NCBI GenBank assembly: GCA_016201275.1
Contig: JACQDB010000104.1
Coordinates: forward strand, 1 to 64,000
Direction: 5' to 3'
DNA from: Acidobacteriota bacterium
GTDB taxonomy: Bacteria; Acidobacteriota; Blastocatellia; UBA7656
DNA length: 64,000 nt
Shown here: positions 1 to 64,000 of the stretch, piece after piece
Position numbering within the stretch: the first letter of the stretch is position 1
Layout of the letters: each line of letters opens with the position of its first letter
Program-made: the position numbers and the translations under genes
The notes under the pieces: generated by a model
Databases searched by the model: none
What the model saw: the letters and a program-made list of their open reading frames with translations, nothing else
What the model was told of the DNA's origin: nothing

Positions 1-10
1 GTTTTTTTGC

Positions 11-280
11 AATCCCCCCAACGGCAGTTGGGGGATGCTTAAAGTCCAGCCTTGAGCCTCGGGCAAGGTTGGACTTTAAGCATCCCCCAACTGCCGTTGG
101 GGGGATTCGTTTCTCGTTGACAGCGTTGTCGTAGGTTGGACTTTAACCATCCCCCGATTGCCATCGGGGGGATTCGTTTATCGTAGGCGGCGTTTCGTAG
201 GTTGGGCTTTAACTATCCCCCGATTGCCATCGGGGGGATTGGCAAGCTCGGTTCGCCTCTGAAAAATGTACAAAGTCGAG
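11..280 (+). repeat. Composite hairpin-repeat element, copy 1
   Basis: Four palindromes of the form ATCCCCC-NNN-N4-NNN-GGGGGAT lie at about 13-33, 81-107, 150-174 and 215-239. They are joined by GTAGGTTGGACTTTAA-type linkers. The first unit is inverted relative to the next, with CTTGAGCCTCGGGCAAGG between them. The right end is GAAAAATGTACAAAGTCGAG. The stem bases change together (AAC with GTT, GAT with ATC), so pairing is kept. The same order of parts, reverse-complemented, is at 59956-60292. Confidence 0.85.
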
Positions 281-437
281 CTATGAACGAGTCTTTAATC
301 GGTTCGAGTTTCGCGAGGTCGAGCAGGGCGACGAGGTGCGAAGGCAGAAAAGCCGCGAAGAATTCCGCCGCCGCTTCGGGGTGCGAAAAGACTTCTTTGA
401 AAAAGCGGTCGTGCGGGTTGTGAATTTCGGTCATCAC
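213..437 (-). pseudogene. Rpn-family nuclease/transposase, N-terminal fragment
   Basis: The first ~52 residues read like the N-terminus of Rpn (PD-(D/E)XK recombination-promoting nuclease) proteins: NPHDRFFKEVFSHPEAAAEF, then a hydrophobic helix ending near KDSFI. Full-length members are about 300 aa; this frame stops after 74. The sequence from residue ~53 on (ARLCTFFRGE...) is read from the end of the composite repeat, whose boundary is at 280. The catalytic core is absent, so the product should be inactive. The reading frame upstream (to ~573) has no recognisable domain. Confidence 0.7.
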
Positions 438-558
438 AAAAACCTCTCAAACACGAAATCGTTTCACAGGCTTCGTCCGGCTTGTAGAAAAACAGGGATG
501 GCACGCCAACCGGAGCGACAGATTCAAGCCCTGCGGCCTGCAAAAACAATTTCATAAA

Positions 559-660
559 TAGAGCGTGTCGCATAAATGGATGCTTTGTCCAGATATTGTG
601 TGTGATGGCTTAACCACCTACAACATATGGGCAGTTTCTGGGATTCCGCGACACGCTCTA
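559..660 (-). mobile_element. MITE-A, copy 1 (~102 bp, TA-flanked)
   Basis: The ends are TAGAGCGTGTCGC and GCGACACGCTCTA, an exact 13-bp inverted repeat. The interior holds CCAGATATTGTG and CATATGGGCAGTTTCTG, shared with three other copies at 35453, 43473 and 50470 (all in the opposite orientation). No coding capacity. The TA at each end fits a TA target duplication as in IS630/mariner-type elements; that assignment is inference. Confidence 0.85.
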
Positions 661-694
661 AATAGCTGGCAGCGGCAAACGCATGGCTAAGGGG

Positions 695-1303
695 TTATCG
701 AGACAGCCGTTTCAGTGAACGCTTCAACACCGCTTGAATGGTGGTGTCGCCGTCTTCGCTGAGTGCCGCATTGACGGCGCGTTCGGCTACCGGTTTGGGA
801 TAGCCCAAGGCAATCAACGCCTCTACAGTGTCTTCTTTGATGGCCATATCGCTCAAGGCGGTTTGGACAGATACGGTCATCTCGCCTTCTTCAAAAACCA
901 TCTTGCCGAGTTTATCGCGCAATTCCACGACGACGCGCTCGGCAGTTTTTTTGCCGACTCCCGGAATCGCCGTCAAGCGTCCCAAATCGTTTTTGGTGAT
1001 GGCGGTAATCAATTCTGCCGAGGCCATGCCACTGAGCATGGTGATGGCGACCTTGGGGCCGATGCCGCTGACACTCAATAATTTCAGGAATAACTCTTTA
1101 TCGCGCAGCGAGGCGAAGCCGAATAATTGCAACGAGTCTTCGCGCACATGAGTATGAATTTTCAGCGACACCTCGGAACCCATTTCGCCCAGCCCATAAA
1201 AGGTGGTGATGGGAATGGTGACTTCATAGCCGACGCCATGAACATCCAAGATAATGCTGTTGGGTTGTTTGGCAATGAGTTTACCGGAAAGTTGGGCGAT
1301 CAC
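695..1303 (-). CDS. ruvA: Holliday junction branch migration protein RuvA
   Basis: RuvA binds Holliday junctions as a tetramer and loads the RuvB motor during recombination repair. The 202-aa product starts VIAQLSGKLIAKQPN at a GTG preceded by GGAGA seven bases upstream. A longer frame to 1363 adds 20 residues absent from the family. The OB fold covers residues ~1-62. Two helix-hairpin-helix motifs follow (GIGPKVAITMLSG and GVGKKTAERVVVEL, ~70-130). A flexible linker leads to the RuvB-binding domain III (~155-202). Length matches the family (~200 aa). ruvB and ruvC are not in the window. MITE-A lies 35 bp beyond the stop. Confidence 0.95.
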   Translation of the reverse strand: MIAQLSGKLIAKQPNSIILDVHGVGYEVTIPITTFYGLGEMGSEVSLKIHTHVREDSLQLFGFASLRDKELFLKLLSVSGIGPKVAITMLSGMASAELITAITKNDLGRLTAIPGVGKKTAERVVVELRDKLGKMVFEEGEMTVSVQTALSDMAIKEDTVEALIALGYPKPVAERAVNAALSEDGDTTIQAVLKRSLKRLSR

Positions 1304-1495
1304 ATTGACATCTCCGTTTCTATGTTTGCAAGCAGTGTACGCAAGCCCTTGCAGCAGTGTCAACGAGCGAGAAAACTATTGCCAAGCGGCAAGGAAAATT
1401 TATAATGTGGGGGAAGTGTTTTACCATCAGGTTGAACTGTCGTTAAATCACTTTGCCCCTTTGTTGCAACCCGCCCCATAGATTTCGAGGACATT

Positions 1496-2497
1496 ATGAT
1501 TCCGAAAAAGACGCGCCTGACGCTCAAGCGGGTGATGTGGGTCTTCATTCCTGCAGTGCTGGTGCTGGTGGTTGGCGTCGGCTCGCTGAGTTTTTATTTT
1601 ATCCATCGGTTGACGCATCCGGCGAAAACCCAGCTCTATGGTTCGCCACGCGATTTTCAAATCATCATGCAAAAACCCATCTGGTCGGACGAGAAATGGA
1701 AAAACTCGGATGGCACGCAAACCGTCGGATGGTTTTTGACGCAAGGCAAACCCGCGCCCGCCATTATTCTGTCGCACGCCTACGGCTCGAATCGTTCCGA
1801 TTTATTGACCCTCGGTGTCGAGTTGTACAAGGCCGGTTTTCACATCTTGATGTACGATATGCGCGGTCACGGCGAAAGCCCTGTCAACTGGTCGGGGTTG
1901 GGAACCTATGAAAAAGATGATCTGCTCTCGACCATCAAATTTCTGAAGGAGATGAAGACGGCTTCGGGAGAAGAGTTGGTGGATGGCCGCATCGGTTTGT
2001 ACGGCGTTGACCTGGGCGGTTACATCTCGCTGGTCGCGTCTTCACAAGAGCATATGGTGAAAGCCGTGGCGGTGGATTCGGTGTATCAGGATGTCTCGCA
2101 TTTTGTCAGTGGGCGATTAAAAAACATCGTCGGCGACAACAGCACTTCGGCTAACACCCTGGTGGATTCCAAATGGACGAAAGAGTTGACCGGCCTGACC
2201 ATGCAGATGTATCTGCTGCGCCGACAGGGCGACGATTCGGCCATCAATGCAGTGAACGCCGCCAGTCAAAAATTCCTCTTTATCAAAGGCAAAGATGCTT
2301 CGTTAGCGGCCAACACCACGCAGGAATTGTACGACCAAGCCAAAGGCAGCAAAGAGTTGATTGAAGTGGACAAGACGCGACAAGAGCGCCTTTATACAAC
2401 CGATTCCTCGGCTTACGACGCGCGCGTTGCCGCCTTCTTTAAGGAAGCGATTTTCGGCGTTGCCCCCAAACCCGTGGCCGTTGCCAAGGCCAAGTAA
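1496..2497 (+). CDS. Membrane-anchored alpha/beta-hydrolase-like protein, triad degraded
   Basis: The 333-aa product has one N-terminal membrane helix (~12-36), then an alpha/beta-hydrolase fold. Visible are the strand and oxyanion region PAIILSHAYGSNRSD (~88-102), YDMRGHGES (~120) and the nucleophile-elbow position GLYGVDLGGY (~168). Relatives there read G-x-S-x-G. Here Asp replaces Ser, as in dehalogenases and epoxide hydrolases, but no histidine follows in the last ~130 residues, so a working triad is doubtful. GAGG precedes the ATG. The next gene begins 79 bp downstream. It may be a non-catalytic binding protein; the substrate is unknown. Confidence 0.8.
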   Translation: MIPKKTRLTLKRVMWVFIPAVLVLVVGVGSLSFYFIHRLTHPAKTQLYGSPRDFQIIMQKPIWSDEKWKNSDGTQTVGWFLTQGKPAPAIILSHAYGSNRSDLLTLGVELYKAGFHILMYDMRGHGESPVNWSGLGTYEKDDLLSTIKFLKEMKTASGEELVDGRIGLYGVDLGGYISLVASSQEHMVKAVAVDSVYQDVSHFVSGRLKNIVGDNSTSANTLVDSKWTKELTGLTMQMYLLRRQGDDSAINAVNAASQKFLFIKGKDASLAANTTQELYDQAKGSKELIEVDKTRQERLYTTDSSAYDARVAAFFKEAIFGVAPKPVAVAKAK

Positions 2498-2576
2498 AGG
2501 GTTGAGCGTCGGTCCATCCTGTTGTCAAGAGTTCCTGTACCGTCAGCACTACAGGAACGGAAGCGAAGTTCATCTT

Positions 2577-2999
2577 ATGAATTACGAAACCAAAATGAAA
2601 GCTCGAAAACTGTTCTGGTACGCGCTGGTTTTGCTGATTGCCTCGCAGATGTTTACGGTCTTTGCGCGCTCCGCCGATAATTTTGGCAAAGGCTTGTTGA
2701 GCGCCATCACGTCTGCCTTTTTGGTGCTGCCGCTAGGAATTTTTTATCCGATACATCTGTTGATGAATTATTCGACGCCCAATCACTTGTCCGGCGAAAC
2801 CTATGCCGATATTTTATCCATCGTTTTTGCTTTTCTGTCGGCCTTCTCGTTGATTTACGGATCGCGGATTTACGCTCACGGCAAAGGCTATCACAACCTT
2901 GTCGGCTATCTGGGATTGCTGGGATTTTTTGGCATCATCATATTGCTGCTGCTCCAGGACAAAACCAAAACGCTGGCGATCAAACCCAAGTTATATTGA
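2577..2999 (+). CDS. Small four-helix membrane protein, unknown function
   Basis: The 140-aa product has four hydrophobic segments (about residues 10-28, 38-62, 78-95 and 108-125) and a basic tail (DKTKTLAIKPKLY). I do not recognise a family. I chose the ATG at 2577 because the longer frame (from 2361) overlaps the hydrolase gene and gives a low-complexity non-hydrophobic head. GGAACGGAAG lies upstream. It probably shares a transcript with the hydrolase-like gene. A strong hairpin follows at 3173-3227. Confidence 0.7.
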   Translation: MNYETKMKARKLFWYALVLLIASQMFTVFARSADNFGKGLLSAITSAFLVLPLGIFYPIHLLMNYSTPNHLSGETYADILSIVFAFLSAFSLIYGSRIYAHGKGYHNLVGYLGLLGFFGIIILLLLQDKTKTLAIKPKLY

Positions 3000-3172
3000 A
3001 CCATTCGTCGCTCGCCAATCGCTGAAGCGGATTGAGCATCAAAGGCGAACCGCTGTCCGCCACTTTCTGTGGCCTCCGTGTTGCTGCCAAACTGACGCGG
3101 CCACTCCGCTCTGCATCGTCGAAGCGGGCATAGCGCGCCGCCTGCTTAGGGAAACGGCAAAAAATAGCCCCT

Positions 3173-3227
3173 CGTTGAGAAGCGGTCTGTGACCGCTGGA
3201 CTGGCGGTCACAGACCGCTTCTCAACG
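3173..3227. terminator. Bidirectional hairpin between convergent genes
   Basis: CGTTGAGAAGCGGTCTGTGA pairs with its mirror before 3227, giving a stem of more than 20 bp. It sits between the 3' ends of convergent genes (2999 plus, 3260 minus), so it can terminate both. The flanks (AAAATAGCCCC and GGGGTTATATTTT) are also partly complementary, and the GTTGAG tip recalls the nested-palindrome family at 6642 and 19126. Confidence 0.65.
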
Positions 3228-3259
3228 AAAATTATGGGGTTATATTTTTTCCCCTTCCC

Positions 3260-4954
3260 TTACTTTCTCAACTGCACCCGCAAGGCATAAAACTCGCCTT
3301 GTTGGGCGATGAACTCCACAGTGAATCGCGGGTCGTTCATCAAGCCTTCCAGCCAGCGTTTTCGGGTGATGAAAATCACACTCGGGTACTGTTCCAACGG
3401 CGGCACCAGTTTATTCTGGTCTAACGCATTCAATACATCATCGTGATGACAGACGACGCGGCCTTGAGCATAAAAGACCGGGGCAAATTCTTTTAAGATG
3501 TAGAAGCCGATTTTTTCTTCCGGTCGCAACGCCTTTGCCGCCGCCAACGATAGCGTCTTCAAACTGATTTTCTCACTCAAGACGGGAAACAGTGCCGAGG
3601 TGCTGCCCAAAAGCAGACTGACGATGACCGCCGCTATGCCGCCCAGCAACTCGCGGCTTTTCCCTTTGACGCTGGCCCAAATCGCGACGCCTGCAAACGC
3701 TGTGGGCAACACCCAAAACACAATAGCTGCGCCAGTCATAGCCACGCCAACTTTGTTCAGATACCAGAAAAACCCTGCCACCAGCACCACGCTCACCCCC
3801 GCACTCAACCAGCCGCAGACCTTCATCATGCGCGTCTTTTCAGGCTGCAAAAACACTGTCAACTCCGCGCCTACAAGAATCGCCAGCGCCGGAAACACCG
3901 GCAGCAGATACCCCGGCAACTTCGATTCCGAAAGCGAAAAGAACACCAACGGAATCGCCAACCACACCCAGGCCAGCGTCAACACCGCGTCGCGTTCACT
4001 GGTGCGCGGTCGCAAAGCACGCAGGCGAAGCATTGCCGGAAACAAAAAAATCGCCCACGGCAAAATCCCGACAATGGCGATGAAAGTAAAAAAGTAGAAT
4101 GGCTGGGGATGACCGTAGGTGTTGGTCAAATAGCGTTTGAAATGTTGCTCAATGAAAAACTCCTGGATGAATTGCCAGCCGTGTTTCACGATCACCGGCA
4201 AAAACCAGGTAGCCGAAACCGCCAGCAAAACGCTCAGGTAAAGCGGCGCATATCGCCAACTAATAAAACGCAATCTTCCGGCGATGACCAAATAGGTCAA
4301 TAAAATCGCTACAACTAAAACTACGCCGACCAAGCCTTTTGCCAACAGCCCCAACCCCATAGCCGCAAAACACAAGGTCATATAACCAAATTCGGCTCGC
4401 CCTTTTGCCCGACTGGCTAGATAGCCCGCCAGTATCGCTATCGTCATCGTCGCCGTCAACGCCATGTCGGGCGTCGCGGCTCGCGCATAGACAATAAAAA
4501 TGGCACTGCTCAACAGCACCAGCGCCGTCAGCCTTGCCAATTGCGCCGAGACTGCACGCGACAACGCGAAGTACAGCGCCAGCACAGTCAGCGTTGCCAT
4601 AGCCCCGGAGGCAAAACGCGCGGCAAATTCATTGACCCCGAACAGATGATACGAAACCGTGGTCAACCAGTAATACAACACCGGTTTTTCAAACCACAGA
4701 CAACCACACAACCGCGTCGAAACATAATCGCCGCTGGTAAGCATCTCGCGTGCGACTTCCGCATAGCGCGGTTCGTCCGGCCCCAACAGCGCAATCTTTC
4801 CCGCGCCGAAAAAATAGAAAATGGCGGCTAACAAGAGCAGCGCCGCAACATCATAGCGCCAGCGCTTGGCAGAGTCCGCCCCCTCCTCTATGATTGCAAG
4901 GTTATTTTTTTGCGGCTGGTTCAATAACCAACGCCAAACTTGAGGAACTTTCAT
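3260..4954 (-). CDS. ArnT-like GT39-family glycosyltransferase
   Basis: The 564-aa polytopic protein belongs to the GT-C fold PMT/ArnT group, which moves sugars from polyprenyl-phosphate carriers to lipid A or protein on the outer face of the inner membrane. After a ~35-residue cytoplasmic head comes the first helix and the family motif GPDEPRYAEVAREML (~62-76), holding the acidic catalytic loop. CLWFEKPVLYYWL and about 11 further membrane helices follow, then a ~110-residue soluble C-terminal domain. AAAGGTG precedes the ATG. The acceptor cannot be told from sequence; a divergent sugar-type oxidoreductase gene starts 120 bp away. Confidence 0.85.
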   Translation of the reverse strand: MKVPQVWRWLLNQPQKNNLAIIEEGADSAKRWRYDVAALLLLAAIFYFFGAGKIALLGPDEPRYAEVAREMLTSGDYVSTRLCGCLWFEKPVLYYWLTTVSYHLFGVNEFAARFASGAMATLTVLALYFALSRAVSAQLARLTALVLLSSAIFIVYARAATPDMALTATMTIAILAGYLASRAKGRAEFGYMTLCFAAMGLGLLAKGLVGVVLVVAILLTYLVIAGRLRFISWRYAPLYLSVLLAVSATWFLPVIVKHGWQFIQEFFIEQHFKRYLTNTYGHPQPFYFFTFIAIVGILPWAIFLFPAMLRLRALRPRTSERDAVLTLAWVWLAIPLVFFSLSESKLPGYLLPVFPALAILVGAELTVFLQPEKTRMMKVCGWLSAGVSVVLVAGFFWYLNKVGVAMTGAAIVFWVLPTAFAGVAIWASVKGKSRELLGGIAAVIVSLLLGSTSALFPVLSEKISLKTLSLAAAKALRPEEKIGFYILKEFAPVFYAQGRVVCHHDDVLNALDQNKLVPPLEQYPSVIFITRKRWLEGLMNDPRFTVEFIAQQGEFYALRVQLRK

Positions 4955-5074
4955 GCACCTTTGCCTTATCTATACGAAGCCTAGCAAAGCTCTCAGTGTA
5001 GGGAGATGGCGCAGACCGGTCAAGCGTTTCACCAGCAATAGGCATACGGCAAAGCCGCTGTGGAGCAAGCATTC

Positions 5075-6028
5075 ATGAAAAGAGTTGCCGTCATCGGCAC
5101 GGGTCAATTCGGGCATCACCACGCCCGCGTCTATGCCGAAATGGATCATCTGCAACTGGTCGCGGTGTGCGACCTCAACGCCGCCAACGGGCAGGCGGTG
5201 GCGCAACAGTACCACGTCCCTTACGTTGCCGATTACCGCGAATTAATTGGCAAAGTGGATGCCGTCAGCCTGGCCGTGCCAACCATCGCGCATCATCAAA
5301 TCGCCTGCGACCTGTTGAGCAAGGGCATCGCCGTGCTGGTTGAAAAACCGCTGGCGCGCACCCTTGCCGAAGCCGACGAGATGATTGCCATCGCTCGACA
5401 ACAGCAGGTCGTATTGCAAGTCGGGCATCTCGAACGCTTCAATCCGGCAGTAAGCGCCGCCCGTCGCATTATCAACAAGCCGCGATTTTTTGAAGGCCAT
5501 CGCTTGAGCGTCTTCACGCCGCGCAGCTTGGACATAGACGTAGTGATGGATTTGATGATTCACGATTTGGATGTTGTGCTGTCGTTCACGCAAAGCGAAG
5601 TGACGGAAATCCGTGCCGCAGGCGTGCCGATACTGACGCCGAAAATTGACATCGCCAATGCACGCGTCGAATTTGCTAACGGCTGTGTGGCGAATTTAAC
5701 TGCCAGTCGCGTCTCTGCCGAGCGCGTTCGCAAGCTACGCTTTTTCCAACCCAATCAATACATTTCGATTGATTACGCCACGCAAGAAACCAACGTAGTG
5801 ACCGTCAATCATACGCCGCAAGGTCGCCCGGACTTTGCTATGCAGATGCTGACTGGCGAGCGCGACGAACCGTTGCGAATCGAAATCGAGTCGTTTCTGG
5901 CGGCATTAAACGGCGCGCCGGTTTTGACCAGTGGCGAAGATGGTCGCCGCGCTCTGGCACTGGCATTGGGCATAGTGGCCAAGATCAAAGAACACGCGGA
6001 AAAAATCGGCGTGCCGTTTGTTGGCTAA
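5075..6028 (+). CDS. Gfo/Idh/MocA-family NAD(P)-dependent oxidoreductase
   Basis: The 317-aa cytoplasmic enzyme has an N-terminal Rossmann fold, VAVIGTGQFGHHHARVY (residues 4-20), then the family hallmark VLVEKPLARTL (~88-98), where the Lys-Pro pair carries the catalytic lysine. The C-terminal alpha/beta domain includes VMDLMIHDLDVVLSF (~157-171), with the His-Asp of the active site. I placed the start at the ATG at 5075 because GGAG sits ten bases upstream; an in-frame GTG at 5060 would swallow that site. The divergent ArnT-like transferase suggests a nucleotide-sugar or envelope-sugar role, possibly like GnnA; this is inference. Confidence 0.85.
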   Translation: MKRVAVIGTGQFGHHHARVYAEMDHLQLVAVCDLNAANGQAVAQQYHVPYVADYRELIGKVDAVSLAVPTIAHHQIACDLLSKGIAVLVEKPLARTLAEADEMIAIARQQQVVLQVGHLERFNPAVSAARRIINKPRFFEGHRLSVFTPRSLDIDVVMDLMIHDLDVVLSFTQSEVTEIRAAGVPILTPKIDIANARVEFANGCVANLTASRVSAERVRKLRFFQPNQYISIDYATQETNVVTVNHTPQGRPDFAMQMLTGERDEPLRIEIESFLAALNGAPVLTSGEDGRRALALALGIVAKIKEHAEKIGVPFVG

Positions 6029-6157
6029 CTTCATGCGAAGGTCTTGCGGTGCGCGCCGCTGCAAGTTTCTGGCACTATTCTTTCGAGATAAAATTTCGCC
6101 AACCCTCAAATGCCAATGAAGCCTTTGACAATTTGAGATGACCATTTTCCGGCATCG

Positions 6158-6595
6158 TCAATCGCCCGATGGATGCCGAGACCCGAAGATTAAGGCATCA
6201 AGAGAGATTTTGCCGGGGCCTGCAAAAATCATCAGCAAAGCAACCGAGAGATAAGCTGCGGCTAGTTCGTAGGACGGTCCGCCGGAGAGCGCGACAAACG
6301 GTTGACCAGCTTTGAGGTGAACGCCGAAGATGGCAACCAACATATTGCAGGCGATTCCGAACGCCGCCAACGGCGTCAGCAAGCCGATGATCAAAGCCAG
6401 TCCGCCGCCGAATTCGCTCAACGTGGCCAAGGCTTGCAAGAACCCCGGAATGCCTGCATCCGACGGCATCCAACCAAAAGGTTTTTGCAGCTTTCCCCAG
6501 CCATGAAACATCAGGGCAGCACCAACGACGACACGAATTATCAACAAACCAATAGCCGCTCGTCCGCTGATAATATTGCCAAAAATTCTTTTCAA
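6158..6595 (-). CDS. DoxX family membrane protein
   Basis: The 145-aa protein has the four-helix DoxX layout: LLIIRVVVGAALMFHGWGKL (~12-32), a loop with a Pro-rich turn, LATLSEFGGGLALIIGLLTP, FGIACNMLVAIF and a C-terminal helix ending LMIFAGPGKISLD. A perfect AGGAGG lies 8 bases before a TTG codon (residue 7 of the longest frame), so I start there; an ATG at 6613 would begin on the ribosome site itself. DoxX proteins are often paired with MarR regulators and linked to redox or thiol stress. marR lies upstream on the same strand. The 270-bp gap holds a palindromic element and a MarR-type palindrome. Confidence 0.85.
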   Translation of the reverse strand: MKRIFGNIISGRAAIGLLIIRVVVGAALMFHGWGKLQKPFGWMPSDAGIPGFLQALATLSEFGGGLALIIGLLTPLAAFGIACNMLVAIFGVHLKAGQPFVALSGGPSYELAAAYLSVALLMIFAGPGKISLDALIFGSRHPSGD

Positions 6596-6641
6596 AATCG
6601 TACCCTCCTTCACCTATCTACTATCAAATCGCAGCATAAAA

Positions 6642-6762
6642 TATAGCGAATTTCATTTCCCTATGCCCACAACACCTGGTTGAGCGGCGGTCTCCGGCTG
6701 CCGCCAGGCGGCAGCCGGAGACCGCCGCTCAACCAATCGCACACCTTCCACAACCCGCTATA
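6642..6762. repeat. Nested-palindrome element B, copy 1
   Basis: The outer ends are TATAGCG and CGCTATA. Inside is a hairpin with perfect 29-bp arms (6677-6705 and 6707-6735) and one unpaired base, opening with TGGTTGAGCGGCGGTC. The same outer ends, the same flank words (CCCAC-N-ACAACA-N-CTGGTTGA) and a different but self-complementary core occur at 19126-19242. It lies between marR and doxX, so it may uncouple their transcription. Confidence 0.8.
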
Positions 6763-6845
6763 AGCGGAGTTGAGAGATGGTTTTTCCGTTATTTGGCCAT
6801 TCGGTAAAGCAAGAGCAATCGCCCCTCTCGCCAGTCAATCGTTTT

Positions 6846-6873
6846 CAGGATAGTCGTGATCACGACTATCCTG
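6846..6873. promoter_or_regulatory. Perfect 28-bp palindrome matching the marR operator
   Basis: CAGG-ATAGTCGT-GATC-ACGACTAT-CCTG is a perfect palindrome just past the marR stop. Its half-site ATAGTCGT also appears in the marR promoter (7365), where the second half matches 6 of 8 bases. Read as an operator, it could place doxX under MarR; read as a hairpin, it could end the marR transcript. It has no T-run. Confidence 0.55.
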
Positions 6874-6882
6874 GCAAAATTT

Positions 6883-7353
6883 TTATCGCAAATTGTCCCG
6901 CGCCATCTCTAACAACCGGATCAGAGTTTTCAATTGGCGCTCGCTCAGATGACCGATCTGCTGTTTATGCAAGCCCAGCATTTTGCGGTCAAGCTGTTTC
7001 AAAATCGCCAACCCCGCCGTGGTAATGCGGACGGTAATCACCCGCCGGTCTTGCGATTCCCGTTGCCGCAACACCAGACCGCGTTTTTCCAAACGGTCGA
7101 GCAAGCGCGTCACATCGGGATCGAATTTAATCAACCGCTGACTGATTTCGCGGCAGTTCAAGCCATCGGCTCCAGCGCCGCGCAGAATTCGCAAAACATT
7201 GAATTGCGCTGGCGTCAATTCCCTAGGCTTCAAATAGTCCGTGGCGCTGCGTCCCAAAGCGTCCGCCGTGCGTAAGATGTTCAAGACCGCTTCGGCTTCA
7301 AGACTGGCGAAATCCCGGTGCTGGTGAATTTCCTGTTTCAGTTTTCCGCTCAT
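6883..7353 (-). CDS. MarR family transcriptional regulator
   Basis: The 156-aa dimeric winged-helix repressor has an N-terminal dimerisation helix (~18-40), ELTPAQFNVLRILRGAG (~45-62), a recognition helix region around CREISQRLIKFDPDVTRLLD (~75-94) and a wing, LRQRESQDRRVITVRIT (~102-118). The C-terminal dimerisation helix follows. No cysteine pair typical of OhrR is visible, apart from one Cys near residue 67. Family members sense phenolics or oxidants and repress a neighbouring gene, here probably doxX downstream. Its own promoter carries an operator-like palindrome, so autoregulation is likely. The ATG falls almost at the predicted transcription start and lacks a ribosome site, so translation may be leaderless. 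Confidence 0.9.
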   Translation of the reverse strand: MSGKLKQEIHQHRDFASLEAEAVLNILRTADALGRSATDYLKPRELTPAQFNVLRILRGAGADGLNCREISQRLIKFDPDVTRLLDRLEKRGLVLRQRESQDRRVITVRITTAGLAILKQLDRKMLGLHKQQIGHLSERQLKTLIRLLEMARDNLR

Positions 7354-7361
7354 CGCTTTTT

Positions 7362-7390
7362 AATATAGTCGTTATAACAATCATCGTCAA
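7362..7390 (-). promoter_or_regulatory. marR promoter with operator in the spacer
   Basis: On the minus strand, TTGACG (7390-7385) and TATATT (7367-7362) are 17 bp apart, a near-consensus sigma-70 pair. The imperfect palindrome at 7365-7384 (ATAGTCGT-TATA-ACAATCAT) fills the spacer and overlaps the -10 box, the classic position for repression. The predicted start point (~7355) is two bases from the ATG at 7353. Confidence 0.65.
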
Positions 7391-7499
7391 GTAAATTGTT
7401 TACCAGTTGACATTTTTATTTTTAGCCGACAGCAACTTTTGCAGAGCCGCTTACGAGCAGGGATTGAAACGATCCGGCGATTGCGCTTATATTGACGCC

Positions 7500-9299
7500 G
7501 TGTTGAAATCCGAACCGGAAACGCAAGAATACCGTCCGCGACTTTGGCTTGAAATTTCCATCGTCACCCTGGTCATGCTTCTCTTTTTGAGCATCTCGAT
7601 TTTGAGTATGCGCCAAAAGAATGCGACCACGGATGAAGTGCCGCATATTTCTGCCGGATATACCTATATCGCGCAGGGAGATTTCCGCCTGAATCCTGAA
7701 CATCCGCCCCTGGTCAAAGCGCTGGCCGGTCTCTCTTTGCTGCGCCTGCGCCCGGCTGCGGATTTCACCGACACGACGTGGAAGGAACATAAGCAAATCT
7801 CTTTCGGGTCCAAATTCCTGTTTGAATGGAACGATGCCGACCGGCTGGTGTTCTGGGCGAGAATCCCAGTGGTGGTGCTGGCGCTAGGCTTTGGCTTGGG
7901 GGTTTTCTTTTGCGCCCGCGAGTTCTACGGCTGGCAGGCCGGTTATCTGGGTTTGTTGTTGTATCTGTTCAATCCCGATACTCTCGCGCACAGTCAAGTC
8001 GTAACCACCGATCTAGCGGTCGCCGGTTTTCTTTTTCTCTCGGTCTATACCTTCTACAGAGCCTTGTGCCAATTGAGGCTGGCGAGAGTTTTACTCTTTG
8101 CAGTCTGCGTGGGTCTGACGCTGGTGAGTAAATTTTCCGGCGTTCTGGTCTTCCTGTTTTTACTTCTGGTGGGCGCAGCATTCGCGCTTTCCCAAACCAC
8201 CATTGCCACGCTTGAAGAGCGAAAGTCTGACTCGCCGCGTCGGTTCTCGACCTTTCAAGAGAAAGCTTATGTGGTCATCGTGCTACTTGGCTTCAGCTTT
8301 GTTGTGTCTTTACTGGTCATCTGGGTGGGTTACGGTTTTCATACCAGCATCAGTTCAGATCCGGCGGTTGTCCGCAGTCTTGATTGGCAACAGCACTGGG
8401 AAAAGAGCGGCCTTACTTCTTCCCTGTTGCATATGGCATATAATCTTCGACTCTTCCCGGAAGCTTACACCTATGGCTTTTTGCAGGCGCTGGAATCTAC
8501 ACAGTCGCGTTATGCGTTTCTATTAGGGAATTATTCGGAAACCGGTTGGTGGTATTATTTCCTGGTGACCTTTGTGGTCAAAACTCCTATTCCGTTATTG
8601 TTGTTTATCCTTTCCGGTTTTCTCTTCATCAAGCGCTACGGCGCGGGCTTTGCCATTGAAGCATTGTTGTTGTTGCCCGTAGCGCTATATTGGCTTATCG
8701 CCATATTCCAACACCTCAACATCGGGCATCGTCATCTGTTGCCGGTGTATCCCTTTCTCATCGTGTTCGCGACCAAAGCCGGACGCGCCTTGCAAAGACC
8801 TGCGGCGAAACGACTGGCTGTAGTCGTAGGGTTGCTGTTGACCTGGAACCTTGCGGAAACGATGCTGATTTATCCGCATTTTTTAGCCTACTTCAACGAG
8901 ATTGCCGGAGGCGCAGATCACGGGCGGCAGTGGTTGACCGATTCCAATATTGACTGGGGGCAAGACCTCAAGGGGTTGGCCTTATACAGACAGCAGCACC
9001 CCGACGAGCCATTTTATCTTTCCTACTTTGGCGCGGCATCGCCGGACTATTATGGCATCAAGGCGAACTATCTGCTTGGTTACAACCTACAGGTATTGAA
9101 AAAGCTGGATGCCCATGAAGTCGTGCCATTCGAGCAGATTCCTGCCGGTGCCATTGTCGCCATCAGCGCCACCAATTTAAGCGGCGTGCACCTGCGCCAT
9201 TTTGATTTTCCCGGCACCGAAGACTTCTTGCGAAAACTCAATGCTCTGCAACCGATAGCTAACATCGGTCATTCGATTCTGATCTATCGGATGCCGTAA
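7500..9299 (+). CDS. PMT/GT39-family membrane glycosyltransferase
   Basis: About 599 aa, GT-C fold. After a short head comes a membrane helix, then the first periplasmic loop with TTDEVPHISAGYTYIAQGDF, where the Asp-Glu pair is the catalytic motif, and NPEHPPLVKALAGL. Ten or more helices follow. A soluble C-terminal part contains the TDSNIDWGQDLKGLALY motif common in this subfamily. The start is uncertain: the frame is open from a TTG at 7407, and GTG at 7500 sits just after a possible TTGAAA-N18-TATATT promoter (7464-7493). Neither has a good ribosome site. Likely substrates are polyprenyl-linked sugars; the acceptor is unknown. marR is divergent. Confidence 0.8.
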   Translation: MLKSEPETQEYRPRLWLEISIVTLVMLLFLSISILSMRQKNATTDEVPHISAGYTYIAQGDFRLNPEHPPLVKALAGLSLLRLRPAADFTDTTWKEHKQISFGSKFLFEWNDADRLVFWARIPVVVLALGFGLGVFFCAREFYGWQAGYLGLLLYLFNPDTLAHSQVVTTDLAVAGFLFLSVYTFYRALCQLRLARVLLFAVCVGLTLVSKFSGVLVFLFLLLVGAAFALSQTTIATLEERKSDSPRRFSTFQEKAYVVIVLLGFSFVVSLLVIWVGYGFHTSISSDPAVVRSLDWQQHWEKSGLTSSLLHMAYNLRLFPEAYTYGFLQALESTQSRYAFLLGNYSETGWWYYFLVTFVVKTPIPLLLFILSGFLFIKRYGAGFAIEALLLLPVALYWLIAIFQHLNIGHRHLLPVYPFLIVFATKAGRALQRPAAKRLAVVVGLLLTWNLAETMLIYPHFLAYFNEIAGGADHGRQWLTDSNIDWGQDLKGLALYRQQHPDEPFYLSYFGAASPDYYGIKANYLLGYNLQVLKKLDAHEVVPFEQIPAGAIVAISATNLSGVHLRHFDFPGTEDFLRKLNALQPIANIGHSILIYRMP

Positions 9300-9651
9300 T
9301 GACTGGCTACTCCCCCCACGTAGTCAGACCGCTTTATCAGTGGCTTTTTCTTCCAGATACCGGTTAGCAGTACAACATCCCAAGCAACAGAAGTATCGGT
9401 TTTGCCAGCACGAAGCGAGTTGTGGAAATTGCCGGAACGGCCTCGCTATTCAAGACCGGCAGAGCGCCCATTTCGCGGTTTGAGAATCACAATGATTAAT
9501 GGATTTCTGTTCTTGGTCTCGTTTTGAAACGTGGTCGCGGGGCAACAGATGTTCCGCAATGCCTGAAAGAAAAGGGTCAACAAAGGGAGCCCTGAGACTC
9601 CCTTTACTTTGGCATTGCTCAAGCGGAACAACCCCAGCGCTACAGCGTTAG
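9300..9651. other. Intergenic stretch between convergent genes
   Basis: This 350-bp gap separates the PMT-type gene from the small Cys-rich gene on the other strand. Apart from the hairpin at 9582-9605 I see no gene, repeat or site here. Confidence 0.5.
9582..9605 (-). terminator. Hairpin after the Cys-rich peptide gene
   Basis: AAAGGGAG and CTCCCTTT form an 8-bp stem with an 8-base loop, 47 bp past the stop of the minus-strand gene at 9652. The T-rich tract is short. Confidence 0.5.
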
Positions 9652-9870
9652 CTACGGACACGGACAATTGGCTACGCAATCGGCATACACTTCATCGCAG
9701 CCTAATGCACCAATGCTCAGGCACTGTTGATAATCGCTCCAACAGGCTCTTCGACAACTCCTACAGGCATTCGACGCCGAGGTTGCGGATACGGAGCTAA
9801 AAGAAGGTGCCAACGTAAGCACCACCATGGCCAACAGCAAAACGATGCGAAGGTACAGTTTCTGATTCAT
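9652..9870 (-). CDS. Small secreted Cys-rich peptide
   Basis: The 72-aa precursor has a clear signal peptide (LYLRIVLLLAMVVLTLAPSF), cleavage probable near SVSA (~29). The ~43-residue mature part carries eight cysteines, including CRSCRRAC, YQQCLSIGALGC, YADC and CPCP. A strong AAGGAGAT stands five bases before the ATG, which supports a real gene despite its size. I do not recognise a family. The Cys spacing could form disulfides or bind metal after export. It stands alone: the upstream neighbour is the divergent YfhO gene and the downstream one the convergent PMT-type gene. Confidence 0.75.
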   Translation of the reverse strand: MNQKLYLRIVLLLAMVVLTLAPSFSSVSATSASNACRSCRRACWSDYQQCLSIGALGCDEVYADCVANCPCP

Positions 9871-10321
9871 ATTGATCTCCTTTTAGTTGCAGATGTGTAT
9901 CGTTGGGCTTTCCGATTCAACCAGACCTTGGAAGATGAAAAGCCTGTGCTGGGACCCCTGGAATACTGTCCGCTCGTTTGGAAGAGCGGCGCATCTCTGC
10001 GCGCCTTATGATATAGCACAGGAAAAACGGAAAGGAAAGTCTGCACGCTGCCAAATTCGCGCTGTTACACGAGGACGAACATTCCGCGTCCCGTCTTTCG
10101 ACTGCCAGCGTAGGCACGAAACCTCCACTTGCTCTTTCTATCTTTGTACCGACGGCCTTCTCCTCTATGGGCAAATTGTATTGACACTTGCGGCGATATG
10201 CCGCACTATCGCTAGGGTGATGAGAGGAAGTTTGCGAAACTCGAAATCATCAAACCCAGCCCCTTCCGCCGCTCCAGTGAGCGCCCTCAACAACCGAAAG
10301 ATTGCCTTGTTGATAAAGCCC
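9871..10321. other. Divergent intergenic region with possible promoter
   Basis: 450 bp between the Cys-rich peptide and the YfhO gene. An open frame runs through it from 9887 but shows no protein-like composition until the YfhO start. A possible plus-strand promoter is TTGACA (10181) with ACTATC (10205) after 18 bp. A short palindrome, TGCGGCGATATGCCGCA, sits in its spacer. Confidence 0.35.
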
Positions 10322-12832
10322 ATGATGAATACCGAATCGCGCTCAGAGCGTTGGCGGCGCTTGCAGCAATGGCTCTGGCTGACGCTGGCCGTTGCTCCGG
10401 CGTTGTATGCCATGAAAGGTGTCTTCAGCCTGTCGAGCATTTTTTACGTGCGCGATTTAGGCAGTTATTTTTATCCGCATTATTTATGGATGCGTCGTGC
10501 CGTTGCCAACGGTCAACTGCCCTGGTGGAATCCCGATAGCGGAGCCGGTTACGCCAACATCAGCGACCCGTCATTTCAATTATGCTTTTTGCCAACTCTG
10601 CCTTTGCGGTTTCTGCTACCTGAAACGCTGGGCTTCAATCTGATGGTGGCTTTTCCTATCATCTTTGCGGCCATCGGTTCTTACCTGTTTTTAAAGCGTC
10701 GCGTCTCGTTGTCGGCAGCAGCGCTGGGCAGCATTGTCTTTTCGATTTCGGGGCCGCTGTTGTCTTCCGTCAACAGCCTTAACCCGGCAACTACGGCGAT
10801 GTTATTGCCGTGGTTGTTGTGGCTGACCGATGCGTTACTCGAACAGTATTCGACAGCCAAACTTTCTGGCTTGGCACTGCTCTTCGCCTTGGGGGTCTTC
10901 GCCGGTCAACCCGACATATTGTTCTGGGAAGCCCTGTTGGTGACTCTCTACGCAGGATTTTCGACCGCTACAGATGAAGCCGGTTGGCGTTTGAAGCTGC
11001 GGCGTATGACGATCATCATCGGCAGCGGGGCTTTGGGATTGTTGCTTTCGGCAATTCAATTTTTGCCGCTGCTGGATGCCACCAAGCGTTCGTACAGAGG
11101 TTCAGGTCAGATGTTGGATGGTTGGTCTATTCATCCGTTGAATCTGCTGGAAACCATCATGCCGACGCTCTTCAGCACGCCGTTGGAGCCGACTTCGCAT
11201 CTGCACCGTTGGCTCTTTCAAATGAACAGTGGGCGCGAACCCTACCTCATGTCGCTCTATATGGGCATTGCTACGCTCATCATAGCGCTGGTCGGCATAC
11301 GCTACGGCGAGCCGCGTCGGTGGACCAAGTTCTGGGCGTTGGGCTTGATGATTTTTTCAATTCTGGCGCTGGGATATTACACGCCGGTTTACAAAGGATT
11401 GCGTGCGCTCTTTCCGTTCATCAGCTTTTTCCGCTACCCGTCGAAGCTGACCATTTTTATGGCCTTCGCGCTGGCCGCCTTAACCGCCGTGGGGTTTGAC
11501 GCCATCAAACGCTTCGCCCAACAGCCGCAGCGCGCCGCAAAAACCTTTCGCCTGCCGCTGGGGTTTGCGGCTGTCATCATTATTGTCTCGGCCATCACCG
11601 CGATTCTGACGTTAGGTTTCCCCGAAACCGCTGGCCACATACTTAGCGCATTTGCCAATAAAATCGGCCTCGACACCGCCACCAGTTCGTTGAGCGATAT
11701 GGTTTTTGAATTGAAAAAATATTCGTTGCGGTTGTTTGGCTTGACGCTTTGCGCGGCGCTGCTGTTGTGGATTGGCGGCGCGCAAAGAAAAGAAGCGCGA
11801 CTGGCCAGAGCGACGTTGTTTGTCGCCTTGGTCTGCGATCTGCTGAGTGCCAACGCCGCGCTCAATCCGACGATGGAGTTGGCCGCAATCAGCGAACCGG
11901 CGTGGGTAGCCGCTGTCCGTGTGCATCCGACGGATCGCATTTTCGTTGATGAGCAATCGCCGCTCTCTCCGGCTCCCGCCTCGCCGCAATTCAATTTTTA
12001 TATGCCGCCGGAACTTTCGCTTTCGCAGATTAGCGAGTTGTTTCATGCCACGATGCCTTATAACGCCATAGGCTATGGGCTGCGCGATGCAGTCATCGTG
12101 GACGTGACCAAACTGCGCTCCCAGGAATATACCCAGATGATTAAATTGTTTCGCACCAAAAATGTGGCCGAGCGAGCGCGATTTTTGCAGCGCGCCGGGG
12201 TGCGTTACTTTTTACAAGTCGAACCACCGGATGGCAACGCCAGAGTGCTTCAACCGATTGCCAGTTGCTTTACGGAAAATTTATCGCTTTACGAAAGCGC
12301 AGAGTCCGCGCCCAGAGTTGCGGTGTTGCCGCAAGCCGAAATTGAAGCGAGCCTTGAAACTCAATTTGAAAAACTTTTCTCTGCCGATTTCGATGCGGCA
12401 AACATCGTGCTGCTTGATACGCCGCCGCCCGCTGCAAGCGGCAAGCCCAATGCCGCAAGTACGCCTGCGGCCCGCATCACCGCAGCGGGAACCGATACGT
12501 TGATGATCCAAGCGAGCGCTCCGCAAGGCGGCGGCTATCTGTTGCTGCGCGATTCGTATGATCCGAACTGGCGCGTTGAAGTGGATGGCGAAGTTGCGCC
12601 CTTGCTGCGCGCCAACGGTTTATACAGAGCCGTGCGTTTGAGCGCAGGGGAGCATAGCGTGCGCTTCGCTTATCGTCCGCGTCCGCTGTTTCTGGGAGCA
12701 GCGATTTCGTTGCTAACGGCGATCACGCTGTTGGGATTGTCGCTGCGGCGCAAGCGCGTAAACGTGAGCAACGCCATCAGCCTTGAGCCGGTCGAAGCCT
12801 TGCGACCTTGCGACAGTCTTGAAATCGCTTGA
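10322..12832 (+). CDS. YfhO family membrane protein
   Basis: The 836-aa product resembles the YfhO group of GT-C-like membrane proteins, some of which glycosylate (lipo)teichoic acids in Firmicutes. The first periplasmic loop has FYVRDLGSYFYPHYLWMRRA and LPWWNPDSGAGYANISDPSF, typical of the family, where the acidic residues are presumed catalytic. About a dozen helices reach residue ~640. The C-terminal soluble domain ends with the diagnostic LRDSYDPNWRVEVDG and GEHSVRFAYRP before a last helix. I chose the ATG pair at 10322/10325; the open frame upstream looks non-coding. It probably works on envelope glycans like the neighbouring PMT-type gene. Confidence 0.8.
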   Translation: MMNTESRSERWRRLQQWLWLTLAVAPALYAMKGVFSLSSIFYVRDLGSYFYPHYLWMRRAVANGQLPWWNPDSGAGYANISDPSFQLCFLPTLPLRFLLPETLGFNLMVAFPIIFAAIGSYLFLKRRVSLSAAALGSIVFSISGPLLSSVNSLNPATTAMLLPWLLWLTDALLEQYSTAKLSGLALLFALGVFAGQPDILFWEALLVTLYAGFSTATDEAGWRLKLRRMTIIIGSGALGLLLSAIQFLPLLDATKRSYRGSGQMLDGWSIHPLNLLETIMPTLFSTPLEPTSHLHRWLFQMNSGREPYLMSLYMGIATLIIALVGIRYGEPRRWTKFWALGLMIFSILALGYYTPVYKGLRALFPFISFFRYPSKLTIFMAFALAALTAVGFDAIKRFAQQPQRAAKTFRLPLGFAAVIIIVSAITAILTLGFPETAGHILSAFANKIGLDTATSSLSDMVFELKKYSLRLFGLTLCAALLLWIGGAQRKEARLARATLFVALVCDLLSANAALNPTMELAAISEPAWVAAVRVHPTDRIFVDEQSPLSPAPASPQFNFYMPPELSLSQISELFHATMPYNAIGYGLRDAVIVDVTKLRSQEYTQMIKLFRTKNVAERARFLQRAGVRYFLQVEPPDGNARVLQPIASCFTENLSLYESAESAPRVAVLPQAEIEASLETQFEKLFSADFDAANIVLLDTPPPAASGKPNAASTPAARITAAGTDTLMIQASAPQGGGYLLLRDSYDPNWRVEVDGEVAPLLRANGLYRAVRLSAGEHSVRFAYRPRPLFLGAAISLLTAITLLGLSLRRKRVNVSNAISLEPVEALRPCDSLEIA

Positions 12833-12933
12833 GCCTAAATGGCGACCAGCGATAAGCATCGTGCCGTTTGCAAAGCAGCGGCTCTCTGCATCTCTGATCT
12901 CTGCAACGGAGAATTTTCTGTTTGCTAGAGGCA

Positions 12934-12951
12934 ATTCTATAAGGGTAGAAT
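12934..12951. promoter_or_regulatory. ATTCTA-N6-TAGAAT palindrome before the DUF2318 module
   Basis: A perfect 6+6 inverted repeat stands 30 bp before the small Cys-protein gene, in a position suited to an operator. The regulator is unknown; the call rests only on symmetry and position. Confidence 0.35.
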
Positions 12952-12980
12952 CGCGGTGGGATTTCAAGGTTTATATTCGT

Positions 12981-13376
12981 ATGATGAAGCGCTTTCTACA
13001 AATTATTTTGATCGCTGCGCTCCTGAGTGGAGCGGCGTCTCAGGCATTCGCGTGCGCGGCGATGAGGCCAATGGACGGGCATAGCTGTTGTCGGAATCTG
13101 GTTTATAAAAGTAGCTCACAAAAATTTCGTTCTCTACCAACCTCCCCTCAAGAGCCGGCACAAACTCCAGACTGCTGCAAATCCCATCCCCTCGGTTCAG
13201 CGCAACCGGCAGCCGAGAATCACCGTTTTACCGTAGCCGTTTCGGGTTTACTTGCCAATGGCAACAATAGCGAAACGGGTCTCCTACAGAAATATCGGCT
13301 TTCCCCAATCCCGCTGCAATCGCCGCCGCGATCTTCGCTACCGTACTTTATTCGTAACTGCACAATCCTGATTTAA
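12981..13376 (+). CDS. Small secreted Cys-pair protein
   Basis: The 131-aa protein has a signal peptide (RFLQIILIAALLSGAASQAF), then CAAMRPMDGHSCCRN and later TPDCCKSHP. The two Cys-Cys pairs with nearby His and Met suggest metal or heme-like binding; the rest is Ser/Pro rich. Similar small 'GHSCC' proteins accompany metal-handling genes in this phylum, as far as I recall. I start at the ATG at 12981 (MMKRF); the longer frame overlaps the YfhO gene. It precedes the DUF2318-ABC genes by 430 bp, so co-function is plausible but not shown. Confidence 0.65.
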   Translation: MMKRFLQIILIAALLSGAASQAFACAAMRPMDGHSCCRNLVYKSSSQKFRSLPTSPQEPAQTPDCCKSHPLGSAQPAAENHRFTVAVSGLLANGNNSETGLLQKYRLSPIPLQSPPRSSLPYFIRNCTILI

Positions 13377-13809
13377 CCTCAACTTCCAAATTACTCCGGT
13401 CGCCAAGGCATTCGTGTCCTGGAATCTTGTCTCTATTTGCGGACTTGTTCGGCCTTGGTTTTTATTCAATAGCTTCTGTGCCGGTTGCCAGTTTGGTACG
13501 AGAGCAAGAGAAATGAGATTGAGCAAACCCTCATGGCAGTATCAATCATTCCCACTAGCGATGAAGGCGCGAGCTAGTACAGCAATGGGTTTGCGGGTCT
13601 GCGTTGTTGCAGTGTGGTTGCCGCCAAGCCGAACAAAGGCTGCGACGATTTCTCTACCAGAGAAACAAACACCGGCGAAGTACGAAACCATAAAAGCGAG
13701 GCGCAACGAGGCGCGTATCGCCCAGACCACGAACGACAACAGAATGGCGGGGTTGAATGGTAGTTGTAGAGTTGACGGCTTCAACCTCTCAGCATATTCG
13801 AGGGAAAAA
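13377..13809. other. Gene-free stretch before the DUF2318 gene
   Basis: Open frames cross this region on both strands, but none has a start signal or a recognisable domain. No repeat or terminator seen. Confidence 0.4.
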
Positions 13810-14382
13810 ATGAACAACGAAGAGGAATTGACGAAACACGATGACAGCGAGAGCAAGACGCGGTTAGAGAACAAGAGAGCGCTATTTCTGGATCGCAAGC
13901 AACCGAGAAAGCGGCTCCCGTTTTGGGCGGTGCTTGTGCTTCTGGCTAGCGTGGGGACGGTCGGATATTTCGTCGTGCGAAATGCCCGTAGCGCGCCAAC
14001 CGCAAGCCCCGTAACGAAAAGCCAAAATCCGGGCGCTCCAGCCATCCGCATTCCCATCGCTGACCTAGCCCTTGGCAAAGCAAAATTCTTTGATTATCGG
14101 CTTAGTAACAACACGCCGGTTCGGTTTTTCGCCGTCAAGAGTTCCGATGGAAATTACCGCGCCGCGATGGATGCTTGCGAGGTCTGCTTTCATGCAAAGA
14201 AAGGCTATCGTCAAGAAGGCGATGACATGGTGTGCAACAACTGCGGCAAACACTTTCCCCTTACCCGCGTTGGCGAAATCAACAACGGTTGCCATCCCAT
14301 CGGCTTGCAGCGCACCGTCGAAGGCGAGCAATTGGTGATTCAAGCGAGCGAGTTGGAGAGTCGCGGACATTATTTTCGATAG
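13810..14382 (+). CDS. DUF2318 Fe-S-type membrane-anchored protein
   Basis: The 190-aa protein has a charged head, one membrane helix (LPFWAVLVLLASVGTVGYFV, ~36-56) and a periplasmic domain. That domain has a DUF2318 signature: ACEVCFHAKKGYRQEGDDMVC and CNNCGKHFP, a pair of CxxC motifs, then GCHPIGL. In Campylobacter Cj1660 and relatives this protein sits in the FTR1/P19 ferrous-iron uptake locus, between P19 and FtsX-like permeases. Here the permease and ATPase follow directly (42 bp, then 14 bp), giving the same order. The ATG at 13810 follows AGGGA; upstream frame is non-coding in character. Confidence 0.8.
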   Translation: MNNEEELTKHDDSESKTRLENKRALFLDRKQPRKRLPFWAVLVLLASVGTVGYFVVRNARSAPTASPVTKSQNPGAPAIRIPIADLALGKAKFFDYRLSNNTPVRFFAVKSSDGNYRAAMDACEVCFHAKKGYRQEGDDMVCNNCGKHFPLTRVGEINNGCHPIGLQRTVEGEQLVIQASELESRGHYFR

Positions 14383-14424
14383 GGCGAACCGGCGCTACAG
14401 CAGGTTGACCGGGGAGGTGACAAA

Positions 14425-15675
14425 ATGCGAATCAGCAGCATCGCCTTTGCAAATTTGAAACGGCGCAAAGGCAAAGCCTTATTCTTAATCGTAGGGATCG
14501 CCATAGGCATCGGCACAGCCATCGCGTTGGTGACCCTGAGTGCTTCGATTACCGAAGAGATCGGCACGCAGCTTGATCGCTTCGGAGCCAACATTGTCGT
14601 CGTGCCGCAAGCCAACAGCCTGTCTCTTGATTATGGCGGCGTGTCGGTGTCGAGCGTCTCTTTCGATGTGCAACAACTACGCGATGAAGATGCCAAAAAC
14701 GTGCGTGATATTCCATACAAGGAGCGCCTGAGCATCATTTCGCCGAAACTCTTGGGGGCAGTGAAGATTGCCGACCAAGAAGTGCTGCTTGCCGGAGTTG
14801 ATTTCAAAAGTGAATTGCTGTTGAAAAGCTGGTGGCAGATCACCGGAGAGGAACCGCAAGGCGAGCGCGATGTACTGGTCGGCTATGAAGCGGCAAGGGC
14901 GCTTTCTTTGATTGAGTCCACTGGTGAGATGGCGACGCAGAAACCCATGAATCATGCTCAGATGGATTCAACCAGTCCTAGCCTAGAGGCCGAGCCATTC
15001 AAAATTATTCAGCCACGATTGCTGATTGCCGGAAGCGAACATCGCGTTGCCGGAGTGCTGGCACCAACGGGGGCACCCGACGACCGCATGGTCTTTGCGC
15101 CTTTAACGCAGGTGCAGGCAATGTTGAAAAAGCCTGGCGAGTTGAGTGTGATTGAGGTGAGCGCGCTGTGCAAGGACTGCCCGGTGGCGGACATCGTTGC
15201 ACAGATTGCCGAACGCCTGCCTCAGGCCAGAGTGTCAGCCATTCAGCAATCCGTGCGTGCGCGCACCGCAACCGTCGAACGCTTGACCCGCTTTGCGACA
15301 GTCGTGGCCGCGCTGGTTTTGGTGATCGCCGCCTTGATGATCTTTACCAGCATGACCGCTTCCATCCTTGAACGCACCAAGGAGATCGGCGTGTTGCGCG
15401 CCATAGGCTTTCGCAAAAGCCACATCATCAAAAGTCTGCTGATCGAGGTCGGCGTGATCAGCGTTATTGGCGGACTTCTCGGTTGGGCGGCTGGAATGCT
15501 TGCCAGTGTCATCGCCCTGCCCTATTTCGCTGAAACCCAGATCGCCATACCAATCCGCGCCGAACTCCTGGTGGGCGCGCTGGGGGCGGGTTTATTGGTG
15601 GGCATCTTGAGCAGTCTCTATCCAATTATCAGTGCGGCGCGGCGCGATCCCGCCGAGTCGGTCAGAGCCATTTGA
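14425..15675 (+). CDS. FtsX/MacB-type ABC transporter permease
   Basis: The 416-aa protein has an N-terminal helix after FANLKRRKGKALFLIVGIAI (~8-27), a large extracytoplasmic domain (~45-275) and three C-terminal helices with the FtsX signature TKEIGVLRAIGFRKSHI (~315-331). This is the mechanotransmission type of ABC protein, which moves periplasmic partners rather than pumping through the membrane. The periplasmic domain has one Cys pair, ALCKDCPVADI (~248). Cj1661/1662 in Campylobacter are two such permeases; here there is one. GGGGAGG precedes the ATG. It is coupled to the ATPase gene 14 bp downstream. Confidence 0.9.
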   Translation: MRISSIAFANLKRRKGKALFLIVGIAIGIGTAIALVTLSASITEEIGTQLDRFGANIVVVPQANSLSLDYGGVSVSSVSFDVQQLRDEDAKNVRDIPYKERLSIISPKLLGAVKIADQEVLLAGVDFKSELLLKSWWQITGEEPQGERDVLVGYEAARALSLIESTGEMATQKPMNHAQMDSTSPSLEAEPFKIIQPRLLIAGSEHRVAGVLAPTGAPDDRMVFAPLTQVQAMLKKPGELSVIEVSALCKDCPVADIVAQIAERLPQARVSAIQQSVRARTATVERLTRFATVVAALVLVIAALMIFTSMTASILERTKEIGVLRAIGFRKSHIIKSLLIEVGVISVIGGLLGWAAGMLASVIALPYFAETQIAIPIRAELLVGALGAGLLVGILSSLYPIISAARRDPAESVRAI

Positions 15676-15689
15676 CGAGGTGAAGAGTT

Positions 15690-16376
15690 ATGTCATTTAT
15701 CGTGATTGAGGCAGTCAGTAAAACCTATCAAGCGGCTGCCGGAGAAGCGGCGGTAACGGTGCTTGAAGAAGTGAGCGCGGAGCTTGAAGCAAGTGAATTC
15801 GTCTGCTTGATGGGGCCTTCGGGTTCCGGCAAGAGTACGTTGCTGACGATTGTCGGTGCCATGAATCGTCCGACAACCGGCACCGTCAGCGTGGACGGAA
15901 TTGATGTCTATGCGCTTGCCGATGAACGGCGCGCCGATTTTCGGCGCGAATACCTCGGCTTTGTGTTTCAGCAGCATCATCTGTTGCCTTATCTAAACGC
16001 TCTGGAAAATGCCCTGCTGCCGCTTGCGGTTTCTTCCCGGCCAACCACACAGAAACGCGAACGCGCCTTGTCCGTACTGGAACGAGTCGGACTTGCCGAT
16101 AAAGCCAAGCGCCTTCCCAACCAGCTATCCGGGGGAGAACAGGGACGCCTGGCCATCGCCAGGGCTTTGGTAAATGAGCCGCCTCTACTGCTCGCCGATG
16201 AACCAACGGGAGCGCTAGACAGCAAAACCGGGCGCGAAGTGATGGAAGTCTTTTTGACGCTGAACGCGCAGGGGCAGGCTATCTTTATGGTGACGCACAA
16301 TGCTGAAAATGCAGCGCTCGCGGATCGCGTCATTCATCTGCAAGACGGGCATATTGTTTACGGAGCCTCGGTGTAG
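15690..16376 (+). CDS. LolD/MacB-type ABC transporter ATP-binding protein
   Basis: The 228-aa ATPase drives the permease encoded just upstream. It has Walker A GPSGSGKST (~46-54), a Q-loop in FVFQQHHLLPYLNALEN (~96), signature LSGGEQGRLAIARAL (~148), Walker B LLLADEPTGALD (~168) and the H-loop VTHN (~203). These place it in the small MacB/LolD/FtsE family that partners FtsX-like permeases. The signature has G-R where most have Q-R, a minor variant. AGGTGAAG precedes the ATG. Confidence 0.95.
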   Translation: MSFIVIEAVSKTYQAAAGEAAVTVLEEVSAELEASEFVCLMGPSGSGKSTLLTIVGAMNRPTTGTVSVDGIDVYALADERRADFRREYLGFVFQQHHLLPYLNALENALLPLAVSSRPTTQKRERALSVLERVGLADKAKRLPNQLSGGEQGRLAIARALVNEPPLLLADEPTGALDSKTGREVMEVFLTLNAQGQAIFMVTHNAENAALADRVIHLQDGHIVYGASV

Positions 16377-16475
16377 AGGAGGTTGTCAACAGCGGCCACG
16401 CCAGCGTTGCCGACGCAAAGCGGTAGCCCTTTGACGAGAACGAGAATAGGCTGGTAAATCGGAAAAGAATTCAAA

Positions 16476-17618
16476 ATGATGAGTGGAAAAATCAGAGAAG
16501 GAACACCGCTGGTCAAACCTGCGCTGCTATTTTTTAGCGTCGTACTAATCTCCATCCTGCATTACAAAACCACTGCAGGCGGCGACCTATTATTGCACGA
16601 AATCTCACAAAAACTTTATTACCTGCCCATTGTTTATGCGGCCTATGTGTTTGGATTGCGGGGCAGCCTCATCCTGTCTTTGATGAGCGGCGGGGTCTAT
16701 TTTCTGCACATCTCAGGGCATTGGCATGGCACGCAACCGGAAATCCTCAATCAATATGCGGAAGTCTTTATGTTTCAGGTCGTCGGTCTGGTTACCGGCT
16801 TGCTCGCCCGCGCTGAAAAAAAGCAGCGGGTTCGGTTTGAAAAAGCCTCTGCCAAATTGGCGATTGCCTATGAGGAATTGAAGAGTACGGTCAATCTGTT
16901 GATTCGTGCGGATCGCTTGAAGTCGGTCGGCGAAATGGCCGCCGCCATCGTGCATGAAATCCGCAACCCTTTAGGGGCGATTAAAGGTGCGGCGGAGATC
17001 ATCGAAAAAGATATTCCCCTTGAGAGTCCACGGCGGAAATTTCTCGTCGTGATTGAAAAAGAAGTTGATAGATTGAATCGCCTGGTGCTGGAGTTCTTAA
17101 ATTTCGCCAAACCGCGTCAGCCTCATAAAGCGCCTGCCAATCTAAACAGTTTGATTCAATCCGTGGTCACGCTACTGGCAAAGGAAGCGGCAAAAAAAGA
17201 GGTCGAGTTAGCGGTGCAACTTGATGAACAACTGCCTACCCTATGGGTGGACGCAGATCAAATCCGGCAAGTTCTGGTCAACCTCATCCTCAATGCGATC
17301 CAAGCGATGCCCAACGGCGGAAAAATAGAGATTAAGAGTTTCCGGTTAGGAGAAGAGGTCGAACTGAGCGTCCGTGATTTTGGCGTGGGCATAGACGCCA
17401 CAATAAAGGACAAAATCTTTGATCCCTTCTTCACCACCAAATCGGAAGGCTCCGGCTTAGGATTATCTATCGCTTATCAACTCGTCAAACAACATCAAGG
17501 CGAGATCAGCATAGCGGAGATAGTCGGCCCCGGTACGCTGTTTCTGGTGCGCTTGCCGATAGCACCGCAGGCCGTAGCCAGTGAATTGATGCGTGTGGAA
17601 GAGAGCCTGAGCAAATGA
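16476..17618 (+). CDS. Sensor histidine kinase of the NtrB/AtoS type
   Basis: The 380-aa kinase has about four membrane helices (~12-110) with almost no periplasmic loop, so it may sense a membrane signal. A coiled linker (~112-150) leads to the dimerisation domain with the phospho-acceptor His in IVHEIRNPLGAIKGAAEII (~160). The ATPase domain shows the N-box NLILNAIQAMPNGG (~268), G1 DFGVGID (~306) and G2 GSGLGLSIA (~327). It lies 19 bp before a sigma-54-dependent response regulator, a standard NtrB-NtrC arrangement. Whether the pair controls the DUF2318-ABC genes upstream or the metal locus beyond is not visible. Confidence 0.92.
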   Translation: MMSGKIREGTPLVKPALLFFSVVLISILHYKTTAGGDLLLHEISQKLYYLPIVYAAYVFGLRGSLILSLMSGGVYFLHISGHWHGTQPEILNQYAEVFMFQVVGLVTGLLARAEKKQRVRFEKASAKLAIAYEELKSTVNLLIRADRLKSVGEMAAAIVHEIRNPLGAIKGAAEIIEKDIPLESPRRKFLVVIEKEVDRLNRLVLEFLNFAKPRQPHKAPANLNSLIQSVVTLLAKEAAKKEVELAVQLDEQLPTLWVDADQIRQVLVNLILNAIQAMPNGGKIEIKSFRLGEEVELSVRDFGVGIDATIKDKIFDPFFTTKSEGSGLGLSIAYQLVKQHQGEISIAEIVGPGTLFLVRLPIAPQAVASELMRVEESLSK

Positions 17619-17637
17619 GGCGGGAAGCTTACGTACC

Positions 17638-19017
17638 ATGAGCAAGCAAAAGCAAATTTTATTCGTTGAAGATGAACAATCGTTGCGGCAGATTTTTCAG
17701 TATCGCCTGCACGAAGCGGGCTACGCAGTGCTGTTGGCAGAGGACGGGGTACGCGGTTATGAAGTGCTGGCGCAGAGCCAACCCGATCTGGTGATTACCG
17801 ACCTAGCCATGCCGGAGATGAATGGTTTGGAACTGCTCAGGCGCGTCAAAGCGATCTCGCCCGACACGCCCGTCATCGTCTTGACGGCACACGGAGAAGT
17901 GCAAACGGCAGTCGCGGCGATGCGCCTGGGCGCGGCAGATTATTTAACCAAGCCGCTTGAATGGGACGAGCTTTTGATTGTCATTGACCGCGCTTTACGC
18001 CTGAAAGATTTGACCCGCGAGAATCGGGAACTGCGCGCCTTTATTGAGGAGAGATTTCAATTAAACAACATTATAGGGACTTCCAAGCGGATGCGGGAAT
18101 TGTATGATGTGATCGAACGAGTCGCCAGAACCGATATTTCTGTGCTGCTATTGGGAGAGAGTGGAACGGGTAAGGAACTGGTGGCAAAAGGCATCCATCA
18201 CCACGGAAAACGCAGCAACCGTGCCTTTGTCACCATTGATTGCGGCGCGATCCCCGAACCCTTACTGGAAGCCGAATTGTTTGGCCATCGCAAAGGCGCT
18301 TTCACCGGGGCGACTTATGATAAGCGCGGCCTCTTTGAAGAGGCTGCCGGGGGAACGGTCTTTCTTGATGAGATCGGTGAACTCCCGCTCAATCTGCAAG
18401 TCAAGCTGCTTCGCGTGCTGCAAAACGGTGATTTTTTAAGACTGGGAGAAACCACCCCGCGCCACGTAGATGTCAGAATCATAGCGGCAACCAACCGTGA
18501 CCTGGCAAAAATGGTTGAAGATGGCACCTTTCGTGAAGACCTCTATTTTCGGCTCAACATCGTGCCGATAAAATTACCTCCGTTACGGGCGCGCCGAGAA
18601 GATATTCCCCTGCTGGTGAGCAGCTTTCTCGACGACGCCGGCAAAAAGTATGAGCGGCCTGGTTTGCAGATTGCCAAGGAAGTCTATTTATACTTTCACC
18701 AGTACCCGTGGCCGGGCAACGTCCGCGAGTTAAAAAACCTGATCGAACGCCTGGTGGTTTTGACCAGTACCGAGGTGATCACCGCAGAAGATTTGCCGGA
18801 AGAGATCAAGCGCATACGCAACGCAGCGGGCAGCCTCTCCTTTAATTTGCCGGAAGACGGGATTGATCTCGAAGAGGTTGAAAAGGAGATCATCAAGCAG
18901 GCGTTAGATAAAAATAATTGGCATCAAACGCGCACCGCTCAATACCTCAACATCACGCGAAATACGCTGATCTATCGAATGCAGAAATACAGTTTGAGCG
19001 AGCCTCACAAAAGTTGA
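17638..19017 (+). CDS. Sigma-54-dependent response regulator, NtrC family
   Basis: The 459-aa regulator has a receiver domain with acidic pocket VEDE (10-13), phospho-Asp 55 ([12 protein letters not shown]) and Lys in LTKPLEW (~105). The AAA+ domain has Walker A GESGTGKE (~172) and the sigma-54 contact loop GAFTGA (~220). Walker [10 protein letters not shown] and the arginine-finger region lie between ~240 and 310. The C-terminal Fis-type helix-turn-helix ([20 protein letters not shown]) binds enhancer sites. Phosphorylation by the upstream kinase would switch on sigma-54 promoters. I found no clear TGGCAC-N5-TTGC promoter in the intergenic regions scanned by eye. Confidence 0.95.
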
Positions 19018-19125
19018 GAAGCGATCAGAGAGCAACAAAAGGTACGCTCAGAGAGCGCTGCGCGAACAGGAAGGCAAGGGTCAAAGACCTACGCGGCACG
19101 CCGTACAGGATTTTGCCACCCACTA

Positions 19126-19242
19126 TATAGCGAATGGCATTTGCCCACGACTACAACATCTGGTTGAAAGGCGGTTGCCGATTGCCGTGCAACAATCGGC
19201 GACCGCCTTTCAACCAATGGCACATCTCTGCCGCTCGCTATG
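19126..19242. repeat. Nested-palindrome element B, copy 2
   Basis: The outer ends are TATAGCG and CGCTAT. Hairpin arms are 19161-19184 and 19193-19216 (24 bp, one mismatch), again opening with TGGTTGA but with an interior different from copy 1. It lies between convergent genes and may also terminate both. Confidence 0.8.
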
Positions 19243-19265
19243 AGTATTCCGGTCAGGCGCAGGTT

Positions 19266-19829
19266 TCAGAGTCGGCGAGCGCGAAAGCGAAACGCATTGC
19301 GTGCCGATACCACTGAAATATGGTGAAACCCCGCCGCTTCCAGGCGCTCCGCAAAAGTTTCCGGCTCAACCATCACCATGGTGTCTTTGAGGTGAATCAG
19401 ATGAAAAGGGATACTCCAACGGCTGTCGGTTCCGACGAAGAGGCTTCCGGGTTTCAGCACGCGATGAACTTCGGCCAGCAGGCGATCCTGCAAAACGGAT
19501 GAGGGAACGTGGTGCAGCATGGTGAAAGACACCGCGCCGGAAAATAAGTTATCCGCAAAAGGCATAGCGGTGGCGTCTCCTTCAATGACTTTGACATTGG
19601 TTCCCTGTAGTCGCAGGGCGAGCGAATCAGCCAAAGACGGGTCAATTTCAATTGCCGTCAGACGCGGCAATCGCTGGCGCAAAAGGTCTGTCGTCAATCC
19701 CGGCCCGGGGCCAACTTCCAACACATTATCGCCTAACTCAAGCCCTTCAAGCGCCCAAGGAATGATTTGTGATTCAAGATGCTTTTTCCACCAGGCCGTG
19801 CGACAAAACCAACGATGAAAACGATTCAT
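19266..19829 (-). CDS. Class I SAM-dependent methyltransferase
   Basis: The 187-aa cytoplasmic enzyme has motif I, NVLEVGPGPGLTTDLL (~36-51), the acidic residue that binds the SAM ribose in TAIEIDPSLA (~60), motif II around EGDATAMPFADNLFS (~82-96) and motif III VHRVLKPGSLF (~124). It belongs to the Methyltransf_11 group and the substrate is not predictable. GAGG stands close to the ATG. It converges with the sigma-54 regulator gene. Confidence 0.85.
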   Translation of the reverse strand: MNRFHRWFCRTAWWKKHLESQIIPWALEGLELGDNVLEVGPGPGLTTDLLRQRLPRLTAIEIDPSLADSLALRLQGTNVKVIEGDATAMPFADNLFSGAVSFTMLHHVPSSVLQDRLLAEVHRVLKPGSLFVGTDSRWSIPFHLIHLKDTMVMVEPETFAERLEAAGFHHISVVSARNAFRFRARRL

Positions 19830-20171
19830 TTTATACCTCGCATTTTTCTTTACACTCAGTAAAACCCTGTTCGGTTAAGAGCGTATTTGAGCATTAAAAA
19901 GTGTAGTGGCCAGCACCCTGCTGACCCTCTTGCCTGCGCCTTGAACGCCAAAGGCGCTCCTTCTCATATCGCCCAATTATTCATACTTCAGGCGGTGCCG
20001 CTGTGAGTAACACTGCCTGGCGACCCCGCCACCCAGAAGCTTAGTACAGAACACAGTAAATAGGCCGCTAGTTAGCAACGCCATGATTTTTCAAATGAAC
20101 CAATAAACATAGGCTTTTTGCAGCAACCCAGTATTTTCTAACGAGCGGTGAAGTTGTCGCGCCCTGTACTA

Positions 20172-20296
20172 AGAGCGGTTTGTGTTTGAGATTACGGAAA
20201 CCTCAAACCCGTGGAGCGGCGGGCGAAGACCTTCGTGCGGTCACAGACCGCTGCTCAACGATAGCGCGTTCCGTACCCCCATATGCAAACCGCTCT
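20172..20296. repeat. Element C, full copy (125 bp, AGAGCGGTTTG ends)
   Basis: Terminal inverted repeats are AGAGCGGTTTG and CAAACCGCTCT (11 bp, exact). The left end continues TGTTTGAGATTACGGAA, which recurs almost unchanged at 60442-60470, there at the 3' end of a gene. No coding capacity. Confidence 0.7.
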
Positions 20297-20302
20297 AGAG
20301 AG

Positions 20303-20392
20303 GCGGCACACCAAGATTCGGTATGACCGCCACGACGAGAGGAACATTCATGCGGTGCGCCAAGTTTCATCTCCCGAATCTTGGTGTGCCGC
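20303..20392. repeat. Inverted repeat with 19-bp arms
   Basis: GCGGCACACCAAGATTCGG (20303-20321) and its exact complement (20374-20392) enclose 52 bp. It starts 7 bp after element C. Possibly a terminator or a short non-autonomous element. Confidence 0.65.
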
Positions 20393-20620
20393 GCATATAG
20401 TAGCAAGCCGATAGGATCACTCAAGATAGGGTATCTATACTTATGGACTTTCTTGCCTACCTCAAAGCCGCGTTCGCCGTCCTGCTCGCAAGCACCCCCT
20501 GGCATATGGCAGACCAGTGGACTCGGCTCGGCAATCAGGTAGCGGCAGGACGGCGACAGCGGTTGAGCGTCAAGCTGGCAACGCCGCAGCCAGACCAGAC
20601 ATTTTTTACCTCGTGCTTTG

Positions 20621-21001
20621 TCAATGATGTAGCGCCAGCGCCTTTTTGACTTGCTGTACCAGGGTGCTGATATTGAAGGGTTTTTCTACTAGCACGATGT
20701 CGTTCTCCTCCAAGCCCTGCTCCGCAAACTTATCCCCGCTATAACCGGATATATAAATTACTGGCACATTCGCGATCAGGCGCTTGAGTCGCATCGCTAA
20801 TTCTGGCCCACTCATTCCCGGCATCATGACATCGGTCACCACCAGATGAATCGGCTCGACCGCACCCTCGCAAAACCTCAAGGCCTCCCAGCCGGTTGCG
20901 GCTTCAATCACCCGGTAGCCTTGCATCTCCAGCAGCTTGCGTATCAGACGGCGCACCACTTCTTCATCTTCGACCAACAAAATGACATAACCCTCTTCCA
21001 T
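20621..21001 (-). CDS. Single-domain response regulator (receiver only)
   Basis: The 126-aa CheY-like protein has acidic residues in LVEDEEVV (10-14), phospho-Asp 57 (VVTDVMMPGMSG), the switch Ser in IYISGYSGD (~87) and Lys in LVEKPFN (~109). Its sequence is closest to receivers at the C-terminus of hybrid kinases, not to chemotaxis CheY. The ATG at 21001 (MEEGYVILL) is preferred, because a longer frame to 21175 adds a non-homologous head. It is the last gene of a leftward set. A TGTGATATATATCAAA site lies ~300 bp upstream. No output domain, so it must act through a partner. Confidence 0.85.
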   Translation of the reverse strand: MEEGYVILLVEDEEVVRRLIRKLLEMQGYRVIEAATGWEALRFCEGAVEPIHLVVTDVMMPGMSGPELAMRLKRLIANVPVIYISGYSGDKFAEQGLEENDIVLVEKPFNISTLVQQVKKALALHH

Positions 21002-21306
21002 TGCGGTTCCCCATAGGTTGATAGCCCAGACCCGTGATAGAAATGGAGAGTTTGAGATGGCGCGACAAACCGCTCTTGCAGCGTTCCGCTTCCTTCGCAC
21101 GACCCGTGGCTCAGAGCCGTTGTCGCCATCTATAACTAAAGCGTAGGAGCAAGCCGCGATTCCCGCACGTCTCAACCATAGGCTGATGGTTTGATCAAGT
21201 TATCGTCACGATTTGTTGAGCCGCAGTCTCAAATTTCCACATTGCTAGACAGGCTTATATATAAGGAATTGTCGTTCGCAGGGATATGACGAATATCACG
21301 TCTGCC

Positions 21307-21322
21307 TGTGATATATATCAAA
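21307..21322. promoter_or_regulatory. Crp/Fnr-like site upstream of the receiver gene
   Basis: TGTGA-TATATA-TCAAA, two mismatches at most from the TGTGA-N6-TCACA consensus. It shares the GTGATA..TATCA core with the site at 22009. It stands ~300 bp before the receiver gene and just past the stop of the cNMP-binding gene. Confidence 0.45.
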
Positions 21323-21358
21323 AGCGGGATGCAACCACGAGCGATCTTTCTTTCGCCT

Positions 21359-21880
21359 TTATACGCCGGTCAACGGTCTATGCAAGCGCGACCCGCTTGC
21401 ATAGACCGTTTCCACCTGATGCAACATCAGTAAGCGTCTCAACTCAACTATGCGGCGACAGTCTTCACTGACCAGTCGAGCAAATTGCAGCCCAATTTCT
21501 CTATGCTCACGCATAAGACGCAATACATCATCCCGCCGAATGAATTCCACCTGACAGCGCTCACTAGCTTCGGCGGTGTATTCATTCGGCGTAGCCAAAA
21601 TTGCGGCACTCAACCCCAGCACCTGACCACCTTCAACCGCTGGCACAAGGATCCGCGTCGTCGTGCTTACACAAGTAATCAGTTCCATTCGTCCTGAGAT
21701 CAAGATATATATTCCGGTTGGCCTATCGCCTTCCGCAAACAGCGCTGCGCCGCGAGGAATGACCAGCCGATGCTTCAAGGATTGAAGCTCTGGTGCTGTC
21801 TCTAAAAACACTTTGAAGGATGGGTCAACCGCCGGACGACAACGAATAAACGGATAAATCTCGGTTGAGGAAGATGGCAT
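21359..21880 (-). CDS. Cyclic-nucleotide-binding-domain protein without HTH
   Basis: The 173-aa protein consists of a Crp-type beta-barrel: VIPRGAALFAEGDRPTGIYI (~38-58), LISGRMELI, GGQVLGLSAAILATPNEYTA (~88-107) and CQVEFIRRDDVLRLM (~113). A dimerisation helix follows and the chain stops where the winged-helix domain should begin. The barrel is related to that of the Crp/Fnr protein encoded upstream (both have VLGLSA..A.P.EYTA/EVTA and CQV.F.R.DD). The last ~15 codons run through a perfect 17-bp hairpin (21372-21410), so the original 3' end may have been replaced. It may act as a dimerisation partner or decoy; unproven. Confidence 0.75.
   Translation of the reverse strand: MPSSSTEIYPFIRCRPAVDPSFKVFLETAPELQSLKHRLVIPRGAALFAEGDRPTGIYILISGRMELITCVSTTTRILVPAVEGGQVLGLSAAILATPNEYTAEASERCQVEFIRRDDVLRLMREHREIGLQFARLVSEDCRRIVELRRLLMLHQVETVYASGSRLHRPLTGV
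21372..21410. terminator. Perfect 17-bp hairpin inside the 3' end of a gene
   Basis: AACGGTCTATGCAAGCG (21372-21388) and its exact complement (21394-21410), 5-base loop. It lies inside the last codons of the cNMP-binding protein gene; the GGTC core recalls the hairpins at 3173 and 35621. Confidence 0.65.
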
Positions 21881-22008
21881 AAGCTATAAGCCTGAAAGGG
21901 AGACCGCACGCAACTCCAATTCTATATTTGAGTATAGGCGGAGAAAATACTCTTTAGCTTATATAGGCTTTTCCCTTGGGCAAGTCTATGATCTTCATCA
22001 CGGCGTGC

Positions 22009-22024
22009 TGTGATAATTATCACG
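22009..22024. promoter_or_regulatory. Crp/Fnr-like site upstream of the cNMP-binding gene
   Basis: TGTGA-TAATTA-TCACG matches TGTGA-N6-TCACA except for the last base. It lies 129 bp before the start of the cNMP-binding protein gene and just after the Crp/Fnr gene, whose product is the obvious candidate to bind it. Confidence 0.6.
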
Positions 22025-22062
22025 CGCCTGAGAATTGCAGCGGAAACCAGGAGCCACTTGCA

Positions 22063-22779
22063 CTAGGAACCAACTAATTTTTCTAAAGCACCTTTATCAC
22101 GGACGAATAAGGCCGAGCCACGCAAGAAGATGATTTGCTCTCGCTTCAACTCGGTGAGCAACCGACTGACCGTTTCACGAGTTGTGCCAAGCGTTTGCCC
22201 CAGTTCTTCGTGGGAAAGCGGAAGCGTAACCCGAATCCCCTGTTCGGTAGCCCGGCCACGTTCGCCGCACCATTTGAGCAACACCTGAGCAAGATTCTCG
22301 CGTGCCGTGTAGAGCGCCAGCGCTCGCGTCTGTTCGTAGGCCGTGTGATAGGTGCGGCTCAAGTGTTGAGCGACCCGCAAGCAGGCTTCGCCATTCTCTG
22401 ACAGAAAGCGCAGAAAATCATCTTTCCTGACAAAATTCACCTGGCAAGTTTCCATCGCTACAGCCGTTACCTCATAAGGCATGGCGGAAATGGTGGCGCT
22501 TAATCCTAACACCTCACCCGGTTCCGCCACTTCAATAATCACCGTCTTACCATCGCCCGATGAGGTGGATAATTTCACCCTTCCTGAACAAAGCACATAG
22601 ATACCGTGCGCCATTTGTCCTTCCATGAAAATGACGACGCCTGTGGGATAAGGCATCGCCGTTGAGATCGCGTCAAAGACAGGCATCGTCGCGGCAGAGA
22701 GGTCACAAAAAAAGCTCTCGGTACGCAACGTACAGTTGAGGCAACTTTCGATGACTCTCAATCTATGCCCGTCTCTCAT
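22063..22779 (-). CDS. Crp/Fnr family transcriptional regulator with N-terminal Cys motif
   Basis: The 238-aa regulator has an N-terminal ESCLNCTLRTESFFCDL (Cys 13, 16, 25), a sensor barrel with PTGVVIFMEGQMAHGIYVL (~45-63) and GEVLGLSATISAMPYEVTA (~88-106), one more Cys in METCQVNF (~110), a dimer helix and a C-terminal winged helix with TLGTTRETVSRLLTELKRE (~194-212). Three N-terminal cysteines plus one internal recall the [4Fe-4S] ligands of Fnr, but the spacing here (C-x2-C-x8-C) differs. The start at 22779 is supported by AAGGAGAAGG. It lies 94 bp after the YtkA-like lipoprotein gene, on the same strand as the efflux genes. It could respond to redox or metal state. Confidence 0.88.
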   Translation of the reverse strand: MRDGHRLRVIESCLNCTLRTESFFCDLSAATMPVFDAISTAMPYPTGVVIFMEGQMAHGIYVLCSGRVKLSTSSGDGKTVIIEVAEPGEVLGLSATISAMPYEVTAVAMETCQVNFVRKDDFLRFLSENGEACLRVAQHLSRTYHTAYEQTRALALYTARENLAQVLLKWCGERGRATEQGIRVTLPLSHEELGQTLGTTRETVSRLLTELKREQIIFLRGSALFVRDKGALEKLVGS

Positions 22780-22873
22780 AACCTTCTCCTTGTCCTCGCG
22801 CCTCCGAAACCTTGAACCTTTCGTCCCTTGTTCCCGGAGTCTCTGCTCATCCACTTCACGCGCCCCGCAAATT

Positions 22874-23836
22874 TTATTGCACGTTCACGACATAGTCGGC
22901 AGTTATAATTTTTCCGTGATAGTTGAACTGCCCCCAAATCTTGTAGAGACCGGCCACGGGAAAGGTGGTAGCAAAGGTGATGTCCGGTCCTCCTTTGCCG
23001 CTGATCCCGCCCTCCAGATGGGCGGTCTTTTCAGCGTGTCCGGATTTTTCCGGGTGTCCACGGCGCTTGTCATCGGTGGCGTCCATGCTCTTCATCTCGC
23101 CTTCCGTCGGATGAGTGTGCAGAAAGCGCTGGGTGTCTTGACTGATGATAACGGTATGGCCGAAGGCCCCTAAATAAGGGTCGAGATCGGTTATCGGCTT
23201 GCCGGTCTGTGCATCCCGCAAAGCAAAGGTGAGCAGCACTTCTTTGTCCGCACGCAACGGTTGCAGGTTCGGTTTGAGCGTAATAACAACCCCCTCGAAG
23301 GTCTTTGCCCATTGCTCATCAAGGCGCAACGGCGTGGGGGTTGGGGCCTCGCCCACTGTCCGAAATTCATGCGATACGATTTGTTGTGTGCCGCCTTTCG
23401 GGGTAACGTCAGCAAAAAGTTTGTAAGCCCCGGCGGTCGGCACCGTGGTGCGGATGGAAAATTCTCCGTCCTGCAATTCGGGGTGAAGGTGATTGAAAAA
23501 CGCCAGGTCGTTGGATACCACGACCAAATGTGTGATCTTGTCATGCACCTGCTCAAAATCCTTCACCACCTCTCCGTTACCATCTTTTACCACATAACTG
23601 ATTTGCAGCGGTTCGCCTGCTTTGACTGCGGCTGGCGCAAGGTGCCAATCGAACCGATAACCGCCAGCGGCCATAGGGTTCTCTCCGTGTCCGGCGTGTC
23701 CGGCAACCGAGGCAGAAGACTCCGAGTTGCGGTTACCGCCGGGAGTGCCGTTGCACGCCCCTAGGACGAGCGCAAACGGAAGAAGAAATAAAAACCTCGT
23801 GGCGAAAAAATTTTTGCGAAAACAATTTCTCAACAT
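22874..23836 (-). CDS. His-rich YtkA-like lipoprotein
   Basis: The 320-aa lipoprotein has a lipobox (LVLGAC, Cys ~28), then a short Gly/Ser/His stretch (AGHAGHGENP). It holds two beta-sandwich-like repeats: GEPLQISYVVKDGNGEVVKD with HLVVVSNDLAFFNHLHPE (~75-125), and KEVLLTFALRDAQTGKPI with GHTVIISQDTQRFLHTHP (~205-265). A His/Lys-rich loop (GHPEKSGHAEKTAHLEGG) separates the last strand, YKIWGQFNYHGKIITADYVV. The repeated F-x-H-x-HP pattern suits metal binding on the periplasmic face. Related YtkA/FixH-like domains occur twice more in this locus (33369 and the CusB N-terminus). Likely role: metal capture or chaperoning; inferred. Confidence 0.75.
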   Translation of the reverse strand: MLRNCFRKNFFATRFLFLLPFALVLGACNGTPGGNRNSESSASVAGHAGHGENPMAAGGYRFDWHLAPAAVKAGEPLQISYVVKDGNGEVVKDFEQVHDKITHLVVVSNDLAFFNHLHPELQDGEFSIRTTVPTAGAYKLFADVTPKGGTQQIVSHEFRTVGEAPTPTPLRLDEQWAKTFEGVVITLKPNLQPLRADKEVLLTFALRDAQTGKPITDLDPYLGAFGHTVIISQDTQRFLHTHPTEGEMKSMDATDDKRRGHPEKSGHAEKTAHLEGGISGKGGPDITFATTFPVAGLYKIWGQFNYHGKIITADYVVNVQ

Positions 23837-23874
23837 AACTTGTCGCTCTCCTTTTGCTTTTTAAAACTCCTTGC

Positions 23875-24825
23875 TCACTGCGCCTTTTGCGCTGCAAAGT
23901 AGCCTCGCCGGACACGCGCACTGTAGCCGGATTTCGCTACTTGAACCTTGATGCTACGATAGCCACCATCCTTCTTCTTATTTGTGGGATAATAGCCCAA
24001 GCTATACTGTCGCCGCAGTTCGCCGCCCACTTCCAGAACAACTTTATCAACTTGATCTTCCCCACCGAGGTGATGTTCGCCTTCAATCAAGTAGCTCCTT
24101 CCACCGGTTGTATCCGAAAACGCCTGTAGAATATTGATATCAACTTCATCTTTGTCGCGCCCGGATAAGTGACCAAAAGAGCGGCGCTCGCCATGACCAA
24201 TGCCAAGACCATAAATCAATACTTCGGCTTTCTTCGCCATCTCTACAACCTCTCTGAAGCTGACATCACTGGCGGTGTCGTTGCCATCCGTAATCAGCAA
24301 AATCGCTTTTTTCTTGTGCTTTCCCTGTGCTACCTTTTGCAATCCTTCATACACGGCATCATACAAAGCGGTGTTGCCGTTGGCTTCCAGACTCTCAACC
24401 GCTTTATAAAGCTTCGGTTTTTGATCGGTGAAATCGCAAACCAGACTCACCTCTCGACTAAAGCGCAGGAGAAAGATCTCATCGGATTTTTTGGTGGTCT
24501 CGATGAAATGTTTGACAGCATCCTGAACGCCATCCATTTTATCCACCATGCTGCCGCTCGTATCAAAGACGATACCAATGCTCACTGGAATCTGTTCGTC
24601 ATTGGTGAAGAACGAAAGTTCCTGACGCACATTGTCTTCGAAAATCGTGAAGTCGTCTTTTTTCAGATTGGCGACAGACCGGCCTTTTTCATCGAAGACG
24701 GTGACGGTCAGTGTAACCAGATCAGTAGCAATTTTAATTGCCTCTTCCTGACGCTGCCGATTTCTTTCGGTTGGCGGCCAAAGCAAAGCGACGGTCAGTG
24801 CAGAAATGAGCAGCTTACCGATCAT
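23875..24825 (-). CDS. VWFA-domain protein of the Acidobacterial type
   Basis: The 316-aa protein has a signal-like N-terminal helix (IGKLLISALTVALLWPP), then VTLTVTVFDEKGRSVANLKKDDFTIFEDN-type sequence (~33-62), the lead-in of the VWFA-related Acidobacterial family (TIGR03436). The metal-ion adhesion site is intact: DTSGSM (~86), a Thr in the middle and LLITDGNDTAS (~178). The C-terminus ends in a beta strand, YRSIKVQVAKSGYSARVRRG. The ATG at 24825 follows GAAGAGG; an upstream GTG at 24843 is less likely. It overlaps the preceding membrane-protein gene by 11 bp, implying coupling. The ligand and its link to the metal genes are unknown. Confidence 0.85.
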   Translation of the reverse strand: MIGKLLISALTVALLWPPTERNRQRQEEAIKIATDLVTLTVTVFDEKGRSVANLKKDDFTIFEDNVRQELSFFTNDEQIPVSIGIVFDTSGSMVDKMDGVQDAVKHFIETTKKSDEIFLLRFSREVSLVCDFTDQKPKLYKAVESLEANGNTALYDAVYEGLQKVAQGKHKKKAILLITDGNDTASDVSFREVVEMAKKAEVLIYGLGIGHGERRSFGHLSGRDKDEVDINILQAFSDTTGGRSYLIEGEHHLGGEDQVDKVVLEVGGELRRQYSLGYYPTNKKKDGGYRSIKVQVAKSGYSARVRRGYFAAQKAQ

Positions 24826-25312
24826 GGACCGAGACCTCTTCACGGGTGGCCTTGACGGTGCGGGTTTCCGCTTCTTCCAGCACCGTCAAGGGAGACGGAA
24901 GACACTCTACGGCATTGGTAATCTTCTGTGCGTTCGCCTGAATCTCTTGAATAATCTGGATCGAGTCTCTGCCGACCGGCCAGCCTTCGCGGAGGTGCAG
25001 CATTTGAGCATACTCGACGATCAACAAAGAGGGATTGCCGATTTGCCGACGCAACGCCGAAAGCAACGACTGAATATGCGTGATCTGATTACGACGCTGG
25101 TTGCTGCGCCACAGGCTGCTCCCTAGTCCTATGGAAACGATGACAAACATACTGCGAAAGATCAGTGAGTTGCTGTCGTTTGCCCCGATCTCCTGGCCAA
25201 AAGCGCTCCAGGTAAATTCGTTATGTTGCGTCGTGTGCATCAAAGCATCCAGCATCCACATACAGATGCCCATAGCCACACCGAACCAGATTTCTTTATA
25301 CCATCTAAACAT
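24815..25312 (-). CDS. Two-helix membrane protein with degenerate kinase-like dimerisation domain
   Basis: The 165-aa protein has membrane helices at ~7-25 (WFGVAMGICMWMLDALMHTT) and ~48-66, then a cytoplasmic part whose helix LSALRRQIGNPSLLIVEYAQ (~86) parallels the H-E-I-R-N-P-L box of histidine kinases, with the phospho-acceptor His replaced by Arg. A second helix (DSIQIIQEIQANAQKITNAV) matches the kinase hairpin. There is no ATPase domain. The Met/His-rich first helix with MHTTQH could sense metal or redox. GGAGG before the ATG at 25312 fixes the start. It overlaps the VWFA gene. No named family recognised. Confidence 0.65.
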   Translation of the reverse strand: MFRWYKEIWFGVAMGICMWMLDALMHTTQHNEFTWSAFGQEIGANDSNSLIFRSMFVIVSIGLGSSLWRSNQRRNQITHIQSLLSALRRQIGNPSLLIVEYAQMLHLREGWPVGRDSIQIIQEIQANAQKITNAVECLPSPLTVLEEAETRTVKATREEVSVHDR

Positions 25313-25512
25313 TTTTTCACCTCCTGACTTCGAGGTGTGATTCGTAATGAGCCAATAATTCCTTGACCCCTGCGGTTGAGAAATATTGAAAAACCCTCGA
25401 AAAACCGAGCTTTTTACCACGCCATGTCAAGGAACCGTTCGCCGCTTATGGCGTTTCGATTGCGCCCTGCGAAGACAGCGCGCAAACCTTTTCGGCAACT
25501 TTGCGCCACGCC

Positions 25513-28500
25513 TTAATCACCCGGCTGTGGCAGGCGCTCGCCCCACCGGTCAAACGAATCTTCCAGCGCTTCCGTGTCCTCTGGCTCGCCTTTGCGTGCG
25601 GCTTTTTCCGCGAGAATCTTCTCGGCTATCGGCTTGCCAAACTTGTAGAACACCGCAGGGGTGACGATTTGATCCAGCGCTGTCGAAGTCAATATGCCGC
25701 CAAGAACGACCACCGCCAGGGGCTGTAAAATTTCTTTACCCGGCTGTCCGGCGGCAAGCACCAGGGGGATGAGCGAAAGCCCCGCCGTGAGAGCCGTCAT
25801 CAGCACCGGCACTAACCTTTCGAGGGAACCGCGAATAATCATGTGTTCGGTGAACTCTTCGCCCTCTTCCTTGATGAGGTGGATATAATGCGACAGCATC
25901 ATGATGCCGTTGCGCGAGGTGATGCCGACCAGCGAGATGAAGCCCACCAGCGTGGCTACCGAAAAAACGCCGCCGGTTATCAAGAGAGCGAAGATTGCGC
26001 CGATCAGCGCCAGCGGGATATTGATCATCACCTGCAAGGCGGCTCGCCAACTGGAAAGGGCTTTCAGTAACAGAAAGAAAATCGCGGCAAGGGAAAAGAC
26101 CGAGAGCAGAGAGAGCGTTTTGGTGGCTTCCTTCTGCGACTCGAACTGGCCGCCATACTCAATGAAATAGCCTTCCGGTAAGGTGACCTGCGACTTTACG
26201 CGAGCTTGAATGTCTTTGACAACCGACCCCAAATCGCGGCCTGAAGTGTTGGCCAAAACGACAATACGGCGTCGGGTGTTCTCCCGCAAAACCTGATTGG
26301 GTCCCGGTTGATTGGTTATCGTTGCCACTGCCGATACCGGAATCTGCACCTTGGCAGGAGTGTCAACGGCTGCACCGCGCAGGGCATCCAGATTGCCGCG
26401 TGATTGATCGTCATACCGCACCACTACGTCATATCGTCTTTGCCCTTCAACCGCTTCGGAAACCACTTTCCCGTTCAACGCCGTTTCCAAAGTCTCTACG
26501 ACCTCGCCGGGTTTTAAGCCATAACGGGCGGCCTCTGTGCGATTGACATTAAAAGTTACTTGCGGAACCAGCACCTGTTTTTCTACCTGCACATCGGTCG
26601 CGCCCTCCACAGTAGAGACGACGTTGCGAATCTCTTCGGCTTTGCCGCGCAAGGTACTCAGGTCGTCGCCAAACAACTTGATGGCGATTTGCGCCCGAAT
26701 CCCCGATAGCAGATGGTCTATGCGGTGCGAGATGGGTTGCCCGATGTTGACGACGACGCCGGGGAGTACCGCAAGTTTTTCACGGATGTCAGTTAAAATC
26801 TCGTCGCGTGATCTTTTGGATTTCTTGAGGTCAACATCAATCTCTGAGTAATGGACGCCCTCTGCGTGTTCATCAAGTTCAGCGCGTCCGGTGCGCCGCC
26901 CTGTGGACAACACCTCCGGCACTGTCAACAACATCTTCTCGGCCACCTGACCTAACTTGTTCGACTCAGCCAGCGAGGTGCCGGGTTGGGCAAGCAAATT
27001 AATCGTCAACGTCCCTTCGTTAAACGGCGGTAGAAACTCTGTGCCAACAAAGGGCAAAGTAGAAAGGGCGATCAGAAAGATGAGCGTTGCTCCGATAATC
27101 ACTTTCCAAGGGTGACGCAAAGTTGAATGCAGAAGCTTTTCATCCCACCGCTTCAGAAATCGCACCAAGAAGCCTTCTTTGCCATGCGCCATAGATTTCA
27201 TACTGGGCAACAGGTAAGAGGCCAGTACCGGAGTTACCGTGAGCGAGACCACCAAGCTGGCCAACAGGCTCACGATGTAGGCAATGCCGAGCGGAGCCAA
27301 TAATCTCCCTTCAATACCGGAGAGAGAAAATAACGGGATAAATACCAGAGCGACAATGAAGGTGGCATAGACTATCGAAGAGCGTATCTCCAGCGAGGCT
27401 TCATAAATCACCGTCAACGAGGGCTTGGGTTTGGCGAGTTGTTTGTTCTCGCGCAATCGCCGGAAGATATTTTCAATATCCACAATCGAATCGTCCACCA
27501 GTTCGCCGATGGCTACCGCCAACCCTCCCAATGTCATGGTGTTGATCGTCACTCCGAACCATTTGAAGATCAAAAAGGTGATGACGAAAGACAGCGGAAT
27601 CGCCGTCAAGGTTATCGCCGTGGTGCGGAAATTTAGTAGAAAGAGAAACAGAACGATGACCACAAGAATAGCGCCATCGCGCAGAGCCTCTATGACATTC
27701 TCTATAGAAGACTCGATAAAATTCGCCTGTCTGAACAGCTCGGAATTGATCTCCACATCGCCAGGCACGGTTGCCTGCAACTCTTTCAAAGCGTCTTCAA
27801 CCTTCCGGGTTAACTCTATGGTGTCGGCTCCCGGCTGTTTAGAGATCGCCATAATCACGGCTGGCTGCGCGTCTGTGCCGCCATCGCCGCGTTTGATTTT
27901 CGGGCCGAATTCCACCGCAGCGACATCGCCCAACTTGATCGGCGTGCCGTTCCGATAATCCACCACGGTATTCTTCAACTCATCGAGCGAATTGAAGCGG
28001 GCGAGATTGCGGATCAAATATTCCTGCGACTGGGCATCCACAAAACCGCCGGTGGTGTTCCTGTTCGATTTCTGCAAGGCTTCGGCAACCTGCTCAATCG
28101 TGATGCCAAATTGCTTGAGTTTTTCCGGGGCGACCAGCGCTTGATACTGCTTCACACCGCCGCCGATATTGATGACCTGGGCGATGCCCGGAATCGTCAG
28201 CAGACGCGGACGCATCGTCCAATCGGCAAGGGTGCGTACATCAAGGGGGTTGGTTTCTCCGGTTTTAGAACGCACAGAGACCAACATGATTTCACCCATA
28301 ATGGACGAGATCGGCCCCATCACAGGAGTCACGCCTTCGGGCAGTTGCTGGCGCGCCAGATTCAATTTTTCGGCGACGAGTTGCCGGTCAATGTAAATGT
28401 CGGTTCCCCATTTGAACTCTATGTAAACGATGGACAGACCTATGCCGGATTGCGAGCGGACGCGCTCGACTCCGGGCGCACCGTTCATCAAGGTTTCGAT

Positions 28501-28704
28501 GGGGAAGGTGACCAGCGTTTCCACTTCTTCGGGAGCCAGTCCTCCGGCTTCAGACATAATGGTTACGGTGGGGCGATTGAGGTCGGGAAATACGTCCACC
28601 GGCAGATTGAGGACGACATAGACCCCATAAACCAGAATCAGACTGGTGATGGCAACGACCAGAAGCCGGTTATGTAAGGACCAATAGATAATTCGATTTA
28701 ACAT
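25513..28704 (-). CDS. Heavy-metal RND efflux pump, CusA/CzcA family
   Basis: The 1063-aa inner-membrane proton antiporter exports metal ions from periplasm or cytoplasm through an adaptor and a TolC channel. It has the RND layout: helix 1, a first periplasmic loop (~35-335), six helices, a second loop (~555-855) and six helices. Helix 4 reads AVAIGELVDDSIVDIENIF (~400), the proton-relay segment. The acidic cluster differs from the CusA-type segment, so copper specificity is not assured and divalent metals are possible. The family PxRxxRG-like ends and GDGGTDAQPAVIMAISKQ (~272) are present. The adaptor gene (29247), TolC gene (31861) and accessory genes lie upstream on the same strand. Confidence 0.92.
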   Translation of the reverse strand: MLNRIIYWSLHNRLLVVAITSLILVYGVYVVLNLPVDVFPDLNRPTVTIMSEAGGLAPEEVETLVTFPIETLMNGAPGVERVRSQSGIGLSIVYIEFKWGTDIYIDRQLVAEKLNLARQQLPEGVTPVMGPISSIMGEIMLVSVRSKTGETNPLDVRTLADWTMRPRLLTIPGIAQVINIGGGVKQYQALVAPEKLKQFGITIEQVAEALQKSNRNTTGGFVDAQSQEYLIRNLARFNSLDELKNTVVDYRNGTPIKLGDVAAVEFGPKIKRGDGGTDAQPAVIMAISKQPGADTIELTRKVEDALKELQATVPGDVEINSELFRQANFIESSIENVIEALRDGAILVVIVLFLFLLNFRTTAITLTAIPLSFVITFLIFKWFGVTINTMTLGGLAVAIGELVDDSIVDIENIFRRLRENKQLAKPKPSLTVIYEASLEIRSSIVYATFIVALVFIPLFSLSGIEGRLLAPLGIAYIVSLLASLVVSLTVTPVLASYLLPSMKSMAHGKEGFLVRFLKRWDEKLLHSTLRHPWKVIIGATLIFLIALSTLPFVGTEFLPPFNEGTLTINLLAQPGTSLAESNKLGQVAEKMLLTVPEVLSTGRRTGRAELDEHAEGVHYSEIDVDLKKSKRSRDEILTDIREKLAVLPGVVVNIGQPISHRIDHLLSGIRAQIAIKLFGDDLSTLRGKAEEIRNVVSTVEGATDVQVEKQVLVPQVTFNVNRTEAARYGLKPGEVVETLETALNGKVVSEAVEGQRRYDVVVRYDDQSRGNLDALRGAAVDTPAKVQIPVSAVATITNQPGPNQVLRENTRRRIVVLANTSGRDLGSVVKDIQARVKSQVTLPEGYFIEYGGQFESQKEATKTLSLLSVFSLAAIFFLLLKALSSWRAALQVMINIPLALIGAIFALLITGGVFSVATLVGFISLVGITSRNGIMMLSHYIHLIKEEGEEFTEHMIIRGSLERLVPVLMTALTAGLSLIPLVLAAGQPGKEILQPLAVVVLGGILTSTALDQIVTPAVFYKFGKPIAEKILAEKAARKGEPEDTEALEDSFDRWGERLPQPGD

Positions 28705-28745
28705 ATTTTTCCAACGCCTTCAAAGATGCCGTTCCGCACCCATCC

Positions 28746-28919
28746 TCATCTGCGCTTGCCCATGTTTTTTGGCAGCGCCAGCCAAAGCCCAAAAAGGAAT
28801 GCCGCCCCGGCCAGAATCGTCCACAGGTCGTGAGGTTCTTTGCCGCGCTTTGCGACGTGTAAAATAAAAGTTGTCAGACTGATTAAAACAATGATGATGC
28901 CAGCAATCCGGTTGCCCAT
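28746..28919 (-). CDS. 57-aa two-helix membrane protein between adaptor and pump genes
   Basis: The product is 57 aa: RIAGIIIVLISLTTFILHVA (~4-23), a short KRGKEPHDLW loop, and LAGAAFLFGLWLALP (~37-51) with a basic tail. GAGAGGAGG before the ATG at 28919 supports a real gene; the frame extends upstream without a better start. Small membrane subunits are known in some RND systems, so an accessory role to the pump is possible. No family recognised. Confidence 0.6.
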   Translation of the reverse strand: MGNRIAGIIIVLISLTTFILHVAKRGKEPHDLWTILAGAAFLFGLWLALPKNMGKRR

Positions 28920-29166
28920 CGCGGCCTCCTCTCGTTTTCCACTCCGGCGACGCCGAGGGATTATCCAATGCGCCAAAATAAACCCCGTGCGGTAAAGCTC
29001 AAGACCGCTAAGGATCGCAGATGAAATCATGTGGGCGCTTTGATGGCTGTCGGAAAAATGAATGAGGCATACCAGAAAAGGTAGCCGCCCTCTTCCTGTT
29101 GCCCATATATAGTGTTCGGCTCAGGAGTTTTCCGACCACCAGCAAAGAACCATAAAGTGCAACCTG

Positions 29167-29197
29167 GTAGGAGCGACCCTGCGGTGGTCGCCCCTAC
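29167..29197. repeat. Short imperfect palindrome (GTAGGAGCGACC type)
   Basis: GTAGGAGCGACC and GGTCGCCCCTAC face each other across 7 bases. It lies 50 bp past the adaptor gene in a 330-bp gap; a related GTAGGCGCGACC palindrome is at ~49970-50022. Confidence 0.5.
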
Positions 29198-29246
29198 AGC
29201 GCCTGGGAGAATCACTCAAGTTTTGCAGGGTATTGCATCTCCCCTC

Positions 29247-31070
29247 CTAACTGCTTCCGCCGGGAACCGTAGAGCGCAATTGATAGATGCCCTCAACAAC
29301 CACGCGCTCTCCCGGTTTGAGCCCCGATTGAATTTCAACAGAGGTCTGTCCTTCTGAGCCGATTCGTATGACGCGCTTCTCAAAGCGTTCGCCGCCGTTA
29401 TAAACATAGACAACTTTTTTTCCCTGCTCGTCCACCACGGCGGTGCGCGGCACGCTTATCACTTCCCCGCCGCCGGTTGTGTCAATGGTGATTTCCGCAA
29501 ACATCCCGTCACGCAAACTGCCTTTGGGGTTGGCGATTTCGTAAACTACCGGCACGGTGCGCTTCTCCGGGTCAACGCTTGCGCCCACCGTAATCAAACG
29601 GTTGGTAGTGTTTTCGCCTATCTGAAACACTTCGTCAGGAAATGCCGTCACCTTAAACGAAGCGCGTTTAGCGGAAGTGACCGTGGCCAAGTCTTTTTCA
29701 AAGACCTGCGCTTCGAGATAAACTCTGTCGAGATTCATGATGGTGAACAGTGATTTGCCCGCTTCGACTTGTTGCCCAGAGGTAAACGTAGTTTCCGAAA
29801 TTACCCCGGAAACCGGGGCAAGCAGCGGAAAGGTTCGCACCGGATTGACGCGCTGTTCGCCAGCCTGAGTGATTTGCGCCTGCTGCTGGGCGGCGGTCAA
29901 TTCCTGGTCGGCAAGGCGCAATTGCACTTCGGCGTCCTGCACACGTCGCAGTGGCACGGCTCCGGCATCGTAAAGTCTTTTGGCGCGATTCAATTCAACT
30001 AGCGCCGCGTTGCGTCGGGTGAGCGCCTGCTGCGCCTGCGCTTGAAGGGCGGCGGTTTTGGTTTTCAAATCAGTCTTGGTGGCCTCAAGACCAGCGGCTT
30101 CCGGCGCGGATAAAACCTGCTCGACAATAGCTAGGGTTTGCCCCTGCTTTACGTAAGCGCCGACAGTGAGATTGCCCACGGCGCGGGTTCTGCCGGAAAC
30201 CGGTGGGACGACTTCAGCTTTGAATTGCGGACGCACTTTGACAACTCCGGTAACCGTCACGCCACTGACAATCGCCGAGCGCGTCACTTCCTGTGTACGT
30301 ATGCCGAATAACAACTGTGACTCTTTCGCTATGGTGATCGCATTGGGGTCGGCGTTTGGCGTAGTCGCAGGCGCTGCCGCAAGCGCCCGTGGTTCGGTTG
30401 ACGGCATCAGGTAATGCACCGTTGCGACTGCGCCGATGAGAACGACCAGCGCAACGAAGGCAACGGGAAGGGTTCGCCTGATCGCTACGGCTTGACTGGT
30501 GGTCTTGGCAGCAGCGCGATACTTTGAACCCAGCAGGAGAAAGATTCCCGCCAATAGCAACAGGTCGAGTGCATAAGGCAGATAACGAACCGGCGCAGCG
30601 ACAACCGCAACAGGGAAATCAGTGCTGATTCTGCGATTGTCGCTGGTGGTCACCTCCAGAAAAAGTTTGTAATCGCCCTTATTTTTGAAGGTGAAATGAA
30701 TGCCGTAAGTGCCGCTTTCGGCCTCTTGATGCGCCGCTATAGAGGCGGATTCCGGGCTGCCGCCAGCGGTCTTGATTTGACCTATGACCTGAGCCTTTTC
30801 AACCGGAGCCTGCCCCCCGGCAAACCCGCCTTCGACCAATTCGACAAGGCGTATGTTGAACTGCACTTCTTCACCATATCGCGGGTCAGCCGGACTTTGC
30901 GCGAGGAAGAATTTGAACTGACCGTCCGACGTATTGACGCTGCGTTCGGCCTGTCGCATCGCGCCGTTGACGGTGGGCTTTTTCTCGTCCTCGTGAGTTT
31001 CGCCTCCGTGCGCGATAGCCGTAGAGAGCGAAAAGCACAGCAACAGCAGCAAGAGAAAGGTTCGTCTCAT
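29247..31070 (-). CDS. CusB-type RND periplasmic adaptor with N-terminal YtkA-like fusion
   Basis: The ~607-aa protein begins with a signal peptide (RTFLLLLLLCFSLSTAIAHG) and the His/Asp-rich HGGETHEDEKK. A beta domain (~50-165) with GEEVQFNIRLVELVEGGF and GDYKLFLEVTTSDNRRIST resembles YtkA/FixH proteins. It is followed by two membrane helices (~172-190, ~205-225), then the usual adaptor: barrel/lipoyl halves (AEVVPPVSGRTRAVGNLTVG, ~285), a coiled-coil hairpin (~330-400), the second lipoyl half FPLLAPVSGVISETTFTSGQ and a barrel to the C-terminus. Typical CusB proteins are ~400 aa and lack the first ~225 residues. I start at MRRTF (31070). It should link the pump to the TolC protein encoded upstream. 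Confidence 0.88.
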   Translation of the reverse strand: MRRTFLLLLLLCFSLSTAIAHGGETHEDEKKPTVNGAMRQAERSVNTSDGQFKFFLAQSPADPRYGEEVQFNIRLVELVEGGFAGGQAPVEKAQVIGQIKTAGGSPESASIAAHQEAESGTYGIHFTFKNKGDYKLFLEVTTSDNRRISTDFPVAVVAAPVRYLPYALDLLLLAGIFLLLGSKYRAAAKTTSQAVAIRRTLPVAFVALVVLIGAVATVHYLMPSTEPRALAAAPATTPNADPNAITIAKESQLLFGIRTQEVTRSAIVSGVTVTGVVKVRPQFKAEVVPPVSGRTRAVGNLTVGAYVKQGQTLAIVEQVLSAPEAAGLEATKTDLKTKTAALQAQAQQALTRRNAALVELNRAKRLYDAGAVPLRRVQDAEVQLRLADQELTAAQQQAQITQAGEQRVNPVRTFPLLAPVSGVISETTFTSGQQVEAGKSLFTIMNLDRVYLEAQVFEKDLATVTSAKRASFKVTAFPDEVFQIGENTTNRLITVGASVDPEKRTVPVVYEIANPKGSLRDGMFAEITIDTTGGGEVISVPRTAVVDEQGKKVVYVYNGGERFEKRVIRIGSEGQTSVEIQSGLKPGERVVVEGIYQLRSTVPGGSS

Positions 31071-31103
31071 AATGAATTCCATTCCTGATTCCACAAAAGG
31101 TTG

Positions 31104-31132
31104 CGCGCGCCCTGTGATACGGAGGGCGCGCG
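31104..31132 (-). terminator. GC-rich hairpin between lipoprotein and adaptor genes
   Basis: CGCGCGCCCT and AGGGCGCGCG (10-bp perfect stem, 9-base loop) lie 10 bp past the lipoprotein stop and 34 bp before the adaptor start. It may attenuate rather than end the transcript. Confidence 0.6.
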
Positions 31133-31142
31133 GTTCTGCCGT

Positions 31143-31802
31143 CTAGTGGCCATGAGCTTTGCCGTACAAAGTCTGCATGGCCAAAATATCGCGCTTCAAA
31201 GCATGAGCCACAGCTTCGGCAGCCGCCTTATGGCTGCCGCTATATTTTAAGTCTTCGCCAACGTGAAATTTTTCATCGTGGTCTTTGCCGATAAACTGTG
31301 CTAAAAACCCTGGCGCAACTACATCGCCGCTGCCTTTGACCGCCGCCACGCTTTTGATGGCGATGTCATTGCTATAAACGACGACCAATTGCACCGGCTC
31401 ATCCGCGCCCTGTACTTCCACAACCGTTGCCGCGCCCAACTGCGCCCGTTTTCCGTCTTTCGTTCCATAGGCGACGTAGTTGTGAAAATCCGTATCTCCG
31501 AGTTTGGCTCCGGACTCTTTTTCGATAGTGGCAATCTGCCCGGCGGTCAGGTCTTTATGTAGTTCGGTGATGGATTGAGCATCAGGGAAAGCCGCTTTAA
31601 CCGCTGGCGGCGTTTCTTCGCCTGCGGCTGCGCTCTTTTCATCAGAGTGCGTAGCGGGGCTACCAGTGTTGGTGTTCTTCGCCTTGTCGGTCTTCGGAGC
31701 CGTGTTGGCGTTCGCCATTTTGTCAGTTCCCTGACTGGAGCAGGCGGCTCCAAAAGCCGCTACCATCAATACTCCAACCAGCACAAATCGTTTCCATTTC
31801 AT
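31143..31802 (-). CDS. Lipoprotein with FMN-binding-like C-terminal region
   Basis: The 219-aa lipoprotein has a lipobox ending FGAAC (Cys ~20) and an Asn/Thr/Lys-rich linker (~25-60). Its domain contains PPAVKAAFPDAQSITELHKD, an ATVVEVQGADEPVQLVVVYS strand pair and DIAIKSVAAVKGSGDV (~135-150). This order resembles FMN_bind domains, but the usual Ser/Thr flavin-attachment motif is not evident, so the call is tentative. The C-terminal helix KAAAEAVAHALKRDI closes it. GAGAGGAG before the ATG at 31802 sets the start. It sits between the TolC and adaptor genes; perhaps a redox or metal-relay partner. Confidence 0.6.
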   Translation of the reverse strand: MKWKRFVLVGVLMVAAFGAACSSQGTDKMANANTAPKTDKAKNTNTGSPATHSDEKSAAAGEETPPAVKAAFPDAQSITELHKDLTAGQIATIEKESGAKLGDTDFHNYVAYGTKDGKRAQLGAATVVEVQGADEPVQLVVVYSNDIAIKSVAAVKGSGDVVAPGFLAQFIGKDHDEKFHVGEDLKYSGSHKAAAEAVAHALKRDILAMQTLYGKAHGH

Positions 31803-31860
31803 TGCAATTTTCTCCTCTCGGTGTTCAGGTTTACTTGAAGTCAAAGGCTGTACTAAATCT

Positions 31861-33372
31861 CTATTTGCTAATGCGAGTTCCCAAAGCTCTCTCCAATTCA
31901 ACCGTGGAGAGGTAATACTCTTTGAGGGCGTCAATATACTGTTGTTTGGTCTCGATCAAGCGACGCTGCTCGGCAATCACATCGAGAATGTCCTTATCGC
32001 CAAGATCATAGGCGGTGCGAATCATCTGCAAGTTTTCCTGAGAGCGCGGCACTATATCGGTTTCGTAAAGCTGTATGGCTTCCTTTGCCGTTTGCAAGCG
32101 GTTGAACGCGACGGTGACATCGCGTTTAATCACCTGCTCCAAAAATTCCCTGCGATAACGGGTTTGAGCGCGAGTGGCAACGGCTTCGGCAATAGCCCCT
32201 TGATTGCGATTGAAAAACGGCAACGGCACAGAGACGCCAAACGCTGCCTTGCGGTCAACATCAACTAAACGACCGCCAGAGGATAGCCCAAAGATGCTCT
32301 TGTCCTGCGTGAAGCGACCAAAAATATTGATGTTGGGAACGGCCTCGGCCTCGGCCAGCCTGAGGCGTGCGTCGGCGGCGGTTTCGCCGATGCGCGCCGC
32401 TTGCAAGTCGGTACGACTTTGCATAGCTGCTAGCTGTAATCCTTCAAGGGTCAAGCCCTCCATGACCTTGAGCGGATTCAGCGCGCCTTGAAGCCGCACG
32501 TTTTCTTCGCTGCCCAGTCCCGCCAGCGTTCGCAGTTGCGAGAGCGCCGTTCTCACGCGATTTTCCGACTGTAATAATTGCGCCCGCAGACGACCGACTT
32601 CGACGCGTATGAGATTCACATCCAAGCGTGCTGCGTCACCCTCTGTGAAGCGAAGTTGGATGAATCGCAAGGTCTCTTCATTGAAGGCGATTAACTGCTC
32701 GGTGATGCGGAGATTTTCAGTCGCGGCCAGCGCTTCGGCAAACTGCGAGCGAATCTCAGCGGCAAGCTGCTGTTCTTGAAAGGCCAGTTCTTTTTCAGCC
32801 TGTTCCAACTCAAGCTGAGAAACCCGCAAGCGTTTGCGACGTTTTCCGGCAAGCTCAAGCGGCTGTATGTAAGCAGCGCTGATGCCATATTCGCCTTGGC
32901 CAGACCCGACGATCTTGTCAGTGACATACTCGGTGTCAAGCGTAGGGTTGGGGCGTAAACCGGATTGCACCAGCCGTCCATTGATGATCGCCAGATTCTG
33001 TCGGGCGGCAAGCAGATTGCGATTGCGACTGGCGGCCAGATTAAAGAGCGCTTCATAGGTGACGCCATTGGTCTGATCCACATAGCGATCATAAATAGGA
33101 GTTTGGGGAGCCGTGGGCAAAGGGAGTATAGGTTTGCTCTGCTGTTGCCGTGTGCTGCGTCCGATGATTCCAGAGCCGCCCCGCTCTTCTTCGCCAACGA
33201 CTGCTGTGGAACCGTCTGTCGGTTTTTGCAAGTCACCCTTTGATTGTGGCACTCGGATTTTTTCTTGATCCGGCGATTGAGCCAACGCCACCATTTGCCC
33301 CCCCATCGTCAGCAAGAGAAATAAAGTAAAATAGGTTTTCCAACTCCGCTTCTTTCCGCCGTATCCGTTCAT
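31861..33372 (-). CDS. TolC family outer-membrane efflux protein
   Basis: The 503-aa protein forms the outer-membrane duct of the RND complex. It has a signal region (WKTYFTLFLLLTMGGQMVAL), a ~95-residue low-complexity head, then two OEP repeats of long helices: YEALFNLAASRNRNLLAARQ (~107) with LRPNPTLDTEYVTDK, and LRLAEAEAVPNINIFGRFTQ (~335). The last helix ends TVELERALGTRISK. Its ATG overlaps the stop of the upstream YtkA-like gene (ATGA), so the two are translationally coupled. The head is longer than in E. coli CusC, with no clear lipobox. Confidence 0.9.
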   Translation of the reverse strand: MNGYGGKKRSWKTYFTLFLLLTMGGQMVALAQSPDQEKIRVPQSKGDLQKPTDGSTAVVGEEERGGSGIIGRSTRQQQSKPILPLPTAPQTPIYDRYVDQTNGVTYEALFNLAASRNRNLLAARQNLAIINGRLVQSGLRPNPTLDTEYVTDKIVGSGQGEYGISAAYIQPLELAGKRRKRLRVSQLELEQAEKELAFQEQQLAAEIRSQFAEALAATENLRITEQLIAFNEETLRFIQLRFTEGDAARLDVNLIRVEVGRLRAQLLQSENRVRTALSQLRTLAGLGSEENVRLQGALNPLKVMEGLTLEGLQLAAMQSRTDLQAARIGETAADARLRLAEAEAVPNINIFGRFTQDKSIFGLSSGGRLVDVDRKAAFGVSVPLPFFNRNQGAIAEAVATRAQTRYRREFLEQVIKRDVTVAFNRLQTAKEAIQLYETDIVPRSQENLQMIRTAYDLGDKDILDVIAEQRRLIETKQQYIDALKEYYLSTVELERALGTRISK

Positions 33373-34091
33373 GCATTATGCTCCGATTCGCCGGCATAGG
33401 TTGGCGCAGGTTCGGTCTCTGTTACCGGGGCAATACGCGGTCTCAGAAAGAGAAAATAAGCCAGCGCCGCCAGCAGCGGCAGAGCGATTAAGGCGAGAAG
33501 CAGCCAGGGAATCCCGGCAAGAAAACCGCCGGAGCCATTGGCAATCGCCATCGGTGAAACCACGATTCCAGTAACCGTCACCGCCTGCGCGACACTTTTT
33601 CCAGAGAGCTGGAAAGCAATGTTGAATTGCCCCGCTTCCGGTAAGACCACAGGGGCTTGATAGATTCCCGGCGTATCCGTGGCTTGAGCTATGGCTTCCA
33701 GAGCATTGGTATCGGCATGAACTGTTCCCAACTCGAATGTACGTGCGGCGTCCAGAGTATTGGCAGGCTGCCAAGTCATGGCTATGTGCAAGCCTTCGAC
33801 CGGCGCATTGGTTTTCAGGTCGGTTAAAAAAATACGAAAGACCGTCTCTTCTGCCGGTTTCGGATTGGGATATTTTACCAGCACTTCATAAGCATCGGTT
33901 TTGGCCAGCCTGACATTCATCTGCCCGACGGGTGCTGCGATTGGTTTTTGGTCACCATGATCTTCGCCACCGTGTGCGAAAATTATTGGTGTCTGAATCA
34001 CAGACAGAAACAACGTCAGCAGCCAAACCAGACCGCTACGCCTCAACTTATTGCCTCCACGATTTTTCATCGCTAAAAAAATTTTCTGCAT
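33369..34091 (-). CDS. His-rich YtkA-like periplasmic protein with C-terminal anchor
   Basis: The 240-aa protein has a signal peptide (SGLVWLLTLFLSVIQTPIIF), then AHGGEDHGDQKP, like the start of the CusB-type adaptor. The beta domain includes EVLVKYPNPKPAEETVFRIF (~70) and GIYQAPVVLPEAGQFNIAFQ (~145). A C-terminal helix (GIPWLLLALIALPLLAALAY, ~195) anchors it, with a short cytoplasmic tail. YtkA/FixH-like domains accompany copper and cytochrome-oxidase assembly genes in other bacteria. It is the first gene of the leftward efflux set. The start could also be the ATG at 34070. Confidence 0.75.
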   Translation of the reverse strand: MQKIFLAMKNRGGNKLRRSGLVWLLTLFLSVIQTPIIFAHGGEDHGDQKPIAAPVGQMNVRLAKTDAYEVLVKYPNPKPAEETVFRIFLTDLKTNAPVEGLHIAMTWQPANTLDAARTFELGTVHADTNALEAIAQATDTPGIYQAPVVLPEAGQFNIAFQLSGKSVAQAVTVTGIVVSPMAIANGSGGFLAGIPWLLLALIALPLLAALAYFLFLRPRIAPVTETEPAPTYAGESEHNA

Positions 34092-34479
34092 TTTTATTTC
34101 TCGCTTTACCCCTTCACATCGTTCGACGGGTAGTCTGGCATAGTGCAATTGATGTTCCTGAAAAGGTCGTCGCAAGCCGCCAGAAAAACTCAAAAAAGGC
34201 GAGGGTTTTCCGACTGATCTTTTGGCAGATGCTGGAAATCCAACAATCGAGTTTGATATGCAACAGATAATTTTATGCAGCCAGGGTTCAGCAACGGCAA
34301 CCTCTCTCCGGCAAGGATTAGCCAACCCGCAAACCAGTCATTTCCTGGCACGCATATTGTTTTGAATAAATTTTCAACAGGAAGACGCGCCGTTTTCAAC
34401 AAGCTGTATTCATTCAACTCGGTTGTATATGAGTTGAATACAGCGAGTGAGCAGACCCTGCCAGGAAAGGAGGAAAAGA
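34092..34479. promoter_or_regulatory. Divergent control region of the metal locus
   Basis: This 388-bp gap separates the leftward efflux set from the rightward storage set, so it should hold both promoters. I see an inverted repeat at 34403-34444: GCTGTATTCATTCAACT facing AGTTGAATACAGC, with a 4-base insertion in the left arm. This lies 36 bp before the YHS gene and is a candidate operator. No CueR, CsoR or MerR-type gene is in the window to match it. Confidence 0.45.
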
Positions 34480-34629
34480 ATGTCCAGTCATCAAGACCCG
34501 ATTTGCGGTATGCAGGTTGACGAGCAGAATGCCGCAGGAAAATCAGAGTATCAGGGGCAGATTTACTATTTTTGCTCTCCGGCCTGCAAAAATAAATTTG
34601 ACCAAGACCCTGAACAATTTGCCGGTTAG
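34480..34629 (+). CDS. Small YHS-domain protein
   Basis: This 49-aa protein is a single YHS domain: DPICGMQVDEQ (Cys 9), then YYFCSPACKNKF (Cys 32 and 36). YHS domains bind copper or other metals and often form the N-terminal part of P-type ATPases or stand alone in metal operons. AAAGGAGG lies 7 bases before the ATG; a longer start at 34447 would cover it. It opens the rightward set of copper-type genes. Confidence 0.85.
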   Translation: MSSHQDPICGMQVDEQNAAGKSEYQGQIYYFCSPACKNKFDQDPEQFAG

Positions 34630-34800
34630 CGTGGGTGTCGTTGATAGGTTAGACCGAGGCTACCGGCTTTTTTCCACCGAGACAATGGAGAAGGATCATC
34701 ACGGGTACGCAGGGAAAGGAGAACGAGTTGCCGCGTTGGCGACACCTTCAAATTTCCTGCTTGTACCTAAACCGTTAACCCCTATGAAAGGAGAATCAAG

Positions 34801-35163
34801 ATGTCGAGTCAAGCCATAAATCAGAAGGATACTGAGATGCAGAACTGTATTCAAGCCTGCCTGGAGTGCCATCGCATCTGCGTGGAAACGCTGGTGCATA
34901 GTTTACAAACGGGCGGCAGACAGGCAGAGGCCAGACACTTACGCCTACTTTTAGATTGCGCCGAGATTTGCCAGACCAGTGCCAACTTTATGCTGCGTGG
35001 CTCTGAATTGCATAGGCGCATTTGTGCGGTGTGCGCGGAAGTGTGCGAGTGGTGCGCGCAAAGCTGCGATCAGTTTGGCGAGGATGACATGATGCGAGCG
35101 TGTGCAGAAACCTGTCGTCATTGCGCGCAGTCCTGTCGCACTATGGCAGCACAAGCCGCCTAG
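34801..35163 (+). CDS. Four-helix-bundle copper-binding protein (DUF326/Csp-like)
   Basis: This 120-aa all-helical protein has 15 cysteines at 16, 20, 23, 27, 53, 57, 75, 78, 82, 85, 89, 101, 105, 108 and 112. They fall in heptad-like CxxxC/CxxC steps that line the bundle core, as in copper storage proteins of the Csp family, which hold many Cu(I) ions per monomer. No signal peptide, so it is a cytosolic Csp3-type rather than an exported Csp1-type. AAAGGAGAATCAAG precedes the ATG. Likely role: safe cytosolic copper storage beside the exporter. Confidence 0.88.
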   Translation: MSSQAINQKDTEMQNCIQACLECHRICVETLVHSLQTGGRQAEARHLRLLLDCAEICQTSANFMLRGSELHRRICAVCAEVCEWCAQSCDQFGEDDMMRACAETCRHCAQSCRTMAAQAA

Positions 35164-35209
35164 CACTCTTGAGGCAAGCGACATTTCAGCAGACGCTTCC
35201 CACTTGGTA

Positions 35210-35452
35210 ACGACCCAGCCGTATTTGCCCCGCAGGAGAGTAGTCCGTGCTACAGGCACTGGAAGCAAGCCGGGCAAACGCGGCGCGCCCTGAAAGGGTG
35301 CAGGAGATAGATTGCGGCAAGCCTCCGGCGCTCTGCCAGAGCGCGACCATCAAACCGCTTGCGCCTTCCCGTGGCTTTCCCACGGGCTATTCTCCTGTGC
35401 GCCTACGGTGCAACAACGAAGCGATTGGCAATTTTCAAACCGGCTGAGTAGT
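35210..35452 (-). repeat. REP-bearing element D, copy 1 (243 bp)
   Basis: The ends are ACGACCCAGCC (35210) and GGCTGAGTAGT (35452), imperfect inverted repeats. Inside is one REP-like unit (CCCGTGGCTTTCCCACGGG) with GCACAGGAGAATAGCC in reverse. A related longer copy in the other orientation is at 50108-50469, with the same words in the same order. MITE-A follows directly. Confidence 0.65.
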
Positions 35453-35555
35453 TAGCGCGTGTCGCAGAATTTCAGAAACCGCCCATATGTTGTGGATAGC
35501 TAAATCATCACCCACAATATCTGGACAGAGAAACCCATTTATGCGATACGCTCTA
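35453..35555 (+). mobile_element. MITE-A, copy 2
   Basis: TAGCGCGTGTCGC to GCGATACGCTCTA; interior words CCCATATGTTGTGG and CACAATATCTGGACAG match the other copies. It abuts the TIR end of element D. Confidence 0.85.
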
Positions 35556-35610
35556 GTTACTCCCACTTTGTATTTGACGACTACAGCCGTTTGCACTTGC
35601 GGCAGAAGAC

Positions 35611-35656
35611 TGGTTGAACAGCGGTCTTTGACTTCAGCGGTCAAAGACCTGCACTC
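35611..35656. repeat. Hairpin related to element B
   Basis: TGGTTGA...GCGGTCTTTGAC faces GTCAAAGACCTGC, then TCAACT. The outer TATAGCG ends are missing or decayed (CTAGCGAG at ~35663). It lies 50 bp before the DUF305 gene. Confidence 0.45.
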
Positions 35657-35709
35657 AACTCCCTAGCGAGTTTGGCAATCGGCTGTAAGCAACAGAAAAG
35701 GAGAGAAAG

Positions 35710-36363
35710 ATGAAGATTCAAAGCTATATCATGGCTCTGGTGATGCTCGCGGCGCTCGTAGTGTCGAGCGTCTTGGCGCAACATCCGGCTGGACACTCCG
35801 GCATGGAGAAAAAAGAGCAGGAGAAGAAAATGGCCACTGCGCCCTACGACCTACAGTTTATTGACATGATGCTCAAGCATCATCAGATGGGCATTGAGAT
35901 GGCGCAGATGGCGCAGAACAAAGCCTCTCACGCTGAGTTGAAAGAACTCGCCACAAAGATGGTAGAGAAACAGCAAAAAGGCTCCGATCAACTCAAGCAG
36001 TGGCGCGATGAGTGGTACGCAGGACAGCCCAAAGCTGACCACATGAAGATGTCTGAGATGGCGGGGATGGCGGAGATGTCCGAAAAATCCAAGTCCGATC
36101 ATCCTCCCAAGTCCGAGATGTCAGGCATGAAGATGCAGGAGATGAATAGGAGTAAGCTCGAAGCCGCTACCGGCAAAGAGTTTGACCTGCTGTTCATAGA
36201 CCTGATTGTTCCGCACCATCAAATGGCAATAGCGATGTCAGAGAAGGCGCTCAAGAAGGCCGAACACGCGCCGCTCAAGACCTTTGCACGCACGACCATA
36301 GAGGAGCAGCAGAAGGAGGTCAAGCAACTGAACCAATGGAAAGCCGCCTGGGGCGGCAAGTGA
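35710..36363 (+). CDS. Secreted DUF305 protein, copper type
   Basis: The 217-aa protein has a signal peptide (YIMALVMLAALVVSSVLAQH, cleavage ~24) and then two DUF305 halves. Each carries the metal-ligand helix: MLKHHQMGIEMAQMAQNKA (~55-73) and VPHHQMAIAMSEKALKKAEH (~165-184). Each pairs with a second helix ending in QQK.SDQLKQWRDEW or QQKEVKQLNQWKAAW. The linker is rich in Met, Ser and Lys (SEMAGMAEMSEKS). DUF305 proteins are linked with copper tolerance in several bacteria. AAAGGAGAG precedes the ATG. It probably binds periplasmic copper between the storage protein and the large membrane protein downstream. Confidence 0.88.
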   Translation: MKIQSYIMALVMLAALVVSSVLAQHPAGHSGMEKKEQEKKMATAPYDLQFIDMMLKHHQMGIEMAQMAQNKASHAELKELATKMVEKQQKGSDQLKQWRDEWYAGQPKADHMKMSEMAGMAEMSEKSKSDHPPKSEMSGMKMQEMNRSKLEAATGKEFDLLFIDLIVPHHQMAIAMSEKALKKAEHAPLKTFARTTIEEQQKEVKQLNQWKAAWGGK

Positions 36364-36535
36364 CGAGACGCAGAGGTTGAGCGTGCTTCTGGTTGGGCGG
36401 AGAAACTTTCGCCGGACTGCGGAAACAGAGGCGGGAAACTCGGCGCACGAACTGCACCAGAGGCGATTACTCAGGTCCTTGATGCGGCGCGTGAGTATGG
36501 AGATGAATAAACTTGACAGCAGAGGTGAACCAGCT

Positions 36536-38746
36536 ATGAAGATGGGCATTGATGCGCCTTCCCCATCTCACGAGGCCCCGGCGGGTGAATCCGTAATCGG
36601 AGAAAAGACGCGCTGGTGGGCGCTTGCGGGAATCTTGATTGGCAGTTTCATCGGTTGGGTGAGCGGTCTGGCGTTTGGCTTCGGGCGCTTGAACCTTGCC
36701 GGCCTTGCGCCGCTGGTCGCAGGCGGCGCGGGAGTGCCGGGCCTCATCTTCGCAAGCTTTTTCGGCGCTCTGTTTGGACTGGCAGGCGGCCTCCTCGGTA
36801 CGGCAAGCGAAGTTCGCGCCGCCAGTGCCATCAAATCATACCAAGCAGAGCGCACAGCCGCACATCAGGGCAAGTCGTCCATCATCATGCGACTACCTGT
36901 TTATGGCGCGATATTGCTGGTGAGCGTGATGGCCTATACGCTCTACACGATTGCCGTGAGAGGGTACGGAGCCGCCACGCCGTCTGACCAAAGTAATCGC
37001 CTGACCTGGAACCAGAAGAACGCAGCGCGGGTGGGGGGCGTGAACGACACCGAGACCTCTGCGCTTATTTTACAAACGACTTTTCCGGCAACGCGGCCTG
37101 AAAATCGGCCAGGGGCAATCATTACGGTCAGCGCGGACTGGCGCTTGGCGCTTGCGGCCACACCGCTGATGGCGCGACCGGTCAACGCGGCGCTGGTCAT
37201 CAGTGGCGGGGACGGAGTGGATGCTTATACCGCGCAGGAGATCGAACGCCTGAGCGTTCCAGCCTCGGCCACCGGGCGACTCTTCATTGGCATCCCGGCA
37301 AACGCAAGCGGCACCTCGCTCGCAGGTGATGACCCTGCCGCTGTGGCTGCCGCCGTTGATGAACGACGAGCGCGTGCAGAGGGTAAAACAGATGCAAACG
37401 TAATCATCATTGGCGCGGATACCGATTTCCGCTGGGCCTTGCCCGCCGGGGCTTACGCCGCACGTACTGGCACCGCAATCCTTTTCGTAACCAAAGACGG
37501 AGTGCCGTCCGCTACTGCCGCCGCCCTTGAACGACGCAATGGCCAAGCGCACATCTTCATACTGGGGCCGGTGGAAGCCGTGCCTTCGGGGGTCTTCGAT
37601 GAACTCAAACGGTTCGGCGAAGTCCGGCGCATAGAAGGGCGCGACTACTTTGAAAACGCAGTACGCTTTGCCGAATTCCGCGATGCGGGAGCGGGTTTCG
37701 GCTGGGGACATACCGGACGCGGCGCACGGCAGTGGGCAGTAGTCAACACCATTCTGGTAAGCGCCGAGCGCTGGCAAGATGGCATAATGGCCGCGCATCT
37801 GGCGAGCCGAGGGAAATCCGGCGCGCTGCTCTTCACCGAGCGCCAACGTCTTCCGGCGGTCGTGGACAACTACCTGTGGAGGCAGCGCCCGGTCTTTTCC
37901 AACACCCCTGCCGAAGGGCCGTTCAATCACGTCTGGGTGGTCGGTAGTTTCGAGCGCATCGCTTATGAAACGCAAGCCTGGGCGGATTACTCTCAGGAGA
38001 TCGAGCAGTACATGACGTTGGGCGATTCGGCGGTTTCCGGCTTTGAGGCGCTGACCATCAGTTGGCTCCTCTTTTCCATTGCGTCGGCGATCTGGATTCT
38101 TTATCACGCCCTCAAGCGACTGCCCGAAGTGCTGCCGATGATGAAGGCGGCGTGGGTGATCTTTGCTTTGCTGCTTGGTCCGCTGGCGCTGTGGTTTTAT
38201 GTCAAGAGCTATGACCGGCGGGGGAAGATGCAACACGATGGAATGGTGATGTGGCAGCGCCCAATGTGGGCGCAGGTCGTGTCAGCGACGGTGATGATGT
38301 TTGCCTTTGATATGATGGTGATGGTGCTTGCGGTCTTCGTTCTCGCTTCCTTCGGCTTCCCTATCATACGCTTCAACGGGGCGCTCTACTGGCTCGGCAC
38401 TTCGATGTTTCTGATGATGGTCTTGATGTATGGGGCGGCGCTCATTCTGATGCTGCTTGTCTTTCACACACCCATGACCATGCACGAGCGCCAGATTACT
38501 TCTTATGGGAAGGCTTTCCTGGTGGGCTTGCCCCTAATGGTCGCCACGATGACGGTAGAATCCCTCGGCATGATGCCGACGATGTGGTGGGCGCAGATGC
38601 TCTACCTACCGGCAATGCAAATGCCGACCGGCGATGACCTGACCATGTGGGCGACGCTGTTGATGTCCGTAGCAGTGGCCTTCGCCATTGTGCTGCCATT
38701 CAACTACTGGATGGTGCGGCGGGGCACCAAGAGCGGTACGATGTGA
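36536..38746 (+). CDS. Large membrane protein: CWB2-like domain fused to Met-rich (DUF4396-like) domain
   Basis: About 736 aa from the ATG at 36536 (GAGGTG upstream); ATGs at 36497 and 36503 are possible. Parts in order: two or three helices with Gly-rich segments (~22-90), one further helix (~115-137), a soluble domain (~150-495) built of alternating strands like the cell-wall-binding repeat 2 (VNTILVSAERWQDGIMAAHL, then GALLFTERQRLPAVV), then a helix pair (~500-550) and a C-terminal bundle (~560-735) very rich in Met (KMQHDGMVMWQRPMWAQVV, VMMFAFDMMVMVLAVFV), resembling DUF4396. Met-rich helices are typical of copper transport. A soluble paralogue of the central domain is encoded 23 bp downstream. 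Function unknown. Confidence 0.7.
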   Translation: MKMGIDAPSPSHEAPAGESVIGEKTRWWALAGILIGSFIGWVSGLAFGFGRLNLAGLAPLVAGGAGVPGLIFASFFGALFGLAGGLLGTASEVRAASAIKSYQAERTAAHQGKSSIIMRLPVYGAILLVSVMAYTLYTIAVRGYGAATPSDQSNRLTWNQKNAARVGGVNDTETSALILQTTFPATRPENRPGAIITVSADWRLALAATPLMARPVNAALVISGGDGVDAYTAQEIERLSVPASATGRLFIGIPANASGTSLAGDDPAAVAAAVDERRARAEGKTDANVIIIGADTDFRWALPAGAYAARTGTAILFVTKDGVPSATAAALERRNGQAHIFILGPVEAVPSGVFDELKRFGEVRRIEGRDYFENAVRFAEFRDAGAGFGWGHTGRGARQWAVVNTILVSAERWQDGIMAAHLASRGKSGALLFTERQRLPAVVDNYLWRQRPVFSNTPAEGPFNHVWVVGSFERIAYETQAWADYSQEIEQYMTLGDSAVSGFEALTISWLLFSIASAIWILYHALKRLPEVLPMMKAAWVIFALLLGPLALWFYVKSYDRRGKMQHDGMVMWQRPMWAQVVSATVMMFAFDMMVMVLAVFVLASFGFPIIRFNGALYWLGTSMFLMMVLMYGAALILMLLVFHTPMTMHERQITSYGKAFLVGLPLMVATMTVESLGMMPTMWWAQMLYLPAMQMPTGDDLTMWATLLMSVAVAFAIVLPFNYWMVRRGTKSGTM

Positions 38747-38769
38747 CCCCCGTCATCAAGGAGGAGAAG

Positions 38770-39981
38770 ATGAGACGCATACTTGTGGCGATGGGGATTG
38801 TGACATTGGCGATCTTGCCATTCATCATAGTTGGCCAGGCACAGCCGCCTACTCAGGCCATCGCTCCAGCAGCTACGGCTGCCGATGAAGGCAATAGACT
38901 GACCTGGACAACGCCGAACACCATACGACTGTCCGGGCCGAATATTTACGCGGCGGCAACCGCGATCACGCAGGCGACTTATGGCGCAACGCACCACGAA
39001 GACCGTCCCCACGCCATTACCCTTGTGCGCGCTGACCGCCAGGCCGATGCCATGCTTGCCGCCTCGCGGATCACGCATTTCCCCGTCAACTCACCGGTGC
39101 TTTATGTTGATGCCGAGCGTCTGCCGCCGGAAACCTTCGCCGAAATGAAACGGCTCAGACCAGATGGCAACACCTATGATGCAGGCGTCCAGGTTTATCT
39201 GGTTGGTCCCATTGCAGCGAGCGTCGAGCGCGAAGTGCGCGATCAGTTAAACTATAAGACCCGCGCTTTTCGCAATGATAATCCGTTTGCTTTATCCGAA
39301 GAGTTAGACACTTGGGCGGCGGCGGTTCACGCCGACCATCCCGATGAGGTGATTATTGTGCAATACGAACAACTGCAAACGGGTTTGCCTGCGGTTGCCT
39401 GGAATGCTCACATGGGGCATGGCCTGTTCTTCGTCCAGGGCGACGTTGTGCCAGAGCCGACGAAGCGGGCGCTGTCTCGCCGATTTCGCGGCGAGGCGTT
39501 CCTATACCTTTTTGGCGACCCCGCCATTATCTCGGCGCGTGTGGCGCGTGAACTCGCCGCCTACGGCCATGTGCAGCGTGTGCCAGGCCGCGACGCCTAT
39601 GAGATCAGCGTCAATTTTGCGGGCTTCCGCGACGCCGGTATGAATCAAGGTTATTGGCTTGGCTGGTGGGCGCGTGATTTCGGCTGGGGCATTGCGAAAG
39701 CCGGACATAACTTCACCTTCGCCAATCCCGACGATTGGCAACAGGCCGTCACTGGCTCGCTCCTTTCCCACCTGGGCAAACACGGGCCGCTGATTCTGGT
39801 GCGCCCTGATGGCGTAAGCGAAAGCGCGGCACGTTATCTGCAACTGGTGAAGCCGACCTGGGGCGCAGCCAATGACCAACTCAATAATCACGGCTGGATA
39901 CTCGGCGGCACTGACCGCATTAAATGGGAAACGCAGGCCGACATTGACGGGCTGCTGGAAGCTAGAACCGAGAGCGAGTGA
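38770..39981 (+). CDS. Secreted CWB2-like protein, paralogue of the upstream soluble domain
   Basis: The 403-aa protein has a signal peptide (RRILVAMGIVTLAILPFIIV), then NRLTWTTPNTIRLSGPNIYA, parallel to NRLTWNQKNAARVGG in the preceding membrane protein. Several alpha/beta repeats follow: AITLVRADRQADAMLAASRI (~80), VQVYLVGPIAASVEREVRDQ (~140) and the paired REAYEISVNFAGFRDAG-type segment, which matches RDYFENAVRFAEFRDAG upstream. Both proteins also have GWG-x-(G/A) turns near the same place. It lacks the membrane parts. AAGGAGGAG fixes the start. It probably binds or works beside its membrane paralogue on the periplasmic face; ligand unknown. Confidence 0.75.
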   Translation: MRRILVAMGIVTLAILPFIIVGQAQPPTQAIAPAATAADEGNRLTWTTPNTIRLSGPNIYAAATAITQATYGATHHEDRPHAITLVRADRQADAMLAASRITHFPVNSPVLYVDAERLPPETFAEMKRLRPDGNTYDAGVQVYLVGPIAASVEREVRDQLNYKTRAFRNDNPFALSEELDTWAAAVHADHPDEVIIVQYEQLQTGLPAVAWNAHMGHGLFFVQGDVVPEPTKRALSRRFRGEAFLYLFGDPAIISARVARELAAYGHVQRVPGRDAYEISVNFAGFRDAGMNQGYWLGWWARDFGWGIAKAGHNFTFANPDDWQQAVTGSLLSHLGKHGPLILVRPDGVSESAARYLQLVKPTWGAANDQLNNHGWILGGTDRIKWETQADIDGLLEARTESE

Positions 39982-39990
39982 AGCTTACCA

Positions 39991-40017
39991 ATAGAGGCGA
40001 GCCTTGCTCGCCTCTAT
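39991..40017. terminator. Bidirectional terminator hairpin
   Basis: ATAGAGGCGAG and CTCGCCTCTAT form a perfect 11-bp stem with a 5-base loop between convergent genes (39981 plus, 40051 minus). Confidence 0.75.
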
Positions 40018-40050
40018 CTTGGGTTGATTCAGCGTCGGGCTTTCGCCTCA

Positions 40051-42903
40051 TCAGGCAATAGCAAAATCGTACTGCTCCTGATGCAGGTTGGGGTCTGCTT
40101 CAATGGTTACGGGAGTGCCGAAATAGGCTTCGATCTCTTCAAAGACCTGACGCTCCGAGGTGTGCAGCGCTTCGGCAACCATCGGCGAAACCCGCAACAT
40201 TATATCGCTGCTGCCAGCCACCTGTTCGGAAATCGCTTTGGTCTGCTCCAGAATTTCAAAGCACATGGTCTGCGGCGATTTCACCATGCCGCCGCCCTGA
40301 CAATAGGGGCAAGGCGTACACAGCGTGCGTTCCAGCGATTGCTTGACGCGCTTGCGGGTGATGGCCAGCAAACCGAAATCATTAATCGAAAGAATCTTTG
40401 AAGGCGAGCGGTCGTTCGCCAGTTCTTCCTGCAAGGTCTGCATAACGCGCTGGCGATTCTTGCGCTCTTCCATGTCTATGAAATCCACCACGATGATGCC
40501 GCCCAGATCGCGCAGGCGAATCTGTCGAACAATCTCTTTGGCGGCTTCCAGATTGGTCTTGGTGATGGTGTCTTCGAGCTTGTCGGATTTGCCGACAAAC
40601 TTGCCGGTGTTTACGTCTATGGCGACCAGCGCTTCGGTTTGATTGATGACGATGTAGCCGCCCGAACGCAGCCACACACGCGGCTTCACGGCTTTATCAA
40701 TCTCTGGCTGCACGTTGTACTTTTCAAAGATCGGCTGATTGCCGGTGTACAACTTGACGCGATTGACCAGGCGCGGCTGCACCCGATTGACGAATTCAAC
40801 AATGCGCGCATACTCCAATTCATTATCCACGCGTATGACGCTGAACTCTTCGGAAAGCTGGTCGCGCAGAATGCGCTGAATCAAATCCAAATCTCTATGC
40901 ACCAGCGCAGGCGGTTTGACGCGCTCGCCCTTCTTGCGTATCTCGTTCCAGGTGCGAACCAGATAGCGCAGGTCATCGTGCAATTGCTGGTCGGGAATAC
41001 CAGCACAAGCGGTGCGCGCAATAAAACCGCCCGGCGCGCCTTCGCGGTCGCGCAACGCCGTCACCAGGCGCTTCAAACGTATGCGCTCCTGATCGCTGGG
41101 AATCTTGCGCGACACGCCTATGTGATTGACCGTCGGCATATAGACCATATAACGACCGGGCAAAGCGATATGCGAAGTGATGCGTGCGCCTTTTTTGGCA
41201 ATCGGTTCTTTGGCAATCTGCACCAAGACTTCCTGGCCTTCGCGCAGCAATTCGGAAATGGTGGGCGCAGCGTTGCCGCGTTCCGGTCGGCGCGAGGGTT
41301 CAGAGCGTCTTTGCGGCTCTGGTCGGCGCGAGGGTTCGGGGCGACGTTGGGGTTCGGGTCGGCGACTGGGCGCGCCTTCCTGAGCGGCGACCTCGACGGC
41401 CTCTTCGGCTTCGCCTTCCGCGCCAGCTTCCTCGCCAAGCGGTGCAGCACCCGGCGCGCCTGGTTTCCCATCTCGACGTTGCGGCCCACGGCGGCGATTG
41501 CGTCCGCCGCGACGCATGGCAAATTCGGCGCGGTTGCCGCTGTCGCGCAGGCTCGCCGCTTTCTCCTCTTCGCCGGTTTCCGCAGCGCTCGATTCGCTGC
41601 CATCGCTGTGCTGCATAAACTCCAACAGATTGACCGGCACCGCTTCAGAGATAGGTTGGAAAGCCGGTTCATTGGCCGGCGCTTCAGCGTTTGCCGCCGT
41701 TGAGGTTTCGGCTTTGGTGAGATGACTGTTCTCATCCTCTATGCGTTGAAAACCGGCATCGGCTTTTGCCTGTGAACGGAAACTGCCAACCTTCCATTCC
41801 GGTTCCGGTTCGGCTTTGAAAGACGAAGTAGTTTTTTCTACAACGGTCTCGGTTTTCTGATTGGCCTTGTCCGCTTTCTTCTCTTTTGCAGATTTGGCGT
41901 GACCGGCATCTTCGTCCACGATGCGCTCAAAGGGCGTAGCGCTGCTACCGGCTTCAAGAGTGTCGTCGGGCGCGCCGCGTCTCTTCTTCGCAGGGCGTTT
42001 GGCGCTGCCTTTGGTTTTCTTGCCTGCTTCCACAGCGAGGGCTTCGGGTGCAGGCTCGGCGCTGACCGCCTTGCGAGAGCGGCCTTTCGATTTCTCCGGT
42101 TCTGCTTCTGCAACTTTCTTGCGCGAGCGTCCGCGTTTGGGTTTCTCTTCGACCTCTTCTTCATCCGCCGATTCCACTTCATCAGTCAAAGGGCTGGCGA
42201 CCACTGGCGATGGCTCAACTTTTGCGGCAGGCGTATCGCGCACCACATCATCATCGGTGATGCGTTCGGCATAAAATGCCGGAGCCGAATCGCGGTAACT
42301 TTTTTCGTGAGCATCTTCGACGCGCACAAAAGAGGGCGATTCGATGACCGTTACCGAAGCTTCTTCGACGCCCGTAGCCGCTATGGTTGCCGCGCCGTTG
42401 GCACCTTCGTCCAAGTCCTCCGGCGGCGGCGCAGGAATGACTCGTTCGTGCGCGATCTCGGCCAATTGCTCGACCGCATCTTCAAACGGCAGGGCTTCAA
42501 CGGCAGGTTCTTTGCTGAGGCCTTCGCGTCCGGCTGGGCGCTCTGGCCTTTGATAAGGCGTGTCGCGGTCGCGTCGGTCGCCGCGTCGAACTTTGTCATC
42601 GGCGGGCTTCGGCGCGATTGCGGTTGCGGTGTCGCTGACCTCTTTGAAGTCAACCTCTTCTTCATCGTCCATGAATTCCGCGAAATCGGAAACATAGAGA
42701 AAGGCGTCGCGTTCCAGGCCGATGTCCACGAACGCCGATTGCATACCGGGCAGCACCTTCATCACACGGCCTTTGTAGAGATTGCCCACGACACCCTGAT
42801 TTTCATCTCTGCGCTCTACATAAAATTCGGTGACCACACCGTCTTCGACCAGAGCGACCCGTTTTTCATACACGTTTGCACTAATAATTAGCTCTTTAGC
42901 CAT
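40051..42903 (-). CDS. rne/rng: RNase E/G family endoribonuclease with a ~470-residue insert in the S1 domain
   Basis: This 950-aa RNA-processing and decay endonuclease begins with the N-terminal beta region and the first half of S1 (GNLYKGRVMKVLPGMQSAFV, ~40-59; FLYVSDF, ~68-74). Residues ~75-545 are acidic, Lys/Ala/Glu-rich and probably disordered, closing with an Arg-Pro-Glu repeat (RRPEPQRRPEPSRRPEPQRR). S1 then resumes at LLREGQEVLVQIAKEPIAKK (~550). The catalytic core follows: VAIDVNTGKFVGK and GGIIVVDFIDMEERK carry the two metal-binding Asp, and CTPCPYCQGGG (~862) is the Zn-link. In E. coli the S1 gap is ~20 residues. It lies downstream of rodA, separated by a 670-bp gap. Confidence 0.93.
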   Translation of the reverse strand: MAKELIISANVYEKRVALVEDGVVTEFYVERRDENQGVVGNLYKGRVMKVLPGMQSAFVDIGLERDAFLYVSDFAEFMDDEEEVDFKEVSDTATAIAPKPADDKVRRGDRRDRDTPYQRPERPAGREGLSKEPAVEALPFEDAVEQLAEIAHERVIPAPPPEDLDEGANGAATIAATGVEEASVTVIESPSFVRVEDAHEKSYRDSAPAFYAERITDDDVVRDTPAAKVEPSPVVASPLTDEVESADEEEVEEKPKRGRSRKKVAEAEPEKSKGRSRKAVSAEPAPEALAVEAGKKTKGSAKRPAKKRRGAPDDTLEAGSSATPFERIVDEDAGHAKSAKEKKADKANQKTETVVEKTTSSFKAEPEPEWKVGSFRSQAKADAGFQRIEDENSHLTKAETSTAANAEAPANEPAFQPISEAVPVNLLEFMQHSDGSESSAAETGEEEKAASLRDSGNRAEFAMRRGGRNRRRGPQRRDGKPGAPGAAPLGEEAGAEGEAEEAVEVAAQEGAPSRRPEPQRRPEPSRRPEPQRRSEPSRRPERGNAAPTISELLREGQEVLVQIAKEPIAKKGARITSHIALPGRYMVYMPTVNHIGVSRKIPSDQERIRLKRLVTALRDREGAPGGFIARTACAGIPDQQLHDDLRYLVRTWNEIRKKGERVKPPALVHRDLDLIQRILRDQLSEEFSVIRVDNELEYARIVEFVNRVQPRLVNRVKLYTGNQPIFEKYNVQPEIDKAVKPRVWLRSGGYIVINQTEALVAIDVNTGKFVGKSDKLEDTITKTNLEAAKEIVRQIRLRDLGGIIVVDFIDMEERKNRQRVMQTLQEELANDRSPSKILSINDFGLLAITRKRVKQSLERTLCTPCPYCQGGGMVKSPQTMCFEILEQTKAISEQVAGSSDIMLRVSPMVAEALHTSERQVFEEIEAYFGTPVTIEADPNLHQEQYDFAIA

Positions 42904-43472
42904 GAATTCTCCTGATTAGAAATAGGCGAGCAAATAAGTAAGCGAAGGAAACCGAACAGACAAACGCTGCGGGAGAAATCCAGCGGTTTAGGCTGCGCGA
43001 CACCCGGAGCATTGCTAGGCGGGACCTGAAGGGTTGCAGCTTTGCGCCTTATCAAGCCGTAATGGCTCGGCTAAGAAAGCTCAACACCGATAAATCCAAA
43101 CACGCCTGCCGAGGGCAGAGGCTGATACGCTTCCTCATGCGGCAATCGGCAAGGCAGCGTTTCGATGAAAACTTTTTGAAACCCGCCTGGGTTTGTCCGG
43201 CTGGCGAAGATCGAAATCTTCAAGCGCCGTTTGCGGACAGCATTCAATCTTACTCAACTGCTCAAATAAAGCGATGAATTCCGTGCAAGCGTTAAAAAGT
43301 GACCTTCAAGCGAAGTTGCAACCTGTAGCAGGCACAAACGCGATGGTCGCTTTGCAGCGTGGATGAACGGAAGGCTTCATCGCCGTGTCAAAGTCAAATT
43401 TTCAAGCGCAGGAAGTGCCACCACCGCAAGTTTGCGGCAACCGCCCTTCGCTGCTCCACCACTAACTAATTC
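42904..43472. other. Gene-free region between rodA and the RNase E/G gene
   Basis: Only weak short frames occur here. MITE-A closes the region on the right. I see no terminator or clear promoter. Confidence 0.45.
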
Positions 43473-43573
43473 GAGCCTGTCGCAGAATCCCCAAAAACCG
43501 CCCATATGTTGTGGATGGTTAAACCTTCACATACAATATCTGGACAGAACATCCATTTATGCGACACCCTCTA
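43473..43573 (+). mobile_element. MITE-A, copy 3, overlapping the rodA stop
   Basis: GAGCCTGTCGC to GCGACACCCTCTA, with the same interior as the other copies. The terminal CTA at 43571-43573 is the rodA stop codon (TAG on the minus strand). Confidence 0.85.
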
Positions 43574-44671
43574 ATTCACAAATCTGCGGAACCGCACACT
43601 GAGCGCCAGCCCGACCCCGGCAAACATAGACATGATGGAGGTGCCTCCGGCGGTCATCAATGGCAGCGGTATTCCCATAATCGGCATAATTCCTACAACC
43701 ATGCCAAGATTGCATAGAATGTGAAAAGTGATTAAGGCGACAAAACCCATAATCATCGTCGCACCGGCCTTGTCTCTGGCGCTGAGGGCCACCGCAATCA
43801 AGCGCCAGAGGAAAATCAGATAGAGCGCCATCATCATCAAAATGCCTATGAATCCGGTCTCTTCTGCGATTACTGCACCAATAAAATCCGAATAGGCATA
43901 GGGCAAAAAGCCCAACTGCCCCTGGGTTCCCTTGCCTATGCCCTTGCCGGTGGGGCCGCCCGAACCGACGGCAATCATGGATTGAATCGTTTGATAAGCG
44001 AAGCCTTTGGGGTCGGCGGATTCGGGGTGAAGAATGACTTCAATGCGCTCGCGCTGATAGCCCTTCAAATGCGGATACACGGCAATCAAAGCGAGCGGCA
44101 GAGCCAGCACTCCGGCAATCACAAATTTTTTCGGGATACCCGCCAGAAAATAGAAGACCGCGAGAATCGCCCCAAATACCAACATCGTGCCGGTGTCGTG
44201 TTCGAGAGCAATCAAAATCACCGGCGGAAAGACGTAGGCGGCCATAATCGCGGCATCCCGGAGCGTGAACTTGCCGGGTCGCCGCTTCGTCAAATAACGC
44301 GACAGCATCAAGATGGTGGCGACTTTGGCGAACTCGCTCGGTTGAATGCTTGGCATTCCCGGAATATGCAACCACGCTTTGTTGCCGTTGAGCGTTACGC
44401 CTAAAGGGGAGATCACCAGCACCAGTAGAAACAACACTGCGCCGTAGATGAACGGGGCAACTTCGTTGATGATTTTGCGGTAATCCGTAAACATCACCAC
44501 CGCTGCTATGAGCAAGCCGATCAGCAAAGCGATGAGTTGTTTTTTGACGAAGTCAAACGGTTTCGGCGAGGTGCTGTAGATGCCTATGCAGCCGAACACG
44601 GTCAAGGCAACCGGAGCCATCAACAGCAGCCAGTCAATGTCGCGGAAAGTTTTACGACTGAGGTCAATCAT
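43571..44671 (-). CDS. rodA: Rod-shape SEDS glycosyltransferase RodA
   Basis: The 366-aa SEDS-family peptidoglycan polymerase works with PBP2 in the elongasome. It has about ten membrane helices and the family segments YGAVLFLLVLVISPLGVTLN, GNKAWLHIPGMPSIQPSEFA (~92-111), FLPYAYSDFIGAVIAEETGF (~258-277) and GIPLPLMTAGGTSIMSMFAG (~332-351). The Asp of the SDF motif is the known essential residue. It follows mrdA by 97 bp. The stop codon TAG comes from the end of MITE-A, so the final few residues (RRFVN) may differ from the ancestral end. Confidence 0.95.
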   Translation of the reverse strand: MIDLSRKTFRDIDWLLLMAPVALTVFGCIGIYSTSPKPFDFVKKQLIALLIGLLIAAVVMFTDYRKIINEVAPFIYGAVLFLLVLVISPLGVTLNGNKAWLHIPGMPSIQPSEFAKVATILMLSRYLTKRRPGKFTLRDAAIMAAYVFPPVILIALEHDTGTMLVFGAILAVFYFLAGIPKKFVIAGVLALPLALIAVYPHLKGYQRERIEVILHPESADPKGFAYQTIQSMIAVGSGGPTGKGIGKGTQGQLGFLPYAYSDFIGAVIAEETGFIGILMMMALYLIFLWRLIAVALSARDKAGATMIMGFVALITFHILCNLGMVVGIMPIMGIPLPLMTAGGTSIMSMFAGVGLALSVRFRRFVN

Positions 44672-44768
44672 TGGTAATACAAATTCGTTTGCTCAACATC
44701 CTAGGGCAAGCCTTGAGGGTTTGAAGGCGCAAGCATTTTACCACGCTCACGCATCAAGCCAAAGGCGG

Positions 44769-46844
44769 TTATGGATTGCGCCGCCGGTTGTCCAGCACAG
44801 GCAGGTGTGTTGCCTGCGTGGTAGCGCCAGCAGACAGCAGCGGCTTGGCCGCCGGTTGCGCCGCACCAATGCCTGCTGTAGTTTTCGGCAGCGCCGGTTT
44901 ACGGCTGTTGGTCGCACCACCAGTCGCGCCATTTTGACTGGTCGGAGTCGCGCCTTGAGCGGCGGCATTCGGGTCAACCAGCGCCTGAAATTCGGGAGCC
45001 AACGCCCGCCCAAATTTCTTGGAGAAATAGGCCAGATGAATCATTTTCACTTTGGGGCCGGAAGCTTTCGCGCCAAAGCCGCCGTTTTCGGTTATCGCCA
45101 CGACCGCAATCTCCGGCGTCACCTCTTTACCCAGCGGCGCGAAACTGATAAACCAGGAGTGATCCTGTAATTTTTTGCCGACCGCTTTATCTTTAGAGAT
45201 GACCTGCGCGGTGCCGGTCTTGCCGCCGACGTTCAACTCTTTCGGAAAGCCTATGCCGCCGCCAGTGCCACCTTCGTTGACCACGCCCCAGGCCGCATAA
45301 CGTATGGCGGCGGCGGTATCCGGCGACAGGTGCAAATCCGTACTCTTGTCTTCGTAGTTGATGACCGTAGCCAGTTCCGTGGCTTTCGCTTCCTTTAAGA
45401 AATGCGGCGTGTGAATCATGCCGCCCATCATGATGCCGGATTCGGCGCGAATCAATTGAATCGGCGGAATCGCTACAGCGCCCTGCCCTACGCCGGACAA
45501 CGCGCTGTCGAAGTCCGTCCATTCAGGGCTGCTCGGATTGACTCGGGCTTTCCAAGTAGCGCTTGGCACTGACCCCATAGATTCATGCGGCAAGTCTATG
45601 CCGGTCTTCTGCCCCATGCCGAATTTGCTCAACCACTCTTTCATCACGTCCAAGCCCATCTTGACGCCCAGACGGTAATAATAGCCGTCGCAGGAACGCA
45701 CGAGGGCGGTATGCACATCAGGAGCACCGTGATTGCCCATGCAATGAATGAAACGTCCGCCGACCTGCAAGCCGCCACCGCAAACGAGGCGCGAATTATT
45801 CAACGGTGTGATGCCTGCTTCGATGGCCGCCGTACTCATCATGATTTTCCAGGTCGAACCCGCCGGATAGAATCCTTGAATGGCTTTGTTGTTGAGCGGG
45901 TGTTTGGGGTCCAATAAAATCGCCGTGATCTCTTTGCGATTTTCCGAAGAGATGACATTACGGGCAAACACATTGGGGTCGAAATTCGGGTACGAGGCCA
46001 TCGCCAGAATTTCGCCGTTGCGCGGGTCAAGGGCAATCGCCGCGCCGGTATCGCCTTTGCTCTCGAATTGTTCTTCGGCGACTTTTTGAATATCTATATC
46101 CAGTGTCGTCACCAAGTCCTGGCCTTTGATGGGTTCGATTCTTTTCAGCTCACGAATCAAGCGCCCGTGACTGTCCACCACCACTTGGCGCTTGCCGTTG
46201 ACGCCGCGCAGCAATTTATCGTAGTAGGCTTCCAAGCCGCCTTGCCCGATGATGTCGCCGGTCTTATAGCCCATCTCTTCATACTTGGGATTTTCCAGTT
46301 GTTTGGGGCTGATCTGACCGATGTAGCCCAGCACATGGCAGGCGATTTTGCCATACAGATAAACTCTCTGCGGCTGCGTCTCGAAAGCGATTTCAGGATG
46401 CTCTTCCTGATGCGCGGCAATCCAGGCCAAGTCGGCATCCGTGGCTTTCTGCTTGACCAGTATGGGATCGGATTTCGAGCGCAACGGATTATTGATTTCG
46501 CGTTCGGCCTCTTCGCGTTCGACCCCCAAAGCATTGACCAGTACGGCAATGGTCTCTTCTTTATTGGGCGGCATATCTTCGGGATAGATGACGATATTGA
46601 AAGCCGGGGTGTTATCCACCAACACTTTGCCATTGCGGTCAAGAATCGCGCCACGCGGCGCAATCAAAGGAATATCGCGTATGCGATTATTTTCAGCGCG
46701 TATCTTGTACTCTTCGTGGCGCGCCACCTGTAAAAAATAGAAGCGAATGCCCAACATGAGAAAAACCGCAAGCACCAGATATTGAATCAGCGTGACTCGC
46801 GCCTCGAAATCCATAGAGCCTTCTTTAGGACTGTTTTTACTCAT
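44769..46844 (-). CDS. mrdA: Penicillin-binding protein 2 (class B transpeptidase)
   Basis: The 691-aa PBP2 cross-links peptidoglycan during elongation. One N-terminal helix (VTLIQYLVLAVFLMLGIRFY, ~18-37), pedestal domain with RGAILDRNGKVLVDN (~68), then the transpeptidase: SxxK in PAGSTWKIMM (Ser ~329), SxN-type triad SCDGYY (~392) and KTG in GGKTGTAQV (~541). The C-terminal ~70 residues are an Ala/Pro/Asn-rich tail. Its ATG overlaps mreD by 8 bp, so translation is coupled. Confidence 0.95.
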   Translation of the reverse strand: MSKNSPKEGSMDFEARVTLIQYLVLAVFLMLGIRFYFLQVARHEEYKIRAENNRIRDIPLIAPRGAILDRNGKVLVDNTPAFNIVIYPEDMPPNKEETIAVLVNALGVEREEAEREINNPLRSKSDPILVKQKATDADLAWIAAHQEEHPEIAFETQPQRVYLYGKIACHVLGYIGQISPKQLENPKYEEMGYKTGDIIGQGGLEAYYDKLLRGVNGKRQVVVDSHGRLIRELKRIEPIKGQDLVTTLDIDIQKVAEEQFESKGDTGAAIALDPRNGEILAMASYPNFDPNVFARNVISSENRKEITAILLDPKHPLNNKAIQGFYPAGSTWKIMMSTAAIEAGITPLNNSRLVCGGGLQVGGRFIHCMGNHGAPDVHTALVRSCDGYYYRLGVKMGLDVMKEWLSKFGMGQKTGIDLPHESMGSVPSATWKARVNPSSPEWTDFDSALSGVGQGAVAIPPIQLIRAESGIMMGGMIHTPHFLKEAKATELATVINYEDKSTDLHLSPDTAAAIRYAAWGVVNEGGTGGGIGFPKELNVGGKTGTAQVISKDKAVGKKLQDHSWFISFAPLGKEVTPEIAVVAITENGGFGAKASGPKVKMIHLAYFSKKFGRALAPEFQALVDPNAAAQGATPTSQNGATGGATNSRKPALPKTTAGIGAAQPAAKPLLSAGATTQATHLPVLDNRRRNP

Positions 46845-47364
46845 AAAACCTCCGCCTGATCGCCATGCGTTTGGCCTGCGATTGATCGGGGAACAAACGA
46901 TTCAAGACCCAGAAAATCGGTATCGAAGCCAGCGTATCGCCGAGCGTTTTCAATCCCAGCGTCGCGCCGAATTCTCCCCACGCCCCGACGTGCTGAATGG
47001 ATTGCTCCAGCATCAGATACAAGCCAACGACGAAGATCGTGTTGGCGGCTGAGGCCAAGGCAACGATGCCCAGGCGCGCCAAGGGATTATCCAGCGGGAA
47101 TTTCACACTGACGGTGGCGATGACGTAACCGATCAGGGTTTTGGAAAACCCGCCGACGCCCACTATGCCGCCGCCTATGATGTCGCTGCCCACGCCAGCC
47201 AACGCTCCGGTCCACATACCCATCATCGGCGACCGCATCAAACTGAAATAGACCGTCACAATCAGGGGCAGTTCGATGAAGCGAAAAAACCGCAGATGCT
47301 TGGGGAGCAGCAACTGTAGCAAGAGGGCGAGAAGGACAGTTAGCGTTATTTTCAGTATCTGCAA
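46837..47364 (-). CDS. mreD: Rod-shape-determining protein MreD
   Basis: The 175-aa membrane protein has about five helices: ITLTVLLALLLQLLLPKHL (~5-23), FIELPLIVTVYFSLMRSPMM (~30) with the conserved G-x-W-x-G of MMGMWTGALAGVGSD (~48), and further helices to ~155. It belongs to the elongasome with MreB, MreC, PBP2 and RodA. It is 19 bp downstream of mreC and overlaps mrdA. Confidence 0.9.
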   Translation of the reverse strand: MQILKITLTVLLALLLQLLLPKHLRFFRFIELPLIVTVYFSLMRSPMMGMWTGALAGVGSDIIGGGIVGVGGFSKTLIGYVIATVSVKFPLDNPLARLGIVALASAANTIFVVGLYLMLEQSIQHVGAWGEFGATLGLKTLGDTLASIPIFWVLNRLFPDQSQAKRMAIRRRFYE

Positions 47365-47383
47365 TCTGCCGACTACCTCGAAA

Positions 47384-48235
47384 TTATTTTATCGTCTCTT
47401 CAAGTTTCAACTCTTTGGCGTCAATGAGCAGGACGAGAACATTTTCAACACGATCCACCTGCGCTGCCGGATTGACGACGATGCGTTTCCAAGGCGTGCT
47501 GCCATCATTCTCTACGCGCTCGGTGGTGCCGACGATCAAGCCTTTGGGATAGATGCGGTCTAAGCCGTTGGTGACTACGGTTTCGCCTTCCGGCACTTCT
47601 TCCGTTGAAGGAATATTTTTGATTTCGCAGCGCGCATTATTCAAGCCTTTTAACACGCCCATCGCCCGTGTGCTTTGCAGCATAACGCCAACCCCGGCGT
47701 TGCTGTCGGTGATGACCTGCACCTGCGCGAAATTGGGGCCGACGCTGATCACTCGTCCGACGATGCCTGTAGTTGTCGCCACCGGCATATCGCGCTTGAC
47801 GCCATCCAGCGTGCCGCGATCAATAGTCAAACGGTTGAACCACAAAGAGGTGTCGCGGGCAATCACGTTGGCCGCCACTTGACGATATTGCAGCAGACTT
47901 GGCAAGCCATAGGTGTTGCGTATGACATCGTATTGCGCCGCCTTTTCGCGGCTTTCATTCAAGGCGATGGTCAAGCGCTCGACCTCTTGCCGCAACTCTT
48001 CGTTTTCGCTTTTGGCGCGGCGCAATTCCGACAAACCGCTAAAGCCGCCACCGATTTTCGAGATCACCGCATCGCCGACTTTTACAAGCGGCGAAAAGAC
48101 GCTCATCATCCAGGTGCGAAAAACGGACTGCTCGCTACTTGGGTGACGGGCATTTACCGACATCAAAATTAACTGACCGAGCAGCAGCGCCGCCAGCCAC
48201 CAATGGGTTTTCCGTTGAACGGGACTTGCACTCAT
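47384..48235 (-). CDS. mreC: Rod-shape-determining protein MreC
   Basis: The 283-aa periplasmic scaffold that activates PBP2. One N-terminal helix (WWLAALLLGQLILMSV, ~12-28), a coiled coil (ELRRAKSENEELRQEVERL, ~70-90) and two beta-barrel domains with FNRLTIDRGTLDGVKRDMPV (~133-152), GIVGRVISVGPNFAQVQVIT and the C-terminal GTTERVENDGSTPWKRIVVN. Length and order match the family. Confidence 0.93.
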   Translation of the reverse strand: MSASPVQRKTHWWLAALLLGQLILMSVNARHPSSEQSVFRTWMMSVFSPLVKVGDAVISKIGGGFSGLSELRRAKSENEELRQEVERLTIALNESREKAAQYDVIRNTYGLPSLLQYRQVAANVIARDTSLWFNRLTIDRGTLDGVKRDMPVATTTGIVGRVISVGPNFAQVQVITDSNAGVGVMLQSTRAMGVLKGLNNARCEIKNIPSTEEVPEGETVVTNGLDRIYPKGLIVGTTERVENDGSTPWKRIVVNPAAQVDRVENVLVLLIDAKELKLEETIK

Positions 48236-48380
48236 AACAATTTATCAGCGTCTTGAAGTCTGGCGTCCGAAATCTGGAGTAACCTGAACCATTCCTCAGG
48301 CTTTGAAGGCAAGAGACTCGACGCAAATCAGGCAGCAAACTTTTGGACGCCGGACACCGGGCGATAGACTTCAGACTGCA

Positions 48381-49424
48381 TTATGATCCATGCAAAACCA
48401 TAGTATTTTCCCAACTGACGCGGCTCAACAAATCGAAATCGGCAAGCATCTTGCCCGTGCCGAGCGCCACCGACGACAAAGGATTTTCGGCCAGCGACAC
48501 CGGCACGCCGGTCTCGTGCATCAAGCGTTTGTCTATACCTTTGAGCAACGCGCCGCCGCCGGTCAACACGATGCCGCGTTCAGCAATGTCGGCGGATAAT
48601 TCAGGCGGCGTTCTTTCCAAGGCCACGCGCACCGCATTGACCACCGTAGCAATCGGGTCGGAGAGAGCTTCGCGCACTTCTTCATCGGTGATGGTGATGG
48701 TTCGCGGCACGCCTTCAATCAGATTGCGCCCTTTGATTTCCATAGTGATGGGTTCTTCCATAGGCCAAGCCGAGCCGAGTTCAATCTTGATCGCTTCGGC
48801 GGTGCGTTCGCCAATCAATAAATTATATTTGCGTTTGATGTATTGAATGATGCCTTCGTCCAATTCATTCCCGGCGACGCGCACGGCGCGGGAATAGACG
48901 ATGCCGGAAAGCGAGATGACGGCGATGTCTGTGGTGCCGCCGCCGATGTCCACAATCATATTGCCGTAGGGTTCAGTGATCGGCAGACCCGCGCCGATGG
49001 CTGCCGCCATAGCTTCGGCGACCAGATAAACTTTTGAAGCTTTGGCGCGATAGGCGGCGTCTTCGACGGCGCGGCGTTCCACTTGGGTGATTTCGCCGGG
49101 AACGCCGATAACGACTCTGGGCGACACCCACGAGCGCCCGTTGTGGGCTTTGCGTATGAAGTGCTGCAACATTTTTTCGGTCACTTCAAAATCGGCAATG
49201 ACGCCATCTTTCATGGGACGTATGGCAACGATGTTGCCGGGAGTGCGCCCGAGCATCTCTTTGGCTTCTTTGCCGACGGCTTCGACTTTGTTGGTGATTT
49301 TGTTAATCGCGACAATCGAGGGTTCGCTCACCACGATTCCCCGACCTTTGGCATATACCAAAGTATTGGCGGTGCCTAAGTCTATGGCAAGGTCACTCGA
49401 AAAAGGGTTAAATAAATTTCTCAT
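48381..49424 (-). CDS. mreB: Actin-like rod-shape protein MreB
   Basis: The 347-aa actin homologue polymerises along the membrane and directs wall growth. Phosphate 1 motif [20 protein letters not shown] (~9-28), phosphate 2 [19 protein letters not shown] (~157-175), adenosine motif [16 protein letters not shown] (~287-302). It is the first gene of the leftward mreB-mreC-mreD-mrdA-rodA cluster, with 145 bp before mreC. GAGG is close to the ATG. Confidence 0.97.
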
Positions 49425-50107
49425 CCTCGTTTACGTATTCCAACTTTCTCCTAACATTTTTCAGGCGCGATGCACACCGATGCAGCATCAACGCAAGTTC
49501 GCCTGTCGGTTGACAGGGTTCGACACACAAGAATTTCGCGGCAAGGTATTACTGGCATGAGGCTGCGGCATACAATATGCCGACCCACTTGATTTGCTGA
49601 TGTCAGAGCAAGAGAGTTTCGCAATTGGGAGGAAGCCAAAGCTTGAGGGTTTGTACAGCAATGGAGAATTTCGGCACCACACACTTGTTCAGCATCGCGA
49701 TGCCGTACACTCACATTCGGACATCTGCATTCAACCGTTTGCGCCAATAGCAACTCAGCCGCCTTGAGCTTGGTCAATCAGCCCAAAAATCTAAGAAATT
49801 CCTAGAACCTGAAATCTATCATTGCTGCCCTAGTACAGGCAAGAACTTTCATCCTTATCTACTAATTGTTTAGAAAAAAGTTGGGTTGAGCGAAAAAGTA
49901 AGAGGCGACCGAATACCACAAGTTTCGTAGGCGCGACCTGTTTCCAGCACGAACCGCTGACTGGATTTTCTAGCGCTGTAGGCGCGACCCGTGATGGCTA
50001 AGTAATCACAGGTCGCGCCAACGGAGCTAAGTGAGTGGCCAAAAGTTATGTCAATCAAGATTTTATTTTAGCCTGTATTGATTAACCTTATTGACAATTA
50101 TTTTGTC
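49425..50107. other. Upstream region of mreB, no gene seen
   Basis: About 680 bp with only non-convincing frames. A partly palindromic segment at ~49970-50022 (GTAGGCGCGACC with GGTCGCGCC) repeats the motif at 29167. The mreB promoter must lie here but I cannot fix it. Confidence 0.45.
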
Positions 50108-50469
50108 ACTACCCAGCGTGGTTGAAAATTGCTGGTCGCTTCGTTTTTGCGCCGTAGATGCACAGGAGAATAGCCCGTGGTAGTGCCACAGGAATTAATT
50201 TTTGCGCCAGAGGCGCAGCGGAAATTAGCCCATGGTGAAGCCACAGGAATTAGTTTTTGCGCCAGCGGCGCAGCGGAAATTAGCCCGTGGTGAAGCCACG
50301 GGAAGGCGCAGATGGCTTGCCGGTCGCGCTCTGAAGGAGCGCCGGAGGCTTGCGGCATCGCCTCTCCTGCACCCTTTCAGGGCGCGCCGCGTTTGCTCAA
50401 CTTGGTTCCAGCGCCTGTCAGCACTGGCTAATCTCCTACCCCCTTGCGGGACAAAGAGGGCTGGGTCGT
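50108..50469 (+). repeat. REP-bearing element D, copy 2 (362 bp)
   Basis: The ends are ACTACCCAGC and GCTGGGTCGT. The left half holds three tandem 55-bp units starting TTGCGCC at 50147, 50202 and 50257, each with a REP core such as TTAGCCCGTGGTGAAGCCAC. The right half (GCCGGAGGCTTGCGGC, CACCCTTTCAGGGCGCG) also occurs in copy 1 at 35210, reverse-complemented. MITE-A follows directly. Confidence 0.7.
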
Positions 50470-50570
50470 TAGAGGGTGTCGCAGAATTCCAGCAATCGCC
50501 CATAGGTGGTAGATGGCCAAACCATCACCCACAATATCTGGACAGAACATCCATTGCTGCGACACGCTCT
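50470..50570 (+). mobile_element. MITE-A, copy 4
   Basis: TAGAGGGTGTCGC to GCGACACGCTCT, with interior words ACAATATCTGGACAG and CGCCCATAGGTGG (slightly diverged). It abuts the right end of element D. Confidence 0.85.
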
Positions 50571-50618
50571 GGTTACGGCAAAACAAAATAAGCTTCGCAC
50601 AGTCTTGATGATCTCGAT

Positions 50619-50987
50619 TTAGTCCGCTTCAGGAGTAGAAGCGCTCTGCATACGGGTGTGCAAAAGTTCCAGCGCGTAGCGCGCCGACTTTGCCACTTCG
50701 GGGTCGGCATCAGCTACATAGCGGCGAATGATTGGCTCATCCGTGAGGTTGCCGAGGTCGCCTAAAATGGTCAAGGTCTGCGCCGTATGCTGGCCTTTGC
50801 GGACAGCTTCGCGGATAAGCGGCAGGGCTTGCTTCCCGGCCCGGCTTAAAAAGGTTCCGGCAATCATGCGGACGTTTTCATCAGGCGACCCCAGCCCTTC
50901 GATCAACGAACGTCCGGCAGCGCGCGCTCCCGTAGTCCGCCACGCGGCATTGACCAGAAATAATTTTGACGCCTTTGCCAGTTCCAT
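50619..50987 (-). CDS. Small HEAT-repeat protein
   Basis: The 122-aa protein shows three HEAT-like helix pairs: RSLIEGLGSPDENVRMIAGT, ALPLIREAVRKGQHTAQTLT and PIIRRYVADADPEVAKSARY. I start at the ATG at 50987 after AGGATAGAGGG; the longer frame overlaps the hydrolase gene. It follows the HEAT/hydrolase gene by 20 bp, so the two are probably co-transcribed. HEAT domains bind proteins; the partner may be that hydrolase. Confidence 0.75.
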   Translation of the reverse strand: MELAKASKLFLVNAAWRTTGARAAGRSLIEGLGSPDENVRMIAGTFLSRAGKQALPLIREAVRKGQHTAQTLTILGDLGNLTDEPIIRRYVADADPEVAKSARYALELLHTRMQSASTPEAD

Positions 50988-51007
50988 TCCCTCTATCCTA
51001 GCAAAGC

Positions 51008-52177
51008 CTAGAGGTTCAGCATAGTTTTGATGTTGTACTTCTGCCACACCGCCGGATCGTGGGTCGCCGAATGATTGAACCACACCGGCAAAACGTGTTC
51101 TTCAATGTTCGGATGATTGAATTTTTGCCCGCCACGGTCGGCCAACACCACCAAATCCAAGCGCACATGAATCGAGACAGTCCGCGTCACACGGGTAAAA
51201 TCGGCGATGTATTTCGGTATATGCACAGGGCAACTCATCAACACCAACGTGCCTACGGTCAAGCCCATCTGCGTCGCCAGCATAGAGATGTTGGCTCCGT
51301 GACTGTGACCGAAAAGGTCTAAGCCGCTCAACCCATGCGCCTGCACCCAATCGCGCAATTGCGTCGCGCCCAGTGAACGCGCCGCATCGCTATAGGCTCC
51401 AGACCATTCAAAACGGTCGCTGGCGCTGTACAAATCGGGGCGCACATTGGCCAGCACATAGTTATGAAAATCGCCGCCCGGTTGCCACCAACTGCTGGTG
51501 CGTGCAAAGGTTCCATGCACCAACAGACTGGTATGCGAAGGCGGCTTGGTGGTCTTGGTCGGACTGCGTTTCGAGAGCGCACGCAGACGCGGATTATCGG
51601 GAGCGACACGCGCCAGTGCCGTCGCCGCTACGTCGCGCACCAAAGTGTCTTCGCTGCTAGTTCCATCTTCGAGAATCTTGATCAAGCGTTGCGGCTGCGT
51701 CGTCAATTCAAAATAGGCCGAAGCCGCCGCCACTCTGGTCAACTCACTCGGATGACGCAACGCCGCCTCCATTAATTTCGCGGCGTTTTCCGTAGTCGGC
51801 TCGGCATACAATTGATCGGCCATTTCTGATAACGGCTTGACCATTTGCCTGGCACTGCCTGCGCCGATGGCCGCGTCGGTGAGGGCGCGATAGCGTATAG
51901 ATAAATCGGCAGTGAGGCTACGCATACCGTGGCGCTCGCCGGTTGGTTTCAGATGCGGAACCGGAAATTCCTTCATCTCTTCATCCGACGATGCCGCCAC
52001 AGCGCCTCTCACTCGCGGCGTTGCAGCGCGGGCGCGAGCCGTCAATACTTCATCGTCGCCGCGCAATTGTCGTCCCAGCATCAACAGCAAAGCGGCTTGC
52101 GATTGCACCGCTTCATCGCTGGTCTTCTTGAACGCTTCGTGTCCCGGTATCGGTGTTTCCACTCGTTTTCTAGGCAT
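51008..52177 (-). CDS. HEAT-like region fused to an alpha/beta hydrolase
   Basis: The 389-aa protein has an N-terminal half (~1-205) with an Ala/Arg-rich leader and HEAT-like helices: AAKLMEAALRHPSELTRVAA and DTLVRDVAATALARVAPDNP. The hydrolase begins at SLLVHGTFARTSSWWQPGGD (~220), with nucleophile elbow DLFGHSHGANISML (Ser ~294), the Asp region VRLDLVVLADRGG and a late His in VWFNHSATHDP (~372). The triad therefore seems intact, unlike the protein at 1496. The HG-x-x-A-R-T-x-x-W-W oxyanion segment recalls lipase-type folds. No signal peptide. The substrate is unknown; the HEAT gene follows. Confidence 0.8.
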   Translation of the reverse strand: MPRKRVETPIPGHEAFKKTSDEAVQSQAALLLMLGRQLRGDDEVLTARARAATPRVRGAVAASSDEEMKEFPVPHLKPTGERHGMRSLTADLSIRYRALTDAAIGAGSARQMVKPLSEMADQLYAEPTTENAAKLMEAALRHPSELTRVAAASAYFELTTQPQRLIKILEDGTSSEDTLVRDVAATALARVAPDNPRLRALSKRSPTKTTKPPSHTSLLVHGTFARTSSWWQPGGDFHNYVLANVRPDLYSASDRFEWSGAYSDAARSLGATQLRDWVQAHGLSGLDLFGHSHGANISMLATQMGLTVGTLVLMSCPVHIPKYIADFTRVTRTVSIHVRLDLVVLADRGGQKFNHPNIEEHVLPVWFNHSATHDPAVWQKYNIKTMLNL

Positions 52178-52540
52178 AGGCTTTCTCCTTTTTGTAAATC
52201 ATGTTTTTGAAAACCAGAAGAGCCAGCGAATCCATCACGCGAGGTTTTGGCGCTCCAGTTTGCTCGACCGAAAACGCTGAGAAACGCCAAGCTCAGGCGT
52301 CCGCATTCCCTACTGTTCCGGCTACTCAGTTCTCGTTGGTTATGATTGAAACAACCTTTTCATTACCGACGTAGTTTTACCGTCGGGCGAAATGCTGGTG
52401 AAAAGATTGAAAAACGAAGCGCAAGATTTATATGCCGAAAGCGACCAAAGAGCAAGAAGCGGAATTTGGTTCCCCCGGCAATTGATATTGAAAACTTTAC
52501 AAGCGCAGTTTATGCTTCTTGAAAAAATTGAGGTGAGAAA
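52178..52540. other. Divergent promoter region, nothing further seen
   Basis: 363 bp between the divergent hydrolase and zinc-ribbon genes. Both promoters must be here; I found no repeat, hairpin or clear box. Confidence 0.4.
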
Positions 52541-53023
52541 ATGTATTGCCCAAGTTGCGGAACGGAAAATCAAGACGGCGTAAAATTCTGTCGCCTGTGT
52601 GGCGTGAATCTTTCATTAGTGCCACAAGCCTTAACCGGTCAATTGCCGCAAGAGCCGTCCACACGGCGCAGCCGACGGGATCGTCATCATCAACCCAGCA
52701 TGGAATCCGCTATCCGAAATTTATTTATGGGGATCGGTTTCATCTTCGTCTCGCTTGCCATCATGCGTTTTGTGCCAGCCGGTAGAATTTGGTGGTTCTG
52801 GATGCTGATTCCAGCCTTCGGTATGTTGGGCAAGGGCTTCTCTGAATATTTTGCCGTCAAGAATAATCAAGAGAAATTTCCGCAACCCGTTAATCGTCCA
52901 GTAATCGCGCCGCCGCCGCCATCAGTTGATAGCCGACCGCGCAACACCGGCGAGATGCTGCAACCGCCAGCCAGCGTCACTGAAAGCACCACCAAACTCT
53001 TTGACCCGCCTGCCGAAAAATAA
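52541..53023 (+). CDS. Zinc-ribbon membrane protein
   Basis: This 160-aa protein starts with a zinc ribbon, YCPSCGTENQDGVKFCRLCG (residues 2-21; CxxC-x12-CxxC). A polar Ser/Arg linker leads to two membrane helices (FMGIGFIFVSLAIMRFV, ~63-79; IWWFWMLIPAFGMLGKG, ~85-101). The tail is Pro-rich (PPPPSVDSRP). GAGGTGAG precedes the ATG. Many bacteria have such cytoplasmic zinc-ribbon membrane proteins of unknown role. Confidence 0.82.
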   Translation: MYCPSCGTENQDGVKFCRLCGVNLSLVPQALTGQLPQEPSTRRSRRDRHHQPSMESAIRNLFMGIGFIFVSLAIMRFVPAGRIWWFWMLIPAFGMLGKGFSEYFAVKNNQEKFPQPVNRPVIAPPPPSVDSRPRNTGEMLQPPASVTESTTKLFDPPAEK

Positions 53024-53063
53024 GCGCTTTAACTTTCAGTAGCACATCAGAAAAGACCCTTGC

Positions 53064-53135
53064 CACAAAGACTCAAAGAACACCAAGCTTCGCCAAGAAT
53101 TCTTTGTGCATCTTGGTGTCCTTCGTGCCTTTGTG
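53064..53135. repeat. Imperfect inverted repeat between genes
   Basis: CACAAAG-type arm (53064) ending ACACCAAG, facing CTTGGTGTCC...CTTTGTG (to 53135), 19 of 24 positions paired. Similar ACACCAAG/CTTGGTGT repeats are common between genes in several phyla; here it follows the zinc-ribbon gene and may end its transcript. Confidence 0.55.
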
Positions 53136-53280
53136 ACAGAAAAAACTTTCGCACCTGAACCGCCGCTAGCGATCTGTCATCCCTAACGCTCTCGCGTGAT
53201 ACCTTCGCCTTTTGCCTTTTGGCTTTCTTCTTGAGTATAGTTCACGCGCTTCACCGAATTCATTTCGAGAGGACACCTCC

Positions 53281-54822
53281 ATGCGATTGAGAAAAATCAT
53301 GATTCTGTGGTTGCTGCTAGGGCTGCTGCAAACCTCTACGGCGGCGCAACAATCCGCAGCGAAGTCCGCCCACCAAACCAATCGGGAAACCCTGATTACC
53401 ATTTTGCAACTCAACGATGTATATCAAATTTCGCCAGTTGATAAAGGCAAAAACGGCGGCCTGGCTCGCGTCGCCACCTTGCAAAAAAGTATCCGCGAAC
53501 AATCGCCCAACACGCTTTTTCTGCTTGCCGGTGATTTCATTTCGCCTTCCGTCGCCTCGCGTCTGTTCAAAGGCCGACAGATGATTGACACGCTCAATGT
53601 CGCTGGCTTGGACATCGCCACCCTGGGCAATCACGAATTCGATTTCGGCCCCGAAGTGTTGCGTGAACGCATGAAAGAGTCGCGGTTTGCCTACACCATC
53701 GCCAACGTCTTCGACCGGCAAACCGGCAAACCATTCGGCGGCGCAAAGCCTTTCATCGCACGCCAGTTTCACGGCGTGCGCGTCGCCATCTTTGGTTTAT
53801 TGCTGGCCGAAACCGCTACGCTTTCCAGCCCCGGCAAAGCGGTTCGCTTCGTTGACCCTGTGGCTACAGGCAAACAATTATCGCGTCGGCTTCGTCAACA
53901 AGGCTTCGACCTGATCATTGCCTTGACGCATCTGCCTATGGAAGAAGACAAACGACTGGCTGCCGAAAGCGATGTGGATGTCATCATCGGCGGCCACGAA
54001 CACGAGTTGCTGGAATCTATGGCTGGCCACGCGCCGATTATGAAGATGGGTTCGGATGCCCGCAATCTGGGACGCATAGATGTACATTTGACGCGCCGCC
54101 ACACTGCGCGTCAACGATTTCATATAGCCTCCATTGATTGGCAAGCGATACCGGTCACCGATGCAGTGAAAGACGACTCGCAAACCGCCGCCGTCATCGC
54201 CGAATTCGACAAACAATTGAATGCCAGTTTAGGCGAAGTGTTGGGAAAGACCGCTGTGCTGTTGGACGCTCGCGCCATAACGGTACGACGCACAGAGAGC
54301 GCGCTTGGCAACTTCATCGCCGATGCTTATCGTCAGGCGTTGCAAGCCGATTTCGCTTTGGTCAACAGCGGCAGCATTCGTTCCGATGCCACCATCAACC
54401 CCGGCGACCTTACGAAAAAAGATGTACTGACGCTGTTGCCTTTTGAAAACGGCATCGTCAAAGTCAAACTCACCGGCGAACATTTGAAACGCCTGCTGGA
54501 AAACGGCGTCAGCAAAGCCGGACAAAGCGACGGACGCTTTCCGCAGATTTCCGGTTTCTCGTTCATCTACGACGCCTCGAAACCTGTAGGCTCCCGCGTC
54601 ACTGGCATCTACATTGGCAACGCGCCTCTTGATGCGACCAAAAGCTACACGCTGGCGTTGAGCGCTTATACTTTCAAAGGCGGCGATGGTTACGATTTGA
54701 AGGGCGCGGAAATTCTCATCAAATCCGAAGAAGGCCCGGTCGAACCGGTCGTCGTGATGGAAGCCATACGCCGAGCCGGAACCATTGCGCCGCAAATCGA
54801 AGGCCGCATCAAAGCCAATTGA
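53281..54822 (+). CDS. Secreted 5'-nucleotidase, UshA family
   Basis: The 513-aa periplasmic phosphoesterase has a signal peptide (KIMILWLLLGLLQTSTAAQQ). Its metallophosphatase domain shows ITILQLNDVYQISPV (~40), LLAGDFISPS (~80), LGNHEFDFG (~117) and IIGGHEHE (~238). The 5'-nucleotidase C-terminal domain (~315-500) carries SALGNFIADAYRQAL and LVNSGSIRSD, plus the substrate-stacking region GYDLKGAEI. The first motif is D-V-Y where classic UshA has D-x-H; this variant is known in one branch of the family. The start follows GAGAGGACACCTCC. It would salvage nucleotides; specificity uncertain. Confidence 0.88.
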   Translation: MRLRKIMILWLLLGLLQTSTAAQQSAAKSAHQTNRETLITILQLNDVYQISPVDKGKNGGLARVATLQKSIREQSPNTLFLLAGDFISPSVASRLFKGRQMIDTLNVAGLDIATLGNHEFDFGPEVLRERMKESRFAYTIANVFDRQTGKPFGGAKPFIARQFHGVRVAIFGLLLAETATLSSPGKAVRFVDPVATGKQLSRRLRQQGFDLIIALTHLPMEEDKRLAAESDVDVIIGGHEHELLESMAGHAPIMKMGSDARNLGRIDVHLTRRHTARQRFHIASIDWQAIPVTDAVKDDSQTAAVIAEFDKQLNASLGEVLGKTAVLLDARAITVRRTESALGNFIADAYRQALQADFALVNSGSIRSDATINPGDLTKKDVLTLLPFENGIVKVKLTGEHLKRLLENGVSKAGQSDGRFPQISGFSFIYDASKPVGSRVTGIYIGNAPLDATKSYTLALSAYTFKGGDGYDLKGAEILIKSEEGPVEPVVVMEAIRRAGTIAPQIEGRIKAN

Positions 54823-54882
54823 GTAAGCCGCCTAAGTTGTCGCGTCAAGCGCCAACGCATAGGCTGCACACGATGCACCGGC

Positions 54883-54930
54883 GAGGCGATAGAGGTTCAG
54901 AAAAATATTTTTCTGAACCTCTATCGCCTC
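54883..54930. terminator. Perfect 48-bp palindrome between convergent genes
   Basis: GAGGCGATAGAGGTTCAGAA continues to an AAAAATATTTTT centre and mirrors exactly back to GCCTC at 54930, one base before the subtilase stop codon. A strong bidirectional terminator or a short inserted palindrome. Confidence 0.75.
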
Positions 54931-54931
54931 C

Positions 54932-57900
54932 TTATTGAAGGCTCACAGGCGCGCAGGTCACGCGGTCGCCCTTCAATAACACATCGTCAATGTACCAGCC
55001 CGGCGCTTTCACGCTGGGGTCGGTGGCGATGCGAAAACGAATCACAATGGTCTTTCCGGCATAGCTCGATAAATCAACGATGACTGGTTGAAAAGCGCCT
55101 AATCGTCCTTCTACCCAGGCGTCTCTGCCGCTCAAGGTATTGACTTCGGAGGTAAAAATTTTGCCAGTGTAGCCGCCCTGCAAAATCTTCGCTCCGGCAT
55201 CTTCGAAATCGCCGCCCGATGAAATTTCCAACACCCCGCCATCAAAACCACCGGCCTCGAATTCAAACGCATGATAAAAAACCAACTGCAGGTTCTTGAT
55301 GCCTGCCGGTATAGTGATCGGCAAGGTGTCCAGGTGCGCGTCACTCATCTTGTCGCTATCGGGCGCAAACCATGCGTTGCCGCCTGAATGAAACCGCTTG
55401 GTAGTAATCACCCACGGATCAATCGGCACTTTCTTCTTCTTCTTTTTGAACGCGCTGGCGTGCGTCCATAGCGCTTCCCCGGCTTCTATATTGTCAGAGA
55501 AAAATTCCAGCGATTGCAAATTGCCTACCGTGATAGCAAACGGCAATTTGGCGAAGGAGCCTTGCGCTTCCAGCGTCAAGGTGAACGGAATCACCGTTCC
55601 GCAAGTCACGCTGCGATCAATCGTGAACACAAACGGCGTGGTATTTTCGCCCGTCGCTCCCGCCGCGAGATTGGCAAAGTCTGCCGTGGCCGTCGTAATG
55701 TTGATGCCCGGCAAACTCGTCGTCAACGTGCCGCGTGCGCCCGTCAAAGCCAGCGGCGCTACATCTTTCAAACTCAAGCGCAGAGAAACCGTTTCGCCCG
55801 GATCGGCGGTGGCGTCCGCGCCTGCGCTCAAACTTGCGCCGGCGATGGTCACCACGCCCACATCTTTCTTTTCGCCGTTGTACACCACCAAAGCGAAATC
55901 CTGATCGGTTAGATCATTGTTATTCGGCACGCCATCGCCGGCTATATTTGTAGCGCGCACGCGCACCGCGAAGGTGCCTGTAGTTCCGACGGGCAACCAC
56001 ACGCTCTCCACATTGTCTTTGCTGTTGGCATCGCCGCCAGGTTTCGATTGACTGCCTAGAAAATTATTGCCGCGATAAGTTTGTCCGTTGATGACTACTT
56101 CCAAATCAAGATTATTCGTCCACGGTGCAAACACCGAAAAGCCCGGCGCATCCGTCCACGCCAGAGTTACGCGAAAGGGTTGCGTGGCATCTTTCACTTC
56201 GCCGGTAAAGACATACTCTTGTCCGCTGTCGGTAAAGGTCTGCGTCTGATTGATGAAAATTTTTGGCGTGCTATCGAACAAGCGACCGAGATTTAACAAA
56301 CCCCAACCTTGTCGCGGATGCGGCAGATTGCCGCCTGCTCTTTCACCAGTCATGTAGGTCGTGGTATTCAAGAGCAGAGCTTTGATCAAGGCAGCATTGG
56401 GAGCTTCGCTGCGATTGAGCAGGTATTGCCGCACCAACGCCGCCGCACCAGCGACGATAGGCGTCGAATGGCTTGTCCCCGAAGACCAGGTATAAAGCGT
56501 CTGGCCTTTCGGAAAGAAAAAAGTACGATCATCAGGGCCACATACACCTGTGCCATTGAAATCGGGGCTTTGCGATGCCGCGCCAATGACGTGCGTTCCG
56601 GGAGCGCAAAGATCAGGTTTCAAGCGGCCATCACCCAGCGGCCCGCCCGACGAGAACGAGGCAATGTCTAAAGCATTGTCCGACGAATCATCTTTGACGC
56701 CGCAACCATCGGGGCCGCCTTTCCTGACGTTTTCGCTGGCCCCTACCGATATGACATTTTTGGCCGAGCTGGGCGAACCGATGGAGCGGACGCCGGAATT
56801 ACCCGCCGCAAAACAGATGACCATCTCCTGATTGCCTGCCTGCGTGGGCAGCGCGTCGCGCACCCGCGTATCGTATTCCTGAGCGTCTAGGGTGTATTCG
56901 TTGCGCGTCTCGCCCCAACTGTTTGACGAGATGCGCGCTCCATCCACATACGCCGCCGCAATCAAATTGCTGTACGGTTCGTTCAAATCGAAGCGGCCAT
57001 TTGACAGAAATATTTTTGAGGCCCCCAGCGCGACAAACGGCGCAATCCCCAGACCGTTGTTATAGCCTGTGGCATCGCGTGTATCAGCCGTGACGTTGTA
57101 GCCTCCGGCAATCGAAAGATTGATCGTGCCATGTCCTTCCACGTCCGACGGATCAAATTCGGAAGTGTAATCTCGCGCATAAAGCAAACGGCTTTGTCCC
57201 GCTGCATCTTTGAAATCGGGATGCAGGTTGGCCGCCAACAGCGACCCTCTGTCCACCCCCGTATCGCTTACATCAATGGCAAAATCGAAACGCGAGGAAA
57301 AGCCTTTGGATTGCAACCAACTCATATAGCCCGCGCCTTTCGGTTCCTTGCCGTCGCTGGTCAATTCCCCTGCGACGATTTGCGAAGCGCGTTCATCGAA
57401 CAGGCGCGGCGCTGACCAACCTTCGATGTTGACGACATTGGCAAGCGCCGCCAACTCCGCGATGCGCTTGGCCGACACTTTGATTTTCACATTGGTGAAG
57501 TTCAACACCGGATAAGCATCCAGAAGAATAGACGAAGCGATTTTCTGCACGGCGCGTACATCCAGAGCGGCGCTGCGGTCGCGGCTGTTGGCGATTTGCA
57601 CAGCGACAGTTACCTCGCCCTCTTGCGCGATGGACGATAACAGTTGGGGATGAATCTTGTATTCCGCTTTGAACTCGCCTTCCCATTGAATGAAGGCTGT
57701 GCCGCGACTCTGCCCCTGTTGTATCGCCGCGCTCAATTGCTCGGCAGCAGCGGCATTTTCGCGCACCAGGTAAGCGTTATTCGGAACATAGGCGATAAGT
57801 TCCAGACCAGCGGCGCGCAGTTCATCCAGCCAGGCGTCTTTGACCGGTCCGACGAATTGCACCAGACGCAAACGCGAGCCTTTGAAATCAGGCTTCGCGG

Positions 57901-58435
57901 TGGGCGTTGAAGACGGATTTTGATTAGTGGTAAACGCTGAGGCCGCTTTGCCGAGAGCGAAAAAATTATTTTCTTCGGTAGTATCTATGACGCCGGAACG
58001 CAGCAACAGCACATTGAAATCATCGTGAATTTGCGCCGCCGCGAAAAAATCATCAGCAGGCAATTGTCCTTCACCCTCGCTTGATAAAGCGAACGCACCG
58101 TCCTGATGGCCGTTGTCGCGGCGATCTTCCAGCTCTGTCAACGAGGCTTGATTCAAGGCGAACAATTGATAAGAGCCATAGTCGGCGATTGCGATTGCGC
58201 CTGCCGCTTTGGCGCGTTCCAGCGCTGCTACGGCATCCGTCGGGATGATGATTTTGTGCAACCCGCTAGTGCTGCGGTACGTGCGCGCCTCGACCTTTCC
58301 GGCAGCGTGAACCAACCATTCTTGCTTTTGAGCCGGACGCAAAGCAGTTTCATCGGCGCTAGTGTTGGCGTGCAGCCCGACCACTGAGACCGCCAACAGT
58401 AGAGCGAACACTGGAAACCAGAAATATCTTTTCAT
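54932..58435 (-). CDS. Large secreted subtilisin-like serine protease (S8)
   Basis: This 1167-aa exported protease has a signal peptide (YFWFPVFALLLAVSVVGLHA, ~4-23), then a long propeptide region (~30-330). The S8 domain has Asp in FAIDVSDTGVDRG (~387), His in EGHGTINLSIAGG (~434), Asn in CFAAGNSG and Ser in SSGTSHSTPIVAGA (~651). A P-domain-like and CARDB/Ig-like part follows (~760-980), then a C-terminal MAM/immune-inhibitor-A-like sandwich ending GWYIDDVLLKG. A run of six lysines (AFKKKKKKVP) stands before that last domain. I start at the ATG at 58435; the ATG at 58453 adds six residues. Likely degrades proteins outside the cell. Confidence 0.9.
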   Translation of the reverse strand: MKRYFWFPVFALLLAVSVVGLHANTSADETALRPAQKQEWLVHAAGKVEARTYRSTSGLHKIIIPTDAVAALERAKAAGAIAIADYGSYQLFALNQASLTELEDRRDNGHQDGAFALSSEGEGQLPADDFFAAAQIHDDFNVLLLRSGVIDTTEENNFFALGKAASAFTTNQNPSSTPTAKPDFKGSRLRLVQFVGPVKDAWLDELRAAGLELIAYVPNNAYLVRENAAAAEQLSAAIQQGQSRGTAFIQWEGEFKAEYKIHPQLLSSIAQEGEVTVAVQIANSRDRSAALDVRAVQKIASSILLDAYPVLNFTNVKIKVSAKRIAELAALANVVNIEGWSAPRLFDERASQIVAGELTSDGKEPKGAGYMSWLQSKGFSSRFDFAIDVSDTGVDRGSLLAANLHPDFKDAAGQSRLLYARDYTSEFDPSDVEGHGTINLSIAGGYNVTADTRDATGYNNGLGIAPFVALGASKIFLSNGRFDLNEPYSNLIAAAYVDGARISSNSWGETRNEYTLDAQEYDTRVRDALPTQAGNQEMVICFAAGNSGVRSIGSPSSAKNVISVGASENVRKGGPDGCGVKDDSSDNALDIASFSSGGPLGDGRLKPDLCAPGTHVIGAASQSPDFNGTGVCGPDDRTFFFPKGQTLYTWSSGTSHSTPIVAGAAALVRQYLLNRSEAPNAALIKALLLNTTTYMTGERAGGNLPHPRQGWGLLNLGRLFDSTPKIFINQTQTFTDSGQEYVFTGEVKDATQPFRVTLAWTDAPGFSVFAPWTNNLDLEVVINGQTYRGNNFLGSQSKPGGDANSKDNVESVWLPVGTTGTFAVRVRATNIAGDGVPNNNDLTDQDFALVVYNGEKKDVGVVTIAGASLSAGADATADPGETVSLRLSLKDVAPLALTGARGTLTTSLPGINITTATADFANLAAGATGENTTPFVFTIDRSVTCGTVIPFTLTLEAQGSFAKLPFAITVGNLQSLEFFSDNIEAGEALWTHASAFKKKKKKVPIDPWVITTKRFHSGGNAWFAPDSDKMSDAHLDTLPITIPAGIKNLQLVFYHAFEFEAGGFDGGVLEISSGGDFEDAGAKILQGGYTGKIFTSEVNTLSGRDAWVEGRLGAFQPVIVDLSSYAGKTIVIRFRIATDPSVKAPGWYIDDVLLKGDRVTCAPVSLQ

Positions 58436-58830
58436 AATTTTACCGACCTTCATGTTTTCACTATTGAATTTGGCTCTCCCGTATCTTCCGTGCAGGGCAT
58501 CAACATATTGCGTTGTACATCGCCATGACACACAACATTTAGGGAACTTGCACGTCAAATACCAGAGCGTCTTGAATTTTGCTTCATGATGCCTGATGGA
58601 TTCAGGCGCGCTTGCATGAAAGCGCCAGCACGGGAATTGTACGAAACTCAAAGCGCGCTATCGAGCGCAGAAAATCAGGTCAAGAAAATGGTAATTTTCA
58701 AACAGGCTGTGTAGGTACAAAAAATGACAGGAAGCATCCAGTCTCGGCTGCCATTTTTTCCTGTGAAGAAAGCGGCTAGACGGCATCCGCTTGATCATTT
58801 CGATACTCCGTACAAGCAGCAATAGCGTTA
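58436..58830. other. Upstream region of the subtilase gene
   Basis: 395 bp without a believable gene. No repeat family recognised; it separates the subtilase from the small lipoprotein gene upstream on the same strand. Confidence 0.4.
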
Positions 58831-59241
58831 TCATTGATTATTTCTTTGTCGAATTTCAAACCCGTCCAATTTCCATTCACCGCTATAATCAATAAACTTG
58901 AGAATCATGGTCATGCGCTTCTGGTTGAAGGCCACCATATAAGTAGGCGTAGCGGTGCGCTTGCCGTCTTCGACGCCGAACAACATGGTCGAACGCAACG
59001 GCGTATCCGCTTGCCCCAAGTCTTTCATCGCTTTCAAATTTTCGATGACCTCCGCTTTGGGATTTTTTTCTTGAAATAATTTGGCCGAATCCGTATAGAT
59101 CAAATCAAATTGTCCGGCTGTGATGCGATTCAAAAACAGGATGGCGGCTTTATCCACATCTTCCGTAGGCGCTTCTCTGGTCATCAAAGAGCAGGCGGTC
59201 GAACATAAAATTACGCTCACAACAATTATCTTACGGAACAT
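58831..59241 (-). CDS. Small lipoprotein, DUF4019/DUF3887-like
   Basis: The 136-aa lipoprotein has a signal helix and lipobox ILCSTAC (Cys ~17). The ~110-residue domain is cystatin/NTF2-like: DVDKAAILFLNRITAGQFDL (~29-48), then VAFNQKRMTMILKFIDYSGE and a final WKLDGFEIRQ strand. This matches the DUF4019 style of small lipoproteins. GAGGGTTC precedes the ATG. Function unknown. Confidence 0.7.
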   Translation of the reverse strand: MFRKIIVVSVILCSTACSLMTREAPTEDVDKAAILFLNRITAGQFDLIYTDSAKLFQEKNPKAEVIENLKAMKDLGQADTPLRSTMLFGVEDGKRTATPTYMVAFNQKRMTMILKFIDYSGEWKLDGFEIRQRNNQ

Positions 59242-59426
59242 GAACCCTCAACCTCAAACAAGACTTTTTTCAGCTAAAGACAATAGCAGACAACCGCCGA
59301 AGGGGAAAAGCGAGAGTGGTGAAAACTACATTGAGGTTCGGTTTTTCATTGCTACAGCGCCTGGCAAAGGAGTCCTTTCCCGGCTTTTGGCTTCGATGAA
59401 TCTTTGTGAACTTCGCCCGTAGCACT

Positions 59427-59828
59427 TCAACGACACTGTTGCTTCAGTACGATCTTGCCAAGCATCTTATTGGTCAGAGTCAATCCGGCAGCCGTAATCC
59501 TTCCGGTAAATTTTCCATAGCCCGCATAATTCCGCGTCTCCGGAAGTGTAAATTCAAGTAGCGGAAAATTTTCTTTGACAGGAATCATAACCGGGTCATA
59601 AGCAATCCCCGAAGCCATTACCACTGTCGCCCAAGTGCCGCCATAAACCGGAATCAAGATGACCTCCATGCCACCAACATCGCCGGATTCAGGCAACAAG
59701 TACAAGTTGCTATAGACCGCTGGCACGCCCCAAGCCATCGCCTTGCGCCGTTTTTTCTGCGCCACGCCTGGCACTACAAAGGCCAGACAGAGAAAGCAAC
59801 AAATCACCAAGCGCCCGATTTTTCGCAT
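59427..59828 (-). CDS. Small secreted protein, unknown
   Basis: The 133-aa protein has a signal peptide (GRLVICCFLCLAFVVPGVAQ, cleavage ~24), KKRRKAM, then a beta-rich domain with VYSNLYLLPESGDVGGMEVI and ETRNYAGYGKFTGRITAAGL. It ends with a Cys (LKQQCR). AAGGAAAT before the ATG supports it. No family recognised. It is on the same strand as its downstream neighbour 58831, with 185 bp between. Confidence 0.65.
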   Translation of the reverse strand: MRKIGRLVICCFLCLAFVVPGVAQKKRRKAMAWGVPAVYSNLYLLPESGDVGGMEVILIPVYGGTWATVVMASGIAYDPVMIPVKENFPLLEFTLPETRNYAGYGKFTGRITAAGLTLTNKMLGKIVLKQQCR

Positions 59829-59955
59829 TAATGCAGATTTCCTTTACGTAGATTTTTGCAATCGTCAGATGATGTGACTTATCATCCTGTGTCTATTTCA
59901 AAAGCCATCATCCAATTACTCGTCGAGCCTCCAGCAATATCCGGCCATACCAGAA

Positions 59956-60292
59956 CTCGACTTTGTACATTTTTCAAAGGCAAACCAACCTCAACCAATT
60001 CCCCCGATGGCAGTCGGGGGATACTTAAAGTCCAACCTACAAAACGCTGCCAACGATAAACGAACCCCCCCGATGGAAATCGGGGATGGTTAAAATTCAG
60101 CCTACGAAATACTGCTAACGATAAACGAATCCCACCGATTTCCATCGGGGGATACTTAAAGTCCAACCTTGCCCGATGCTCAAGGCTGGACTTTAATCAT
60201 CCCCCAACTACCGTTGGGGGGATTGAAAAAACTTTGCTCGCCGGCTCTGTAGGTTGGACTTTAAGCATCCCCCAACTACCGTTGGGGGGATT
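59956..60292 (-). repeat. Composite hairpin-repeat element, copy 2
   Basis: Read on the minus strand it repeats the plan of 11-280: an inverted hairpin unit, CTTGAGCATCGGGCAAGG, three hairpin units with GTAGG-TTGGACTTTAA linkers, and the end GAAAAATGTACAAAGTCGAG (59956-59975). One extra unit sits at ~60240-60292, and a decayed one (CTCCGTTGGGGGATT) at ~60317-60335. The five loops and stems differ but stay paired. Nothing codes here: the gap 59829-60439 holds only these repeats. Confidence 0.85.
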
Positions 60293-60439
60293 CAGACGAA
60301 TGGCCTAACCGCCTCGACTCTCCGTTGGGGGATTTTCAGCGGTGCAGCAGCCTGATTTCATCGGCTTTTTCAACATCTGGATTTATTGAACCTCAGCTTG
60401 TTGAGGTATGGTTCAATCATTCCATACCCGACCCGCAAC

Positions 60440-62326
60440 CTAGAGCGGTTTTGGTTTGAGATTACGGAACGAATAGGTGATGCGTTCGCTCAGCAAGCCG
60501 CCTTCCACGTAGCGACGCACGCGCAGTTCGCGAATCAATGTGGCCTTGATAAAACTCGGCAGATTATCGCTGAAAAATTTTATCTCCGCTTCGCCTTCTT
60601 CCAAATCGCTCTTCGGCTTGTTGGCGACTTTGCCATCCAGCTTGGCCATTAATTTGTCGTACACCGGCTTGGCTTCGGTGAGACGCGCCAAGGCAAAAAA
60701 TTCCGAAGGGTTATCCAGTTTCGCGGTTGCAGGCGCAGTCGCCGGAGCCGCCAGAATATCGCGCACCAATTCTTTGCTCGAAGCCAGCACCAGATATTTT
60801 CCGGTCACCGCATAAGCCGCGCCTTGCTCTAACAACGCTTGCGACAAAAACCTTACCGCGCCTTCATCCTGCCACAGCAATTGCGGGTCTATGCCGGCGA
60901 CGACAAAGCGTTCACGCATTTCATCGGCGATGATTTTTTCCAGCAACGCTTTATCTATTGTGGTTTTCATTTCGACAATCACGGCGCGCTCGAAATGCAC
61001 AAAAGGCTTGCCGACTTCTTCTTTCGAGCGCACCACCTCGGCGAAACTGCTGGCCGTCTGCAACACCGCATCAAGCTTTGTCAACACCGCATTGCCTGCC
61101 GGTTTTGCACTTTGAGATTTTCCGCTCGCGCTCTGCGAAGCAGAACTTGAGGCAGACGATTTATGAATCGCTTTGGTCTGCGCGTCGTCCACATCTTTAT
61201 CGAAGCGCGCATCCAGGCGGCGATAGCGTTCGATTCTGCCGCCAGCGGTTTCGCTGTGATCGGTTTCAGAACTCGTTGACTCGTTCTGCGCGACCTCGCT
61301 CACCGCTTTCGATTCATCAAAATCTTTACCAAACAGCGCCAGCGACACCGCTGCGTTCATCGGCGCGCCGACCTGCGCGTGAAGCTCTACGAGTTGCGCG
61401 TCACGCGGTGCAAAGCGCAAATACGCCGTTGCCTGTTCGCCCGTCAGCATCGTTGACGACAGCGCTCCATCACCGACTTTGAACCAACGCTGCTCGTTCA
61501 AACCTTCGGGTAAAAACCGCAAATCCACCAAGCCGCTTTCAATTTTCGCCAATGAATCGCGGCTCTTTGCGCCGATGTTTCCATAAATCCAATAGCTCTT
61601 GAAAAGGCGACTCTGGTTCAGTTTCGCCTGCTCCAGCCACATCGTCAGATCGCGTGTGGCAAAGCCTTTGGCTTGACTGGCGATCTCTAAAACCTGGGCG
61701 AGCATGGCATCGTCACCCGTGGCTTTAAGATTTGCCAGAGCGCGAATCATCAAGCCTTCGGTGGTCGTCACGATTAATTTGCCGTCAACGTGGGCGAAGC
61801 AGAATTGTTGATTGAGCCTGCCGCCATCAGTAGCGATTTCACGAACGTAGTAAGGCGTGCCGTTGGCCGAACGCTCTTGAAACTGCGGCAGGTTTTGAAA
61901 CAGCGCCGTGGTGATGGCTTTGTCGCGCCCGACTTCGCTGACCAAAACGATCTCCATTTTTCCTATGTCATAAAGCGCCACGGCGGATAAGCCTCCGGCG
62001 ACTTCTGCCAGCCGTGCTTCATCAACGCCAAAGCCCAGCGCGGTCTCGAAATCTTTTTTGCGATCCTGAAATTTCAAATAGACATTCGACTTCTCGAAGT
62101 TCTTAAAACTCGCGCTGCTGTAAAAGGCTTCGTGCGTGGGCGACGCCTGCCAAGTCTTCAGCAAAGCGCCGAGGTCGCGCACCTGCACATAGACCAGCGC
62201 GCCTTTGGGCATGACACCCGCGAGTTTCAATTGTTCGGCCAGAGGCCGCGCCTGTTGCCCATCGGATTGATGCGCCAAAGCCAGCACCGCCAGCGCCATC
62301 AAGAACATCACTTTGATTGCTTTCAT
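60440..62326 (-). CDS. Large secreted protein, DUF3352-like
   Basis: This 628-aa protein has a signal peptide (VMFLMALAVLALAHQSDGQQ). The body shows alternating strands and helices: ALVYVQVRDLGALLKTWQAS (~43), VALYDIGKMEIVLVSEVGRD (~120), FCFAHVDGKLIVTTTEGLMI (~180) and YAVTGKYLVLASSKELVRDI (~515). A Ser/Ala/Lys-rich linker (~395-415) splits it. This pattern is reminiscent of DUF3352 proteins; I am not sure. The last ~9 residues (FRNLKPKPL) and the TAG stop are read from an end of element C. AAAGGAAGAG precedes the ATG. Function unknown. Confidence 0.7.
   Translation of the reverse strand: MKAIKVMFLMALAVLALAHQSDGQQARPLAEQLKLAGVMPKGALVYVQVRDLGALLKTWQASPTHEAFYSSASFKNFEKSNVYLKFQDRKKDFETALGFGVDEARLAEVAGGLSAVALYDIGKMEIVLVSEVGRDKAITTALFQNLPQFQERSANGTPYYVREIATDGGRLNQQFCFAHVDGKLIVTTTEGLMIRALANLKATGDDAMLAQVLEIASQAKGFATRDLTMWLEQAKLNQSRLFKSYWIYGNIGAKSRDSLAKIESGLVDLRFLPEGLNEQRWFKVGDGALSSTMLTGEQATAYLRFAPRDAQLVELHAQVGAPMNAAVSLALFGKDFDESKAVSEVAQNESTSSETDHSETAGGRIERYRRLDARFDKDVDDAQTKAIHKSSASSSASQSASGKSQSAKPAGNAVLTKLDAVLQTASSFAEVVRSKEEVGKPFVHFERAVIVEMKTTIDKALLEKIIADEMRERFVVAGIDPQLLWQDEGAVRFLSQALLEQGAAYAVTGKYLVLASSKELVRDILAAPATAPATAKLDNPSEFFALARLTEAKPVYDKLMAKLDGKVANKPKSDLEEGEAEIKFFSDNLPSFIKATLIRELRVRRYVEGGLLSERITYSFRNLKPKPL
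60442..60470. repeat. Element C, single end
   Basis: AGAGCGGTTTTGGTTTGAGA continues TTACGGAA, about 27 of 30 bases equal to 20172-20200. It forms the 3' end of the gene above. No second end nearby, so it is a solo terminus or the remnant of a deletion. Confidence 0.65.
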
Positions 62327-62400
62327 AATCTCTTCCTTTTCACCGCGCCACAGGAGCGCAGAAAAACATTGCCAAGCGCGCTTGATTTACTAATCCGCTT

Positions 62401-62432
62401 AAAGTGCCCCGCTGCTTGTGGCGGGGCACTTT
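62401..62432. terminator. GC-rich hairpin
   Basis: AAAGTGCCCCGC and GCGGGGCACTTT (12-bp perfect stem, 8-base loop) lie between the large secreted protein gene and the REP/RAYT block; it could end transcripts in either direction. Confidence 0.65.
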
Positions 62433-62453
62433 ACTGACCACGATGCTTGCAAC

Positions 62454-62542
62454 TGCCCCGGAGGGGCGCAGGAGATTAGCCAGTGGTGAAGCCACTGGAA
62501 ATTGTCAGCCCTCCCCGCCGCACCCTGAAGGGGCGCAGGAGG
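62454..62542. repeat. REP units downstream of the RAYT
   Basis: GCAGGAGATTAGCCAGTGGT followed by GAAGCCACTGG makes the REP hairpin (CCAGTGG/CCACTGG). CACCCTGAAGGGGCGCAGGAGG is a second palindromic part. Matching units stand on the other side of the transposase gene. Confidence 0.75.
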
Positions 62543-62549
62543 ATGCGCT

Positions 62550-62997
62550 TCACCACAAATATTTCTCGTCAAACTCAACGCCGCTCTCTTCTAAAAATCG
62601 TCGGTATTCTTCCTGAAATGTTTTTACCCGATGATACTCTCCCTGATTTTCTATATATTGCTTGACCGCAGCAATTCGTGAGGCGCTCACTGTAAATGCG
62701 CCATACCCCGCTTGCCAAGCAAACTTACTTACGCCGAATTCATCGTGAATCCATTTTGATGATCCCGATTTGATACTCTCCAAAACATCACACAAACGAT
62801 GCGTGGCACGCAGGCCAAGTAACAGATGCACATGGTCATTGGTGCCGCCAATGGTTTGCGCCACGCCATCAAGCTTTCGCACTTCGCCTCCCAAGAAGGC
62901 GTGCAGGCGATTTCGCCATTCCTTACTTAATGAATGGAAAGCGCTCTTTCGTGCTGAAGATCAAATGATAATGAAGACTCAAATGTGTTGACGGCAT
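62550..62997 (-). pseudogene. REP-associated tyrosine transposase (RAYT), frameshifted
   Basis: RAYTs are single-strand Y1 transposases of the IS200/IS605 superfamily that act on REP hairpins. The original start is ATG 62997 after GGAGGTGAAG, reading MPSTHLSLHYHLIFSTKERF and then a stop. From ~62935 another frame continues EWRNRLHAFLGGEVRKLDGV to the end. The HUH motif is intact (GTNDHVHLLLGL), as are the nucleophile-Tyr helix AAVKQYIENQGEYHR and the typical C-terminus FDEKYLW. A one-base frameshift near 62915-62935 separates the two parts, so the gene is probably dead. REP units flank both sides. Confidence 0.8.
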
Positions 62998-63000
62998 CTT

Positions 63001-63180
63001 CACCTCCTGCGCCCTTTCAGGGCGCGGATATTTGATGATCACCAATCCCAGTGGCTTCACCACTGGCTAATCTCCCGCGCCCCTTCGGGGCAATCATTCT
63101 CCCAGTGGCTTCACCACTGGCTAATCTCCCGCGCCCCTTCGGGGCAATCATTCTCCCGTTGGCTTTGCCACTGGCTAATT
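63001..63180. repeat. Tandem 54-bp REP array upstream of the RAYT
   Basis: Units begin CCCAGTGGCTTCACCACTGG at 63047 and 63101, then CCCGTTGGCTTTGCCACTGG at 63155, each followed by CTAATCTCCCGCGCCCC in the full copies. The period is exactly 54 bp. A CTCCTGCGCCC/GGGCGC palindrome opens the array at 63004. The last unit reaches the stop codon of the neighbouring gene. Confidence 0.85.
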
Positions 63181-64000
63181 CCCCAGCACTCGCGCCGAAT
63201 AAATCGCGCCCGAAGCAAACGATTTATTGATGTGCAAAGCCACGGCAGCGGCTTTATCACGCGCCTGTTTCACCGCGACAAATGCTTCAATGCGTTTTTC
63301 GATAGCCGTTTTCTCGTCGGGGCGTTTCGCTTCGCTGGCGCGCAAACGCTCTAAAGCGATGGCGCGATCCAGCCGTCCCAAACGCGCCGACGCATCCGCC
63401 AGCGCCAAAATTAAATCGTTTTGCGCCGTCGCCGCTGCCGCTTCATTCAACTCCGCCAGCATTCGCAAGCCGGTGATTTTTGCTTTGGTAATTTCCAGCG
63501 ATGGCTCGAAAATGGCTGTGGTAGCCGTTTCTGCGGTTTCGCCTCCGGTCAATGCCTGCCGCGCCGCTGCGCTCAATAACGATTTACCATCGGCTTCCCC
63601 TTCGGTCAAACGGATCGCCGCTTGGTCGCGCTGCAACTTGCTGTAGAGCGCAATCAATTGTCCGCGTGAACTTCCGGCGCGGAACGCAATCGCCGAAGTC
63701 AATATGGCATCGGGGTCAAGATACAGCGCCCGCTCGAAATTCTTTGCCGCTTCCGCATCTTGGTTGCCACGGCGATTCAGCAATCCAAGTTTGACCTGCG
63801 CCACGGCTTCCAGCGGCCCCTTGACTCTGGCAAGCGTAGTTTGCGCCCGTTCCATATTGCCCGTGCTTTCATCAAAGGCCGCCCCTGCCAGCAACGCTCC
63901 GCCCTCCTGCTGCACACCTGCGGTCTGGAACAAGCGTTGAATTTTTTCCGCAGAACTTTTATCCGCTTTGGCAATCTCGCCGACTACTTCAGCAAGCTGC
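63175..64000 (-). CDS. TPR-like protein, 5' end outside the window
   Basis: At least 274 residues; the frame stays open to the window edge, so the N-terminus is missing. Helical repeats are clear: GNMERAQTTLARVKGPLEAV, GNQDAEAAKNFERALYLDPD (a canonical TPR with its D-P end) and SARLGRLDRAIALERLRASE. Ala/Leu/Glu-rich throughout, no membrane helix in the visible part. TPR proteins scaffold complexes; the partner is unknown. Its TAG stop lies in the REP array (GAATTAGCCAGTGG). Confidence 0.75.
   Translation of the reverse strand, partial: QLAEVVGEIAKADKSSAEKIQRLFQTAGVQQEGGALLAGAAFDESTGNMERAQTTLARVKGPLEAVAQVKLGLLNRRGNQDAEAAKNFERALYLDPDAILTSAIAFRAGSSRGQLIALYSKLQRDQAAIRLTEGEADGKSLLSAAARQALTGGETAETATTAIFEPSLEITKAKITGLRMLAELNEAAAATAQNDLILALADASARLGRLDRAIALERLRASEAKRPDEKTAIEKRIEAFVAVKQARDKAAAVALHINKSFASGAIYSARVLGN

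What the first reader, a model, noticed from the sequence alone, without database searches (positions are those of the whole stretch)
12981..16376. DUF2318-permease-ATPase module without FTR1 or P19
Seen: the order DUF2318, FtsX-like permease, LolD-like ATPase, preceded by a secreted Cys-pair protein and an ATTCTA-N6-TAGAAT palindrome. Known: in Campylobacter and relatives these genes follow FTR1 and P19 in iron uptake. Inference: here the module serves another metal-reducing or relay system, with the small Cys protein possibly replacing P19.
Basis: partly seen in the sequence, partly recalled or inferred. Interest (0 to 1): 0.52.

Follow-up and report, generated by a model that had tools for sequence, protein, structure and literature searches.

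The report
Copper-linked cousin of an iron-uptake module
A small gene set once read as a broken-off piece of a bacterial iron-uptake system is instead a distinct, widespread version that often sits beside copper and silver handling genes, with a signature cysteine pair in its transporter that the iron version lacks.

Summary
Order: secreted Cys protein, DUF2318/FtrD-like protein, MacB/FtsX-type permease, ATPase. Neither FTR1 nor P19 is found anywhere in the genome. The palindrome is real but has no support as an operator. A survey of two phyla splits PF10080 loci into two kinds. Long PF10080 proteins carry FTR1 in the same ORF or beside it (32 of 34). Short ones, such as the window's, never do (0 of 80). 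Of 58 short loci with an adjacent permease, 57 have an A-[LFY]-C-x2-C-P motif in its periplasmic domain; 0 of 30 long loci do. Metal genes (Cus RND, HMA, HMBD, metal P-type ATPase, multicopper oxidase) lie near 30 of 58 short but 2 of 34 long loci (p = 3.6e-6, relatedness not corrected). The window's Cys protein has a paralogue in the same genome, and a homologue in a sister genome, heading multicopper-oxidase operons. The predicted DUF2318 domain has a Rieske fold with cysteines in place of the usual ligand pattern. Best reading: an ATP-driven periplasmic copper/silver thiol relay, not FetMP iron uptake. Metal, direction and mechanism are inferred; nothing was assayed.

The parts
12922..12951 (+). 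possible sigma-70-type promoter TTGCTA-18-TAGAAT; the palindrome ATTCTA-N6-TAGAAT (12934-12951) overlaps its -10
   Evidence: single exact copy in the genome, not seen in L017; weak
12981..13376 (+). small secreted Cys-pair protein (131 aa), putative metal-binding partner
   Evidence: no Pfam/NCBIfam match; homologue heading copper-type operon in L017 (32% identity) and paralogue in own genome L098
13810..14382 (+). short DUF2318/FtrD-like protein, 190 aa: one N-terminal TM helix, then a predicted Rieske-fold domain with CxxC-CxxC-C (C123, C126, C142, C145, C161)
14425..15675 (+). MacB/LolC-type FtsX permease, 416 aa
15169..15180 (+). codons of the periplasmic CxxC (C249-K-D-C252, followed by P253), signature of the short-type permease
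   Evidence: 15 of 15; 57 of 58 short, 0 of 30 long; invariant in 36 chosen for it; periplasmic loop before a helix
15690..16376 (+). LolD/MacB-type ABC ATPase
16476..17618 (+). sensor histidine kinase, possibly co-regulated
   Evidence: the same kinase plus NtrC-type regulator order follows the module on pPRO1
17638..19017 (+). sigma-54-dependent NtrC-type response regulator, possibly co-regulated
   Evidence: an NtrC-type regulator also precedes the Cys-protein paralogue in L098

Best explanation
The window carries a copper/silver-type version of the DUF2318-FtsX-ATPase module. Inferred working: a small secreted Cys-rich protein (elsewhere an HMA-domain protein) binds Cu(I)/Ag(I) in the periplasm. 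The membrane-anchored, five-cysteine Rieske-fold domain accepts the metal or electrons. The MacB/LolC-type permease, through its periplasmic CxxC and ATP-driven movement, resets that thiol site or releases the metal to export or detoxification partners (CusCBA, P-type ATPase or multicopper oxidase where these are neighbours). Shown by computation: gene order, absence of FTR1/P19 matches, the invariant cysteines, the permease signature, the enrichment of metal genes, the predicted fold. Inferred: which metal, the binding, the redox step, the direction of transfer.
For: FTR1 absent from 11 of 11 Acidobacteriota genomes holding a short module with adjacent permease and present in 26 of 26 holding the long protein. 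57 of 58 short loci against 0 of 30 long loci carry the periplasmic CxxC (the exception L182 is a 165-aa fragment). Metal genes near 30 of 58 short and 2 of 34 long loci. HMA gene directly upstream in 17 of 58. Pelobacter plasmid pPRO1: metal-sensitive regulator, metal P-type ATPase, HMBD, HMA, DUF2318, FtsX, ATPase, M23, kinase, sigma-54 regulator, TolC, adaptor, CusA in one stretch. Sister genome G002 (L017): Cys protein, OEP-HMBD, multicopper oxidase-HMBD, P-type ATPase, DUF2318, FtsX, ATPase. Own-genome paralogue of the Cys protein heads cytochrome c/OEP and multicopper oxidase-HMBD. Model: domain pLDDT about 96; every one of the 50 rows listed by VIA-align is a Rieske-domain protein or complex, best Z 9.6 over 101 residues. 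PMC4938975 (passage) puts DUF2318 and HMA-DsbD_2-DUF2318 proteins in a predicted CsoR copper regulon of gut Firmicutes.
Against: No HMA, HMBD, Cus, metal P-type ATPase or multicopper oxidase gene was detected in the first 26 kb of the window, so the metal link for this copy is by homology. 28 of 58 short loci have none of these genes in the fetched stretch; 12 have neither them nor a Cys-family hit. The loci are related by descent, so the p-value is optimistic. The link between the window's Cys protein and the Desulfobacterota ones is weak (profile-profile probability 62%, 13 columns; profile E 0.63 for the window). The kinase-regulator association is not significant (7 of 58 against 1 of 34, p = 0.25). 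Foldseek E-values are modest (best 2.3e-3, none under 1e-3). MacB-type permeases are not known to me to transport metal ions.
Confidence: 0.6

Rival explanations
1. A pared-down iron-uptake (FetABCD-like) module that delivers reducing power to another iron permease encoded elsewhere.
For: Same domain family and gene order as fetABCD, for which single deletions of fetA, fetB, fetC or fetD hurt growth under low iron in C. jejuni (PMC10783030, passages).
Against: No FTR1 or P19 match in the genome; most short forms are separated from the long ones by a fully supported branch and differ in the permease CxxC; metal-efflux neighbours.
Confidence: 0.15
2. Copper delivery for cuproenzyme maturation (as NosL-NosDFY serves N2O reductase; recalled) rather than detoxification.
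For: Multicopper oxidase (L017, L098) and cupredoxin/YtkA genes (L023) among neighbours.
Against: Cus RND genes, HMA genes, metal P-type ATPases and a plasmid resistance-like cluster are the commoner neighbours.
Confidence: 0.15
3. A MacB-like exporter of a copper-binding peptide or lipoprotein, with DUF2318 only as a redox or structural accessory.
For: The permease resembles MacB, LolC/LolE and similar structures; the small Cys proteins are secreted-looking peptides.
Against: No MacA-type adaptor next to the module in the window; the leader-like N-terminus of the Cys protein suggests Sec export; the invariant CxxC points to thiol or metal chemistry.
Confidence: 0.08

Closest known systems
FetMP-FetABCDEF / P19 iron uptake (Campylobacter jejuni 1649-1656)
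   Same: DUF2318 domain with CxxC, CxxC and C; FtsX-type permease; ATPase
   Different: No FTR1 or P19 found, no thioredoxin next to it; one permease, not two; DUF2318 protein short with one TM helix; permease with periplasmic CxxC; metal-efflux neighbours in relatives
CsoR-regulated DUF2318 and HMA-DsbD_2-DUF2318 proteins of gut Firmicutes (PMC4938975, passage)
   Same: DUF2318 linked with HMA domains and a copper regulator
   Different: There DsbD_2 is the membrane partner; here an FtsX-ATPase pair with a periplasmic CxxC
MacB / LolCDE-type ABC transporters
   Same: Permease fold and MacB/LolD-like ATPase
   Different: Invariant periplasmic CxxC and a DUF2318 partner; no adaptor adjacent in the window
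Rieske ferredoxins
   Same: Predicted fold, Z 9.0-9.6 for the ten best rows
   Different: CxxC...CxxC plus a fifth Cys instead of the recalled CxH...CxxH; membrane anchored

Membership tests
FetMP-FetABCDEF / P19 iron uptake | FTR1-family permease (FetM) | tested here: not met
   0 matches in the own genome; the same search rings in the E. coli control
FetMP-FetABCDEF / P19 iron uptake | P19/FetP periplasmic iron protein | tested here: not met
   0 matches in the own genome
FetMP-FetABCDEF / P19 iron uptake | DUF2318 domain | tested here: met
   PF10080 E 3.5e-28
FetMP-FetABCDEF / P19 iron uptake | two FtsX-type permeases plus ATPase | tested here: not met
   one permease, one ATPase
FetMP-FetABCDEF / P19 iron uptake | thioredoxins FetE/FetF downstream | tested here: not met
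   next genes are a kinase and a sigma-54 regulator; genome-wide not tested
FetMP-FetABCDEF / P19 iron uptake | Fur box and iron regulation | not tested
   -
Copper/silver-associated short DUF2318 module (defined here) | short DUF2318 protein without FTR1, next to an FtsX permease with periplasmic CxxCP | tested here: met
Copper/silver-associated short DUF2318 module (defined here) | HMA or Cys-rich secreted protein upstream | tested here: met
   Cys protein 12981-13376; homologues in L017 and L098
Copper/silver-associated short DUF2318 module (defined here) | copper/silver export or oxidase genes adjacent (frequent, not universal) | tested here: not met
   none detected in window 1-26000; present near 30 of 58 short loci
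Copper/silver-associated short DUF2318 module (defined here) | copper or silver binding or induction | not testable with these tools
   needs assays
Rieske proteins | Rieske fold | tested here: met
   predicted model only
Rieske proteins | CxH...CxxH cluster ligands | tested here: not met
   CxxC...CxxC in 33 of 33 aligned domains
MacB/LolC-type ABC permeases | four-TM permease with large periplasmic domain and MacB/LolC fold | tested here: met
   predicted model
MacAB-TolC pumps | adjacent MacA-type adaptor | tested here: not met
   no such neighbour

The most novel reading that the evidence does not exclude
DUF2318 is an all-cysteine member of the Rieske fold that holds a metal or a redox centre. 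In this branch it works with a MacB-type permease whose periplasmic beta-CxxC-alpha-beta element resembles the copper loop of HMA domains. Together they would form an ATP-driven copper/silver thiol relay, a new job for this class of ABC transporter, shared by Acidobacteriota and Desulfobacterota.
Probability: 0.35. Interest if true: 0.8.

Novelty: new variant of a known kind. Interest (0 to 1): 0.6.

Why it matters
A 2018 paper stated that DUF2318 genes 'almost always' lie with the iron-uptake cluster (PMC6083913, passage). This survey finds a second, well-separated branch without FTR1 and with metal-efflux neighbours, so annotating DUF2318 genes as iron uptake will often mislead. It gives concrete cysteines to mutate (two in the permease, five in the DUF2318 domain), a fold to test, and a way to learn what the ABC part does in the iron system, whose function its authors call unclear.

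Tried and rejected
Palindrome as a regulator site: single exact copy in the genome, overlaps a possible -10, not seen in L017. Not pursued.

GTG 13414 as start of the DUF2318 gene (322 aa): rejected in favour of ATG 13810 by homologues.

Sequence search of solved structures with the DUF2318 profile: nothing better than E 0.16, zinc-ribbon-like ribosomal proteins. No Rieske protein appeared by sequence; only the fold comparison shows it.

Kinase-regulator association: not significant.

One family for all small Cys proteins: only weakly supported. The Desulfobacterota profile was built from 16 of the proteins that it then finds, so only its other hits count: L148, L157, L099, L100, L140, L056, L159, L139 and a second ORF in L142. 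0 of 34 long loci were hit.

Rows left out of the counts: L026 (same contig stretch as L014); L070/G274 (below the family cut-off, no DUF2318 ORF found); the 3.3-kb loci L001-L013, L030-L052 and L101-L130. Of the places listed I fetched 60 (40 high-ranking short, 8 long, 12 further). Of the 74 places I fetched 38 wide, besides those already fetched. Neighbours were labelled by phmmer with seeds from Pfam-scanned proteins; not every neighbour was scanned with Pfam.

Literature: DUF2318 (4 papers); COG4393 (0); Rieske + FtrD (0); copper/FtsX/CusA/Geobacter, FtsX-like permease with copper terms and Rieske fold with CXXC terms (0) gave listings only, none describing this module by title; two searches gave listings too. 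I saw passages of PMC10783030, PMC6083913, PMC8238504, PMC4938975 and PMC7970244, no whole paper. The library lacks most subscription journals.
Full report
What is there. It has one PF10080 gene and no match to FTR1 or P19.

Two kinds of DUF2318 locus. PF10080 occurs in 73 of 396 sampled genomes of the phylum and in 99 of 395 of the phylum of G420, a Desulfuromonadales MAG that holds L027 (I call that phylum Desulfobacterota). I examined 114 loci. Of 34 with a long PF10080 protein, 26 carry FTR1 in the same ORF, 6 have an FTR1 ORF nearby and 2 (L176, L177) have neither. Of 80 with a short protein none has FTR1 nearby. Genome-wide, FTR1 is in 26 of 26 Acidobacteriota genomes with the long protein, in 0 of 11 with the short protein next to a permease, and in 2 of the other 12 short-type genomes (G208, G412; both far from the locus). 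P19 is in 1 of 49 (G062). The three genomes behind L027-L029 and plasmid pPRO1 also lack FTR1. In the domain tree 72 short rows sit beyond one branch with support 100; a long-branched group around L058 and L179-L184 falls elsewhere, with a warning about long branches (quick tree, few columns).

A signature in the permease. 58 of 80 short loci have an FtsX-type gene next to the DUF2318 gene. In 57 it carries A-[LFY]-C-x2-C-P at one place in the periplasmic domain; the exception is a 165-aa fragment (L182). None of 30 long loci with permeases has a CxxC in the compared stretch (residues 150-330) (motif count). In the window it is C249-K-D-C252-P. The permease model (mean pLDDT 86.9) puts it in a loop after strand 242-247 and before helix 254-264, followed by strand 268-272, outside the predicted membrane helices. 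That beta-CxxC-alpha-beta order is like the metal loop of HMA domains (recalled; an analogy). By fold the permease is MacB/LolC-like.

Neighbours. Genes for HMA, HMBD, Cus RND pump or adaptor, metal P-type ATPase or multicopper oxidase were detected near 30 of 58 short loci with permease, 5 of 22 short loci without and 2 of 34 long loci; Fisher p = 3.6e-6 for the first against the last, not corrected for relatedness. An HMA gene lies directly upstream in 17 of 58. The clearest cases are pPRO1 of Pelobacter propionicus, L017, L014 and L024 and L023. Pfam scans of chosen neighbours.

The Cys protein. No library searched knows it. Its homologue in L017 stands first in OEP-HMBD, multicopper oxidase-HMBD, P-type ATPase, DUF2318, FtsX, ATPase. 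Its paralogue in the same genome (L098) heads a cytochrome c/OEP gene and a multicopper oxidase with HMBD, preceded by a kinase and an NtrC-type regulator. A phylum search found it in 4 of 396 genomes, two of them weak (E about 7e-4) and heading Cus-type operons. Many Desulfobacterota short loci have a comparable small Cys-rich protein upstream, but descent from a common ancestor with the window's is not shown.

The DUF2318 domain. Five cysteines are invariant in 33 of 33 aligned domains. The model of the window's protein is confident for the domain (pLDDT about 96). Its nearest solved folds are Rieske ferredoxins and Rieske subunits: Foldseek best E 2.3e-3; VIA-align Z up to 9.6 over 101 residues, rmsd 3.0. 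The first and third cysteines are 19 residues apart; in a Rieske-like protein met by chance in L024 (CTH...CPCH) the two ligand cysteines are 18 apart (my count output). So I read DUF2318 as a Rieske-fold domain with an all-cysteine site. What it binds is unknown. The C. jejuni papers note the CxxC motifs and do not mention Rieske.

How it most likely works. See Best explanation. The step from 'beside copper genes' to 'handles copper' is by association. For this window copy the evidence is indirect: relatives, the Cys paralogue and the permease signature; no metal gene was detected in window 1-26000.

Against what is known. The iron system fetMP-fetABCDEF has the same domain set, and its authors leave the role of the ABC part open. 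A 2016 metagenomic study already placed DUF2318 proteins in a predicted copper regulon of Firmicutes, so the DUF2318-copper link is not new as such. I found no print mention of the FtsX-ATPase form with copper genes, the permease CxxC or the Rieske fold in the searches; the library is incomplete.

Noticed in passing
L014 (5589-7781), L024 (11508-13661, minus): Fusion of a Na+/H+-exchanger-like domain with a transglycosylase SLT domain beside Cus genes and short DUF2318 genes in two genomes.
   Followed up: no
L059, L060, L064-L066, L068, L069: Stand-alone short DUF2318 proteins without a permease; several have lost one or both CxxC pairs.
   Followed up: partly
L029 (2916-3875), L150, L160, L179-L183: The gene upstream of DUF2318 joins an HMA or zinc-ribbon start to a stretch that looks SurA-like (judged by eye).
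   Followed up: no
L176, L177: Long DUF2318 proteins (445 aa) with two permeases and ATPase but no FTR1 in the fetched stretch, in genomes that also hold the short module.
   Followed up: partly
window 13377-13809: 433-bp gap between the Cys gene and DUF2318; in L017 three metal genes stand at this place, so a deletion is possible.
   Followed up: no

Follow-up and report, generated by a model that had tools for sequence, protein, structure and literature searches.

An acidobacterial RNase E/G with a scaffold-sized, predicted disordered insert inside its S1 domain

We found that the RNase E/G gene (rng/rne) of a bacterium of the phylum Acidobacteriota (class Blastocatellia) encodes a 950-aa protein in which the S1 domain is interrupted by a predicted disordered insert of 474 residues. 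The gene occupies positions 40051..42903 on the minus strand of the window, i.e., the whole stretch of 64,000 nucleotides that was analyzed (contig JACQDB010000104.1), and all parts of the gene given below lie on this strand. By analogy with described RNase E proteins, the insert is likely an arm with a scaffolding and RNA-tethering role. The reading that we prefer, with a probability of roughly 0.6, is that this arm replaces the C-terminal tail as a disordered scaffold and RNA tether, which would dock partners, bind RNA and promote clustering.

The reading frame, recognized by ORF, Pfam, NCBIfam and phmmer analyses, starts with ATG preceded by AGGAG, and it is the only RNase E/G copy genome-wide. 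The RNase_E_G domain (Pfam) was detected at residues 581-853 (7e-102) and RNase_E_G_Thio at residues 864-946; the TIGR00757 score (489 bits) exceeds the cut-off of 326. Among the NCBIfam models, the ribonuclease G equivalog NF008689 scores highest; its match is split by the insert and reaches 495.3 bits, below the curated cut-off of 594. Residues 549-950 (40054..41259) comprise the second S1 half, the 5' sensor, the DNase I-like catalytic domain, the Zn-link and the Thio-like C-terminal domain, as delineated by Pfam, HMM, conservation and AlphaFold2. Nine residues (F58, K571, R630, T631, D763, N765, D807, C865, and C868) are invariant in 88 homologues. We take D763/N765/D807 to be the D/N/D catalytic metal site, R630-T631 the Arg-Thr of the 5' sensor, F58 and K571 the S1 Phe and Lys, and C865 and C868 the Zn-link cysteines (CPxC). 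The same catalytic core is found in Escherichia coli RNase E, with 35-40% identity over structural alignments and conserved active-site, 5'-sensor and Zn-link residues. Judged from its sequence, the window protein is therefore an RNase E/G with an ordinary catalytic core. According to the HMM fit, only 5 aa follow the last domain, so that a C-terminal scaffold is absent, as is the long noncatalytic region after the core that marks type I RNase E.

The first 74 residues (42682..42903) form the RNase H-like start and the first half of the S1 barrel, as indicated by the HMM match (4-74), alignment with the E. coli N-terminus and pLDDT values of 95-98 over most of this part. The predicted disordered insert follows at residues 75-548 (41260..42681), delimited by HMM, composition and AlphaFold, and the second S1 half resumes at 549. 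These limits confirm the initial annotation, made from the sequence alone, which placed the halves at about 74 and 547 with some 470 residues in between. The alignment to E. coli RNase E proposed there as a check bears this out: phmmer matches E. coli RNase E (2bx2) to residues 4-75 and 544-893 as two separate pieces, and once the insert is omitted both S1 halves align in one stretch, over E. coli residues ~4-235. This places the break in the loop formed by E. coli residues ~76-86, so the E. coli gap is ~11 residues rather than the ~20 originally assumed.

Structure prediction, the other check suggested, gave a barrel closed across a low-confidence insert. Our conclusions are drawn from the second of two AlphaFold2 models, built with 88 sequences; the first, with 31 sequences, was satisfactory only in parts of the core. 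In the second model the S1 halves and the core have pLDDT mostly between 90 and 98, and almost all residues from 84 to 534 fall below 50. The insert is also low in hydropathy and highly charged (fraction of charged residues, FCR, 0.37), and the Uversky boundary places it among disordered sequences. Low confidence and composition together predict that the insert is disordered, in agreement with the original proposal, although a low pLDDT does not by itself prove disorder. When the E. coli S1 domain (1smx) is superposed on the model, 80 of its 87 residues fit within residues 40..587 at rmsd 2.0 and Z 11.7, so S1 is split in sequence and closed in the model, and the S1 RNA-binding barrel of the RNase E/G family is present in the predicted structure. 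The whole E. coli core superposes on 1..950 over 442 residues with Z 32.6, but the rmsd of 13.1 means that the arrangement of sub-domains is not reproduced by the model.

The insert is not peculiar to this protein. A search for relatives gave matches in all 58 genomes, the N- and C-terminal parts nearly always matching separately within frames of ~750-1200 aa. Each relative from the class for which the complete gene could be measured has a long insert, which rejects chance. Measured lengths range from 251 to 552 aa in Blastocatellia and from 302 to 395 aa in named Acidobacteriia, Bryobacterales and Terriglobia records (302-707 aa for Terriglobia-type proteins overall). At the loci of other phyla the gap is 7-59 aa, with a single Lentisphaerae case of 138. 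A Pfam family search in a draw of 60 acidobacterial genomes revealed a graded series of 2-45, 56-92, 114-130, 198-242 and 467-707 aa. In the core tree, acidobacterial inserts of at least 114 aa form one clade (support 0.98) beside lineages with 21-92 aa, and no loss was seen within the sampled long-insert clade. We read the single clade and the graded lengths as one stepwise expansion. The position of the long disordered region, inside S1 rather than after the core, was thus rightly recognized from one sequence and is common to a whole clade of Acidobacteriota.

Arm and tail seem to exclude each other. Of 97 acidobacterial proteins, 61 have a gap of 56 aa or longer, and in all of these the C-tail is at most 10 aa; 7 have a C-tail of 100 aa or longer, and in all of these the gap is at most 20 aa. 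These counts come from related sequences, and the tailed proteins lie elsewhere in the tree, so they represent a contrast between lineages and not independent swaps. Most short-gap acidobacterial proteins have neither arm nor C-tail. We also observed that some Acidobacteriota possess a pair of RNase E/G proteins, of which one bears a C-tail of 190-310 aa and the other has none (L173/L198, L192/L204, L183/L214, L193/L207). In Elusimicrobia, the RNase E/G genes located behind mre/mrdA/rodA (L069, L084, L085, L090, L115) have the shortest S1 loop, of 7 residues, and, ahead of the core, ~170-590 aa of open frame; this stretch may represent an N-terminal extension and a third possible location of a non-core region.

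Within the insert, conserved elements alternate with fast-changing sequence. In the first AlphaFold model, the EDAVEQLAEIAH region (residues 140-151; 42451..42486) was the sole segment with a fairly confident predicted helix (pLDDT 76); in the second it shrinks to 144-148 at pLDDT ~50. This segment is conserved in the family, and other families show a helix-like stretch. The motif [FYL][EQ]R[IVL].[DE] is present in two copies, FERIVDED (residues 325-332; 41908..41931) and FQRIEDEN (residues 385-392; 41728..41751). It was found in 37 of 40 Blastocatellia inserts, one to several copies each (shuffles, at most 4), with 73 matches against 0.7 expected from shuffles. Between the two copies lies EPEPEWKVGSFRSQ (residues 365-378; 41770..41811) with the conserved P-E-P-E..VGS motif (365-374; 34 matches versus 0.9 in shuffles of the same 40 inserts). 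A further motif, GE[LM].KDA (GE[LM]LKDA), gave 18 matches versus 0; the window protein and L003, its nearest relative, have lost it. The conserved Arg-rich block, ASLRDSGNRAEFAMRRGGRNRRRG (residues 450-473; 41485..41556), follows the Blastocatellia consensus A.[VL]R...R.EFA.RRGGR.RRR. The Arg pattern RR.R.RR gave 78 matches versus 0.8 in shuffles; it recurs in 36 Blastocatellia inserts out of 40 (at most 4 after shuffling) and in all 5 Terriglobia-type inserts (at most 1). In the latter, the Blastocatellia motifs give way to LPGESL[AS]K[YL] (5 of 5 versus 0 in shuffles), duplicated as LPGESL.K[YL] in the longest arms (467-707 aa), and an Arg-rich block likewise stands ahead of the second S1 half. 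The shuffle counts ignore the relatedness of the sequences; the motifs nonetheless recur over most families. Conserved short motifs, as sought in a scaffold, are therefore present in a region predicted to be disordered. None was recognized among known degradosome docking motifs, and the class-specific motif sets and the loss of LKDA imply that any docking repertoire is fluid.

The insert has many acidic stretches, and its opposite charges are segregated in blocks beyond chance (z 4.5), a blockiness that exceeds z 3 in 44 of 58 inserts of more than 100 aa. It is under purifying selection, with dN/dS of 0.07-0.25 versus 0.01-0.06 for the core in pairs with finite dS, values that are rough because most dS exceed 1. 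The Arg-Pro-Glu repeat noticed at its end (residues 513-543; 41275..41367) is real and consists of 36-bp units in a tandem array at 41285-41364, but it is lineage-specific. In other genera it is replaced by Arg-rich repeats such as RRPDP, DPRDPR or RGDRGD, and since the unit changes between genera we rejected it as a conserved functional element.

Insertions in S1 as such are known: stretches of 50-150 aa were described in alpha-proteobacteria and plants (PMC4245959). The RNase E proteins of Caulobacter, other alpha-proteobacteria and plants likewise carry a charged, predicted disordered insertion in S1, and the Caulobacter S1/5'-sensor fragment 4OXP superposes on window model residues 36..673 (Z 21.1); the inserts are likened here by their described features. 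They differ in length, 50-150 aa against 251-707 aa in the acidobacterial long-insert classes and 474 in the window, and Caulobacter RNase E has in addition a long scaffold at its C-terminus, which the window protein lacks. Like E. coli RNase E, the window protein has a long and charged region, here predicted to be disordered, that contains Arg-rich stretches as well as short motifs; it lies at the C-terminus in E. coli and within S1 here, where E. coli has a short loop. E. coli RNase G (rng/cafA) resembles the window protein in having no C-terminal scaffold but has no long S1 insert. Arg-rich motifs together with an Arg/acid repeat of fast-changing copy number, as seen here, also characterize the short linear motifs (SLiMs) AR1, AR4 and REER of Pseudomonas aeruginosa RNase E; these sit in its C-tail, and we claim no sequence homology with the window insert (PMC11964227). 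The contrast with E. coli drawn in the initial annotation is thus correct as to architecture and overstated as to novelty, because S1 insertions were already known in the two groups above. A 2011 survey of mRNA decay lists a 511-aa RNase E/G without a predicted degradosome for Fibrobacteres/Acidobacteria (PMC3071783). No account of acidobacterial RNase E emerged from the literature searched, which did not include the principal review on the types of RNase E, by Ait-Bara and Carpousis (2015; doi 10.1111/mmi.13095). The kind of insert is therefore known, and the acidobacterial variant is apparently undescribed; as far as the literature searched shows, its size, its clade-wide spread in Acidobacteriota, its conserved motifs and the fact that no other scaffold region accompanies it are new.

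We infer partner docking, RNA binding and condensate formation by the arm from these features. In the proposed scheme, a short S1 loop in an acidobacterial ancestor would have grown stepwise into a long intrinsically disordered arm, which would have taken over the job that the C-terminal tail performs in type I RNase E proteins, that of E. coli among them. The arm would dock partners (helicase, PNPase or others) through short linear motifs and helices, its Arg-rich block and Arg repeats would bind RNA, and the Arg elements together with alternating charge patches could drive clustering into degradosome- or BR-body-like assemblies. With both ends of the arm anchored in the S1 barrel, partners and RNA would stay close beside the substrate-entry channel. 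Parts of this scheme have precedents. RhlB binds 1:1 to a Caulobacter RNase E fragment (1-274) that includes the S1 insert, its site within the fragment not being narrowed further (PMC4245959); in the P. aeruginosa tail, it is Arg-rich SLiMs and REER repeats that bind RNA and drive foci (PMC11964227); and alternating charge patches mark the IDR of Sinorhizobium meliloti RNase E that forms BR-bodies (PMC12691583). The genome that holds the window encodes PNPase as well as DEAD-box proteins. We also noted that its PNPase (L132, G000:C62) has a C-terminal tail rich in Asp, Arg and Gly, GDDGDDGDDDG...RRPGGGNRGPRR, which may be a counterpart for interaction with RNA or RNase E/G. The wider proposition, that much of Acidobacteriota assembles its degradosome on an S1-grown arm at the rim of the substrate channel with clade-specific motifs of its own (FERI.DD, LKDA, LPGESLxKY), which would add a further architecture to those of RNase E, is more tentative, and we would rate it a little below even odds.

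The main rival to a scaffold is a regulatory lid, in which acidic and helical segments would cover the groove of S1 and the 5' sensor, competing with RNA and thereby gating cleavage, without any scaffolding. Such a role would suit an insert that is attached within S1 and acidic in many stretches. A lid is also what the Caulobacter crystal structure suggests: the insert there is partly helical and protrudes into the predicted RNA site, where its acidic residues could mimic RNA, and deletion of the Arabidopsis insert lowers activity (PMC4245959). We consider it unlikely, given that tens of residues are enough for a lid, against 250-700 here, that the Arg-rich block and repeated motifs resemble multivalent docking or RNA binding, and that neither AlphaFold model places insert segments confidently.

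The second rival, which seems to us still somewhat less probable than a lid, regards the insert as a mostly neutral, tolerated loop expansion generated by slippage of GC-rich repeats, with a few incidentally conserved residues. It would account for the genus-specific tandem repeats at the insert end and for the fast evolution with many indels, the insert being 45-87% identical in close pairs versus 82-100% for the core. However, motifs are kept across most Blastocatellia families, dN/dS is well below 1, charges are patterned and there is no loss within the sampled clade. The outcome that would have counted against a special architecture, an ordinary motif-free loop expansion in all relatives, is not what we found, since the insert occurs in all class relatives measured and carries conserved motifs, in addition to the Arg block, the charge pattern and the signature of selection. 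An assembly or frameshift artefact, or a fusion of two genes, might be suspected from the unusual length and from the sub-threshold ribonuclease G equivalog score, but the same uninterrupted frame is shared by relatives in dozens of independent genomes and the S1 barrel requires both halves, so that both can be dismissed with near certainty. The tail-replacing scaffold and RNA tether accordingly remains our preferred reading of the arm.

The RNase gene is preceded by a conserved mreB-mreC-mreD-mrdA-rodA neighborhood (43571..49424, minus strand), identified from gene order and found, whole or in part, also in other Acidobacteriota, Elusimicrobia and Verrucomicrobia, and for rodA in Eremiobacterota. 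The E. coli RNase G gene occupies a similar position, following mreBCD. The rodA-RNase gap (42904-43570) spans 667 nt, contains no convincing gene and is longer than in the Terriglobia-type relatives read. Rfam returned no structured RNA match at the RNase locus, and a promoter/terminator scan of the gap gave no match. E. coli rne autoregulates through its long 5' UTR, and a long leader in the gap is therefore conceivable. Elsewhere in the window, two adjacent genes with cell-wall-binding-2-like domains (CWB2, PF04122), the first also with DUF4396, lie at 36377-39981. A gene for a DUF305/CopM-like metallochaperone (35710-36363) adjoins them, and 25513-33372 holds an RND efflux set that includes a CusB-like fusion protein; together they look like a metal-handling island. 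No near plasmid match was obtained, and a plasmid origin was rejected.

A large part of the phylum thus possesses 750-1200-aa enzymes with a scaffold-sized predicted disordered arm in an unexpected place. The graded series (~20, 56-92, 114-242, 250-700 aa) within one phylum makes the origin of a scaffold traceable step by step. If the arm docks partners, it would represent a natural experiment in moving the scaffold beside the RNA channel, and its clade-conserved motifs would serve as specific baits for the partners of an acidobacterial degradosome.
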